64,000 bases of DNA from Adineta ricciae (lineage: Eukaryota; Rotifera; Eurotatoria; Adinetida; Adinetidae). Of this stretch, positions 1 through 64,000 are shown one piece after another. The stretch is from assembly GCA_905250025.1 (NCBI GenBank), contig CAJNOJ010000078.1:1-64000 (forward strand). The letters run 5' to 3'. The first letter of the stretch is position 1. Each line of letters opens with the position of its first letter. The notes under the pieces are model-generated. The model was not told the origin of the DNA. It saw nothing but the letters and a program-made list of their open reading frames with translations, and searched no databases. Position numbers and translations under genes: made by a program.

Positions 1-960
1 AATCCTCATCTTTTATTTCTGCATGAAATAAGCCTTTCTCATGATCTTTGCGGCAGTTTTATCTTTCTTTTCTTATCTTTTACCTACTGCTCTCTCTCCC
101 AAAGTTAGATAGACATGTCTAAAGAAACAAAACATTTTCGATTTCAGATAGATAATATTTTAAATCTACTTTAACGAGTTAACATCTTCAACAAATCCGT
201 TATTTTCTTCATCTTTTTCAACATCTCATCATCTCCATCACCCTGTAAGATTGATTCTGGTGTGGAAGCGATAAATATCTTGATTAGCAACAGTTCCTGT
301 CATATACTGTACGATTGTGTGAAGGATTTCAATAGATATATATCTCAAAATAATGTTCAAATGTTAAGTTATTTGAATTTGAATAACATCTGTTTAATTG
401 ATGTTCATCCCAAATCATTTTATAAAACAATAATGGAGAGCGAGAACCATTCAAATGGATATTTCCTTATTTAATTCTTTAAAGAAAGTTTGACAAAAGT
501 TCCACAGATTGAAAATCTGAATTCTACATATCTTTCCAAATAGTTTACACTTCTCATATCTTTGAAGAATATGTTTCCAAGACAATGAGCCGAACAAGTG
601 TCTTCTGATCAGCCATCTTTTCTTTCATCACTTTTACAAAATTATCAAGAAAATTCTCTTCCATTTCATTCAGATTTCGTCTTCAATGCTCCTCGGATTG
701 TTATTCGATTGAATCAATGAGAATTGATTTAGATAGATTGATGATCTGTAGTGATTCCAGTGATTTCTTCCTTATCTGTAACCGAAGAACATCGAATTAC
801 TTTGGGAAAAGTGTCTATGGAAAGTATATTCTCCAATAATATAAATGGGAATGAACCACTTGAATGTACACCATTTGTGACTCTGATCAAAAGATACTTG
901 AAAGGAGAAAACGAAGAAGATATTTCAATCAAAAGTCAATAGGATAATATTCATTTGAAA
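1..960. other. AT-rich region with no convincing gene
   Basis: Only short open frames are seen (about 262-474 and 751-942 on the plus strand). They lack recognisable motifs, and I cannot join them through plausible splice sites. They may be the decayed 5' part of the leucine-rich-repeat pseudogene that follows, but the sequence alone does not show that. Confidence 0.4.
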
Positions 961-1080
961 TCTGAACCTCATTCTTGGCTTGATTTTTCTGATCAAGACT
1001 GGAACGATGAGAATATGCAAATCATTGCTCAACAAGTATCCATCGGAAGACATATTCTAGTCTCATCTTACGTTCCAATC

Positions 1081-1538
1081 GTATCGCACTGATTGGTACC
1101 TAAATTTTTATCATATGCCTTGAAGAATAACACAACTTTTAGAATCTTATATCTTTCCCATAACGCAACTCCAACTCGGATATAATGAGATCATTGATTT
1201 AGGTATTCAGTATCTTTCGGAAATGCTTCGAACTAATCGAAGTTTAGTTCAACTCGGATTCTCTCACTCATTACAATGAACATCTGGAAGTTTTGAATAT
1301 TCAAGAAAACAAATCAATCACTGATCAAAGCATCGATCCCTTAATCGATATGATCAAATATAGGTCAGCTTTAGCGAAAATCTCTCTCTCCGCAATTGTA
1401 ACCTACCGAAAAAAGCTGCAGAACAACTTCCACAGATCGCTCATCAAAAACGCTCTTTTATTCTCGAGGCTCACTGATTCCATCTCACAATACTATTCTT
1501 TTCACTTTTCATCGAAGAGGTTGATCGATGTGACTTGA
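1081..1538 (+). pseudogene. Decayed leucine-rich-repeat (NLR/RNI-like) fragment
   Basis: Translated pieces read like consecutive repeats of the ribonuclease-inhibitor LRR type: one has ALKNNTTFRILYLSHNA, the next IIDLGIQYLSEMLRTNRSLVQLG. The two lie in different frames with a stop between them (around 1180), and the following open frame (1293-1538) has no repeat pattern. Such LRR proteins are abundant in bdelloids. No start codon or intact repeat array is present, so a broken gene copy is more likely than a functional one. An unrecognised intron could explain the frame change, but no good splice pair is seen there. Confidence 0.5.
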
Positions 1539-2344
1539 CTATTAATTAGAACTAATCTTGCTAGAATTGCGCGAGATAGTTCGACTACCTTTCGGCACGT
1601 GACCCATCATGTGGTGTAGCTGAATGTGTATACATTAAAATTAGTTCATCATTCGAAGCTATTTGAAATCTTCTTCATTTACTTTCTATCAACATTTTCC
1701 TCTCGTCGATCATTGTGAGTCAAATTCAGAAGATAGAGAATTATAACCTTAGAGTTTCCACAATGATAATCTCTTCTGAGCTTTGAAATTTGCCGTTGTA
1801 AGACCGTAAAGTTCACCAAGAGCTGTTGAAAAGTACGAAAATATCTGATGGTGATATGTCAGGAAAATGCACTGAACTTGACGCGTAGACGTTGAGAAGA
1901 TAGGTTCGAAAGATGCAAATCTCATCTTGTGTTGTCACAAAGCATAGAATACAATGAGTAAAATGTTAGAATTCAAGAAAAAATTTCGTTCCACCAAATT
2001 GTAATGAGAATAAAAGTAGTTAATTATCGTTTGCAGTCTTTTTTCTATTAGTGTGGTGTGACTTGAGACCTGATCGAAATCATTATATTCGAAGTAGTCA
2101 TCGGAGAAAAAAATGAGCCGTTCAGCTGTTTAGAATTCTATTAAGCGTTTGAGAAATTCACGTGAAGTCAATTTACTACAATGGGAATGGCTGATGACTA
2201 CTACTCAATTATGCAGTATTCGGATTATTTATATTCAAATAATGAAAAGCCAGTAATGGTACTAATATATGACGGCCATGGTATTCCGACTGATATTGAC
2301 AAAACAAAAGGCTCAGTTTGTTTAATATGTAAAAAAATAAAACT
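1539..2344. other. Spacer between LRR remnant and exchanger gene
   Basis: No gene is recognised apart from a short plus-strand open frame at the right end (see 2181-2360). This is the 3' flank of the minus-strand exchanger gene. Confidence 0.4.
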
Positions 2345-2360
2345 CTATGTTCTTTCATAG
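2181..2360 (+). CDS. Short ORF, 59 aa, doubtful
   Basis: A complete ATG-to-TAG frame of 59 codons overlaps the last 16 bases of the minus-strand exchanger gene. It contains the string VLIYDGHGIP, which faintly resembles the strand-loop of caspase-like peptidases or PP2C phosphatases, but it is far too short for either. It may be a pseudogene scrap or a chance frame. Confidence 0.15.
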   Translation: MGMADDYYSIMQYSDYLYSNNEKPVMVLIYDGHGIPTDIDKTKGSVCLICKKIKLYVLS

Positions 2361-4616
2361 TATCGATCCATTGATTCCAAGGGAATCAATTCAAAATTAC
2401 TTGTATGAGTCGCCGATCGTGCAAACTGTACTAACGAATGATTCTGCTGTATGAATCCTGTTGGATTATCTGAAAACGATGGATAAACAACATTTGCATC
2501 AGCTTTCTCATCGGGTGAATCCGATAAACGATAAGTCGTCGTAAACGATCGTACAATTTGTAAACATTCTTGTTCATTATCCAATGTCCACGTATATACG
2601 ACACACGATTTATTCGAATTGCAATGAAATGTTGTCGCTTGATTAACAGTGACTAATTGTGGGCCATCTATAAAATAATCATCATCTTCTCTTTGAATTG
2701 TACCAGTTAAAATAAACAATCGTTCGTTGCGTTTTAGTTGAATACTCAGCACATCTTGTTCAGTTTCAGTTCGATAGAAAAGAGCATATTCGTCCAAAAG
2801 AACTTTGATTTGTGCATAATTTAACAAATGTATCGGATATTGATACATGCTAATCAACATATGAAGAGCGATTTCATTGTAGATTAACTGAAGTGTGTTC
2901 GGATTTGATAAAAATATATCCAGCAACGATTGATCGATAGCGAATGTTTCAACGATGCTACTTCCAGCTCGATACGTTCGATTCGATGTCGAAGAACTCT
3001 TATCAAACAAGGAATCAACGCCAATGATGTGACCTGATCGATAACATGTTAATAGATCTTCGGAACATTCGACGATACCTCGCACGATTAAGTACGCTTC
3101 CGATGTAATATGACCTTGTCGAAGGAGAAGCTCGCCTGGTTGAAACAGTTTCCTTCGCGATTTTAACAGCTGCTTCAACTGATACTTTTCATCTTCAGAT
3201 AAATCGAAAAATAATTGCAAATTATTGAATTGATTGTCTTGTTCTAAATGGAAATCAGTCTCCGGTATACTCATGATGTGACCGTATTCTAAATGGAACA
3301 ACTTCTTTTGAATTAATTGAAGAATATGTGTGTATTCCATTTCATTTAACATTCCCGTTTCGTATAATTGAATGATGGCAACAGACTCGTATTTTAAAAG
3401 CATTTGAGCACATCGTTTCGTCATTTCAACTGTCCAACATTTCTTGTATGAATATTGCAAATCTTGGAGAACGAGTGATGCACGAACTTGTAGTTTCTTC
3501 GCATCATTCAGAACGTTGCTTATGATATGATTATCGATATTGGTAAATTCAGGGATTTTCAACAGCATATGTTCTAATCGTGATGTTGCTGAGTGAAAGG
3601 CTAAAAACGTTTTCTTAGGGCAATTTCGTTCCTGGATATGAAAATGATTAACTCACCTAAAGCTAATTCAATAGTGAGTATCAAATGTTCGAATAGAGAC
3701 TTTTCCGTTTGTCGATTCAGCCAGACAATCTTATCGAATTTGATTAAAAATTTTAACCACAAGGGCATATGAAAATGACCGACAAGTAATTGCCAATGCC
3801 GTTTCAATGAGATCTTTGTCTTCGCTTGTTCGACAGTTTCGATTAACACTTTGAGAGTTCGTCGTCGAATCATTCCCAAGTACCATTGTTTTTCGTAATC
3901 CACAGCCATAGCTGTAAGAAAGCGTTTGATGATTTCATTTCGCATATTGATTTGATAATCATCCGTATTCAAATCTGTTGTACTTCGCGGTTGAACGAAT
4001 GGCTCCAGTAAATATCGATCTTTGGATGCAATCTCTAGATCTAATTGAAAAATACTGTTTGTGGAAATTAGATCGGAGTATTGGTCATTGTTTAATTGAT
4101 TCGACGAAGCAGAAAGCGATTTTGGGATAGGATCAAATGAGATCTGTCGAGAATTGACTGTGATTTGTGGATGAACATTCCTGTTATGTTCATCATCAGC
4201 TTCTTCAATTAAAATTTCAGGTAAATAATCATAAAGTACTTTCCAGTTCACATTGGCAAAGTTAATATCATCTTTCATTTTCTTGATCTGGGCAGATGTT
4301 TGACTTTTCATATGTTTCAATGCCTGAGAACGTACTGTTTGACTTTCAGGTGTTCCTATTCAAACAAAACAACATCATCAAACGAGCTCAAGCGAAATTT
4401 ACCTTTATCCAGTCCAAGCATTTTCACAAGAAATTTACTACTAGTTCCATTCACTGTCAGTGTTAATAAAACCAACATTGAAACATTGAAAAGAAATCGT
4501 TCACTCGTCGCACGTTCAGTTTTCTTATCCAAGTACACCAAAAGAGCGAGAATCAAAGCTTGTCGACCGCGTATTCCACTCCATGCGAATATTACACATT
4601 CTTTTCGATTTAAATG
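2345..4616 (-). CDS. Na+/H+ exchanger with cyclic-nucleotide-binding-like domain (SLC9C/SOS1-like), 5' end missing
   Basis: Membrane antiporter of the CPA1 type, partial. Exons on the minus strand: 4616(gap)-4403, 4355-3657 and 3588-2345, with GT-AG introns of 47 and 68 bp that keep frame. The first visible exon holds the end of the transporter domain: IFAWSGIRGRQALILALLVY (compare WxGxRG in NHEs), then LTVNGTSSKFLVKMLGL. A long helical cytoplasmic region follows, then a CNBD-like fold (LFQPGELLLRQG, GVDSLFDK, TYRAGSSIVET) near the C-terminus. Animal sperm NHEs (SLC9C) carry a voltage-sensor domain between transporter and CNBD. No S1-S4 with regular arginines is visible here, so the layout is closer to SOS1-type exchangers. 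The gene is cut by the one-base gap at 4617, so the first ten or so membrane helices lie elsewhere. Confidence 0.8.
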
Positions 4617-4617
4617 N
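4617..4617. other. Single-N scaffold join truncating the exchanger gene
   Basis: One unknown base. To its left lies in-frame exchanger coding sequence. To its right (4618-4690) no exchanger sequence continues in any frame. Unlike the three other N joins in this window, I see no duplicated flank here. The gap probably hides an unknown length of sequence. Confidence 0.8.
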
Positions 4618-6723
4618 TTATGTCACGACTTTTATCTTCACGATGGATTTTCACATCGTCTATTTGAATACATAAGTTGAGTGTCATGGATTAATCTATT
4701 GAGTAATTAACTGAAAATGTGTCTTTGACGTGTTTAGACAAATATCTCGAGACATTGATTGAGTTAAAAGAAGAAAAACTATCAATGTGATTGATAGCGT
4801 TCATTATTTTGAAGAGATATCGATCTTTAATGGATACATTCATTGAAGAGTGAAAAAACCTGAAGAAAAATATTGGCACTTTGTGTGACAAACTAAATGA
4901 CCTTGCGGCAGTTGTCATCGATTGTCCACACGCATCCAAGGTCAGATGATTGTGGCCGCACATTCGTTCATGTCTTTAATCTTGTTCAATAAATCCTCAA
5001 CAATCATGCGACACGAATGTCCACACAATCATTTTTCTTTCTTTAGCGTCCGGCATTCCCGCATACATTGATTGATTAGATGAGGGAATGAGATTCGTCA
5101 CCCTGCGTGCCCTGCCCTGTTCTTTCAACACTTTCTCTGCCATCTTCGTACGATTCGTGTCGTCGTCGTCTTCGTTGCTTGCTGTCCCTCTCCCTCTCTT
5201 TTCTCCTCTTTAAAAAATATACAATTTTTTCGTTCGATGACAGGAGAGAACGAAGCGAAAGAGAGAAAAATGTGAATGGAAATTTGAACATTCGATGCAT
5301 TTATAAACGAAATGAGAAATGCGTGATAGACATTTTGAAATCATTAGAATATAATAAGCATGAAAAGATATCTATTCTACTTATTAATTATTGTTATTTG
5401 AAAAAGAAAAACTATGACAACAAATAATCATAGTATCGAGTCAGTGAGAAAGATCTACGATCATGTTTGGCACTGGATTGTCAAACAAACTTATGAAAGT
5501 AAGTGGAATTCCGTTTTTTCCTGCTCTTTGATTTCAGTTGATGATGCAATTTTACGATCGAAACCATCGTACGTGGATATCAGATTTCAGTAGTTCATGT
5601 ACATCAAACTTATATCAGTACTTAGTAAATAGAGCTTTACTTCATCTCGTCATTTTATTCTCGAGTCAGTCCGTCGTCTCTTTCATTTTTCTCTTCATTA
5701 CGTTTCGTTACTACGACCCATATCAATCGCCTCCTACATAACAGTAGGTAGTATCGTAAATCTGCATCTTTTGTAGTTTTCTTTCCTACTCGTGCGCTCT
5801 CTAGTGTGTTTATAGATCTCTCAGTGGGAGAAAAGTCGACGTGAGTAATAATGATAAGTTCAATGAATAAATCTTGAGAGAAGATTGTCGTAAACCGATT
5901 TTAAGGAAATTACTTTTTATAGTCTCCATTTCCTCACCTTGAGCAAGACTTGTAACTCGTTAACATGTTGTCCGTACAGACGTACAATACATAACAGCAG
6001 TTTAGGATGAAAATGAAGAGAGAAGAAAAAAGGTTTCAAGTATCGACCTTTATTCTTTCAGGATGACAACGAACTTCAAAGAATAAAAGCATACAATGTG
6101 AGAAGGTTATATATATATTTGAGAATAAATATATAATAGACAGATGTGAAGAGCTATGTTATTCCTTTTATTTGAGATTGCATCAGAATGTTCAATTTTA
6201 CAAAGACATCTATGCATTGTTTGCTTATTCAATTTCAATTTTGATCCCAATAAGGTCGACTGTCAATGATGTGTAGATACTTTCACCTTTCTCGAAGCTT
6301 TTACTTGTGATTTAGTCTTGAAGAATCTTCACAAGTGTTTATGTTTGTGTTTGAACATCTGCTCCTTTCAAAATCAACATTGTACATTTATGTACTTGAA
6401 TGTTTGAATAGATGAATTATTGGAAAAGATCTTTCTATGAAAAGAAAATAATCGAATGTGTCTAACTGCATTAGACTTTATCTTATGATTGAATCTTCAG
6501 GGAAACTTGGCTACTGTTCGGTTCGATCTTATCGCTTTTGAACGACGAGCATGTGTCGCCTCGATCAGAACAAAGAAAGGAAATGGCAATGAATGCTATT
6601 TTCTTTGCCAGCAGTGTATAGGTTATTATCTTAGTAGCCGGTTCGCTTCCTTTTCATGATAGTTACTCATTTGTATAAAATGCTCAATTTTCTCACGCAA
6701 ACATTCTTACATCATCCATTCGA
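4618..6723. other. Mostly non-coding spacer
   Basis: About 2.1 kb, AT-rich, with pyrimidine- and purine-rich stretches (5160-5215 and 5240-5275) and a short AT run near 6110-6135. The only gene-like item is the weak two-exon candidate at 5414-5593. The right end probably holds the promoter or 5' exons of the p140Cap-like gene; I could not define them. Confidence 0.4.
5414..5593 (+). CDS. Candidate two-exon micro-gene (46 aa), unrecognised
   Basis: An ATG at 5414 opens 85 bases ending at a consensus donor (GAAA|GTAAGT). A 39-bp intron ends at TTTCAG, and the next exon (5538-5593) continues in phase to TAG. The protein would start MTTNNHSIESVRKIYDHVWH and has no known motif. Strong splice sites and correct phase are the only support. 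It could instead be a 5' exon pair of something longer, or chance. Confidence 0.25.
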   Translation: MTTNNHSIESVRKIYDHVWHWIVKQTYESKWNSVFSCSLISVDDAILRSKPSYVDIRFQ

Positions 6724-9700
6724 GTGTATACGTCTGCTTTTTCTTCTCTAGTCGCGGATTCACCTATCAATTCAACCAATGTTAACAATCGGAAAACCAA
6801 ACCAAATGGAATCGATCACAGTCAACAGACAAAGTCTTGTCAGAATATGAAATGTATCATTTCGCCTAAACAAACACTAATTTCAACCGCAAAATGCGTC
6901 ACTGCAGACTATTCTGATATGGAACGAAATAACATTTACGCTGAAACCCCTCCTAAAACCAAATCGATTCCATTATCGATATCGCCTCCAACATTAGTTA
7001 ACGGTACCAATCATTACATGCCTATCCTTAAACAACAGCAACAACAACAACGACGTGTACAACCACCATCATCAGCATCATCTTCATCGTCCTCATCATC
7101 GAATAACACACGAAATACCAATACTATGTCAACTTCGTCAATGTCATCATTTTCAACTGCAACTTCTTCGTCACAAGCAACAACTCCATCGAATTCTTTT
7201 CGAAATGATGCAACATCCATTATGACACGTTCTGCTGATGCGTCGTCATCATGTGGATTAGTAACACAAACAAAAAACGGAACAAATAATATCAAGTCCA
7301 AGTCAACATATGACATTGATGTATCAATACCAGATCGATCAAGACAGCAGATCAAAGAAACACTGAGCAACAACAATAATAAATGCGCAAATTCATTAAC
7401 AAACGGCAATTTCGTTCCACTGCAAGTTGTTAAAGAAGATGAATGTTTAGAAGTCGATGAAGATCGTAAACAACAATGTTCGAAGGTAGATTCAACGAGT
7501 TGCTTTTTGACCTTCATCAGAGTAGAAAATCGTATCAAGTTTCTAGAAGATGAGACGAGATAAATGAAAAGAAAATAGGTCTTGAAAGAAATGAAATAGG
7601 CACTAGAGAAATCTCTTTTTCGCTGTAGATCACCAGGGAAAAGTCATTAGTTCTAAGTTACGACGGCGTAAAGATTTTTTTCAATTAATAATTCATATAG
7701 AACAGAATGAGAGAAGAACTAGACGAGAATATTTCTGAATGTTGATATTTTATCTAAACTGAAAGTTTACTGATCAAGCTAGTCTTCTAATTAGTTGATT
7801 CCTTAGAAAAAAAAGTCTGCTCTTTCTTCTCCTTTGAATTTCTTCGATTAGATCTATACGCATTTGTCTTTGTTTCTCTGGCACTAATAGTAGTTAGCTA
7901 CCAAGATAAAAGACACTCGAGGGGACGGTCGGACATTGACTGACTGTTTGCCTCATGTGTGCATACACCGTCCATTTATTTTCTTCTAGTCAGCTTCATA
8001 ATGCTTTGACTTCTTTGATTATTGTCGTTGTGTTCAGTTCCTCGATATATTCTTTGTTCTTCGTTGCTTCTATTATTATTCTTTGTTGCTTCGACCTCTA
8101 CTGTGTCTGTTATATATATGTATATATACATATGCCATTCGTAGTTGATGGCATGTTCAAGCAATTGTATGAACATATACACATTGTCATTGTGATCGTT
8201 TCTTTTTTTCCCTTTCAATCATCATTTGTAACTGTTCAATATGAAAGAAGAATAGATGGATATTGAGTTTTTTCCTTCTTTCTCTCGTTCTATTTCTTTT
8301 GAGATTGAAAAGATAGCAATGAAGCGTTGATAGTACTCGTTAATTCGAAATTGATCATCATCAAAATGTCTGTCACTCCGTTTTGTTTCTCTTTACTCGT
8401 TTGATTTAGATGTACGTTCTGTCTCTTCTTTTTTGCCGCATTATCATTTTTTTGTGAAAAGATGATTGTCTTCTTTGACCGAGATTTACTTGAATGAGCC
8501 GTCCGTTTCTAGCTAATATGAATGTGTAGTAGTACGAAGAAAGAAGAGAAGAAGAAGAAGAAGAAGAAGAAAAAGAGAGAACATAAGTAGAGCCAGTCCG
8601 TAGACACGAGGCGGCGAGTTCATCTGATGTGTGAGTTATAAACGACAAGCGCCAGTCATAGCATTAGAAGTAACAATTCTACTTCAACGTCGGAAATCAT
8701 TGCTGTTAATATTTTTCATATAGACGAATGATGAAGGTAAAATGAAAGGACGAGAAGTATTAATCTCTAGAGAAATTCGCATTTTAAATTGCAGTTACAA
8801 TGGGATACGAACACTATCATTGACCGATTGTAACTATCTTGCCATGAATACTAATCATGAGAGACAAAATACCTTCGCTTGTTCCGCGCGATTTGTTGAA
8901 GGTTTTATCATTCTATTTTATCAATGTCAGTCACCCGAATGAAGTCATCAGTCCTTTTTTTGTGTCCAACGGGCAATGATTCGAACTAGAACGGAAGAAA
9001 AATTGAACATATTGATACATAGTTACCAAACGAAGGCAGTAAGAGAGGAGAAGAGAGAAGGAAATCTATTAAGAAATCATCCTCGTCAAATGATTGATTC
9101 GCGTGTGTTTACTACATATATCTATTACATAATAAAATACACATATCCAACTTATAAGATGAAGCTTCAACGGACATCTGAGTCGAGTAAATAAGTGAGA
9201 GAAGATAGACATAGTACTCGAAAGTGCAACTCGAACCTCTGATTGTCTGAAGGCAATGGACATATATATGTATATATCGAACGAAAGTGGGAGAGAGGTG
9301 GAGAGATTGATATGAATCCATGAGGATAATAATCATGTAGCTGTAAAAAGAAATTAATCGGATTGTTTGAGTATGTGAATAAGTATGAGAAGAGGATTTT
9401 CTCTTTTTAGTCTCTCTCTCTCTCTCTCTCTCTCTCTTCCTGTCTCTCGTTTTCTTGTTGTTAGAGTTTGTTTGATTAGTCTTACTTAGCTATTGGTTAC
9501 ATCTCTATCTTTACATATTAATTTACAGAATGGCGATGAACAACAACGTATGCTGATCGACATACTCAAACAAAAATATCCACGGCAACATGTTTCGTCG
9601 TCAGCTGTATCGACTCCAATGATGGTAAACGATATTGATTGATTATCATAAGATAACTTTGATGAATTTTTCTTTGTTGCCGTTTAACAGCCACGAACCA

Positions 9701-12700
9701 ATTCACCTCATCAACGTTCGTCATCAACTGATCCAGCTGATGAAGAATTAACAACAAGTATGACAAATGGTTGGGATGATGAAGATTTTCATTCGAAATG
9801 AGATTTTAATTAAAATTCTCCATATTATTAGGTTTCGTTCGTGGTCAACGTAATCGTTCGAGTCTACCCTTTATCATTAAACCTGCGTCGAACATTTCAA
9901 AAGCGAATTCACTTGGTAAATTCAATTCGAAAATGTCGAAAAAGAATCTCTCGACATCGCTTCTTCTTCTTTAGGCCTGTGTTTTCTAATTTGCGGTGAT
10001 GAAACAAAAAAAGTTCTTCTCCCATCATACATTTCGTGCATAGATACACTCAAGGCATTATTTGTTCGGTAAGTTTTCTCTTTTTTCTTGTTTCGACAGT
10101 TTCTCATTAACATAGATAAAGCCGATAGGGCAAAGAGAAAGCAAAAAAAAGAAATGAATGATTACAAAGAAAAGGATTGGGTTCATCCGGTTTTAAATCA
10201 CGAGATTTTTTTTCTTATTCATTGTCTTTATTTGAAGAGCATTTCCGCAACATCTAACTATGAAACAGATGGACACCGACGACGTACGAATTTATATACG
10301 TGAACCGGATAAAGATATATTCTATCAATTAGAAGATATGAGGTAAAAACTGTCATTTAAATGTCAATCACGTAGCAAACGTCTTATTTGTCTAGTGATG
10401 TCAAAGATCGTTCCGTCCTCAAAGTCGTTCAACTAAACAATAACCACAATAACAATAATCATCCCAAACCGCAAGTTTCATTCAAAGAACCCGAGTCAGA
10501 TGAAATATCCATTTATGTACCGTTTACATCACGGCCAACATTAGCAAGTGAAATAACTTATCAGCGATTGAGTCGACTCGGTCGTATGCCATCAACGACA
10601 TCCGTGCTATCAACATCAAGAAGCGGTTCAATTGAAGATAAATCAACATCATATGTGTCTGCTAATTCGCAAATATCATCAAACTCAACTTCATCACGAT
10701 CTCTTAGTGAACCACGACGTCGAATCAGCAATAATGACACTACATCTATTGCGAATAATCAAACACATACAAATTCTAATTCATTAGGTCAGTTGCAAAT
10801 AGCCTAATATGTCTGTATTATGCGCTTTATTGTCTAGCCCCGAAGGGTATACTTACATCTCCGAGAAGTGGTTCGACGACGCCGACAACACCTCGATTCA
10901 ACGATGATGATGCTCAGTAATAATGAATACATATTCATTTCTTCGATGTGAAATGAAACTAATTATAAATTTTAGGAGTAAAATGATCTGGATGGAGAAA
11001 CAATTGGAATCATTAACTGAATTAGTCAAAGAACTGACACGTGAACGTACATTGAATGAACAAAGACTGCTAACCAGAACAGATGCGAATAGAGGTATTT
11101 GGACACGAGCTATTCTTCTTGTTTATCGAATGAATATTAAAAGAAAAAAGTCCGTGTCGAACAATAATCAGAGTTAGTGCCCTTTAGGTTATCGAACCAT
11201 TACTAGTTGATGATGTCATTTCCGGCTTCGAGCGGATTCAATCTAGGACAAAGCAGAAGTCGAGAGAACGTGTCAATTTCTAGCATCGAATAAATTGATT
11301 TTTGTGCTTTGTTACCATTTGATTAACTGGTGTTCATTTAGACATTAATGGCAAATCATTACGTCAACAATTACATGAATTAAAAATGAAAATGCACACA
11401 TTACGCAACGACTTAGTATCAATACGACGGCTGCAACAATCATTAAAGGAAAATTTCAAGGTACAATTGCATGATGCAAACAAAAAAATTGAAGTAAAAT
11501 TAAAAGAAATATTAATAGAAAGAAAATATTTTATTTTTGATGTTTTAGAATCATATTCATCAATTACATCAAACAGAAACGCGTTCAGCACATTGTCGAA
11601 GTGTAGAAAATGAACTTGATTTGTATATGATAAACAGTACGAAGATTGACCGAGATTTAGAGTATGTCGAAATCCATTATTTTTCTATTCGGTGAATTGA
11701 CCATTGTTCTATTGGAAAATAATATAGAGATCTGGAAGCATCGGTCGAAGAATTACAAAACGATGTGAAATCTAAACAATGTTATGTTACAATGAATGAT
11801 GTAGAAAGTTTTGCATTAGTGCTCAGCACAATTAGTCGATCATTAGTTGACTTGAAAGGTAAGAGTGTTGTATATGAAATTGGCTTCTACTGTTAGTCTT
11901 GCTCTCATAATAAATAGCTTCATTTCCTGTATTACGTGAGAAAATCTGTTCACTTGGTCCACAGTCAACCTTGAATGAGGATCAGAAGTAAGTAGTTCAT
12001 GTCTTGTGGAAAACGGACCTTTACAACGTTCGTATGCGTTTTCCTTAGGTTTCTACACGAAGAACCAGAAAGATTAGATTATACTATTAAGAAATGTAAA
12101 CGTTTAACAACAATGCTCTATCAATTGAAACGCTTAGCAATCACCCAAGAACAAAAATCATTTCCATCTAAGTCACAACGTCGATTTTCATTTGGTTCGA
12201 ATGGAAAAGCTGTAGATCGTAAACGATTGTTAGAACAGATTGAAACAGTTACTCAAAATTCCGACGGCCGCGTTAAAGCGATAGAAGTGCGTAATTCTTT
12301 CCATTAAAAACTATGCTCACTGTTCTAATCTTTTTTACAGAAAGCAGAAAAATTACGCGAACGTCGATTGAATTATACGAATCAATTAGAAGTATTGAAA
12401 CAAATAAAATATGCATCCGAACACGTATGTTCTCAAACATGAAAAAGAAAATAATTCATTCAGTTTCCTGATAATTTAGATGGATGGACCCGATCCAAAT
12501 CAATGTTTTGATACGAGAAGCTTAACCAATTCCATTCTACTTTCCTCGAGTACGCGAACAAGTATTTGTTCAGTGCAATCAACAACCGATTCAGTCGCAT
12601 TATCAAATAATTGTCCATCACCATCTCTTTCCTATATTGTTCGTCAAGCACTCATTTCTCCCACAAACTCAGCATTGGCATCCACAACTGAATGTAAGAT

Positions 12701-13217
12701 GCGTCCGCAATCTCTAATCAAACCACCGTCGAAAGTCACCTTTTCCCAACAACTGATAACAAATGGAAAATCATCAACGAATTCACGTGATCATTCAACG
12801 GATTCGTCTTTATCAACCAATGGTATTTGTATGAATAAGAAAGGCAAGCCAACTCCGCCACCACGTACCCAAAGCACTTCCTCGTCGGCTGTTTCAAGTG
12901 CAGCATCATGCTCATCCTCATCCAGTTCATCAACATCATCGAACAGCAGTGCTAATTCACGTTCCATGAATGGCTACTGTGGTATTATTCCACTTGTTAT
13001 TTCACCTGATCGACGTCATAATGGTCGATGTAACTCCTTTTCATCTTCAAGTACGGATACTGACTCGGTTATATCAAATCCTCGTGGAACTGTTTCGCAT
13101 AAATCACCGGCAATAGTTAGCGCCAAACCAAATTTAATATCGAATGGTTACCATCATAAGACACCATCGTCTACCAATCCAGCAACATTAATGCGTGCCT
13201 CCGTTACAGACTTATAG
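6724..13217 (+). CDS. p140Cap/sickle-tail (SRCIN1/KIAA1217) family protein with AIP3 domain
   Basis: Likely cytoskeletal/Src-signalling scaffold. Exons: ~6724-7485 (Ser/Gln-rich, joined in phase but across a 2-kb intron, less certain), 9529-9624, 9691-9757, 9832-9915, 9975-10068, 10238-10342, 10396-10787, 10838-10916, 10976-11094, 11342-11493, 11549-11661, 11728-11858, 11918-11987, 12049-12286, 12341-12424, 12480-13217; all GT-AG and in phase. The AIP3/Bud6-like domain spans exons 9975-10342, with KKVLLPSYISCIDTLKALFV, FPQHLTMKQM and IYIREPDKDIFYQLED, close in pattern to vertebrate p140Cap. Then come Ser-rich sequence, MEKQLESLTELVKEL, and coiled coil (LRQQLHELKMKMHTLRNDL). The tail is Ser/Pro-rich with PTPPPRTQS, a possible SH3 ligand. 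The true start is unresolved: no in-frame ATG precedes 6847, so an upstream exon or ATG 6847 must serve. Confidence 0.85.
8536..8572. repeat. (GAA)n-rich microsatellite
   Basis: Imperfect GAA/AAG repeats, followed by a purine-rich tail, inside the long intron of the p140Cap-like gene. The serine-rich open frame on the other strand is a by-product of this repeat. Confidence 0.8.
9411..9436. repeat. (TC)n dinucleotide microsatellite
   Basis: Thirteen uninterrupted TC units about 90 bp upstream of the exon at 9529. A pyrimidine run here could also act as an extended polypyrimidine tract. Confidence 0.9.
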
Positions 13218-15851
13218 TTCTTATTATTCTGTGTACAGTTTCATACTCATTTTCTCTCTTCGTGTGTGTGTGTTTGTACAGATTTGTCGTTTTGTTTTGT
13301 TCTCTCTTTATCTTTTTTTACTAATATTTTTTCGCTTTTCTTCTTTTCTTTTGTTCGTATCGTTAATATTATAGAAAGGCAAGAATAAAAGTCAACCGAT
13401 ACCAGATCTTTATTGAACAATATAATCAAAACCGAAACAATACGATATATTCATCGAAAATACTAAAGTGATCCATTACTTTTTCTTTCGGTATCAACAG
13501 TCGAATTTTATTTGTAAGAACTCCTCAGGTCGACAAATCCGATGAGGAAACAGATAGGATCCGATTATAGAATTGGTTGACGTAGCTAGGTTGTGTACGG
13601 TAGATAGCACATTGTAAGATCTAGTTTTTTTTTGTAATTCAGTATTAAAAGATGAAATGTAGAACAGGACAATTTCGACGTTTCGAAACTCGAATCACGA
13701 CTGGGTTCATCTGTTGGAAAAGCTGTAGTTGGTGCCAGAAGAATATATTGGACTAATGCTCAACGGCCACGAGAAAGACGTGTAGATAAGGCGCATATCC
13801 CCTCATTCAGGATCATTTTGGTATCTATTTTTAATGTGATTCTTACTGTTTCTCTTGAGCAACCGTGTTTTTGAATCTAATTGCTGTAGGTAAAAAGTAT
13901 TTCCAAATTCTGGTAATTTATCAGTACAGCGCGCGAGAGTCAGATCTGACCGAATGCAACTTTAAAGACGACGAATATTGTTGTTGTCGGAGAATTATTA
14001 AACACACATGACGTTAAATTTTTTTATCTGCCGTGAATACGCTGATGGACAAATTTTGAATCCATGAATTTAAAAAATGATACCATTCGAAAGGCTATGG
14101 CGAGTGACAGTGACTCTCCAAATTGAAGAATTTGCTGTGGTAACAGCTTGTCCCAGGACATTTCTGTAATCTCGGGAAACCGGTTTTCAAATATAAAAAT
14201 ACCTAAATTCTTAGTTTCTGGCTCAGATTTGACTTTTAGTTTCTCATCGACTAAACGAGCCTAATTTGAAGTGTTAGGGCCAGTTTTGGTCGTTTTGAAG
14301 AGTGAAACTATTGTGTTGGCTGACAGTAGGACATGTGTTGGTATTAAAGGAAAATATTAATGACCTATCTTGAAACAAATAGTTGTAAAAGTGAGATGAA
14401 ATCATCTGAAAAAATATAAAATCATTAAATTCTTTTATAATCTTGCTTTAGGAAGCTGCGTTATTCGAAAGAGCAAGTTTCTATGCAGACCTACTTGGAA
14501 CCAAACAAACGCTACAACATAGTGAATGTATTTACCTGATGATTTGTACTAAATTTTATAAACTAATGTCACAAGATGCAAGCAACACGAATTTTAACAC
14601 TGACTCGACTGTGATCGTATTTAAAGTACATTTGAATCGTAGACTTTTTTCTTTGGTTTGAATGCTTCAATTATCAATGTATTTCGTCGTGAAATGCCGT
14701 AGACACTTGTTTTTCTTGTATATTCTCATTTGGTATCTCATACATATCAACTCCATAAATATGTACTAAATAAAATGTACGTTCATCATACTACCTATGT
14801 GAAACATAATTTTTTCCTGAGTACAAAAACCGCTTCAACGTAGTCATTCGCAAAACTAATAATAACCGAGCTTTCTCTCCTGATCACCGAGTATTTTAGA
14901 CCGAATTAATACACCCAAACAACCAACGTGGTGCCGGAGCACATAGTATGAATATAATACACAAGATATGTCTCAGTTTCATTTTTCTTTGTTCAATCCA
15001 GTCAAACTTCGTAAAATAAAGCCATTTTATTCGCGAGTCAAAATCTAGAGCGTCCTCTCAAAGATACTAAAACTTTGCATCCTTCATCTGGATTCCAGTC
15101 GCCAGAACAGATGTTTTAACATGTAACACTAGTTATCTTGTATCCAGATCATATGCAAAAACTAAAACCAAAAACGAAATCTGTCGATTTATATTCAAAA
15201 GTATTTTTTCAAATGCCACATTCTTCTCGCCTTCTATCGACCAAGCTTGTCAGTTGATGAAGACATTCTATTGTGTCATGCGTACAAAAATATCTAGCCG
15301 AGACAAACGCTCCAAAAAACACTCTTCAATGTCATATTTTCTTTCTAAAAGCAGATCATTCTTGAATTTGTCGTCTTATCCGTTTTCGGCGAACTTCCTT
15401 GTGGTCTCCATTCCATAAAAACGATCAAAACTGCCTTATATTAGACACAGTTCGTGCCCTTCTTGAACGAAACACATCCATTAGCTTTCCATTTCACGGC
15501 CCACGAGAGCATTCAGCCCTGTTTTCAAAAGCTTCTTTTCGCTAAAAGTGAACCTTTGTCGCAAAACACGTGACAGAAACTTTTTATCAAAAACCTAACA
15601 CCGGACTCGTGATCCTCGACCCCGATTACCCTTCGCTCAACCCTTAAGATGGTCACCTGTGTTTCATATATATACTATTTGAACGAAATAGAACGAACGG
15701 ACGAACGAACGAGCTTTAACTCAAATTCTGTGTATACCCTCCTTTCAGTAGAGGGAATAAATTTTTGCATTTATGTAGATTCCAATCTCAAATAAATTCT
15801 CTAACCGACTGCCACATATGTTTCATTACTTTGTTTATTCTTAGAATATAT
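13218..15851. other. Intergenic spacer, 2.6 kb, nothing recognised
   Basis: Starts with the 3' UTR of the p140Cap-like gene (GT-rich, an AATAAAAG signal near 13385) and runs to the first glycosyltransferase. No open frame, tRNA, terminal repeats or transposase motif was recognised. A small GAAC/GGAC tandem motif occurs near 15690-15712. It marks the left edge of the glycosyltransferase cluster. Confidence 0.5.
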
Positions 15852-15974
15852 TAATCATTATGATAATCATATCGTCACACAGAGATATTTTAGTTAGCTT
15901 GTGTATAATTGCTTCATTTCTTTTATTGTTATATGGTATGATTATATATAATGATTCCTTAATATCGAACAACA
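15852..15974 (+). repeat. Inverted-repeat arm 1 (start of GT92 gene)
   Basis: This 123-bp stretch, covering the GT92 start codon and signal anchor, recurs exactly as reverse complement at 17048-17170, immediately before the N at 17171. Confidence 0.95.
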
Positions 15975-17505
15975 ACTCGATTAAAGTTAATCTTCCTTCT
16001 TTTCCACCAGTTGGTTGGCAACCAGTTGGTCATAATTATGAAGAACAAAGTCGCCTTCGTGATATATCTATTGTTGCTGCTGCTTGGCCAGAAACAGCTG
16101 AAGATAATATACCTACAGTACCATGTTTATCAGCTGATGGTCATTTGCTTGTGTTAAGTGTTGCAGCAAGTCGTGTACGTTACGGAACAAGCGTAACATT
16201 TATGATAGTTTATTCAACTGATGTGAAACGAGTTTTACCCAAAACAATTCCGTCTGATCCAATCTTTCCAAATAAATTAAGTTTATGGTGCATCTTTAGT
16301 GATGGATCGGTGACACCAGCTTATGATTACGATCAGAACTATGGAAATGATCGTGTTTCGCTTATAGATTGTCCACTTACATCATTTGCAAGTGAAGAAT
16401 TATGGAAATATAAACGAACATTACGTGTATATCTCGCTTCAACAACAAACAAAGATAGAAATATACCCATATTAAAAGCTTTTGTCAACGTTCCAAAATC
16501 ATCTGTGGATTCGAGAAATACGAGTCAAGAATTCTTTGTAATGTGTACATCACCTCTGCATAATAAAGCTGATTATATCATTCAATGGATCGAATTTCAT
16601 CGATTAGTTGGATTTCAGAAATTTGTTATTTATAATACAACTGATACAAATAATCGTCTTTTATCTATTGTCAATATTTATTCTAAAAGAAATCCAGGTG
16701 TTGTTGATATTGTACAATGGAATTTTTCACGTCTTGGTCTAGCAGATGTTTTATCAACACGGTATTTTCAAGTCGAAGCTTTACATGATTGTCTCATACG
16801 TTATGGTGATCAATCACATTGGTTAGGAATGTTAGATCTTGATGAATATATTGTGCCACTTCTACCATATAAAACGATTGCTGATTATGTTCATGACACT
16901 TATGGTCGACGCATAATAGGATCAATTAATCTATGGAGTCAGTTTTTTTGTACAAAGTATTCTGATAGTTATACATCCGTTGAAAATAATACGAATCATC
17001 TGACTATTGAACGATTTACATATCGCGCAAAAGATTTATTTAAGAGTTGTTGTTCGATATTAAGGAATCATTATATATAATCATACCATATAACAATAAA
17101 AGAAATGAAGCAATTATACACAAGCTAACTAAAATATCTCTGTGTGACGATATGATTATCATAATGATTANTTCTGATAGTTATACATCCGTTGAAAATA
17201 ATACGAATCATCTGACTATTGAACGATTTACATATCGCGCAAAAGATTTATTTAAGAGTGGACGTGAGAAATATTTATATCGACCACAATTTATCCAATA
17301 TTTATCTATTCATCATCAGGTAATCGGACTCTCTAAACAACAACCTTCAAATAATCATATCACATTAGCACATTACGCATCCATGAATATGTTACGATCT
17401 ATGCCTGGTTGTAAAGTTAATGAATACGTAGAAGATACAAGTATTCGAGATCGATTCGCAAACAGAACGAAAACAGCAATAGCAGTTTTAATGGGGAGAA
17501 ATTAA
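15860..17505 (+). CDS. Glycosyltransferase family 92 (DUF23) protein, interrupted by assembly join
   Basis: Predicted Golgi type II membrane glycosyltransferase; family 92 enzymes add galactose to glycans in other animals. ATG 15860 is followed by a signal anchor (residues ~10-28). The GT92 core has EFFVMCTSPLHNKADYIIQW, FHRLVGFQKFVIYNTTD and the DxD-like motif WLGMLDLDEYIVP. The coding sequence is good to 17047, then runs into a 123-bp inverted copy of its own start, an N, and an 88-bp repeat of the last good bases. It resumes at 17260 (GREKYLYRPQFIQY) and ends at 17505. Segments 15860-17047 and 17260-17505 are in phase and would give 477 residues, a normal length. The interruption is therefore most likely an artefact. 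No introns. First of four clustered genes of this kind. Confidence 0.8.
16960..17047 (+). repeat. 88-bp direct repeat, left copy
   Basis: Identical to 17172-17259, which begins directly after the N at 17171. The repeat is the overlap between two contig ends that were placed side by side without merging. Confidence 0.9.
17048..17170 (-). repeat. Inverted-repeat arm 2, fold-back copy before N
   Basis: Exact reverse complement of 15852-15974. The junction with the preceding coding sequence shares four to five bases (gagt/actc) with the inverted arm. Microhomology like this is typical of fold-back chimeras made during multiple-displacement amplification. It ends at the N. Confidence 0.95.
17171..17171. 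other. Single-N scaffold join inside GT92 gene
   Basis: Flanked on the left by a fold-back copy of the gene start and on the right by a repeat of 16960-17047. Marks an unmerged contig overlap. Confidence 0.95.
17172..17259 (+). repeat. 88-bp direct repeat, right copy
   Basis: Second copy of 16960-17047, starting immediately after the N at 17171. After it the GT92 reading frame continues normally. Confidence 0.9.
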
Positions 17506-17751
17506 AACCAGAAACATTCTTCAAACATATTATCCTTTATGGAAGAAATTGCAAGACATAAACTAATTCTATTGTACGAGTAAGATGTAACTAGTTTGAT
17601 CTTTTTATGGAACTATCGTGCAAAACTAATAATTTGGAGGTTTTATACAAATGAAAAGAAAATTTTTATTTCACTAAATCTGAGTTTTATTTCACTTTAT
17701 TTTATCTTCATCTCTAGATTATTTTAATGATTGAAAATTAACAACAGAAAA

Positions 17752-18708
17752 ATGTTGGTAAAGACAGAGATAGAAATGTTAGTTTTCTCTGTTATAATTT
17801 TGATGTGTTTCTCCATAATATATATGCAAGCAGAAAAGAATTATGTTTTCAGATTATGGAAAAATTACAGCCAACTCAAAAGTTCCAAACAATGTATTAT
17901 TGTTTTACGTGAACGTAGTGGCCGACTTGGTAATCGTTTATTTATGTTTGCTTCTGCTTATGGTTTATCACGTAATCGCTCATGCCAGTTGTACATAGCT
18001 TCAGATATTATTAAAGAACTCAATCAATCATTTGATATAAACCTTCCTAATCTATTATTAAAATCAAATGTCAATAGTACGAATTCTTTTAAGAAAATAT
18101 ATAATCATTGTTCATTTTATTCGGACCTTTATTATTCGAATTATTCTTATTCAATAGAACTATCTGGTTTTTGGCAAGTATATAGATATTTTATTGATTA
18201 TCAAGAAGAAGTTAAACAACACTTACGATTTAAACAATCCATTTTAGATCGAGCGAATCAATTTTTCAACAAAGCTATCAACAGAAACATATCAACTGTT
18301 ATAGGTATTCATATTCGTCGAAGTGATTTTCTACTTGTTCGACGTGTTTCATCAGATAATTACATATTAAATGCTATGTCATATTTTGAAACAAAATATG
18401 GTTTAGTAACATTTGTTATAGTATCAGATGACAAATCATATTGTCAGAAATCATTCGGTCATAAAAGTAATGTTTTAATAACACCAAATACCTTTCAAGC
18501 AATTGATGACTTAGCTATATTAACTTTATGTGATAATCTTATCCTTACAGTTGGTACATTTGGATGGTGGGGTGGATTTCTTTTACGTAATAAAATAGGT
18601 GAAGTAATAACTGATTCCAAACCAGATCATTCTCCTCTCGATGTCAATTGTCGACGAGAAGATTATTTTCCACCTCGGTTTTCATTTTTGAATAAAACAA
18701 TCTCATAG
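17752..18708 (+). CDS. Glycosyltransferase family 11, alpha-1,2-fucosyltransferase-like
   Basis: Predicted Golgi enzyme transferring fucose from GDP-fucose to galactose in alpha-1,2 linkage. The chosen ATG at 17752 gives 318 residues, with an N-terminal signal anchor at about residues 8-26. GT11 signatures are clear: GRLGNRLFMFASAYGLS near residue 60, the GDP-fucose-binding motif IGIHIRRSDF in the middle, and near the C-terminus VIVSDDKSY and TVGTFGWWGGFL. Length and motif order fit a complete enzyme. There are no introns. It lies 246 bp downstream of the GT92 gene and about 50 bp upstream of the signal anchor of the HtrL-like gene. The acceptor glycan cannot be told from sequence. Confidence 0.9.
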   Translation: MLVKTEIEMLVFSVIILMCFSIIYMQAEKNYVFRLWKNYSQLKSSKQCIIVLRERSGRLGNRLFMFASAYGLSRNRSCQLYIASDIIKELNQSFDINLPNLLLKSNVNSTNSFKKIYNHCSFYSDLYYSNYSYSIELSGFWQVYRYFIDYQEEVKQHLRFKQSILDRANQFFNKAINRNISTVIGIHIRRSDFLLVRRVSSDNYILNAMSYFETKYGLVTFVIVSDDKSYCQKSFGHKSNVLITPNTFQAIDDLAILTLCDNLILTVGTFGWWGGFLLRNKIGEVITDSKPDHSPLDVNCRREDYFPPRFSFLNKTIS

Positions 18709-18758
18709 ATTTTCATTCATAATCTATTTGCCATTTTTTTCAGAACATGATTTGTAAT

Positions 18759-18905
18759 ATGAATTATCGTTACTATAGAAATACTTATCTAGTTATCCTA
18801 TTCATTATTTTTGGGAACTTTTTCATCTATACAATTTGGTGTAATCCATATTTATTCTCTTATTATAATTTTTTTCAAAGGAATCGAACCATGAGAAAAC
18901 AATAA
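18759..18905 (+). CDS. Signal-anchor ORF, probably the out-of-frame N-terminus of the HtrL-like gene
   Basis: ATG 18759 opens 48 codons (MNYRYYRNTYLVILFIIFGN at the start) with one strong membrane segment, the usual N-terminus of the neighbouring enzymes. It stops at 18905, while the HtrL domain runs in a second frame already open at about 18880. A single missing base, most easily in the T7 run near 18873-18879, would put both in one frame. This may be an assembly indel, a true frameshift mutation, or a short intron I cannot define. Confidence 0.5.
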   Translation: MNYRYYRNTYLVILFIIFGNFFIYTIWCNPYLFSYYNFFQRNRTMRKQ

Positions 18906-20008
18906 CAATTGTTACTGCTTATTTTCCCTTTCCAAAAGCTAAACACAATCAATCTAATTATTTATCGTGGTTAGAAAATCTGTTCTCATTCTGTCAATCA
19001 CCAATGGTTATATTTACTACTCCTGAATTCTATCCTATTCTTTATAGATTAAGAAAAAATGGATCACTACCATCGTATTTCATTCTCGATTATAAAACTC
19101 CTCTAGAAATGCCTCCTATTGCATCCCTTGTATCTACTTTCGAACAACAACATCAAACCGATCCAGAACGNCAATCTAATTATTTATCGTGGTTAGAAAA
19201 TCTGTTCTCATTCTGTCAATCACCAATGGTTATATTTACTACTCCTGAATTCTATCCTATTCTTTATAGATTAAGAAAAAATGGATCACTACCATCATAT
19301 TTCATTCTCGATTATAAAACTCCGCTAGAAATGCCTCCTATTGCATCCCTTGTATCTACTTTCGAACAACAACATCAAACCGATCCAGAACGTGCTTATC
19401 ATTCCGTCGATCTTTATGCCGTATGGTGTGCTAAATCATTTATGTTGAATCGCACTGTTGAACTCAATCCGTTTCACACAGTTTTTTTTCTTTATATGGA
19501 TGCTGGAGCATTTCGATTGCCAAAGTATCGATTTCAAGCATGGCCAGATGTATCTACTCTCAGTAATATATTAAATACGAATCGATTTCTTCTCGGTATG
19601 ATTGCTCGACTTCCCAATCGATTTTGTTCTTCTAAATATCAAATAACCGATGGTCCAATCAAAATTGATTTAATCGAAGGTACTTTTATGGGTGGTTCAA
19701 TTGATACTGTTCGTTGGTGGACGTCGGCCTATTATGAAATAATTAATGATTATCGTGTAAGAAAATTTTTTATTGGCAAAGATCAATATATAATGAATAC
19801 AATTGCATTAGTTTATTCAACACGTATTAACGTGCTTCTGCCATTTCGAATCTCGTGTGACAATGTCTGGTTTGCTTTTGGTCCACTTTTTGCGAGCAAA
19901 CCTGAAAGAAAGAACTTGTCGTTCTCGCATGATTGCCAAGAACAGAAATTGTCTGAAATTGTTATTCCTTTCGATAAAATTTGTGCGAATATCGAAAATA
20001 TTTCATAA
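18881..20008 (+). CDS. HtrL/YibB-family protein, with duplicated segment from an assembly join
   Basis: Resembles the HtrL/YibB family (Pfam PF09612), known mainly from bacterial surface-polysaccharide loci and nematodes; its biochemical function is not established. Typical pieces: ITIVTAYFPFPKAKH at the start, YLSWLENLFSFCQSPMVIFT, ERAYHSVDLYAVWCAKSFML, the conserved FFLYMDAGAFRLP, then IEGTFMGGSIDTVRWW and KDQYIMNTI. The frame passes the N at 19171 because the 221-bp duplicated segment plus N equals 74 codons, so the apparent protein contains a 74-residue repeat that is surely artificial. No introns. The N-terminal signal anchor sits in another frame (18759-18905). The position between two glycosyltransferases suggests a role in glycan synthesis, but that is inference. 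Confidence 0.75.
   Translation, partial: ESNHEKTITIVTAYFPFPKAKHNQSNYLSWLENLFSFCQSPMVIFTTPEFYPILYRLRKNGSLPSYFILDYKTPLEMPPIASLVSTFEQQHQTDPEXQSNYLSWLENLFSFCQSPMVIFTTPEFYPILYRLRKNGSLPSYFILDYKTPLEMPPIASLVSTFEQQHQTDPERAYHSVDLYAVWCAKSFMLNRTVELNPFHTVFFLYMDAGAFRLPKYRFQAWPDVSTLSNILNTNRFLLGMIARLPNRFCSSKYQITDGPIKIDLIEGTFMGGSIDTVRWWTSAYYEIINDYRVRKFFIGKDQYIMNTIALVYSTRINVLLPFRISCDNVWFAFGPLFASKPERKNLSFSHDCQEQKLSEIVIPFDKICANIENIS
18950..19170 (+). repeat. 221-bp direct repeat, left copy
   Basis: Matches 19172-19392 except for two substitutions (a G/A and a T/G). The copies abut the single N at 19171, so they look like two allelic contig ends left unmerged. Confidence 0.95.
19171..19171. other. Single-N scaffold join in HtrL-like gene
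   Basis: Separates two near-identical 221-bp segments. Confidence 0.95.
19172..19392 (+). repeat. 221-bp direct repeat, right copy
   Basis: Second copy of 18950-19170; after it the gene continues uniquely. Confidence 0.95.
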
Positions 20009-20091
20009 TCTTGAGAATGACGATATGCTCGGGTACCAGCACTTATATTCTTACAAATTATTCTTTTTGCTTTATATTTTAGATTTCATTG

Positions 20092-21180
20092 ATGGGAACA
20101 CATCTCAGAAATTGTTTATTTTTTATAGTAGCTGTCATATTGACATCAGTTGGTATTCATTTTCTTCATCCATCTGTGATAATTCAGTATAAAACGGAAA
20201 GATGTATTTACAACGTTACTCCCGTTCTTCGTCCAATATGTCAGGCGAACGAACGAATTATATGCGATAAACTTGACGCAGTAACAACTTATTCTCCATG
20301 TTTTCCATCAACTTTACTTGATTCGAAAATAGCTTGTCATGATAGCTATTCTTGTAATGAACAATCGAAGGAAATATCAACAAATCCATCCTTAGACGTC
20401 TCTCGAAAAGCATTCTTTAGTGCATTATATACCGATAACAATTTCTTAGAAGGAGCATTATTGTTAGGCTATACTATCAAGAAATATCATCCACATTATC
20501 AAATGTACATAATGCACTTTGAAAATGTATTGAGTAATCGAACACTTTGTTCGTTACGACAAGTAGGTTGGATTCCTAGAATAGTACGTAATATTTCGCC
20601 ACCATTGCAAGGAACTTGGCTTCATTTTATCAATCAATTTACAAAAATAACATTATGGAATATGACCGAATTCGATTCTATTATCTATTTAGATATTGAC
20701 ACTCTCGTATTAAATGATATTTCACATTTACATGAACTAGTAACTGACCCATCTCGTACAAGATTTGAATTTGCCGCTGTTGCTGATAATTGGCACGGAA
20801 AATTTGCCTATCATTTCAATGCTGGAGTACTTGTTTTACATCCATCTACAAGTGTATTTAATGAACTTATACGAACAATGAGTTTACCCAATAATTATCA
20901 TCCAACAATGGCTGAACAGGCATTTCTTAATGCTTTCTTTCAGCTTCGATATTTACAATTACCACTTATTTATAATGTAAACTTAGCGATGTATTCATCC
21001 TATTCTGATCTTTGGCAAAGAATGCAACGCGATTTTAGAGTTGTTCATTTTACACTCGTCAAACCATTTCTAAAACAATCGAATAATGCATATGATGTTC
21101 CATTGAAATTATATCAAGAAGTTTTGAACGAATATTTGAAAACTAAGATACCTGATCAATTGAAAACGAAATGCATTTGA
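20092..21180 (+). CDS. Glycosyltransferase family 8 (glycogenin/LARGE-like fold)
   Basis: Predicted type II membrane glycosyltransferase of 362 residues using a nucleotide sugar and Mn2+. ATG 20092 is followed by a signal anchor (residues ~4-22, FFIVAVILTSVGIHFLH). The luminal stem has several cysteines. The GT8 catalytic domain begins near residue 104 (KAFFSALYTDNNFLEGALLL), continues with FTKITLWNMTEFDSIIYLDI and its DxD motif (DIDTLVLND), then HFNAGVLVLHPS, AEQAFLNAFF, and ends with VVHFTLVKPF, the family's C-terminal H-box. Complete and intronless. Glycogenin itself lacks a membrane anchor, so a Golgi role is more likely; donor and acceptor are unknown. The 3' end is duplicated after the N at 21267. 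Confidence 0.88.
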   Translation: MGTHLRNCLFFIVAVILTSVGIHFLHPSVIIQYKTERCIYNVTPVLRPICQANERIICDKLDAVTTYSPCFPSTLLDSKIACHDSYSCNEQSKEISTNPSLDVSRKAFFSALYTDNNFLEGALLLGYTIKKYHPHYQMYIMHFENVLSNRTLCSLRQVGWIPRIVRNISPPLQGTWLHFINQFTKITLWNMTEFDSIIYLDIDTLVLNDISHLHELVTDPSRTRFEFAAVADNWHGKFAYHFNAGVLVLHPSTSVFNELIRTMSLPNNYHPTMAEQAFLNAFFQLRYLQLPLIYNVNLAMYSSYSDLWQRMQRDFRVVHFTLVKPFLKQSNNAYDVPLKLYQEVLNEYLKTKIPDQLKTKCI

Positions 21181-21266
21181 CGATGGAACGTGTAAAAGAC
21201 GGAATTAAACATTGAAATAGATAAATTCATCGACTTTCTGTACTTATTTGATAATCGTGTTTATGT
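21046..21266 (+). repeat. 221-bp direct repeat, left copy (GT8 3' end)
   Basis: Covers the last 45 codons of the GT8 gene and its 3' flank. The right copy after the N differs by several substitutions and a 12-bp insertion near 21470. That is the pattern of two haplotypes or ohnologous copies, not read duplication. Confidence 0.9.
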
Positions 21267-21267
21267 N
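21267..21267. other. Single-N scaffold join after GT8 gene
   Basis: Separates the two diverged copies of the GT8 3' end. Confidence 0.95.
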
Positions 21268-21500
21268 CATTTTACACTCGTCAAACCATTTCTAAAACAA
21301 TCGAATAATGCATATGATGTTCCATTGAAATTATATCAAGAAGTTTTGAACGAATATTTGAAAACTAAGATACCTGATCAATTGAAAATGAAATGCATTT
21401 GATGGTGGAACGTGTAAAAGACGGAATTAAACATTGAAATAGATAGATTCGTCGACTTTCTATACTTATATTTATCCTTGTTTGATAATCGTATTTATGT
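21268..21500 (+). repeat. Direct repeat, right copy (second GT8 3' end)
   Basis: Contains a second copy of the GT8 C-terminus reading to a stop near 21400. It has no start and only the last 45 codons, so it is not a separate gene. Divergence is concentrated in the non-coding part. Confidence 0.9.
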
Positions 21501-22007
21501 ATATATGTGATACAGAAAAATAAAACAAATAGGAGAAAATACAATTCATTATTTCTCTCTCGTCGACATTCTCAAGGCACTTATTCGTCGATAAAATGTA
21601 GAAAAGCAGGAACACGCAAACACTTTTCACTTTATTCTCTGGAATGGTAACATATAAAACAAATAAGTTATAATTTGCATGTCGTGTTATGCGAAGAGTA
21701 AAAGAATCCTACCAAAATTTAAAAATAACAGATATTAGTCGTGTTAAATTGAACGGTTTAGTGGAAAATCGACAATAGGAATTTGGACAATCTTGCAGAT
21801 TTGAAAAACTGCATAGACTTTCCTAGGAGTATTTCAGTACATATTTCCATGTAGTATCCTACTGCCCAGACCTATTCACACCCTCACCCTCAAGATGGTT
21901 TGCGACATCTATAACTAAGTTGCCAAGTAGCGAACATGAATGACGACTTTCATTCCTATATATCGCCATTTCGAAAAGTCGTCAGACGTATAGAAAAAAA
22001 AACGAGT
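21501..22007. other. Spacer between GT cluster and FAM221 gene
   Basis: About 500 bp with no open frame or known element. An AATAAAAC polyadenylation-like signal at about 21520 probably serves the GT8 gene. The right part should hold the FAM221 promoter. Confidence 0.4.
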
Positions 22008-23461
22008 ATGGCAGGAAGTGGTCGTGGACGTGCACCGGGTGAGTATATCAGTTTACCTCCGAATGCTGCTGCACATGTCGATGCCTATTTTGAATATCGA
22101 GCGTAAGAATCTCCGTGTTGAACTAACAAGTCTACTGCTTATTTTATTGCAGAATCGTGGGCGATGATGATGGAGGCAAATTGTTTACACCCGAAGAATA
22201 TGAAGGGTATAAGAAACGAGTCTTACCGATGGTAAGCATCGATTTGTTCGATTTGAATTGAAAATATTGAATTACACAAAAAGAAAAATGATCAATCAAT
22301 ATTTGCTAAGAGGCATTGTTTTCCTCTCAGTTTTGAAATGATTCACTTGGGCGTTAATTGAGTCACGTTCTATTTTGAATATTTTAAGCGTTTACACAAT
22401 CGATTGTTCGTTGCATGGGTCAATCCACAAGGAATGGATTGTATTCTTATAGGTCCGCAACATAAGTGTCTCTGTCGACACAAGTAAATTTAAATAAGAT
22501 CTATCGAATATATTTTTTTCTTCTCTTACTCATTTAAACAAGATTTACAGAGCACAAAACTGATTTTCCCGAAATTCCAAGAGAACGGCCTATTCTAATT
22601 TCATGTCGTCAACCAGGTTGTCGTTGTGTATCATTCGAATACGTTGCAAATGCATCTGGTACAAGTGACCCTAACTGTCGTTGTAAACATTCACTTGATA
22701 CACACGGCACACGGCCACCTTACAAATGTCAAAAAAGTATAAATTCCAGATCGTGAAATATATATCATCGATGCACTTGTTCATAGATTGTAATTGTACG
22801 GGATTCAGTGCGCCATTTACATGTACATGTGGTGAATCAGCCAATAGACATATAACATTAGTGGAAACGAAAGAAGAAAGAGAAAGACGCGGTCATCCAA
22901 CTGGTTATGCTACACCCTATAAAGCTATGGGCGGTTTGACAGGCTTCAGTTCATTAGCCGAAGGCTATCTAAGACTTGATCCAAGCGGTCGAGGTCAGAG
23001 AGAAAAAGAATGTATCCGTTCTGTTCTGCAATTCATATGTTTTGTTTTCGTAGGTCGGCCGGATGATGATTTTCTCAATCAACCCATCACAGCCATGGAT
23101 CATCCAATTCTTCGTGCTCATGCATCTCTCGATCCTAATAGTATGAAACGCATTATTCCCCACATAAATTGGTTCATAATCTGATTGATTTTCTTTTGCT
23201 ATTAAAAGGTGCGGAAGCACAATCCCAATTGCGTCGTCCTGGTGAATCGGAACTTGATTATTATGAACGCCGTTATCAAGAACGAGTAAATCATTCCTTT
23301 TTTTGTTGCAACTATATCAAAGCATCTGTGACTTTCTGTAGCAACGTCTTTCCCGCGGTATTCGTCCCGCACCTAATCCGTACGATACGAATGCTCAGCA
23401 AACGACAGGCACTCGACATGATCGATCCCCACCTCGTCGTATAACTGGTGCTAAAAAATAA
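22008..23461 (+). CDS. FAM221A: FAM221 family protein
   Basis: Conserved eukaryotic protein of unknown function, rich in paired cysteines. Eight exons, all in phase: 22008-22102, 22153-22231, 22389-22483, 22543-22736, 22787-22993, 23054-23140, 23209-23285, 23342-23461, giving 317 residues. The diagnostic FAM221 block is present: GKLFTPEEYEGYKKRVLPMR, NRLFVAWVNPQGMDC, CLCRHKFTEHKTDFPE, then CRQPGCRCVSFEYV, CRCKHSLDTH, CNCTGFSAPFTCTCGE. The regularly spaced CxC and CxH pairs suggest metal binding (inference). The C-terminus is basic and less conserved. Whether it matches FAM221A or FAM221B better needs a phylogeny; GKLFTPEEY at the N-terminus resembles A. AATAAACG near 23533 may be its polyadenylation signal. 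Confidence 0.88.
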
Positions 23462-23754
23462 AACAAAACTCTTTTACCAGAAGAGAAAAAATAACTGGGT
23501 GGCTTTTTTGTATATTAATTTTTCTCATTTCTGAATAAACGATAAACACGCCGGTGATACACAGATTAATTTATTTTCGACTGAAAACATGCAAATGATA
23601 AACACTACTGACAAGTCTTCTTTTCAATCTGCCAGATTACTTTTCTTAATGTTTCTCTGTTTCTAATCAGACTTTCTAAATCGACACAAAAAATAGTGTT
23701 TGATGAAATAGATGAAATACTTGTTGTTTAATTAACTATCTTATTTGCCAAACA

Positions 23755-26700
23755 ATGGTGTTCAACTATTTACGTCAACTTAACATATTCGAAAATGCTG
23801 ACGATAACGAATATCAACGGCGATCAAATATAATTGCTACACGAATGTATATAATAACATTTCTACTCACTCTCACAAGTATTGTCATTGGCCTTTGGTT
23901 AACTCCTGAGACAAGTAGTCTGATGGTATCTTATCCAACGGAAGAACAAGTGCGTACTCTACCTCATGATGCCGAATGTCCTTGTTCTCGATTATCGTTT
24001 TCCTATGGAACATTCGTAACAGTTAACGGAATATTTCATCCAATTTGTTCAAGTGATTTCGTATCCGATCGATGGATTCAAATGCTTTTTTCCGCCTCTA
24101 ACGCCACTGATCTTTACTCATCCGATATTCGATCAACAGGCAGTTCACTTTTTCAAGTTCTTGCTAGTCTCTGTCGTCTATCAGAGAAAAGGTTTCAAAC
24201 TGGGTTAGATTCTCTCTATACTAGTCAATTTATCAGTCCAGCAGTACTCTATGATAGTTTACTTCAGTCTATAATCGAAGCCTACATCATGGAATTTCAA
24301 TTAACTCTTTCATTCCTATTTCAATCAGAACTGAACTTATTCGGTGAAATGATGTTTGCAAATCAATTGATACCTGCACTGAACTCAGCACTAAGTCTTT
24401 ACTATTATGATCAAATCTACGCCGAGAGCACCGAATTGTCAATTTTGGGACGAGCTTTCCTAGAAGCAAATGGTTCTTATTGCTATTGCACAAGAACTTA
24501 TTCCTGTGCTGAACAAATGGGGATTTATCCTTTCGCTGTGGCCAACTCAACTTATCCCGAATATATTGATGTGTCAATTTGGAACATTTCTGGTTTAGTT
24601 TCCAGTTGCACCGCAATGCATTCACTTCTCCAATCCACACTCGAATGTTTTTACAATCAAACATGTCTAAATATAACTGTCTCGTACTTTACTACTCAGG
24701 AGAATTTTACAGCTATGCCCATACCAGAATCCAGTCAGTTTCAATTGAATTCAACAATCCAAACCATCGTCAGTCGTCTAATGCTACAGCAACTGACATA
24801 CAACGTGTCTTATAAACAATATTTCAACCAATGCACACCTTCGTCATGCACATATACCATAGTCCAACGACGCAGCTTTGGTTACATTCTTACGAAAATT
24901 ATTGGCTTACTTGGTGGATTAACCATAACGTTAGGGATACTTGTTCCAGCTATTGTTCGCTACATTCGTAATCGGCGATTAGCAATTCAATCTGCACATC
25001 GTACGAGTCGTAAGTTGACTTAAATTTCTTATTAAAATTCTCACCTCACACATTCATTCGTTTCAGTCCGCAATAAAATCATTGAATACAAATCTCGGCT
25101 GAGTCGTATTTTGTCTGAGCTAAACTTGTTCGAAACGAGGAGAAATGATGATCGTTATATTCATCATGAACGTCGAATTACACGTGTCTTTATCTTGCTT
25201 CTCGGAATATCATTCACAGTTGTGGTCATTTACTTTCTCTCGACGGAAGATATCTACCAAAAGACAGTTCCTCATCCAACCGAATCGATATATTTAAAGT
25301 TAAAAACAAAGTACAATGACGATGCTACTTGTTCTTGCACCCAATTATCCACATCTTTTGGAAAGTTCATCTCAATTACACCAATATATCATCCAATATG
25401 TTCGAGTGATTTTGTTTCCGACGATTGGCTTAACTTTCTAGCCCTATTTACATCTTACATGACCATATCTGGCTTGAGATATCAAAAAAATTTCGTCACG
25501 CATTTTAGTATTCTTAATATATTTTGTACGAACGCCGCCCAAACTGTCGAAGATGCTCGAGATGTTTTTCTTCGAAACCGTTATGTTACATCGGAAGTTG
25601 TTGATGGAAACACTTTTCAAGAACATTTCTCTTCCCTAATTGAACAATGGAAGCTAACAACACAAAATCAATACCAACGTTTGATTGAACTTATCCAACA
25701 AACCACTCAAGGAAATCGACTTGTTAGCTACTTACAGAATGTTGATTTTCAATTGAATTTAACGACAAAAGAAATGTTTTATCAACCTTTGAATTATTCC
25801 AATTGTTCCTGTGAATTATCTGGATTATGTTCCATGCCAATAGAATATCCGTCAGCGCGTAGCAGCATGTTCGTTGATTTTGGTGGCCACTTAGAATACC
25901 CAAATCTTCTTGTCGGTTGCTTTCCTGTTACAGCGCTTTTCCAATCAGAACTAATTAGTTTGACCAATCAAACTTACGTCGATCAAGTAATTGACTCTCT
26001 ATCAACAGTTTTACTTGATTACACTCCACCGAAAAATTTCACAGCGTTGGATTTAACAGATCAGGAAAAAACCGAACAAGTTGGATCGATTATCAACCGC
26101 CTAATGGTCAATTCGTGGAATGTAACCGTCTCATTTCCAGCATATTTTAATTCCTGTTCCCCGATTTGTACGTACGAATACACGAGCTATCGTAGTGCGA
26201 TTGTTGTGCTTTCGACGATTATCGGTGTCTTTGGTGGATTATCACGATGCCTGAAACTTATCATTTCGATTTTGATCACCTTTGTCGAAGATATAATGAA
26301 AATCAATTCGTTCAATTCAATCTTTCAATTTTTTAAATGTATTTTCGATGTCCATAATGATCAAACACGAACAAATCGATTGCATTTTATATTCATATTG
26401 AGTATCACGATGATTGTTTACCTTATTTCGTACCTTCCCGTGCAAACTAAGACGACTCTTATAAACCAGCCCTCGCGTCGGCTACATGAAGATCTATTAC
26501 AAAAGTACGCCGATACATTAGAATGTTCCTGTTCAAAAATATCAATTGATTATCAAAGTTTCATTACGATTCAACCACGTTTCCATCCGTTATGTTCTAG
26601 TGAACTTGTTTCGACCGACTGGATTATGTACGTATATGAGAGAACTAACGACAGTTTTGTTCTTGCCCAAAACCAGCTACTTTCTGCATTTTGTCAACTA

Positions 26701-27423
26701 TCTGAGCGAGCAGTTAATGATACACTTTCACAGTTTATTACAAGCAGTTATGTCAATACGCGATTGATTTCTTCGGATGCATTGAATAAACAAATTCAGC
26801 AACTGGTCGAGCAGTTCGGTCAAAGTTCTGCTCAATCGTTCATGGATACTCTCGATCTTATTCGACATATGACCGCAAAGAATACGCTGTTGAATATGTA
26901 TTCAACCAATTGGAAATACGAACCGATTGAATTCACCAGTCGGTATTGGAATTATCACACGTTTTCTGTTCAGTACAGTCAATGTAACTGCGGTCTGTCA
27001 TCGACATGCACACAATCGATGGGAAATGTTACTCTTGGTTGTCTGCCTCTAGACGGACTCCTTCAATGGAGAGTCGGATCTTTGTACGATCAGCCATATG
27101 CTGACCCCAACGACGAGTTTCAAGCGTTGAACGCATCGTTTTATCAAAGTCAATTCGATTACAATTTAACAGTAAAATTTCTCCTGGAGAAACTTTTCGT
27201 TGAAGAATATCTCACTAATGTATCCTATGAGAACTATTTTACTCAATGTCAGGTGTCTACTTGTAGTTATTCATCTTATGGTAATGGAAATCTTATGGAT
27301 ACGACAGTGCTAGTAGTCGAACTTTTTGGTGGCTTGATTATTATCTCGTTATGGATAACAGTCGGATTTGTCATGCTTTATCAGTATCTGAGACGGCAAT
27401 TTCTGTCGACAGAATCATCCTGA
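23755..27423 (+). CDS. Triple-repeat transmembrane protein, function unknown
   Basis: A 1203-residue protein made of three copies of one module. Exons 23755-25009 and 25067-27423 join in phase across a 57-bp intron, so it is one gene rather than two. Each module (~400 residues) has a short basic N-terminal piece, a membrane segment, an extracellular domain and a closing membrane segment. Shared ectodomain motifs: CPCSRLSFSYGTF / CSCTQLSTSFGKF / CSCSKISIDYQSF; then FHPICSSDFVSDRW / YHPICSSDFVSDDW / FHPLCSSELVSTDW; later CxC...C and YF(N/T)QC....C(T/S)Y. Modules start near residues 1, 430 and 815, giving six predicted membrane spans. Many N-glycosylation sequons (NxS/T) support an extracellular ectodomain. 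I do not recognise the family. A receptor or channel role cannot be assigned. Modules have diverged well apart, so the duplication is old. Confidence 0.85.
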
Positions 27424-27582
27424 CAAGATTTTCTGACTTCATTTTTGGACGTTTATTATATATATATATAAAATAGCGAACGTTTTAATCTAACAGATGA
27501 TTTGCAATCCAGATGACTGTAACGTTGCAATACAACGACAAAAGCGAGCTTAAAGCAAACACAACGTCAAGAAACATGATGT

Positions 27583-30198
27583 TCAGATTTTAAGTTGAAT
27601 TATTGGTCCCTTCCTATTTCGAGATATGTAGTTCCATATAGTCATTCGTTTTTTCCAAATAGATAGTAATACCGATAAGAGACAGATCACTGCGAACACT
27701 AAGAATAAGCCAACCATTGATTCGACTTCCATTGCAGTAGATATTTCAGATGGTGCAGGACAATCTTTTGCATCAACCCATTTTGATTTTAGTCGATCTA
27801 ATTGACCAGCTTCTCTCAACGCCAAGATATTGATATCCAATTCTTGTTTATATATCCATTGTTTTGGTGTGACAATGCTCATAACGCCTTTGTTAAATTC
27901 TTCGCCAGCTAATGTTAAACTACAGTAAACGTTATTAGTAATATATTCAGCAACACCAACGTCCATAAATGTTAAGTCAATACTACCATTCAACAAACAT
28001 GCATACGTTTCGGGTTTGTTTTTCAGCGCATAATAATTTCGACGGCCATTTGACACTTCTCGTAAGTAAAAGTCTTCACTAGCTGAGCCAACACGAATAC
28101 CAATACGATTAAAGGGAATTTTTCCGCTCTTAACATCGTCGAGTCCCGATATGATTGAGCGCGATCGGGATAAGGTCAAATCCGAAGCTAAATTTGCAGT
28201 ATACGATACGACTAATACCACACTTAACAAGTATAGACCAGCAGTTATTAGACGTCCAGAACCTGTTCTCGCTTCGAAATCTGCGCCATATCCAACGATA
28301 TTACCGAATGAATACCATACACTCATTGTCAGCAAGGAAATGGTAGATCGTTGTTGCAAGATTTCATTATCTGATCTTTCTAATATGGCGAACAGGACAC
28401 CGGCGACGATCATAGCAGCTAATGCCATTAGCCATAGGTTACTTGAAAATGGCTTTAAGAATGATAGGAAGTCAACGTTAGTTTCGCTATTTCTTGCCAT
28501 AACAATTCGCAGAGAATTGTCGTATATAGCATTGCTGAAATCAACAATTTCTCTGCGAGAAGATGTAACTGTCACATCACCAACGACAATATCGTATAGA
28601 CCGGTTGCTACTGCTTGAATAAGTGTTGTATAGCTAAAATTTGTCGGTGCTATTTGAATATCCGGAATAAATCCCATTCGATCTTGCAGAAGGGCGATAA
28701 GATCAGGCATGTAACCAGTAACTGTTTGTTTCGGTCGTCCTAATTCATCGGTTACTGTAGTAAGAATTGTAAACGGCGCTGATACGATGACGCCAATTCT
28801 TAAATGTACGCCATTCAGTTTAGCAATGCCAGAGGGGATAGTTAATGTCCCGTCCGGCCAGATGATTGGACTCGCCCCAGCATACCTTTCCCAGCCATTC
28901 GCATCCGAATAGCCCAAGACTGGTACGAAATTGATACCACCAGCATACGTATCGACATTCTGTGCGTAATAGTAACTTCCATTAATCCGATCTGTTGCAC
29001 CAGAATCAAATTTCAGCAAACCAGATACACCCAGAAAACTCATATTATTGATTGTATCAAGAAACGAACGCGAGTTGAGGAAACGCCGATCAAAACATAC
29101 CGATGGATTTGTAAGTGAAACACATGATGACAAATTATTGCTATTTGCTGAACAAAATTTGCCTAATGATTGAATCAACAACCAAGCAGCATCAAACGCA
29201 AATAATGCATAATAATTGATTTCAGATGATGCAGGATATGTTTCTGGCTCATACGTTTTCCATAGGTCATAAGCAGCATTTAACAAAGTTCTATTCACGG
29301 ATACGCCGACCATTGTTGCCACGACAGGCTCGATTGTTAACATGCCAATTAATTTTGAATAGGAAGATTGATTGAAAGAAGCAAATGAAATACTTGTACT
29401 CAGTATCCATGTAAATCGCGGACCGAGTATATCGTGAAACAGAGCTTTTTGTAGAATGATCTCTGTAACAGACGACGTTGCCCATAGTAATATAATTCGT
29501 GACGAACTGTTGCTTAAGGTATTTTTTAAATCACCTTTAAAATCGCCTGAACCGATGTCATATACAATTGTATTTTCGATCGACAAGCCGTTCGCAAGGA
29601 ATGCTTCTTCGATCACTTTTGCACCGCCCGTTCCAAATGCGTCGTTTTGATAGACAATGTCGCTTTTATTCCAGTTAAATCGTATGAACAGTTTTACTAT
29701 AGCCAAAGCAGCTGAATAATCCGAAGGAATGGTACGATATAAAGTAGGATATACTTTTCTACTGGACAGTTCAGGAGCAGTTGCGGCATACGATACGACT
29801 GGTATACCTATTTTAGCAGCAAAATCAGCAACTATTGTAGTTTCTCGAGATAATGCGGGACCGACGATACCAACAATATTGGAATCAGAAAGTATATGAC
29901 AAGTACTACTAAGTGCATCGATGCCAATACCGCCAGTGAGTGATGTTCGCCAGTTGATAAGTTCTCCATCAATCCGTATGTTATACTGCTGAGAAAGTAA
30001 AACTGCTGCTTTGAACATTGCACGTGCTTGAATAGTGAGCGTGCTAGGGTTAGTGGCGTTTGCGGCATCTGAAAAAAGGCCTAGTAGTTGAACGCTGGAG
30101 GAATCCAGCGATGGCCAATCGGCTTTTACATTGTGTATATCGAGGTGAGATCCACATACAAAGAGTAAAAACAAATATCGCACATTAAAAAGCTGCAT
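27583..30198 (-). CDS. Ionotropic glutamate receptor-like channel with K+-type VGYG pore signature
   Basis: Intronless gene of 871 residues. Signal peptide (1-27), amino-terminal ANF/periplasmic-binding domain (~35-420), ligand-binding S1 (~465-580) with GDVTVTSSRREIVDFS, where the arginine before RE corresponds to the glutamate-binding Arg of iGluRs. M1 lies at ~588-606. The pore loop reads YSFGNIVGYGADF with VGYG at residues 635-638 (bases 28285-28296). M3 carries SYTANLASDLT (the iGluR SYTANLAAF motif), S2 follows (~685-810; FMDVGVAEY supplies the acidic ligand contact), and M4 is at ~827-848. Animal iGluRs have Q/R-site pores without GYG; bacterial GluR0 and Adineta AvGluR1 have a potassium-selective filter. 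By that analogy this receptor should be K+-selective (inference). It is transcribed towards the triple-repeat gene; their ends are 160 bp apart. Confidence 0.93.
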   Translation of the reverse strand: MQLFNVRYLFLLFVCGSHLDIHNVKADWPSLDSSSVQLLGLFSDAANATNPSTLTIQARAMFKAAVLLSQQYNIRIDGELINWRTSLTGGIGIDALSSTCHILSDSNIVGIVGPALSRETTIVADFAAKIGIPVVSYAATAPELSSRKVYPTLYRTIPSDYSAALAIVKLFIRFNWNKSDIVYQNDAFGTGGAKVIEEAFLANGLSIENTIVYDIGSGDFKGDLKNTLSNSSSRIILLWATSSVTEIILQKALFHDILGPRFTWILSTSISFASFNQSSYSKLIGMLTIEPVVATMVGVSVNRTLLNAAYDLWKTYEPETYPASSEINYYALFAFDAAWLLIQSLGKFCSANSNNLSSCVSLTNPSVCFDRRFLNSRSFLDTINNMSFLGVSGLLKFDSGATDRINGSYYYAQNVDTYAGGINFVPVLGYSDANGWERYAGASPIIWPDGTLTIPSGIAKLNGVHLRIGVIVSAPFTILTTVTDELGRPKQTVTGYMPDLIALLQDRMGFIPDIQIAPTNFSYTTLIQAVATGLYDIVVGDVTVTSSRREIVDFSNAIYDNSLRIVMARNSETNVDFLSFLKPFSSNLWLMALAAMIVAGVLFAILERSDNEILQQRSTISLLTMSVWYSFGNIVGYGADFEARTGSGRLITAGLYLLSVVLVVSYTANLASDLTLSRSRSIISGLDDVKSGKIPFNRIGIRVGSASEDFYLREVSNGRRNYYALKNKPETYACLLNGSIDLTFMDVGVAEYITNNVYCSLTLAGEEFNKGVMSIVTPKQWIYKQELDINILALREAGQLDRLKSKWVDAKDCPAPSEISTAMEVESMVGLFLVFAVICLLSVLLSIWKKRMTIWNYISRNRKGPIIQLKI

Positions 30199-32550
30199 TT
30201 TTATTTCTTCGAGTAGATATTACCAAAAAATACCCAGCTAAAATGAAAAAAAATTTAGATGAAAGTAGTCCCGCTAACTTTTTCTATCAAAAAGATGTAT
30301 TTGAGCTAGATCGGGATAGCGGAACGAAGCAGCATACTTTTTTTTATTGTATCGCGGAAAAGATCTCTCGACACTTTATTGTTAATTGTTTTGTTACTGA
30401 CGCTTAGAAAGAACTCGCTCCAAACTGAACAACGAAAATACCTTTCTATTTGAGTACAATATTCATTAACAGTGGCTATGTTGATGGGTCATTCGACTAT
30501 CTTCTGTGACGGATAGACATGTATCTAAGACAGTTATGAGTATTCATTCATTTGATACGGTTTTTCTAGTATCTTTTCTCAGGGGACTGCTCTACGTGAA
30601 TCTAGCCTAATACTACAGATCCAGAGAAGATAGCTTTAAAGCACATTTACTTCTGCATGGTTTTTATGTATGAGATAGTACAGAACTGTACTATTCTATT
30701 TCTGACCCCTCTATATGAATGTCCGACACATCCGAAAATACCAACCATTGATAAAACGCTGAGAGAATTGTTCTAAACAGAATAGAAGTGAACTGACGTG
30801 CTCGTTTCCACTAGAAGCCTTTCTTCAATATTCTCCCAGGCGAATGTATGAAGCATAAATTCTGATAAAAATGTTGTTAGCAACTAACTGAAATTAGAAA
30901 AGTTTTTTTTCCATTTATCCCTGGCGTCTGCTTTTTCCATTTAGTAACTACTTCAATAGTATATACGTCATTTTGTTCTGAATCGAAATACCGCATTATT
31001 CTGCGACAAGATTTCCAAGTGGAAACACTTATAAAGGTGTTAAAGCTAATTAAAATAGCACGCTCGTCCCAGAACATCGCTGTGCTATAGATCTTTGAGC
31101 ATAATATTCTTGAAGAAATGAAATGCCTATAACTGTTAATCTGAAACTCACTAGTTTAAATACTCCCAGTATGAAACAATAACAAGTTATTCTAGATATA
31201 CGTATACTTTGAATCAAATGTTTTGAACTTCTTTGTTCAATATATCACGCGGATGCTTTGTGTTTGAATGATTAGTCTACAGAGTATAATTCACACTGAT
31301 CTTATTATTAATTTTCTCTTACACTTGAGAAAAAAGTATTCTTTGAGCAAAGAAGAGATCTTCTTCGTGTTTCCTGAGCAAAATCAAGTAGTGATAACAA
31401 TTATTTTTGAGTATGTTGCTTTATCAGAGGATTTAATACCCCAACTTGCCCTTGTTCTTGCTCGTAAACAAACGGCATTTACGAAATGGCACGCTGCCGT
31501 TGTATCAATAGCATAGACGAAAATCACTGTTGGATTCATTTGACATACACAGTTACGTAATAATGTCTCATTAGAAGGATACAATTCATACCCTAGCAAG
31601 ACGCATTTCACAATTCGACCCGAGGGAATATATGATGCACATTGGTATTTTATGAAAGTTTGTCAAGCTATTAGACATTTTAGTATTTGTAAATAACTGT
31701 TAATGCTAATAAATGTCAGTTTGGATCCTTCAAAGCAGATAGTCCAATACTAAATATGTATCGAGAACTTTAACACTTTCTGCTTCGATACTCGTGTGTC
31801 ATATATCTTTACTGCTATGGTCGACAAACATGTCAAATGAATTAGTCCGATAAATCCTATTACTCAGAAATGCTAAGAACTCTCGATAGATCACTGAGTA
31901 AGGAAATTCAACAATTCAAGTTCGAATACCTTAGTGTTAGTACATAGAGAATCAATCGATTCCATTCTTGTTCTATATCACATAAGTTATTAAGTTCATT
32001 CACACTTGACGCACCAGCTTGTATTCAAGTAGCATTGCTGACATTCTAATTCAAACTGTTACATTGTTATAATGAAAGAGCATGTAGCAACGAGCGATAT
32101 GACACCAATTTGAATTGTATGGAATTGGAAATGATTTTCTTATGGAGTTTCTCCAGTAACTCAAAATATGACTTGCACTCGTTTTCATAATAAAAGAAAT
32201 TGGTAACCGTCAATGTGCATATTAATTAAGGATAGGTGGCGGTAGCGGCTAGTATATTATCTGTGAAGCCATCTGTAAGTCGAAACAAATTTTAATGAAA
32301 TAGCTAAAAAAATTACTGTTTGATATGAAAAAAATAAATGAGTAGGAAAAATACAAAATATTTTTTGAAAACATTTTGTTTGTTGACTTCGGTTGCTCAC
32401 CTACCATCGATATGGCTCCTTTGATCATCACCCATCGACAAGATGAAAGAAATAAGCAATACACCCACACGATTCTTAACAAAAGATGATGATGGGTGAA
32501 TAAATCTTCTGTATAATTTTTCTTTCAGACAATATCCATTTCAAATCCAT
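30199..32550. other. Intergenic spacer, nothing recognised
   Basis: About 2.35 kb upstream of both the minus-strand receptor and the plus-strand MED8 gene. Short open frames at 31268-31516 (+) and 31384-31611 (-) overlap each other and show no motif or start context. No repeats or RNA genes seen. Promoters for the two flanking genes should lie here. Confidence 0.4.
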
Positions 32551-33309
32551 ATGGATCGTTCAGCAAGCACAACAGCTACAACAATGCATAGGTCACCAGA
32601 ATACGATAAGCTACAGCAAATTTTAGATAAAGTACGGGAAGTGAAATTAGCTCTCGCTGGTTTCTTCATCGAATACGAGCAAGGTCAACCATCGTGGCCA
32701 ACAATTCTTGACCAAATGAATGTTCTGTCATCACAAGTCACAACATTACGTGGCCTAGTGCGAAATCTCTTGCCAACATTGCGCACAAATTCCATCATAC
32801 CTATGTGTTTATCACCTGAAGCTGATGCCACTGTTGAACAACTAACTGAGAGACGTTTATCTGTGTTCAATCATGATTTCATGCCTCAATTGTTGCGAAC
32901 AAAAAATCTGCCAGAAATCGATGAACGCGAACGATTATTAAACACAAATTCTAACAGTAGCCTTTCCGGAAGTGGATTCGGTCGTCCAATGTTGAACCCC
33001 AATGAGATTCAAATGCGTGTACAAGAATTAAATGCGGCTCTACATAGTACAAGTGATATCCTTCAAGGAACGAAAGTCGCCACGGATAAAACTGAAAAGC
33101 AATTTGATTTGCAACGGTTCACTAATCCATCCGATACGAAACAATTGCTTGAAGCAATGAATTATGGCACAGCACTGAAAACACCTGATACATCGACATC
33201 TCTCACACGTAATGAACAAGCAAACTTAAATCAACAGATGTCGAATCAACCACAACGCTCTCAAGTTCCATCCCTACGAATAAAAACAGTCTCCAAAGCC
33301 AATCGCTAG
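32551..33309 (+). CDS. MED8: Mediator complex subunit 8
   Basis: Subunit of the head module of Mediator, which links transcription factors to RNA polymerase II in the nucleus. Single exon, 252 residues, close to the ~268 of human MED8. The family pattern is clear over residues 15-120: ILDKVREVKLALAGFFIEYE, SWPTILDQMNVLSSQVTTLR, IIPMCLSPEAD, LTERRLSVFNHDFMPQLLRT and LPEIDERERLL. The rest is helical with a polar tail. An intron in the 5' UTR is possible (TTTCAG at 32523-32528). It ends 226 bp before the GSK3 start on the same strand, so the two may share local regulation, though each would have its own transcript. Confidence 0.92.
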   Translation: MDRSASTTATTMHRSPEYDKLQQILDKVREVKLALAGFFIEYEQGQPSWPTILDQMNVLSSQVTTLRGLVRNLLPTLRTNSIIPMCLSPEADATVEQLTERRLSVFNHDFMPQLLRTKNLPEIDERERLLNTNSNSSLSGSGFGRPMLNPNEIQMRVQELNAALHSTSDILQGTKVATDKTEKQFDLQRFTNPSDTKQLLEAMNYGTALKTPDTSTSLTRNEQANLNQQMSNQPQRSQVPSLRIKTVSKANR

Positions 33310-33535
33310 CATTTCCAACCAATTCCTCTCTGATCTATTTTGTATATGCTTCTTAATGTTATCTCTTTCTTCTAGATTTGAAATATTTATCTCTTTTATC
33401 ATCGAGATATCAAATATGAGAGAAAAACGAATCCTTCTCTGAATATATATATATAAGTCTATATATATATTTATTTATTTATTCGATCAACATCAATTTG
33501 TTTCAAGAGAATATCGAAGACTTTAACTAACAAAT

Positions 33536-35436
<1,901 letters not shown>

Positions 35437-37285
35437 ACGTTCGATTCGGTTTCCCTCACTCTCTTTTACTCATTATCATTGTCGTAAATACGTTTGTGTG
35501 TGTGTGTCTCTCTGCGTCTATGTATCAGTGGCTTCTTTTAAATCTTCATTTCAATTGACAAGAAAAAGCAACAACAACAAGATCCGATACGATCAAATCC
35601 AAACGCTGCTCTAATTTTAATAATAACCAAACGAAACAACAACAACTACCTGGTACGTGATGCGAATAATCATCACTCAGCTTTAGTATGCATCTTCAAC
35701 GCCGCATCTTTTTTCTTTTCCTTTTTTTTTCTTCGTTTTTCAACATGCTTTTGTACACTATTCTCTTCTCTCTCTATCTCTTTACTATCCTTATCTCTTC
35801 AAACCTGAAACTTTCCTTCTGTGTGCGTGTGTGCGTGCGTATTTCTTTCTCTCTATTTTTCTCACGTTGGTGTTGCTGTTCTCTATGTGTACGCGTGTAA
35901 GTGTTCATTTACTATCTTGGAAAACAACAACAACAACTACAGCTTCACTCTGATGTTAATACATACATGCACATTTATTCAATTCGTTTTTTCTTCTCCA
36001 CTTTGTCTTCTTCTTCTTCTTCTCCTCCTCAACATCCTCTCTTCTTTTCTTCATCTTCATTTTGCTGCCATTCGCTTCTTTTTTTTCTTTTTTCAGCACA
36101 TATATATTATAAAGAAAAGTCTGCAGCAAAAATAATGAACGAAACTATTTAAAAAAAATACAGCCAACAAACTACACTATTGATCGTCTCTTATTTTTAA
36201 ATGACCTCACTCAAATACGTGCAGAGCTAAATCTAGAGCTTGTGAAGTTACAAGAGATCATCGCTATTCGTCTGTTGCTAAAAAAGACGTAATTTTCAAC
36301 TCAGTTGGTTTGTATTTAAACTAAACGGAAAGAGAACTAGAATCCGTCTCCGATTAAATGCATAGAATGAAATAATACAATGAAGCAAAACAAAACTTGA
36401 TAATTATATGCACAGAGATATGTTGTTCATCAACCGTAAACTGAGTACGACTATTCAGCTTATTGCCGAATTTTCTATTGATAGTACTTGTTACAATCCA
36501 TTGCTGATTGAATCGAGTTACTCATAGTGTCAAGACAAAAGAAATCAGTTGTATAATTATTACGTGAGAGACATCTTTCGAACAAGCGACGATGCATTTC
36601 AAACTATCACTATTGGTGAAAAGCAATGAAGTCGTAGTTGTCAATCAATAATTTTTTATTTATTTTTCGAGTTTATTGTATATTGAAAACAATCCATCCT
36701 TTCTTTCTTTGTCTAATTCATTCGCGCTGGCCGATCGGTGGTAAGTCACGATGTCATGATCAGCGAGAATAACGAAATTAAGTAGAAGAAATTCTTTATG
36801 ATATGCTCCAGTGTTCCGTCATGGTTAAGTTTATCTTATTGCATGTTAGAAGTATCGTGATGACTTTTTGTTAATCCTAATAACCGGAAGATCCGCTCGA
36901 TGAACGAGAACAAAGAAGTAGCGTTTTGTTGAAATCATAGACGGAAGTGGTAGATTCTATAGCACCCCATGGCATATGAACGTCGCCCGATCATGTTTAC
37001 GAATAATAAATCCCTCGATGAAAGAAATTTGCTCTTTTGTTTGTGTGAACTTTAAGTATTTATTCGAATTGTTTCTTGTATCACCATGAACTAAACCCTC
37101 GGATCGAACCTATCTGTTCGATCACTGTCGAAATAAAGCGAACGTTGAAAGGATGAACATACAACTTTACCATCTTTCGTCTGATCGATCATTGATGTAT
37201 AATTTCTATTGTTCTGATTGACGTTGTAGACTTTTTATTGTTAGTCTAGGATATAAGATTCAGTCTTTTTTCAAGATTTTCAAAA
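35437..37285. other. 3' UTR of GSK3 and spacer
   Basis: The first ~700 bases are pyrimidine-rich with GT and TCT tracts (35490-35515, 35820-35850, 36000-36090) and read through in several frames without motifs, as expected for a long low-complexity 3' UTR. The remainder is AT-rich with nothing recognised, up to the promoter of the glycosidase gene. Confidence 0.5.
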
Positions 37286-38931
37286 ATGAAGTGGTCGCAA
37301 CATGCCATCAACTGTTTGATAGTGTTCGTAATTTGTGATTCATGCTTTCATCGAGTCAGTTCTCTTGAGAATGGACTTCTACGACAGCCACCGATGGTAA
37401 ATCGCACATACAACGTTTTCGAATACGCATTTCTGATCGTGTATAGGGCTGGTTAACATGGCAACGATTTCGTTGTGTCACTGATTGTCATCAAAATCCG
37501 GATTCATGCATTAGGTACTTTCATAAACATTTCCACAATGATACTTAGCTTGCCTTTAGCGAGAAATTAATTCGAACACAAGCTCAATTACTTGTCAGTG
37601 GTGGGTACTTAGCGGCCGGATATGAATACATAATTATTGATGATTGTTGGCTAAATCAAACGCGAGCAGCTGTAAGTTATAATATCGACGTCCTAAAAAT
37701 GATATATATTTGTTTGGTTTTATCCATAATAGGATGGTTCATTGCAACCAGATTTTGATCGTTTTCCCAGTGGTATTCGTGCTCTCTCTGATTATGTACA
37801 TTCATTGGGATTAAAATTCGGTATTTATGAAGATTATGGTACACAGACATGCGCTGGTTTTCCTGGTGTCTTGGGGCATTTAGAACAAGATGCTAAAAGT
37901 ATCTGAACTAATCAATTATTTTCTTTCCTACATGCCTTTTAAATATTTTAGCGTTTGCGTCGTGGAACGTTGATTATTTAAAACTCGATGGATGTAACGC
38001 TGATATTAAAGATTTTGACACTGGTTATCCATCCATGGAAAATGCTTTGAATGCCACCGGACGGCCAATTGCATATTCATGTTCATGGCCAGCTTATCAA
38101 GAATACTCAAAAATAAAGCCGAACTATTCGGCAATAGCTCAAACGTGTAATTTATGGCGTAATTGGGGCGATATTGATGATTCATGGGATAGTGTTTATT
38201 CGATCATCAATTGGTTTGGCGATAATCAAGATCGTTTATCACCATTCCACGGTCCTGGTCATTGGAATGATCCTGATATGGTAAGAACAGTGCATGACGA
38301 TTGGTATGAATAAAAGGTTGTTGTTCTTCGTAGATAGTCGTGGGTAACTATGGCTTGAGCCCCGGTCAATCACGAGCACAAATGGCGCTTTGGTCAATCA
38401 TGGCTGCGCCCTTGATTCTCTCGGTTGATTTAAGAACCATCAGCGATTGGGCGCGTGAGATTATTCTAAATAAAAATCTAATTGCTATCAATCAAGATCC
38501 ACTTGGAGTCATGGGACGACGTATTCTTAAAGTAATTATTCTATTCAGCGTACAAACGTTGTCACGCAAACTTTATCTCCTTGTGTGTTCTTCAGTTAGA
38601 TGGTGATGTTCAAGTCTGGAGTAAATCATTACAAGATGATCGTACAGCTGTGAGACATTATTTTAATATCATGTGCATATGAATCTTTGGATTTGCTTTC
38701 TAGTTTGTCGCACTTTTCCCTCAACCATACGGCACACCGATTCACATGAGTATCCTACTAACTGATCTTGGTTTAGGTCGTTTTGACGAATATGATTTTT
38801 TCGAAACATTTCATGATGAATTTCATGGTAAATATCACAAGACGGATCGATACAATTTCACAATCAATCCAGCTGGCGACGTTCACGCATTCTATGTCGA
38901 ACAAGCAGTGATTAAATCACAAAAATTTTGA
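37286..38931 (+). CDS. NAGA: GH27 glycosidase, alpha-N-acetylgalactosaminidase-like
   Basis: Lysosomal retaining glycosidase removing terminal alpha-linked GalNAc/galactose. Eight in-phase exons: 37286-37396, 37447-37514, 37560-37671, 37733-37898, 37952-38280, 38334-38531, 38596-38649, 38704-38931; 421 residues. A signal peptide covers about residues 1-27. Then come [23 protein letters not shown], the nucleophile Asp in [11 protein letters not shown], and the acid/base Asp in [10 protein letters not shown], followed by [10 protein letters not shown] and INQDPLG. The specificity loop reads CSWPAY. Human NAGA has Ser and Ala at these two places, while alpha-galactosidase A has Glu and Leu (CEWPLY), so GalNAc specificity is predicted. 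The C-terminal beta domain is short but present. The name rests on the loop, not on a tree. Confidence 0.9.
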
Positions 38932-39486
38932 ACATTGTCGTTTTCTTTTGTAATCACTTGTATTTCGCTTTCGTACTATATGGTGATAATTTTTCTCTTA
39001 TATGCATATATTCATGCTTGATCATGGTGATGAACTCATTCTTTTTACAGTAAAATATAAACTTTAGTGGAAACCAGACAGTTGGTAATTCTGTTTTGCG
39101 AAATGTGACGTCACCAACTAAAGTCATGTTTTCTTCAACTAGTAATGTAAGTAGAGTGTTTAAAATGCTCCATTTATCATCTGGCAGAACTGCACTTCTA
39201 CGGTTCGTGACCAAGCGTTGTTTTTTATTTAGCGCGCTGTCGATGATAACAAGACAATTGAGTTTCAAATATGTTTTTTTTTTCTGAAGGCAATTGTTTG
39301 TAGATAAGAAGGAATATGTCATAGTATAACATTGATAAAAATAGATCAAACGCGTTTGAAGCGCATGAATATAAGCTTAGAAAATGTGTGACAATAAGCA
39401 TGAAAAACAAACAAAGCATACGATGTGTCTTTCTTTTTCTCCTATCTGACCAGACCATTGTATGTAGTGTTATCGTCCGAAATTGT
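38932..39486. other. Convergent 3' spacer
   Basis: Lies between the ends of the glycosidase (+) and the phosphatase (-). Overlapping short frames on both strands have no motif. Probably the two 3' UTRs. Confidence 0.5.
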
Positions 39487-42400
39487 TTACATATTGGCAC
39501 TTTCAGGTGCAATGCGTCGTCCATTACTTGCCATTGGATATGGACCACTTCTTTGATGTTGATTTGGTTGCATAGATGAGTTGTTGTCATAGGTCGATCG
39601 AGTGGAAATACTATTATGAGCACGTGACATTGCTGGTGATTGATGCATCGATTCTAATTGCAGATGGTCATCGACACGTAGGGTACCATTTTGTTTAGTT
39701 TTAACTCCGGGTATTGGAATACGTTCTTCATCTGGTAAACGATCCTTTTCTGTTTCATCTTCTGTTTCACAGTAGACACTGAAACTCCATAAATATGTTC
39801 CAATGCGAACCGCCTGAATGGTGGAAAGCAAAAAGCTTGTTTAATTATTCAGCTCTCATCTATTTTTTGTAGGTTACTTACAGCAAAAACTGCAATACAA
39901 AAGCCAATAATTGCTCCACCAATAACATCTGTCGGATGGTGTTTAAAGTCAGTCACACGTGACAAGCATGTAAAGAAAGCAACAGCAATGCATAAACATT
40001 GAAGAAATGGTTTTAAAAATTGAATTTTCGGACAAACCAGACGCGCTTCAAAATAAACCTAAAAACATGACATAAGAATCAATCAAGAACGATCTCCACT
40101 CTCATAAGTAAACTTACAAAGAGAAAAACAAACGCAAATGTCGAATAACTTGAATGACCTGATGGAAATGATAATTTCGCTTCTTGAAGTTGAGTAGCTG
40201 ATGCTGTTGTATTGCAATGATGATCAATGACATACCTAAGATATGAATGGATGAGCATATCGATTTGAACAAATAAACTTACTGAGGAATTTGTATGACA
40301 CCGCTGGCTGTTGTGACGCTCTTTGTGCATTGAATATCCGCCCAAATAGGGTTACAAATAGTCAGATAGTACGGTCTCAATCGACCGATAGTGCCTACAA
40401 GAAGAATCGACAGTGAATAGGATTGGTTTTCCTTCTCGAATCTCTTACGTTTGCCAACTTCAGTGATAAGAAAACAAATTGCGATACCGAGAAGAAACAG
40501 AAAGGTTGATTCCAGAATCGTTTTAAGATAATCAACTCGTCGCTGTTTGAGGCTTTTTCTACTTGGCCCTCGGCCACAATGAAAGGGACGTACCACCCAG
40601 ATTTCCACGATGCAGAACTATACAAACAAAACAAGAAATACAATACCGATTGGCAACCATAATCGATATTGAAAGATCATGCAAGAAAGTCATTCCATCG
40701 TCTCGACAAACATTTTCTTCGAAGGTCAATTTCATTATCAAATACTTACAATAACAACCGGACCTATTCCTCCATAGATGCCTAACAACCACATCGGAAT
40801 AGTATCGGGTTTGTTTGGATATTGAATTGATGTATCATCACAATAGAAACCACGTTGTGTTGGTTTGATTAACAAATAGATAAGACCAAAAATAAGACAG
40901 GCTATAAGAAAGATTAGTGAGATGCAGAAAAGCAAATAATCAAATGTTTTTTTTCTTCCTACTTGCTGCAATTGCGATAAAATCAAAGAAATTATGCAGT
41001 AAAGTTCGTCGTTTGGCTTTCTGTGGTTGTTTTCCATGTTCCAAATCTTGATTGACATTTTTATCCCCACCCAATTTATCCATGACAAATTCAATTTCAC
41101 TCGTCGGAGATGACGCTGAAAAGAACTTTAATTGTGAACTGTACTTTTACAAAAAGAAAAAAGAAAAAAATCTAACTGGCAGAACATTCTCTCTAGAAAA
41201 ATGGAAAACGTTTTGAAAAAATAACGCCTACTTGTAACACACTCGTGATAATTTCCTTATTGCAAAAGTTTTACTAAAGAATATTACATTGACACTTCTT
41301 TTTTTCTCATCATCGTTTATTCCGGAAAAATAAATTCTTTGTCTACAAACATTGTTCACTTGTAACATATCTAAGCAACGATGACATACTCTTACGCGAT
41401 CATTCGTGACAAAAAACGAAGCAACAAACCTGAACGAAACATTAAAATCTATTCGTTTTAGTGACTAATAATATTCACCGTAAAAAAAAAACTCCTGTTA
41501 TTTTGATAAACAACAATGATATTTTTATCGAATGTCATACGCCTACTTCGTTATCTTCTGTAGAAATCGAGTCAGATTGTGTGGACGTCAAGTAACTGAC
41601 GTATATTAACTGTAAGGTGGATTTTATATTGTATACATACTTACCGATAAGAGGAAACCAGATATGCACATAAGACATAAGAAGTCCAAACAATCGATCA
41701 TTCAGCACTTACCCGTATTTCTGGATCGTGAAAATACTTGTTGTCGTTGATCGTTGTCATAATAGATTGTGTTTGGTTTTTCATATATATTCCCTGATCG
41801 ATGCTGTCGTTGGTAACTGAACTGTGATGTTAATGGTTGAAATGTATCGTACAATGGATTATACTCAGCAGTGCCACGTTTTCGTGAAGGATATCGTTCG
41901 AGAACATATCTTTTGTTTGTAGCTGAACAAAGGAAAAATTCAGATCCATAATGACGCGGAGTTTCAGGAATGGAGAAAATCATGCTTTTCGTCTCGAATA
42001 GACAATCGAATGAGTCGAATCTAGTGTCTGTATACACATATCGAATATCATTAACGTTTACTTACATTCAAAGGATTCACTCGTTGGTGAAATCATATAA
42101 ATAACAGGTTTCATGTCGTTTGTTAACCTAATGTTATTCATTGTAACTCGATTAGTTTGATAATTTCAACAAATTGCAATTGAAACCGCCTACTTATTTG
42201 ACATTTTATAACGGCTATATGCATCTAGTCATCTTTTTCTTCTTCGTATGTCTATATTCAATATGATTTACGCATGTTGTAATCATAAAAGCTGATGTCA
42301 TCGGTTCTCTTTTTTTCTGTCTTCCTTTAACAGATCTTTAGGACTATTAAGATTGCAAATACTATCTCAGATTTCTGATATCTTGAATAAATAAACCAAA

Positions 42401-43210
42401 CGATGTTTTGATACTAATGACACACTAATCATAACATTGTTTCCGTCGAGCGTCAATAGATAAGACATGTCTAACTTTCTGTACACACGAAACGATGAAT
42501 TCATCCAGATATTTCAGACTGAAATCGATCACCTCGAAAAACTATCTTTCTTTTATAATAAGGCTGAAGACCAAGCAAGAGAAAAATGTTGACTGAAGTG
42601 AATGATGACGCACGAACTGATTGACATTGATGTATATTATTAAACAAAACTAGTCTGTCGATTTGAATCACTTTAACAAACATCCAGAGATTTGATTATG
42701 TATGCTTGTATGTCTAATTTAAAGTCCTCCATAGGGAAGAAAAGTTGATTGAAAAGACAAGCATTTTTTGTACAAACAATCACGCAAAAGTAAATAATCC
42801 TCGAAAGAAAATGAAAGCGAACGATTTATTCAAAGTAAATAGACAAACTAAGCTTATCTAGTGATCTGTAGAACTATGTGAAAAAAGCAAGTGCATAAAC
42901 GAACCTTCGTCTTGTAACAGATCCATATTCAATTCGCTTGATGAATACATCAATAATGATTCTTCGGGTTTTTTCTCTCTCTCTCTTTTTGCTCGTATAC
43001 AGACAAGAGAAGCAATCGAATTGAGATTAAATACTAGCCTACTAAGTATATAGACAAATGAGACTGAATTCAATCATAATATTGCTGGTCATTCTATGCC
43101 GTTGTTGATCGGATATATAATTTACCTGATAATTGCTGTGTACGTTCTCGATTATGGTTTGTTTCATTAATAAATAATAATGAATGAGCAGATCGCTGTC
43201 GATCAGACAT
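39487..43210 (-). CDS. Lipid phosphate phosphatase (PAP2 family, PLPP/wunen type)
   Basis: Membrane phosphatase acting on phosphatidic acid, lysophosphatidate and sphingosine phosphate at the cell surface or ER. Nine exons from ATG 43210: 43210-43126, 41922-41713, 41115-40963, 40901-40750, 40617-40449, 40394-40283, 40235-40118, 40058-39882, 39813-39487; the lengths sum to 500 codons plus stop. All three PAP2 motifs are intact: KRTIGRLRP (C1), PSGH in LSFPSGHSSYS (C2), and SRVTDFKHH (C3). Six membrane helices are expected; the first is LIFGLIYLLI, followed by KPTQRGFYCDD. The ~155-residue N-terminal cytoplasmic extension (exons 1-3) is longer than in human PLPP1-3, and its first intron is 1.2 kb, so the 5' exons are less certain than the core. 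The C-tail (about 110 residues) is polar and not conserved. Confidence 0.88.
41923..43125 (-). other. Long first intron of the phosphatase gene
   Basis: A 1.2-kb intron predicted from donor GTAAAT after 43126 and acceptor TTCAG before 41922. No coding sequence or repeat recognised inside. It is unusually long for this window, so an unrecognised exon or an internal promoter is possible. Confidence 0.45.
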
Positions 43211-43467
43211 TGACGATGAACTGTGAGCACATTCAATATACAATTTTCGTCGATTAATAAGAAGAACTCAATTCAAGGTATCGTCGCGCATTTCTTCCCT
43301 CATTTTGCGTAGGCGGATTTTTTTACGTTTTGTTCTGTTCTGTGGTTTGTACTTGCACCACAAAATTGCAAGAACGTGTTGATGTTGCTCTAAAAAAACT
43401 ATATATACATTGAAGGTGAGTTAGTTTTTTCACAAAAAACACTTGCTTGAACAGTATTTTTACCACA
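43211..43467. promoter_or_regulatory. Divergent (bidirectional) promoter region, phosphatase / LigE-type ligase
   Basis: Only 257 bp separate the two start codons, which face away from each other, so both core promoters must fit here (or 5' UTR introns extend them). A TATA-like CTATATATAC lies at about 43399-43408, about 60 bases before the ligase ATG. No other motif can be named with confidence. Confidence 0.45.
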
Positions 43468-45174
43468 ATGTGTAGCGAAGCAGCTAAAGTTCTCCTTGCT
43501 GAAACATGGACTGAAGACGTCGATCCAACGGGTTGGTGGATGAGTGAAAAGCTTGACGGCGTTCGGTATAGAATTGATTTGAAAAAAAAACAGTACAAGC
43601 AGCGGAGGTTTTCTTTTGTAGGGCATACTGGAATGGCAAGAATTTTTACTCACGACAAGGAAATCTTTTCCATACACCTGATTTCTTCAAAGCTGCACTT
43701 CCCAAAGTTCCACTCGATGGTGAAATATGGTAGATTTCTGCTTTTTTCACACCCATGGAGTTCTACGTTTTGTTGTTCTTTCAGGTGCGGTCGAGGTTTG
43801 TTTCAAAAATGTGTTAGCATCGTGAAAAAACAAGCGAATAAAGTCGTGCCTGATGATTACAAACTCTTAACATATTTGATTTTCGATGCTCCAACTCACG
43901 GAGGGAAATATGAAGATCGGGTCAAATGGTTACAAGCAAATATTCCACAGGATGACGATAAATGCTATGCGACAGTCGTTGGTATTAAAAAATGTGAAGG
44001 TATCGCACAATTGAAACAGTACTTGGCCGATATCAATAAGGCTGGTGGAGAAGGTATCATGCTTCGAAAACCAGGTAGTCTGTATGAACATAAACGATCG
44101 ACTACGTTACTTAAAGTGAAAACATTTTATGATGAAGGTAAATAATGTTAGTTTTTGATGAAGATAGTTTTTACTTAAGCAAGTATTCATTCTTTTTTAG
44201 AAGCACTCGTCATTGGTCATAAACCGAGCAAAAGTTTAATTGGTATGACCGGTGCTCTGGAATGTGAATTACCTAATGGAAAACGATTTGATGTGGGTAG
44301 TGGACTTAATATGGATCAACGGCGAAAACCGCCGAAAATTGGCTCAGTAATTACATTCAAATTTCAAGAATTATCCAACAATGGTCATCCACGATTTCCC
44401 ACCTTTCTGCGTGTTCGTACCGATCTCTCCTGGAACGATGTACTTGAAGCAGCTAAAACCAAAAAGCCGATGAGTATTCAGCAAAAGGTCATTCCATCGG
44501 CCAAACTATCGAAACAACACTCCGTCTTGTTTTCCGTTATTCCATCACGTGATGCGAACAGTGGCAAGAAAATCGTAACATCGGACGACGAAGATGAAGA
44601 AGCAGCAGCTTCATCATCATCATCATCGACAAAAACTAGTGACACTCGACCGATGTGTAAATTCGGAGCAAAATGCTATCGAACAAATGCTGACCATCTC
44701 AAACAATTTCAGCATCCATCATCCACTCCTAAGCCTACAAAAACGGCAGAACCGGAATCCACCACGAAACCACCGTGTACATTCGGTGCTAAGTGCTATC
44801 GAACGAGTTCAATTCATTTAGCTACTTATTCTCATCCAGCGAAGACCGATGCAAAGGAAGCGGACGAAGAAGAACCCCTCGATACTCGCGAACTGATTGA
44901 AGCCGAAGAGCCTGTTTCACCAACAACAATCGATAGTTTATTAGTCAAAGATAAAAACAAAGGTCTGACATTTGATGACGATATGGACGATGATAACGAT
45001 GATAATCAAAATATGATCACGCGTCCGAAAGCAGAATGGATCAATCTGGAGAACAAAGTCAAAGAGCAAAGTAAACGTTTGGCTTATCTTGAAGAGATGT
45101 TCAAAACGACAAAACGATCCAACTCGACTACTGACGATAATCAAGAGAGCACGAAACGTGTAAAAACCGAATGA
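43468..45174 (+). CDS. LigE-type ATP-dependent DNA ligase with two C-terminal PBZ zinc fingers
   Basis: Seals DNA nicks using ATP; the core is of the small bacterial LigE type rather than eukaryotic Lig1/3/4. Exons 43468-43565, 43622-43729, 43785-44137, 44201-45174, in phase, 510 residues. Motif I SEKLDGVRAYW (nucleophile Lys28), SRQGNLFHTPDFF, motif III LDGEIW followed by CGRGLF, YLIFDAP, motif IV GGEGIMLRKP, motif V TTLLKVK, then a small OB domain (~195-275). Bacterial LigE carries a periplasmic signal; none is seen here. Two PBZ fingers follow near residues 337-400: CKFGAKCYRTNADHLKQFQH and CTFGAKCYRTSSIHLATYSH, the fold that binds poly(ADP-ribose) in APLF. The tail is acidic, then coiled coil, with a basic TKRVKTE end that may act as nuclear signal. 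This implies recruitment to PARylated breaks (inference). Confidence 0.93.
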
Positions 45175-45633
45175 AACTTAATGTGTTTGTATTTAATTAC
45201 TCAACTAATTAGTACATTTTATCTTATTTTCGTTGTATTGTAATTTTGTTTTTAAGAAAAAAAAGACAAAAGAAAAAGAAAAATCAGTCTCATTATTTGA
45301 GATACATGTACACAAACAAAGAAGAAAATAATAATAATTAGAATAATAATTTAAAAGACAACAAATACATAAAAATAAAATAGAAAGAAACGCATTTGGC
45401 TGAAATTTCTTTCCGTAAGACGATGATTGTCAATTCAAGAGAAAGAAAAAAAGACAGACCGACAAATGTCTTATTTACACACAGGGATTCGCGCAAGACA
45501 GGTGACTAGAGTGCATAGATATGTGGCATATTTATGTGCGGTATGTATTCAAGGACGCGAGAAGAGAACCAAAGAAAAGAAAAGATTGCAAACAGCAACA
45601 CAGGGATATTGGCAAACACTGTCATATTCACTG
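45175..45633. other. Convergent 3' spacer, ligase / Kv4
   Basis: A-rich 3' flank of the ligase with several AATAAA-like signals (45330-45380), then the 3' UTR of the channel gene. No gene recognised. Confidence 0.5.
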
Positions 45634-48600
45634 TCATACCGTTTGTTTGTCATCGGTTGTTGGCCTATGTATGATATCACTGTGACTTGTTGGTATTGTT
45701 GTAGTATGTGAATCATCGTTTAATAGATCATTTGTTGAACCTTGTTCTTGTACAGGTGTTAAACTGTTCGTTTTCCGTCTTCCCAAAATTCGATCATCTG
45801 TGTCGAACGGGACGTTTAAATCGAAGCGATTTGTTGATGATTCACTTATAGTGGAATGAAGTACGACATTGTGTTGTACCGATGCAGATGATGGGCGATG
45901 TTGTATCACATTCGTTGTATTTATATTTACGATATGACCAGTCGATCCTGATGCACGTGGTGTTAAGGAAAGTGGTAATTGAAAATCACCGAGTTCTTCA
46001 TCTAATTCTTCTTCATTCGTCGTCGCATTGGTATTGTTCATACGATCCTACAAAGAAAATCGATGATTTTATCTTTCGTCTTTCGAGTCGACTGGCATTG
46101 ATTGAACAAGAATTATTGTTCAAATGATAGAGATCACCTTTATGAGTGTAACAAAAGAAAAAAAAGCAATCAATCTTTAATCCAGGTCATGAGTTCCTAT
46201 TCAACCAGATAATAGAAAACGCGACATAATAGAATCAAACAAAGATCGATTCTTTCATTCAATAATTCGTCGTAGCTTATCAGCGTACACAAAGAACATC
46301 GATATATTTAGAAATAAGTTAATTCGAGCTCAATCAAACGCCACTCTGGTCTCGTTGAGTCAAAGTACATTTAAATATCCTGACGTGTAAAGAATTTTGA
46401 AAAATCTCAATTGTATCGGGGAAAAAAACGTACCGCGTTATTTTTTATCGTGCTCTTCTTTCTTCGTCGTACTCCGCAACACCACCATTTTCGACGATTT
46501 AGAATGAATTGTCTAGCAGGGGAACCTAGTCGAGCGATGCCAGTTGTTGGATGCGCACCAGCAACAGCATTCGCGCCACCACCCATTAATGCATCTGGAC
46601 CCATTTCAACAAATTCGCGATCCTGAAAAAAGAAACGATAACATAGAAGGTTGATAGGATGTGCTTTTTGCTTTCATACAGTAGTTAATTCTAAACAACG
46701 TAGTAAATGATGATGCTGCAATTCGAATGGATTAACAATATTTTTATCAACAGGTATATCAGGATCGTCAAGATACTGTTCATGACGTCGTTTGGCCGCA
46801 ACAAATGCATTACTGGTTGCATTACGTGCTAAGCGTATTCGTGTTTGACGTGCTTTTCGTTGTGCTTTCATTTTATCTGCTCGCTGACTTTGATGGTAAA
46901 TTCTACTGAAATTCGATACAATAACAGGAACAGGAAGAGCGATTACCAAGACACCGCTCAAACTGCAAACACCGCCGACAATTTTACCCGCCCTAAACAC
47001 ATGAGCCGTGATTAATTGTCTCTCTATCATGAGACTATATGTCGACTTACCAAGTTTTGGGTACTATATCACCGTACCTAAACACATAGTGAGAAAAATG
47101 AATCAATTTGCATAGCTGTAGAATCTTTTTTCTCCAAATCGCACACGATATAATTTCAAACATATTCAACTCAATGTGGCAAAAAACAATTAATTACGTT
47201 CTTTACAACAAAAAATCGGATCAATTATATTTTCCACATGCTCAATTCTCAATAGGGATAAAGCTGTTATTCTCTGTAGTATATCATATATAATAGAATA
47301 AACATTACAATCTGTATACATATAGATATATATATATTAAATTATTTAGTTCACACGTAATTCTAGCCCGAGGCGTTGACAGGATCAGTTTTGTTTACAT
47401 TTATTTGAGAATTGTTATTTTTTAATTAGTCGATGAAACTATCCAGCCTCAATCGAATCTGTCTATGCCATGTAATCTAATAAGATACGAGTGGGATCGA
47501 AGTACGATCGCATATCGACCGAATATGAATTGTGTAACAATAATGTAAGAAAACATGTGAGATGTATGTTCTCGCACCTTTCCTGTTTTCCTCGTCGAAC
47601 GCAAAATGTAACAAGTGATGAGAGCTGATGAATGTAATTATAGATTGACTTGTTGCAAATCATGTATTCTGAATGATTCGGATCAATGATTTTCCCATGT
47701 ACAGAAGTCTAGGGAGCTGAATAAATCTTCCTTGATAGACTTTGACATTATTAATGAATGTCAAAAAAGTAATCATAATAGTATATTTTGTTGTTTTTTC
47801 TTGGTCCAGACTTATTTATCTACCTGTTCAACTCCGTAATAGAATCAATCATTTCTGATTCTGTACTTTTCTCTGTTTATATATGACCTTTTTCTCATCT
47901 ACGTATCTCATCGTATGTCGTGCATAGTCAGCGAATAAGATCATGTATCCCTGGGAATCTTCTTATGCACTTCTATAATTATCTTCATATTTGTTCTTAC
48001 CCAAGTGTTGTCATTGTAACAATAGTATACCAAAATGCAGCTGGTATCGATGTAAATTTCGTATGCACAACACTTTTTTCCGCATAATACATAACAGTAG
48101 CAAATATGATAATGGCCATCGTCAATGAAAATAGGAGAAAGCCAAGTTCACTAGCACAACTTTTTAATGTATAACCTAATACTCTCAAACCTTGGCTATG
48201 TCGAGAAAATTTAAAGATACGAAATACACGAAATACACGAAGAGTAACAAATGCGCCGCTGACTTCGCCTTTCTGATGCATGAATAATCCAATATAATAC
48301 GGCATAATTGCAACCACATCAATAACAGACTAAATAGGGGAGAAAAAAAAGGAAACAGATTTTTACCAAATAACTTCTAATCAGTTTACCATAACAGATC
48401 GAATAAATTTCAATCGATCCGGTGCAGCGTAAAGTCGAAGAAAATATTCAACGGTAAATATCATAACACAAGCCGTGTCGAGACAGAAGAATTGCCGTGA
48501 GAAACGTTCTCCACATGTTCTCGCGTAACCTGTCTCAGGATCAGTTCCACACGAAACTGTATCTAAGACATTAGCAATAACACTGACGGCAATGAAAAAT

Positions 48601-49199
48601 CCTGTCACATAATAAAAGACAGATGCCATCGTTGACACTTGAGGATTTTCAAATGCACGCCACATTGTTTCACGTATCGATTGAGGTTTAGGTTGCGCTT
48701 TGTCTTCATCTTCGTGTAAACGATCATCAATCAATCTTTCGTTGTTTTCGCGTTTCCGATCTCGATAATCTTCGTAGCAACAATCACCAATAATATCAGG
48801 TAAGATCCCGAAGAATGCTAATTCCTCATCATATGCTGCAATGCATTCATGCTTTGGGTAATGTAATTTGCCTGTGCGGTAGAAATTTAAAATAACTCGA
48901 AAGACGTCAGGATCGCGATCGAAGAAATATTCACGTGTGTCTTCATCGTAGAAGAATTCCTTTTCGTTCGAGCCTAGTAATGAATCAGGATATTTTTCTA
49001 ATGTTGAACGCCAACATTCAAATCGACGACCACTAACATTAATAATGATTTTCTCATCGCAACGACGATCGTTGCCACTTGGCGATGCACCACTTGTTGG
49101 AACACGAAATGGAGGTGGTGGCAATGGATTTTTTGCTAATGGTACCCAACCAATAGCTGCCGCACGAGCGAATGGAAGCCATGCAGCTACACTGGCCAT
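45634..49199 (-). CDS. Voltage-gated potassium channel, Shal/Kv4 type
   Basis: Forms A-type K+ channels in neuronal and muscle membranes. Six exons: 49199-48390, 48329-48001, 47077-47051, 46992-46680, 46622-46434, 46047-45634; 693 residues. The N-terminus [20 protein letters not shown] is the Kv4 hallmark (ball and KChIP-binding segment). T1 domain at ~45-145 with the Zn site HECIAAY...GDCC. S1-S3 follow, then the voltage sensor [14 protein letters not shown] at ~300-313. Pore TMTTLGYGD has its glycine-tyrosine-glycine at 380-382, then S6 [10 protein letters not shown]. The filter is carried by a 27-nt micro-exon. The C-terminus has a basic [11 protein letters not shown] stretch and an S/T-rich tail. 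Whether it is the only Kv4 copy cannot be told. Confidence 0.95.
47078..48000 (-). other. Long intron before the pore micro-exon of Kv4
   Basis: A 923-bp intron, long for this genome, splitting the selectivity-filter glycine codon. AT-rich, with an AT run near 47325-47340. No alternative pore exon was recognised on the minus strand. Confidence 0.6.
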
Positions 49200-52100
49200 T
49201 TTATGTCTGTAGCTGCTTGTTTATCCTGAATAATAAAAAGATATGTGTATATCTATCTATCTATATATACATGAGTGTATTGGATGGGAAACCTTTTATT
49301 GCTTTACTTTGTCATTATTTTGTTTTATAGCAATGTTAATAACAACCAGTAAAGCAAAAAATGTTTCAATTACGAAACCAATATGACTGAATCGACGCGA
49401 TTAGACAATATGGTGGTATATGAGATGCTTTTAGATTAATGTAGATTGATATAAATCTTATACATGTATAATAAGATCTAATTTTTCCTGTTTACATTAA
49501 ACATATGTTCATTATATTGATGTCTGTATGTGTCTTCATCATCTCATTTTCTTATCAAAGTCTTTTCTATTTTTTTGCTTTCCTTCTAACTAGAGACGTC
49601 TTTTTTCTTCCCTTCTTCTTCTTCTTTGTTGATGCCGAACAGTTTTTGACGAGAGACTAATACTCATCCTACAGAAACTAACAAGGAAAAAACGCTCCGA
49701 ACGATCATTGGGATCATGGCAAAACGCTGACAAGTGCTAATTAACAATACAAACCTACTGTGCGCCTATGCGCACCTCACGACTTGATTTGTAACAATGT
49801 ATTATATGTGTGCCGTTGATTTGATTGTTATTACAAAACATTAAATTCCATGAGAGAACAGATGTTCGTCGTCGATCAACATAATATGAATGTATCTTAA
49901 AAAGAGAAAAAAGCGACAAAAAAAGAGTCGGTGTATGTGCATACACGTTCGTATTTGTATCGTGTGAATTGGATGGTAGTAGACGGACAATAGAATAAGG
50001 AAGAAAAAGCAAACCGAAGAAGGAAAAAAGAAGAAGAAGAATGGAAAGACGAGGAATTCTGCCACCACCCTGGTGAGTGTCAATTCGAAGAGACATAACG
50101 ACTGCTAGCAACGACATACATGGAAGGAAAAACGAAGACGAAGCGAGATAGAGAACGCTAAGGAGAAGAGGAGCTGACGTGAGAGAGGAAGAGAGACAGA
50201 GAGAGAGCGGCAAAGAACTCGTTGTAAATAGAAGAAAAACGACAAGATATCTCAATCAACGTTGCGCTTGTGTATGCATGTGCATGTATATATCGTGCGT
50301 CGAACAAACGCTATGAAGTAGAACTAAAGAGAACGTTCTCTGTGTGTGTTGTGCTCCATTATGATTGTTTTCCGGTAGCCTCATTTTTCCCGTACTGTCG
50401 TTACTGCGACGACTAACATTGCCGACATCTCGTCAAGCACGACAACCTTCAAAACACATGTGCCAACTTTCTTTCTTTGTTTCTCGTCGGCGAATGCTCA
50501 ACCAGAACAACAAGCAAACGAACTGATTTTTCTTGTTCTTTTCCTTATTTTTCCTTCTATTCATTCGGTATTTTTTGGTGTTTGTGTGTGTGTTCCTTTC
50601 TCCTTTATTCCACACACTCACCATCAACTAAAGTCGAGTGACAATAATGCCTTGTTGTCCTTAAGGATATTTTTGATTATTGAATCGACATTGTGACATT
50701 AGATTTAAGAGAATGTTGAAAATAATATCGACACGAACTCCATAAGATAATTATAACTATCATTAAGAATCAAAATCATTGAATGATTACATTGCATGAA
50801 AATATATGTTAACAAGAAAAGTCAAAAGAAACGAAGCATTACCATCTGTTCGCTAGTAGAATAACTTCAGCCTTTCTTTCTCCTTTCGGTTCTTGGAAGA
50901 AGAAAAAAACTTTGTTTTCGTCAACGAAAGAACAAGAAAATGATTATAAACGACTTTAAAGATGATGGCCGCGACATAATATATTTAGACAGAAAATATC
51001 TTGATTGGTGTTTTAATTATGTGACGAAAGTGCTTTAGTTAAGCTGAGTATTGATGTGCCCTCGAAACAGTAGTGACAGCCATGATAACAACGATAACAA
51101 ACACTATACCATCTGAGAATAACAACAACAGCGAGAACAAGAATGACACTACGCTTTCTGCAAACAGTTGGATGATCTACTGGTACTTGGATGTCATTAT
51201 ATGAATCTCCATCATTGGTCTGTTCTCTATCGGTTCTGTTTTGCTTTTATGCCATTCCAGATGACTGCATGGGTGAATGAATGTACATGTACGACTTGGC
51301 TGCTACACACCGAGTGCTTAGCGAAGTCTGTTATGGCCTTGATAGTTTACTATCTTTTGATTTCTTCATCGTCGCACGAGACGATTTATCAATCAATCAA
51401 TCATAAACATGCAACTCTTGCCTTTAGCATTGTCAGCATTTTACTTGTTCGCTATGTCACCATTATTGATGATCATCGCGCGAGCGTTCTCGAGCAATCT
51501 CACACACACACACGCAGGCAGCTAAAGTCAACAGAAAAAAAAACAAACGGAACAAAATGAACAGTCAATTATTCGATTAATCATCATGTTCTTTTCTTCT
51601 CTATTCTGCTGATTGTTATTTATCGACGTCAGCAAAACACAATAAGATAAAAGAAATTGGTCACAAGTGACCAACTAAACCTCGAAATCTCTTGAGAATT
51701 TTCTGTTTACAATTAAGCTGTCTATTTACTGGACAAAAATATTAACATAATATCATCAGCCGATCATATATCTATCATCGCTGACGATGAAGAATAGCAC
51801 AAGCAATCAATCTCTTGACATGATACCTTTCATGTTCGAAAATCTTTGCCATGTCAGTATTAATACAAGTGCTAAATAATTAGTTTACTTTCGAATTAAG
51901 AAAACGGATGTCAAGCAAAAAAGGATTACATTGTGTTCTTAACAGATATGAAGGAGACTTACTTAGCTCTATTTCTTTGCTAGCTTTTTTTTCTTCTCTC
52001 TTGTCTTTGCCTATGTGTAGACGTCGAGAAACGTCAACACTGCTTCTCGTCTTATGCTCGCTCGGTCGTTCGTTGCCGGATTTTTTTCTATTACATTATT

Positions 52101-52547
52101 GTGACTTATTTGATATAGTAATAGCTAGTTCAGTGAATGAAAGAGAAGAGCGAGAAACGGATGGATATGAAACGAGCCGAGTCGACTCGACTCGATCCGA
52201 TCCGAACCTAGTTCAAACTATTAAAACGGATTAGACGAAACGTTGTTCATATGAATAAACCATCACTATTCAGTGGTTACAACACGCGCTTCAATAAGCA
52301 ATTATAGAAAAATAGTAAGAAGGAAAAAGGCACTCGTTGGATGAGTACGACATCTACTGATAAACAACATTGTCATTGGCTGTTCTCGACGAGCAAAGAA
52401 AAAATGGCTTTGTCGTCAGCTACAACGTTTTTCTAGACATTGACATTAGCGATGAACTGATGAAGAATGTCTTATTTGTTTTTTTTTGTTCAACTCCTTT
52501 AGATTTTGTACTGTAGTGAACATCATTATCTAGAAAACGACTGTGAG
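49200..52547. other. Divergent upstream region of Kv4 and BAF57 genes
   Basis: 3.3 kb between two start codons pointing apart. Contains GA/GAA-rich and CT-rich stretches (about 50020-50215, 49560-49625), a TATC tract near 49249-49265 and a CA tract near 51502-51514. Long frames here (for example 49755-50255 on the minus strand) are low-complexity translations of these tracts. Probably 5' UTR exons, introns and regulatory DNA for both genes; no element can be named. Confidence 0.45.
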
Positions 52548-54842
52548 ATGTCTCAAAATTCAGGACCATTTCTCGTCTCTTCACATGGTCATCCTGGATT
52601 TAATCCTCGGCCACCATTATCAGGAGCAGCAACAGCCTCCGCATCATCTAAGCGAATGAGCAACGGTATAATGCCTGGTACTAGCCCAGGAAATACATCT
52701 ATGGGTACGAACATGGGTCTCTCGTCATCACCTTCATCGATGCGCTCAGCTGGCTCGATGGGTGCAATGAAACCAGGCGGTGTTGGCATGGTTCCAATGG
52801 ATAAATCTAATTCGATGCCATATCCCAATCGTTATAGTCGCAAACCATGGCCTATGGCACGTAGTGTGCATGGTAAGAAAATCAATTCGTTTTTTTTCTA
52901 CTTATCAAAGAAAAACAAATTTCCGCATAAATTCTAGACAAAGGTATTCGTGGACATGATGATCATGAAACGCCATATCTTCGTTCAGGTATGCCAGGAC
53001 ACAGTGGTCCGATGGATGGTATGAATAGTTCATCCTTCACGATTGAACCATCAACAGATGACGATGAAGGTGATGATATATATTTTTCGTCGCGTCATAT
53101 AGCCGCTGCACGTTTTCAACGTAATCAACGTTTATTATATGAGATTTTTAATGAAGTTTGTATACCTGATTTACGATCAAATATTAGTGTTGATCGTATA
53201 TTAACGTTGCGTCGTCAAGTCGATGCACTCAAAACACATCGTGAAACATTCGAAAAGGATTTGAAGGAATTAGAAGAAAAACATCTGGACAAGAAGCGAA
53301 AATTTTTAGACGCTAATGAGAAATTTCATAATGAATATGCTGAAGCATCATCGACCAACTTGAGTCGTGAGAAAATCAACGAAATCTTACAAAAATACGA
53401 AGCAATGGAAAAACTGCAAAAAGAAAAACAATTACTCTTACAACAACAGCAAGCTGCTGCAACTCCACCACCACCTCTCCCTTCGCAACCTGCATCAACA
53501 ACTGCGGTCGTTCAACCTCCAACCACCCCTGTACCAGCACCAACTAAAGTTGAACCAGTATCGACTGCTGAGGTTCCTCAACAACAACAACAACCGACAC
53601 CACCTCCAGTACAACCAGTACCAACTCAACCACCAATTCCAAGTCAAATGCCAGCATCGCAACCTGTACAACCTCAATTACCACCTCAGCCTATGCCTAC
53701 TCCGATGCAATCTGTGCCTCCCCCAATGCCTGTTCAACAACAACAGCAACAACATATACCAACCGCAATGCCTCCCACGTCCCACGTGCCGCCGCCATTA
53801 CCCCAAAGTCAACATGTTCCACCTCCAATGCCATCGTCTCAACCACCTGTACAAACTCAACTACCACCATCACAACCGGCACCTGTTATGCAGCAAGTAC
53901 CACCACCGCCACCGCAGCAGCAGCAGCAACAACAGCAGCAGCCACAGCCACCGCCGCCACAACAACAACAACAAATGTTGCCTCCTCAACAGCAACAGCA
54001 GCAACAACAACAACAGCCGCCACCACAGGTTCCTCCGCACCAAGGTTATCCTATGATGCATCAAGGTGGTGGTTATCCTCCAGCACCAGGCTATGGTCAT
54101 CCACAACAAGCTCAACAATATCGTCCGCCTCCACCAATGAATCAACGTCCTGGACAATATCCACCAAATGTTCAATGGCAACAACAACAACAACCTTTAC
54201 CGCCGCAACAACAGCAATGGCAGCCTACTGCTTATGGTAAGAATTCGATAAGTTCTTTTCTTTCTGCGTTAGAATATATATATAGTTAATGAAGATAGAG
54301 ATTGAATACTGTCTTTGGATTTAGATCCTCGGTATTATAATCCATATCCACCTAATGCACAATGGCCTCAACAACCGCAACAACAACAATGGCCACCGAA
54401 TCAAATGCCACCTCAACAACAACAACAACAAATGGGTATGGTTCCACCACAGCAACAGCAGCCCATGGGTGTTGTTCCTCAACAACAAGGACCACCGCCT
54501 CAAATGCGTGGCCCTCCTCAACAACAACAGCAGCAGCAGCAGCAAGGACCACCACCACAGATGTACGTTAACGGCGTTAATTACGGCTATGGTGGAGCTC
54601 CTCCTGGTAGTTGGAATGGTGGTGCACCTCCACACCCATCTCAGCAATATGGCTATCCACAGAACCCTCCATACGATCCGTCAGGTGTGCCTGGGCCACC
54701 ACAACAGCAGTACTATGCTCCACCTCCACAAGGTTACGATTATGGTCCACCACCTCCTCAGCAACAAGTTCCTCTTCAACCTCCTCCTCAACAGCAGCAG
54801 CAACAACAACAACAACCACCACCACCTTCTCAGATGAATTGA
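52548..54842 (+). CDS. BAF57/SMARCE1 homologue apparently lacking the HMG box
   Basis: Subunit of the SWI/SNF (BAF) chromatin-remodelling complex. Exons 52548-52872, 52938-54236, 54325-54842 join in phase, 713 residues (human 411). The recognised block lies at about residues 155-260: FTIEPSTDDDEGDD, AAARFQRNQRLLYEIFNEV, IPDLRSNISVDRILTLRRQV, LEEKHLDKKRKFLDANEKFH, matching the BAF57 segment after its HMG domain and its coiled coil. In BAF57 the motif YMRYSRKVW opens the HMG box. Here RYSRKPWPMARSVH is followed directly by linker sequence, and the intron there is only 65 bp, so the ~70-residue box is gone. The C-terminal 450 residues are Pro/Gln-rich with many polyQ runs, suited to low-complexity interactions. 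The start was chosen at ATG 52548. Confidence 0.82.
53880..54235 (+). repeat. CAG/CAA (polyglutamine) tracts in BAF57-like gene
   Basis: Runs of up to about ten glutamine codons, mixing CAG and CAA, interspersed with CCA/CCT proline codons. A second similar block lies at 54370-54815. Both are in the coding frame. Confidence 0.85.
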
Positions 54843-54981
54843 TGATAATTCCTATACATTTGTTTGTTCAATAGAACGTTTTTTTCTCTGTATCTGTACA
54901 AAAATACTTGTCTGTATATCTTCAAAAGAAAATATTTCATGCGATATGTTCTAGATTTGTTTTCTTTGAAATCTTTCATTC

Positions 54982-55289
54982 ATGGCATCATTACGACCAT
55001 GTCTTACTTTAGTGCCGAAAACAGTCGGTCGGAGACAATTTAGCTTAAGTCTACGTAGACGTTTACAGGATAATTGGGACCAAGAAGCTTTACCTGGCTC
55101 GAATGTGCCATTCAACAGTAAGACAACTGACATGAATGGAGTATTTCAAGGAATCGAACTTGTATGTCTTTCTTTTCAGCTTCCAGCAAATGGGGACTAG
55201 CAGCAACTTTAATTATCTATATCTCATCGGCTGTGGCTGTTCCATTCTTTGCTATGCGTTGGCAATTACTTAAAAAACGTGCCGGTTAA
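54982..55289 (+). CDS. COX7C: Cytochrome c oxidase subunit 7C
   Basis: Small single-span subunit of mitochondrial complex IV. Exons 54982-55117 and 55180-55289 join in phase, 81 residues; mammalian precursors have 63. The first ~35 residues are Arg/Ser-rich without acids, a good mitochondrial presequence. Then GSNVPFN (compare KNLPFS in COX7C), SSKWGLAATLIIYISSAVAV, and the membrane end PFFAMRWQLLKK, which matches the family's PFFVVRHQLLKK pattern. Starts 140 bp after the BAF57-like stop on the same strand. AAATAAACG at about 55385 may be its polyadenylation signal. Confidence 0.88.
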
Positions 55290-56572
55290 TGTGACATTCT
55301 TCTACTCTTGCTAGCACAGATAATTGTCAACCATTCTCCATAGTTAGGAAAGTGATAATCTTGTCCAAATCCATTTCATTTCTAGAAATAAACGTATTTC
55401 TTGCCTCCTACAAACGAACACCACATATCCCTTTCCAATTTGAATACAAAAAGAAATAAAATATTCAAAAAAAAAATCCGCAGTGTACAAAATAATATGT
55501 TCTTCAGTGAATGTCATGCACTTTGGGCTGAATTCTTCGAATCGAGATCAATCTCATCTGTAGTGTGATGAAGTTGAAGGTATGATGTAATGAAATACAT
55601 ACACGTCATCATTGTACGATTTCGATTAGTTCACAAAAGTTTGATGAAATTTCTTCATTATTTTGTTCTTTTTCTTTCGTTCTGTTTGACTAACACACTA
55701 TCAAAAGTAAATGAACACATATTGGCACGACTTGATATTACTACAGATACATTGTTTTCTTTCTACTTTTAAATATATAGGATTAGAGTTCAATTTATGA
55801 TTACATACATGTATGCAATGATTGCTTTTCGTAATACGGAGAGGAATGTTTCTTACGTTCTCTATATAAGCAAATCATAATACAGCGAAGATTATTGTTC
55901 ATAGGACCAGAAATAAGTACTCACTACTCTAAAAATAAAGAATAATAACTATGTTGGGCTGCTGATCGTTGCAACAATGTTTACATTCATGTCTTCGATC
56001 ATTTTAAAATCCTATTGAATCTTTCATCATCAATATATATACTACAAGACCTTCGAATCAAGAGAATGATTGCATCATCGTTATCATTCGCATCAAGCGA
56101 CAAACGTTCTTGGATTTCTTTCTTTATATCCATCCGAAGATAATAGGAGAAAACTTTGATTTTGCACTTCAATTTGAAATGTTATTTTGCATGCGAATAC
56201 GAATGTAACAATATATCTAGGTATGCTTGCTCATGCATATTCCTATTGACCCCGAATCATTGTGACATAGTGTTTACTTTGTGTAGTGAAATGGCCTTGC
56301 GAAAAGGCAACGAGTAAGGAGAGCCAGGGACGAGTGCAAAAGAAAGGAACTTTTCGTTTTTTTTCCTACTGGCAAGTATGAGTAGATACAAGAACAACGC
56401 AAAAAGAAAAGAAGTGACGAGAGAAAGAGAAATGTACAAACATTTTTTGCATAATCGCTCATATACATATATATATATATATATATGTATGAATTGAGAC
56501 GCGTGTATCTTCAATTTCATCATACGAAGAGAAAAAAGTGTTCGATTTTCTTTCATCATCTAACTATTGCCA
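55290..56572. other. Intergenic spacer, nothing recognised
   Basis: 3' UTR of COX7C, then AT-rich DNA with short frames lacking motifs. Contains an (AT)n run at about 56464-56486, roughly 90 bp before the next gene. Confidence 0.45.
56464..56486. repeat. (AT)n microsatellite
   Basis: About ten AT units, with flanks that make the whole tract palindromic, in the promoter area of the BAR-SH3 gene. Confidence 0.8.
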
Positions 56573-58911
56573 ATGTCCTTGACAAAACGAACACGTTTTA
56601 TACTTGTACGGAGTACACGAAATGCCAATGCAACGGAAGATAACATTGAACCATATCATATCAGTATATTTCGACGTTCATCATCTATGCCACCACTACC
56701 AAAGCGCTCTTCAACGACTAAATCAAATTTTCTTCAACGAGATCAACGACAGCAATCAAGTGAATCGTCTACGATGGTTACTAATAGATATCAACAGCGT
56801 GATAAAGAGGAAATATCTACAAATAAGTTCTACAAACTTAATATCCAAACAATGAAAAAGAAATCGGCAAGGATCAGTATGCGTTTATCCAATGCCTTTG
56901 GTCTATCGGCGCATACAGTTGACGAACATTTTAATTATCAAGAACAGCGTTTTCGTGCAATGGAAAAGTTTCTGAAAGTATTCCTACGAAATGTTCATAT
57001 CGATATCGAAGCTTTAAGGGTAATATCATATTGTCCGAGCTTGTCAAGAAATGACAAAAAACTGAACCCATGTCCTTCTAGGAAAGTATTTTGACGCAAG
57101 TGGATGTTGCTGAAGATCTCGAAGAATTATTAGATGATAAAATACCGGATCTTTTCCAACAATTCATTCGTTCAAAACGCTACTTGCTTGAAAATATTTT
57201 CCATGCTTTTGTAAGTCATTTTGTTTACTTCTTTCATCTTCCATGTTACTTTGCTCTAGCGGAATCACATTGAATTGTACGTTATAAATTCAATTGATAT
57301 GTTATTGAAATTATTTATTCCGCCATCGAATCTAATTGCTAAACGAAATAACAAATTATTAGATTACGATAGTGCTCAATCAGCTTACGAGAAAGTCAAA
57401 GACCAACAATTGAAACAAGTAGAAGGAGTTGAAATTTTAGTAATAAAAGATTCTGATTTGCCAGGTATCCTTAGGCAAAACAAGTACTCGATCTTTCCAA
57501 ACAAACCTACGAAACATTGAATAATCAATTGCTTGAAGAACTACCTATCCTATACGAAACGAGTTGTGAAATATTATCACTCGCTACAAAGGAATACATT
57601 CGAGCATATTATCGTTTAATGCAACATATGAATACAAATATTCAACTTGTTCTTAATAAGGTTCGCAGATTTGAAAGAAAAGTATGTTTCGCGAAAACTC
57701 TTTGGTTTGTCATTAGACGGTTCCGTTAGTGACTTCGGAACATTTAACTTGGCAGAACATCTTAGAACGATATTTAACTAAGAATGATGCTGTTGGTGAA
57801 CAGATTTTTCAATTGACGATTACGGCGAAGAATTTCTCCGAGCGAGTAAAAGGTTTATCAACGTCGAGAGTCGGATCCGGAGTGGCTAATACGTACAATT
57901 GTGATAAAGTTTGTTGTCGTCAACGGTTAGTACAGATGACACTTTCATTCTTCTATTCAATAGGAAACGTACATACAAACGGACGAGATTCGACAATCCA
58001 TGAAGAATCGATACCCAGAAAAAGATCTATTCGTTGTCATTCAAGGTTATACTGGATGTTCAAATAATCAATCAACGATGTCGCGAACTGAATTCACCGT
58101 TCAAAATGTAAGTATGTCAGTTAATTGAACGAAATAGGCTATCGCGTATGGTGAATACTAAATATGAAAACGTTCATTTAAAAGGGTGATCTGGTTAGTG
58201 TTGTTCAACGGTATGATGAAGATCAGCCGTGGCTTGTCGATAATGGAAGTATGAATCATTATTAGGAAAAAAAAGAATATTCTGATCCTGTTGTTTAGTT
58301 CTGCAAGGTTATCTACCACGATGTGCTCTCGTCCCGTTAGTAACAAATGCTCAACCAGATTCTCGTTCGATTCCACCGCCAATACCAGTTCGTCATGATC
58401 TGCGAACAGCTACGCGAGCTCCTTTACCCTTACCTCGTACGAACATTCGTTCAAAAACTATTCAACCTCGAAGTTCCCTATCGAGAGATAATACAGGTTC
58501 TGAACCATGTTTAATCAATTCTGCGCATTACGTCGAAGAAGTCAACGAACAACTTTATCTGAATCAAGTTCAAGCTCGATTCTCAACTTCAGTGATCACT
58601 AGTGATTGTCATCACTATGCTAGTATTGATTTAGAAGATTCGACTACCGATCAAACGAATACAGATGAACAAGTAAAACTTGTGCAAAAAAAACTGTTTT
58701 CGGTCTCATCTATTGGTATATTTAGATCTATATCGCCCTATATGATTTTAATAGTACAAGTCATGGCGTTCTTTCTCTGTGTATTGGCGAACGATTGAGA
58801 ATGTTACAACGCTTTGATGGGGACGGGAACGAAGAGTGGTGGTTTGTGGAAAAGATTAACGAAACTAAAGATAAAGGATATGTGCCTGCTAATTACATTC
58901 GAGCAGCCTAG
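56573..58911 (+). CDS. BAR-SH3-SH3 protein, related to Tuba/DNMBP and ARHGEF37/38
   Basis: Likely membrane-curvature and actin/dynamin adaptor. Nine exons: 56573-57019, 57082-57210, 57260-57418, 57475-57681, 57717-57908, 57964-58107, 58185-58248, 58299-58672, 58726-58911; the phases fit and give 633 residues. The N-terminal ~100 residues are basic and Ser-rich. A helical BAR-like region covers ~100-378 (YQEQRFRAMEKFLKVFLRNV, LYVINSIDMLLKLFIPPSNL, TYETLNNQLLEELPILYETS). SH3-1 is at ~390-465 (FTVQNGDLVSVVQRYDEDQP, GILQGYLPRCALV). SH3-2 is at ~575-633 (IALYDFNSTS, EEWWFVEKINETKDKGYVPA). The family normally has a Dbl-homology GEF domain before the BAR; none is found here or in 1.2 kb upstream. 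The donor at 58672 was preferred over one leaving a 23-bp intron. Confidence 0.8.
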
Positions 58912-59202
58912 GAGAACTAATATGTTTTCAAATGAATTCGGGCATGAAATTTGTTTTTATTTATTTTTATTCGAAATAAACAATGAACTCGACAGGGGTC
59001 GAAATACGAATCTTATTGCAACGATACCAGAATACATGTGATGATGTTCTAGCAGTAGAAAATTATCTATTACGAACATAAAGAAGGAAGAAAATAAATA
59101 TTTGCCTTTTACTTAATTCGTCTTTCCATTTTACTTCATAAAAAAACAAATTGTTTTTCTTAAGGTCAAAAAAAAGATAAGAAAGCATTCTCTTGTTTGA
59201 AA

Positions 59203-60584
59203 ATGACAGTAAAACACGGATTTTATTATAACAAAAACCATGATGATCATTTGTACATGGATGAAACATCTATTAAGCAAATCATTGAACGTTTATCTTC
59301 ACCACCGACTCCATTTGTTCTCTATAGTTTAAACCAATTTTCTTATAATATTCGCACTTATCAGCATGCACTTGCCGAGCTCGCACCAATACGTACTCGA
59401 CTATCGTATTCGATGAAAGCGAACTACAATCCTCACTTATTGACAATCCTGAAATCATCTCGGGTGATGTTAACTACAGTGAGTGGCGGAGAAATGCAGT
59501 TAGCATTGTCCAGTGGATTTGAAGTAAATTCGAACGATTAGTTTGGCGATAGGTTTGTGTTTATTTCTTGTAGCCATCGTCAATTATCTATAATGGTAAT
59601 GGAAAAACCGATGAAAGTATTCAAATGGCTGTTGATAGTGGTGTTTTACTCAATGTAGATAGTTTGTTCGATCTTGAAGTTATCTTTCAATACGCAAGAA
59701 AATTAAATAAGATTGCCAATGTGCTTATACGTGTAAATCCTGATCTAAGCGATTCGCATGTTCATGCTTATAACACAACTGCATCGAAAACGAGTAAATT
59801 TGGAACGAGCATCGATGAATTGGAGCCGCTATTTACAAAGATCGAGGAAAATCAAGATAAATGGATTCGTTTGTACGGTTTTCATTGTCATCTAGGCTCG
59901 ACCATATCGAATACACAGGTCATTGTCACATGCGTAGACAAATTAGTGGCACTGTTTGATACAAAACGTTTTCCTCATCTTCGGTTTCTTAATATCGGTG
60001 GTGGATTAAATATTGATTATAAACGATACGCAAATCGTACAAGGGAACAACCCGAAGAGCCAATTGCAATTCCTACGATTGAAGAATATATTCAAGCAAT
60101 AAAAGCACCATTACAACCCATTGCTAAGTTAGTCGAGTTAATCGTTGAACCTGGTCGAAGTTTAATTGCAGATGCCTGCGTATTAATAACACGTGTCTTA
60201 GGACAAAAACAAACAGGCTCAATACGACAATTAGTTGTTGATGCTTCAATGACTGAATGCATTCGGCCTGCATTATATCAAGCCTATCATCATATTGATA
60301 CGATTGTTTCATCGACAACAGATGAACATACTCTATATGATATCGTAGGACCTGTTTGCGAAAGTGGAGATTTTCTTGGTAAACAACGCTATCTACCAAA
60401 AGCATTGGAACGCGGAGATTTTCTAGCAGTATTCGATGTTGGTGCTTATTGCTCAAGTATGAGCTCGAATTACAATATGCGGCCACGTCCTGCTGAATAT
60501 GCGTTAGATGAACATGAACAGATAAAAGTCTTACGAAAGAGAGAAACTAATGAAGATCTTCTTCGAACCTATTGTGTCGATTAG
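59203..60584 (+). CDS. lysA: Diaminopimelate decarboxylase (LysA-like)
   Basis: PLP enzyme that decarboxylates meso-diaminopimelate to lysine, the last step of the bacterial, plant and algal pathway, which animals lack. Exons 59203-59523 and 59574-60584, in phase across a 50-bp intron; 443 residues, normal for the family. PLP lysine in LSYSMKANYNPHLL; then VSGGEMQLALSSGFEPSS, YGFHCHLGSTI, NIGGGLNIDY, phosphate and substrate contacts in VEPGRSLIADA, the catalytic Cys-Glu of GPVCESGDFLGK, and MSSNYNMRPRPAEYAL near the end. This last string separates DAP decarboxylases from ornithine/arginine decarboxylases. All key residues are present, so it should be active on DAP or a similar substrate. It probably came by horizontal transfer and gained an intron (inference). 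No other lysine-pathway gene is in the window. Confidence 0.9.
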
Positions 60585-61370
60585 AATTCTTGGTTTGCTT
60601 TGTGATGAAAAGAATAAAAGATAGTTTGCTGATCGATGATTTTGTTGACAATTGGTAATTACCTTGATATGCAATGAGAATACGTAGATAAGACACGATC
60701 TAATTTAGTTCTCAGACACTTGATGACAACATCGGCATTATACAACATTCTCTTTATCAATGTCGATGAGAAGACGTTTTAATTGTTCATCTTTTTTCTC
60801 CATTGATCCTACAAGCTAGCCCAATGGACGAAAAAACCATAAAAACAACAAGAACATTGATGGTATATGTTATGTATTATTTTAATCTAATCGTTTTTTT
60901 ACAAGGAGAAAGTTGCACCAGATATTCACGTTCAGACAACAATGACAGTCTAGGTATGTGTCTATTGTTTCATGTGAACTTTCATGTCAATGTACAGGAC
61001 AAGTAAAAAATTTACAATAAAGTTCACCGTCATCATACGGTCAAATGTGTTGGGACAATCGCTGACCATCAGTTGTATGTCTACTCCATAGAAATTTTTC
61101 TTTCTCTCTGTCTAGTACGTTAAGGCCTACTTTGTTCTGTTCTACATTATTACAGAACATGGTTTATGTACGTGCATATCCTATCTATCCCTCGTTATTC
61201 TTGATTTGAAAGCAACAAAAAGTCTAAAGAAAGAACGAGAGAGAGAGAGCGCATGAGAGAGCAAGAGAATAGGACATAAGTAACGAAGGAAAAAAGAATA
61301 ATACAACATCTATATGCATACGGTTTACATTATTGAGAATAAAGATTGAAGTTGATCCATTAAAATTAAG
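60585..61370. other. Spacer between LysA-like and fasciclin genes
   Basis: AATAAAAG near 60611 is a likely polyadenylation signal for the LysA-like gene. A short frame from ATG 60824 has one hydrophobic segment followed by a cysteine (signal-peptide-like) but no recognisable domain, so I do not call it a gene. A GA-rich stretch lies at about 61220-61275. Confidence 0.4.
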
Positions 61371-64000
61371 ATGAACCTTATACATCTTTGTATATTATTG
61401 GTTATTGTTGATCAATGTTATGCTAGTCCACTTGAAGATATTTCTGCTATGCCTGATTTAAGTTTAGTAAGTTTTGACTGTTGTAATAGATCTGTTTCTC
61501 TTCTATAAGGAAATCTTTCTACGTAGTTTTATCAACAACTAATTCGCCAACCAGATCTGCAAGGGTTATTACAAGATATCTATCAATCTCAACAGCCCAT
61601 GATCACAGGAGAGTTTACTATATTTGCTCCGAGTAATGATGCGATGGCTCGCATCAATCGTCGAAATGAAGACCCTAATCTGCTTTGGAAGTATCATATT
61701 GTACCTGGCCGCTATGATGATCAAGCACTCTATAATCTGGCACAAGAAAAGTTCAATCAGGCCAGTCCACGACAAATGACGGATGCTCGACCACAGAATA
61801 GTCTACTAACGTTGGCTGCTCCCTTTCAGGTTTAGAAAAACTGCGAATTTTTCAAATGCATCTCTATAAGTCCTTTCGTACAGGTCTTCTACGGCGTGGG
61901 CTTTTATGGTGGTACAGGTCCATATATAAATGTAAGTTATGATAACACAGGTTATGGTCAAGGTGGAGGCCCTGGATCTCCAGGGGCAGCAATCAACATA
62001 ACGAATACTTTTCAAAGTTCTCTACCACTCAATCCATATCTCGGTATATTCGATAAACGGGTCAATATACCTGCAAAACTATTTTATCTCTTTCTCTTTT
62101 AAGTCAACACAAACAATTATAATCCAAATCAACAAAGCCAAACCTATGTTGTTGCGCAAGGTAGATATGCTTTGATGTCAATGAAGATACGTCGATGCGA
62201 AATTTTTCAGGCAGTGCATCATCTGGAAATCCGAATTTATTTCCACCAAATTTGACCAATTATTACACGAATGTGTTCAATCCAAATGTCAACACACAAT
62301 TTCTTCAAAATGCTAATCCGCCTACTTCGAACTTCAACCCTAATTTTCAGCAGCCGCAACAACAACAACAACAATATTTTGGACCAATCAATTATCCTGG
62401 AATCGGAATACCAGTAAGTTTTCGAAGACAAGTTTATTCCATGTTCTCCTGAAAATCATTTCAGCGTCCAACAATTAACAATGCTTTCGTATTACAGTCA
62501 CGCACGATGAGTCGTGGTGTGATCAATGTGATTGATAATATTCTATGGCCTCCTGAAAGACGCGCTCAAACACAATTCAAAACTGCTTACGATGCTCTTG
62601 AAGATCCACAGTTTTCGTAAGATCTTTCGTTTCACGATTCACAGGCAAATTTGTCTGGCTGTTCTATCTAAAGGCGTCTTCGATTACTGGCTGATCGTAG
62701 TGAATATTTTCGTTCGGAATTACGTTCAGTAAATCAGCAAACTTGGTTTCTACCAAATGATCAGGCATTTGCCAGTTACGGTACTGGTTTAAGTTTTCTA
62801 TTTGAACCATTGACTGTAGAAAATATAAACGATATAAATGATGTAGGTGAAACTACTCTATAGATTCTATCTAGTTCACGAGTGTATTTTATAGTTTATC
62901 AAATCACATATTGTTCCACTTGTACTATATCCAAGTGTAATGGATGCAAGTAAACAAATAAGTACATTGAGTATTGGTAAATGGGTTACATTTCGCAAAA
63001 CTGCACAATCGGAAGCGGCATTTCAAGGTGAAAATGATTTATTCGACTGATATGGGTTGATATATCGTATGATTTGAATTTGTAGTTGATGTCGTTTCAA
63101 ATCGACAAATTGCGCATATTGTAACGTCACGGCCAGAAGATATCAAAATCTATGGTAATGGCGTCGTCTATCCAGTTACTGCAATTCTTAGTGGCCCTGC
63201 TCGATCAGCTGCTGATGAACTTGCTCGAAGTTATCAGTAAGTTTGTCGGTATAGAATGGGATACAAATGTAATTGACTATTCATAGATATTTTATGGCTT
63301 TGATTCAACAATCGGGTGATACAGAATTAGTGAATTTATTACAAGGTAACACGGCTGGTTTAGGCAATACGGGCCCAAATATATTCAATCCACAAAATTT
63401 GTTGAACATCACTGTGCTTATTCCACAACAAATAGCTGTTCAACAATTAGGAAACTCGCAAGAATTGAGCAAGGTAATTCAAATAGAATAACGATGATTG
63501 ATATTCGTATTTCGAGTCTTCTTCGTATGTTGTATGTTTAGAATTTGCGTCGACATATTTTACGTTTTCCTGTGTATACTGACCAATTCTTGATGGGATC
63601 CAATACATTTATTCAGCAGCAGCAACAACAACCACCTTTCGTTCAAACTGGCTTTCAGGGACCAATATTTCAAAGATCAAATTCGGCCCCTAATAAAAAT
63701 GTGCCACGACGTCGCCGTCGTCGACGACAATTGAATATACCGCCTAATATTAATTTTCAACAACAGCAACAAATGCCACTAGTTCAACAACAGCAACAGA
63801 TACCATTAGTTCAACAACAACAACAATTACCAATAATTCAACAACAGCAACAAATACCATTAGTTCAACAACAGCAACAATTACCAATAGTTCAGCAGCA
63901 ACAGCAGCCGCTCAATCCAACACAAAATCCAAGTTATTATCAAATCCCAACATTTCCTTCTTCAGCCATTTTTCAAGATGGACAAATATATCCTACCATG
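61371..64000 (+). CDS. Secreted fasciclin (FAS1) domain protein with Gln-rich tail, 3' end beyond window
   Basis: Extracellular adhesion or matrix protein. ATG 61371 starts a signal peptide (to about residue 19, ...VDQCYA). Exons: 61371-61466, 61527-61829, 61884-62043, 62104-62160, 62211-62413, 62465-62616, 62674-62842, 62895-63027, 63086-63236, 63287-63473, 63542-edge; all in phase. FAS1-1 (~35-190): GEFTIFAPSNDAMARI, LLWKYHIVPGRYDD. Then a Gly/Asn/Gln-rich linker. FAS1-2 (~275-460): TWFLPNDQAFASY, FIKSHIVPLVLYPS, which keeps the H-box His. Then a helix ending LRRHILRFPVY, a run of seven arginines (PRRRRRRRQ; possible convertase site) and a 9-residue Gln-rich tandem repeat. No stop is reached at 64000. 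Possibly a structural secretion or cuticle protein; the exact role is unknown. Confidence 0.85.
63770..63906 (+). repeat. 27-bp tandem repeat coding PLVQQQQQ(I/L)
   Basis: Five near-identical units in frame with the fasciclin-like protein, encoding variants of PLVQQQQQI, PIIQQQQQI and PIVQQQQQP. CAA/CAG codons mix, so slippage within units is limited while unit number may vary. Confidence 0.9.

Follow-up and report, generated by a model that had tools for sequence, protein, structure and literature searches.

How did an animal come to carry a LigE-type DNA ligase with two poly(ADP-ribose)-binding PBZ fingers at its C terminus, and were the fingers joined to the ligase before or after it reached bdelloid rotifers? 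The question is raised by a gene in the first 64,000 nucleotides (the window) of contig CAJNOJ010000078.1, here C78, of the 130-Mb Adineta ricciae assembly. The fusion is not new as such, since it has been published for A. vaga, where the gene was described as LigK, with its core domains followed by one (copy A) or two (copy B) PBZ domains, and where copy B was induced on recovery from desiccation (PMC6264785, Hecox-Lea and Mark Welch 2018). The same gene was later identified as LigE and as horizontally acquired (PMC10665377, Nicolas et al. 2023). According to the available text of that paper, LigE is strongly X-ray-induced in A. vaga and A. ricciae (the A. ricciae orthologue by qPCR), the A. 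vaga LigE-B protein is nuclear, its ligase activity is shown by immunodepletion, LigE accounts for about 35% of the ligation activity of extracts from irradiated A. vaga, and LigE raises the radiotolerance of human cells. A later transcriptome study agrees on the induction (PMC10809525). The closest relative in the trees of PMC10665377 is Planoprotostelium and a non-metazoan eukaryotic donor is suggested there; in its available text only Thecamonas and Mortierella are named as other LigEs with C-terminal PBZ domains, and a later acquisition of PBZ during metazoan evolution is proposed.

The gene clearly exemplifies an enzyme that an animal obtained by horizontal transfer and that is linked to its tolerance of radiation and desiccation. 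A first-pass annotation, made from the letters of the window, had inferred a bdelloid host and mentioned a report of LigE in A. vaga; the host is indeed a bdelloid, A. ricciae, and the report exists (PMC10665377), together with the earlier PMC6264785. These were the only papers joining PBZ with this ligase in the literature searched, which lay outside figures, supplements and most subscription journals, and neither term occurs in the available part of PMC13407396. As far as we have searched, two points go beyond the published text: a fusion that would predate rotifers, and a copy A that is not simply one-fingered.

One gene encodes a LigE core and two PBZ fingers

The gene lies at 43468-45174 on the plus strand and translates into 510 residues without an internal stop, its four exons (Table 1) being separated by three GT-AG introns of 56, 55 and 63 bp. 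The whole OB match and both PBZ fingers fall inside exon 4 alone, which is uninterrupted to the stop codon, and the fusion of ligase and PBZ is therefore independent of the predicted splicing and certain at the DNA level. The possibility that the PBZs belong to a separate gene was rejected, as the OB fold and both fingers share one exon. The first-pass annotation had described a LigE-type core, two PBZ fingers of a defined spacing and an acidic tail with a coil and a basic end, all in a single four-exon gene, and this description was borne out by the gene model and by Pfam and PDB matches, with the coil present as a prediction.

Pfam searches identified the ATP-dependent ligase adenylation domain (PF01068, E 2e-10) and the OB domain PF14743 (E 4.2e-25), and the C-terminal family of Lig1/3/4 is absent from the five Pfam families listed at E<=1. 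The best PDB matches of the core are the ligases 4d05 (8.1e-52), 8u6x (3.6e-48) and 6gdr (1.4e-45), which we take to be bacterial LigEs, followed by a chlorella-virus ligase at 6.6e-13. A core of the Lig1/3/4 type was rejected on the strength of PF14743 and of LigE structures as best matches. The adenylation motifs KxDGxR, DGE, FDAP, EG(I/L)MLR and KxK are all present, and K28, D30, G31, R33, D65-E67, F102, E158, K179 and K181 are invariant among 14 aligned sequences. By eye, the protein has no hydrophobic N terminus and the core starts at about residue 8; a periplasmic signal is a feature of many bacterial LigEs and does not define the eukaryotic members. PF14743 has been termed a LigE-specific OB domain, and grouping of the core with LigE, not Lig1/3/4, has been reported for A. 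vaga (PMC10665377).

The PBZ family PF10283 matches in two stretches (E 1.4e-23), at 82.9 bits against a cut-off of 22.7, a score on which a chance zinc-finger match was rejected. Residues 332-399 match the PBZ pair of APLF (PDB 2kqb, 3.2e-9), each finger has zinc ligands spaced C-x5-C-x6-H-x5-H, and the CYR signature is retained in both.

Table 1 Features of the LigE-PBZ gene in the window
Feature	Position	Strand	Remarks
Exon 1	43468-43565	+	residues 1-33, EKLDGVR nucleotidyltransferase motif (Lys28); Arg33 codon split by intron
Exon 2	43622-43729	+	up to LDGEIW motif
Exon 3	43785-44137	+	motifs IFDAP, GGEGIMLR, LLKVK
Exon 4	44201-45174	+	residues 187-510: OB fold, linker, two PBZ fingers, acidic tail, coil, basic end, stop
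Linker peptide AKLSKQHSVLFSVIPSRD	44500-44553	+	residues 287-304; kept in most eukaryotic C-PBZ LigEs examined, absent from the bacterial set
PBZ finger 1	44656-44715	+	residues 339-358
PBZ finger 2	44776-44835	+	residues 379-398
C-terminal predicted coil	45013-45120	+	residues 458-493, coil by eye; profile-recognisable in three protist-type PBZ ligases
Basic C-terminal end KRVKTE	45154-45171	+	A. vaga LigE-B is nuclear (PMC10665377)

Judged by its sequence, the window gene is LigE copy B of A. ricciae. A second B copy on contig C392, with exons 96.8% identical to those of the window gene and a translation that equals exactly a 507-residue A. ricciae database protein, is probably its other allele. 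Copy A lies on contig C28; over its first 300 residues, which were compared, it is identical to P0016, the A-type protein of A. ricciae. All three GT-AG pairs are retained in the C392 copy and in copy A. Comparison of the two B copies gave a dN/dS of 0.043, with 0.020 for the core and 0.081 for the tail, so core and tail are both under constraint; with both B copies intact, a pseudogene was rejected.

Several other features of the window were recorded. Glycosyltransferase-like frames (GT92, GT11, GT8) run through 15845-21180, and within this stretch a frame at 18869-20008 carries about 74 residues twice, in exact head-to-tail order, with the junction at an N (19171); this has the look of an assembly gap with duplication. 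A single open frame of 878 aa at 27583-30219 on the minus strand resembles a glutamate-receptor-like channel, Mediator subunit 8 lies at 32500-33309, the N terminus of a Shal-type potassium channel at 48381-49220 (minus strand), and a frame resembling PLP-dependent Orn/DAP/Arg decarboxylases at 59574-60584.

Copies A and B differ at one aromatic residue of finger 2

The available text of PMC10665377 gives copy A a single PBZ, consistently across all bdelloid genes, and that of PMC6264785 holds that the difference between A and B is probably not degeneration. We sorted 46 bdelloid-like sequences by their C-terminal ends into 29 B-type and 16 A-type, with P0091 not typable; the 46 are database clusters, not independent events, and 8 of the 11 altered A-type sequences described below are without a name. 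In the B-type, an aromatic residue follows the second cysteine of finger 2 in 29/29 (25 Tyr, 4 Phe). Eleven of the 16 A-type sequences have a finger 2 whose four zinc ligands are all present and in which this position is occupied by Thr (6), Asn (3), Gln (1) or Ser (1), and Pfam finds two PBZ stretches in the A-type proteins P0008, P0010 and P0011. Four A-type sequences, including those of A. vaga and A. ricciae, are one-fingered, and one, a short metagenome protein, is fingerless. A PBZ-like finger with Asn or Thr in place of the aromatic, like finger 2 of copy A, was also observed near the C terminus of P0026, P0032 and P0062, and an incomplete version of it in P0036.

The aromatic after the second cysteine corresponds to the adenine contact Y386/Y428 of APLF (PMC6264785, legend). 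On the simplest reading of these sequences, loss of the PAR contact in copy A would have preceded loss of the finger, an order that predicts weaker PAR binding by A. Because copy A raised radiotolerance in human cells more than copy B (PMC10665377), a reading in which two fingers are better fits poorly. The A/B difference in one finger-2 aromatic provides a natural experiment on tandem PBZs in a ligase.

These residues also bear on whether the fingers read PAR at all, or mainly recruit partners or serve nuclease-like end processing. Possible 3'-end processing was suggested in PMC6264785 and a docking role in PMC10665377; however, both fingers of LigE-B keep the CYR signature, an ADP-ribose contact in APLF (PMC6264785, legend), and aromatics kept throughout the B-type and changed in 11/16 of the A-type are what would be expected if the PAR contact matters in B. 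We consider a role other than PAR reading quite unlikely.

The core nests among ligases with C-terminal PBZ domains

Relatives were collected with a core-only query (candidates of about 280-890 aa), so that the PBZs were unable to raise the match score. Of the 28 non-bdelloid matches scoring above P0093, the first WGR-bearing match in this ranking, 25 carry PF10283 and three (P0063, P0064 and P0080) are PBZ-less. The PBZ-bearing matches include the amoebozoans Planoprotostelium and Balamuthia, and the nearest named non-rotifer relatives by core score are two amoebozoans. With a shorter query, restricted to proteins of about 150-470 aa and blind to long ones, PBZ was found in only 3/5 non-bdelloid matches above P0093. 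Many relatives are metagenome or transcriptome proteins, taken as eukaryotic by their domains and tree position.

After 38/228 proteins with partial cores had been dropped, a maximum-likelihood tree was built from 96 core rows, comprising the window gene, 77/190 proteins and the 18/80 GTDB loci with >=90% of the core. The 77 proteins are 15/15 bdelloid, 30/30 with C-terminal PBZ (C-PBZ) outside Mortierellomycota, 7/26 from Mortierellomycota, 2 with N-terminal PBZ (N-PBZ) and 23/117 others. Groups follow precomputed Pfam labels, since a loose motif count missed the PBZ in some PF10283-labelled proteins (for example P0033 and P0047). In this tree the bdelloid rows fall together as a single clade (100/100) nested among C-PBZ proteins, and within it eight rows of B copies with two canonical PBZs, including the window gene, group together (99/91). 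All 18 GTDB bacteria fall in a 34-row group (99/83) together with 14 PBZ-less and 2 N-PBZ rows; Chytriomyces is also in this group, which holds no bdelloid and no C-PBZ row. Constraining bdelloids to group with bacteria costs 417 log-likelihood units and is rejected (AU p 2.98e-51). The sister group of the bdelloids is weakly supported (91/92 and 90/59), and eight PBZ-less rows lie on the bdelloid side, of which P0064, probably incomplete, adjoins the bdelloids. As the tree is unrooted, we infer the direction of transfer from this nesting.

A number of observations on the relatives stand apart from the ancestry of the bdelloid gene. Many PBZ-less LigE relatives carry WGR (P0093, P0113, P0120, P0178, P0224 and others), two of them named as Gemmataceae and Pirellulales. 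WGR is a domain of PARPs, and in P0093 it lies C-terminal to the core, where eukaryotic LigEs have PBZ; WGR-LigE is possibly a parallel coupling of LigE to PARP-pathway domains. In the tree, the N-PBZ LigEs P0110 and P0118 are placed with the bacteria and apart from the C-PBZ LigEs, which suggests that PBZ joined LigE more than once. In P0077, LigE and PBZ are followed by a stretch that looks FHA-like by eye and recalls the domain set of APLF. The database name '3-ketoacyl-CoA synthase 17' on P0049 and P0068, both clear LigE-PBZ proteins, is a probable misannotation, and the amphipod label of P0068 may be contamination. PBZ has also been reported on amoebozoan Ku70 (PMC11936186).

A conserved linker, and in some relatives a coil, accompany the core

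The region between core and fingers supplied a second line of evidence. A linker HMM was built from 13 bdelloid linkers (P0002 and P0020 left out) and searched against core-trimmed tails, in which masking covered only fingers of the C-x-R form; 18/80 non-bdelloid tree rows with tails <25 residues were excluded, leaving 62 tails as targets. It finds 23/30 non-bdelloid C-PBZ proteins at E<=4.8e-8 and misses 7/30. None of the 13 bacterial tails and none of the seven Mortierellomycota tails (best 0.43) was found, and two of 12 PBZ-less proteins are weakly reached (P0064 at 2.5e-4 and P0164 at 1.4e-3). Shuffled tails gave 0/1240 under 0.01, with a best value of 0.35. A coil HMM recognises P0032 (7.7e-7), P0036 (3.6e-5) and P0026 (4.5e-5), against a best decoy of 0.93. 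A whole-tail HMM in which A and B copies were combined did not separate relatives from decoys (best relative 0.057 versus best decoy 0.02).

At the centre of the linker (Table 1) is the short peptide LK[KR]QHS[IL]LFS, a loose form of which is present in 28/30 C-PBZ proteins, 15/15 bdelloids, 7/7 Mortierellomycota and 5/23 PBZ-less proteins, and in 0/18 bacteria, among them 13 with a tail of sufficient length. Since shuffled tails give on average no more than about 0.1 match per group, this conservation is real. The final Ser is absent in 6/7 Mortierellomycota. As a lead only, the peptide, with a basic patch followed by hydrophobic-FS, could by analogy be an internal XLF-like Ku-binding motif; the Ku-binding peptides of XLF, WRN and MRI that serve as the comparison set are typically C-terminal, unlike the internal linker (PMC4831024). 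If the linker binds Ku, the ligase would read Ku as well as PAR. That PBZ-LigE might represent a nuclear ligase lineage that is common among protists and fungi and has largely escaped notice, targeted by PBZ and a Ku motif and acquired whole by bdelloids, we regard as conceivable but unlikely.

The first-pass annotation had proposed that a transferred bacterial-type ligase gained its eukaryotic domains afterwards. Searched against bacteria and eukaryotes and placed in a tree, the core has mostly C-PBZ LigEs as its closest kin, and a grouping with bacteria is rejected. As many of these relatives, found by the core alone, also share the linker, the ligase most likely reached bdelloids already joined to its PBZs; on present sequences, the combination of core, linker and PBZs is most likely older than bdelloids, and a gain of PBZ after transfer is unsupported.

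The competing account, in which bdelloids took up a PBZ-less LigE, bacterial or other, and fused the PBZs themselves, draws on a catalytic family that is largely bacterial (PMC10665377), on LigE-type proteins as the best-matched solved structures and on PBZ being a eukaryotic domain, and PMC10665377 likewise proposes that PBZ was acquired later in metazoan evolution. Bdelloids nonetheless nest among C-PBZ proteins with the bacterial grouping rejected, and the homologous linker, with the coil in three cases, is found in non-rotifer proteins, which makes fusion within bdelloids very unlikely. Vertical descent from a gene of ancestral animals, with loss in most animals and without any transfer, is likewise very unlikely: a few other animals do have LigE, three of them with N-terminal PBZ (PMC10665377), but their PBZ is on the opposite side, the A. 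vaga copies are phylogenetically distinct from theirs (PMC6264785), the two N-PBZ proteins of the 96-row tree fall on the bacterial side, and a monogonont rotifer reportedly lacks the gene (PMC10665377).

A proposed role at PARP-marked breaks

Our preferred reading, to which we give a probability of roughly 80%, is that LigE-B is a PAR-recruited nick-sealing ligase that was acquired already fused from a eukaryote, and that copy A later lost the finger-2 contact. In this mechanism PARPs would lay poly(ADP-ribose) at breaks after damage, and the tandem PBZs, as predicted from the PBZ family, would bind it. A flexible conserved linker would tether the adenylation and OB core to the two fingers, and the compact ligase, concentrated at breaks, could close nicks at a late stage of BER or SSB/DSB repair. 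Core, linker, PBZs and coil would have been acquired as one protein from a eukaryote before the ancestral tetraploidy; copy B would then have kept both fingers intact, and in copy A the PAR-contacting aromatic of finger 2 would have disappeared, as would the entire finger in some species. We infer PAR binding and PAR-dependent recruitment, and a role for the ligase at PARP-marked breaks is plausible. Matches to the PARP catalytic domain number 125 stretches (not genes) in the genome, 7 of them under the family cut-off, and PBZ matches number 34, of which 5 lie in LigE copies. If the fusion came ready-made, the unit would have been adapted to PAR signalling in eukaryotes before its transfer, and its function in an animal nucleus would be easier to understand.

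Comparison with known systems

The LigEs of PDB entries 4d05, 8u6x and 6gdr, presumably all from bacteria, have the same two-domain core as LigE-B, without PBZ or the eukaryotic linker. The tandem PBZ of APLF (2kqb, 2kuo) has two fingers of similar spacing with the CYR signature, as in LigE-B; APLF, however, is not a ligase, and the first aromatic of each LigE-B finger is Phe (CKF, CTF), where the legend in PMC6264785 gives Tyr.

Mortierellomycota LigEs such as P0085 resemble LigE-B in having a core followed by a C-terminal PBZ, but they carry a single finger near the very end, share only the short peptide with the bdelloid linker and form a separate clade (100/100). The M. verticillata LigE gene is radiation-induced (PMC10665377). 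In Planoprotostelium P0036, Balamuthia P0049, P0026, P0032 and P0046 the cores are 60-66% identical, the linkers are found by the bdelloid profile in 5/5 cases and the PBZs lie at the same place, with a significant coil match in P0026, P0032 and P0036. They differ in detail, P0026 and P0032 having three PBZ stretches compared with two in A. ricciae LigE-B, and the P0036 gene model continuing into a peroxidase domain, possibly through a gene-model fusion.

The closest counterpart is the published A. vaga gene. The present data are at odds with its description on two points, the list of other C-PBZ LigEs (Thecamonas and/or Mortierella) and the one-fingered copy A. For copy B itself we saw no structural difference: AvLigE-B, ohnolog B of 'LigK', and its A. 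ricciae orthologue are the same gene, with an N-terminal LigE core and two C-terminal PBZs.
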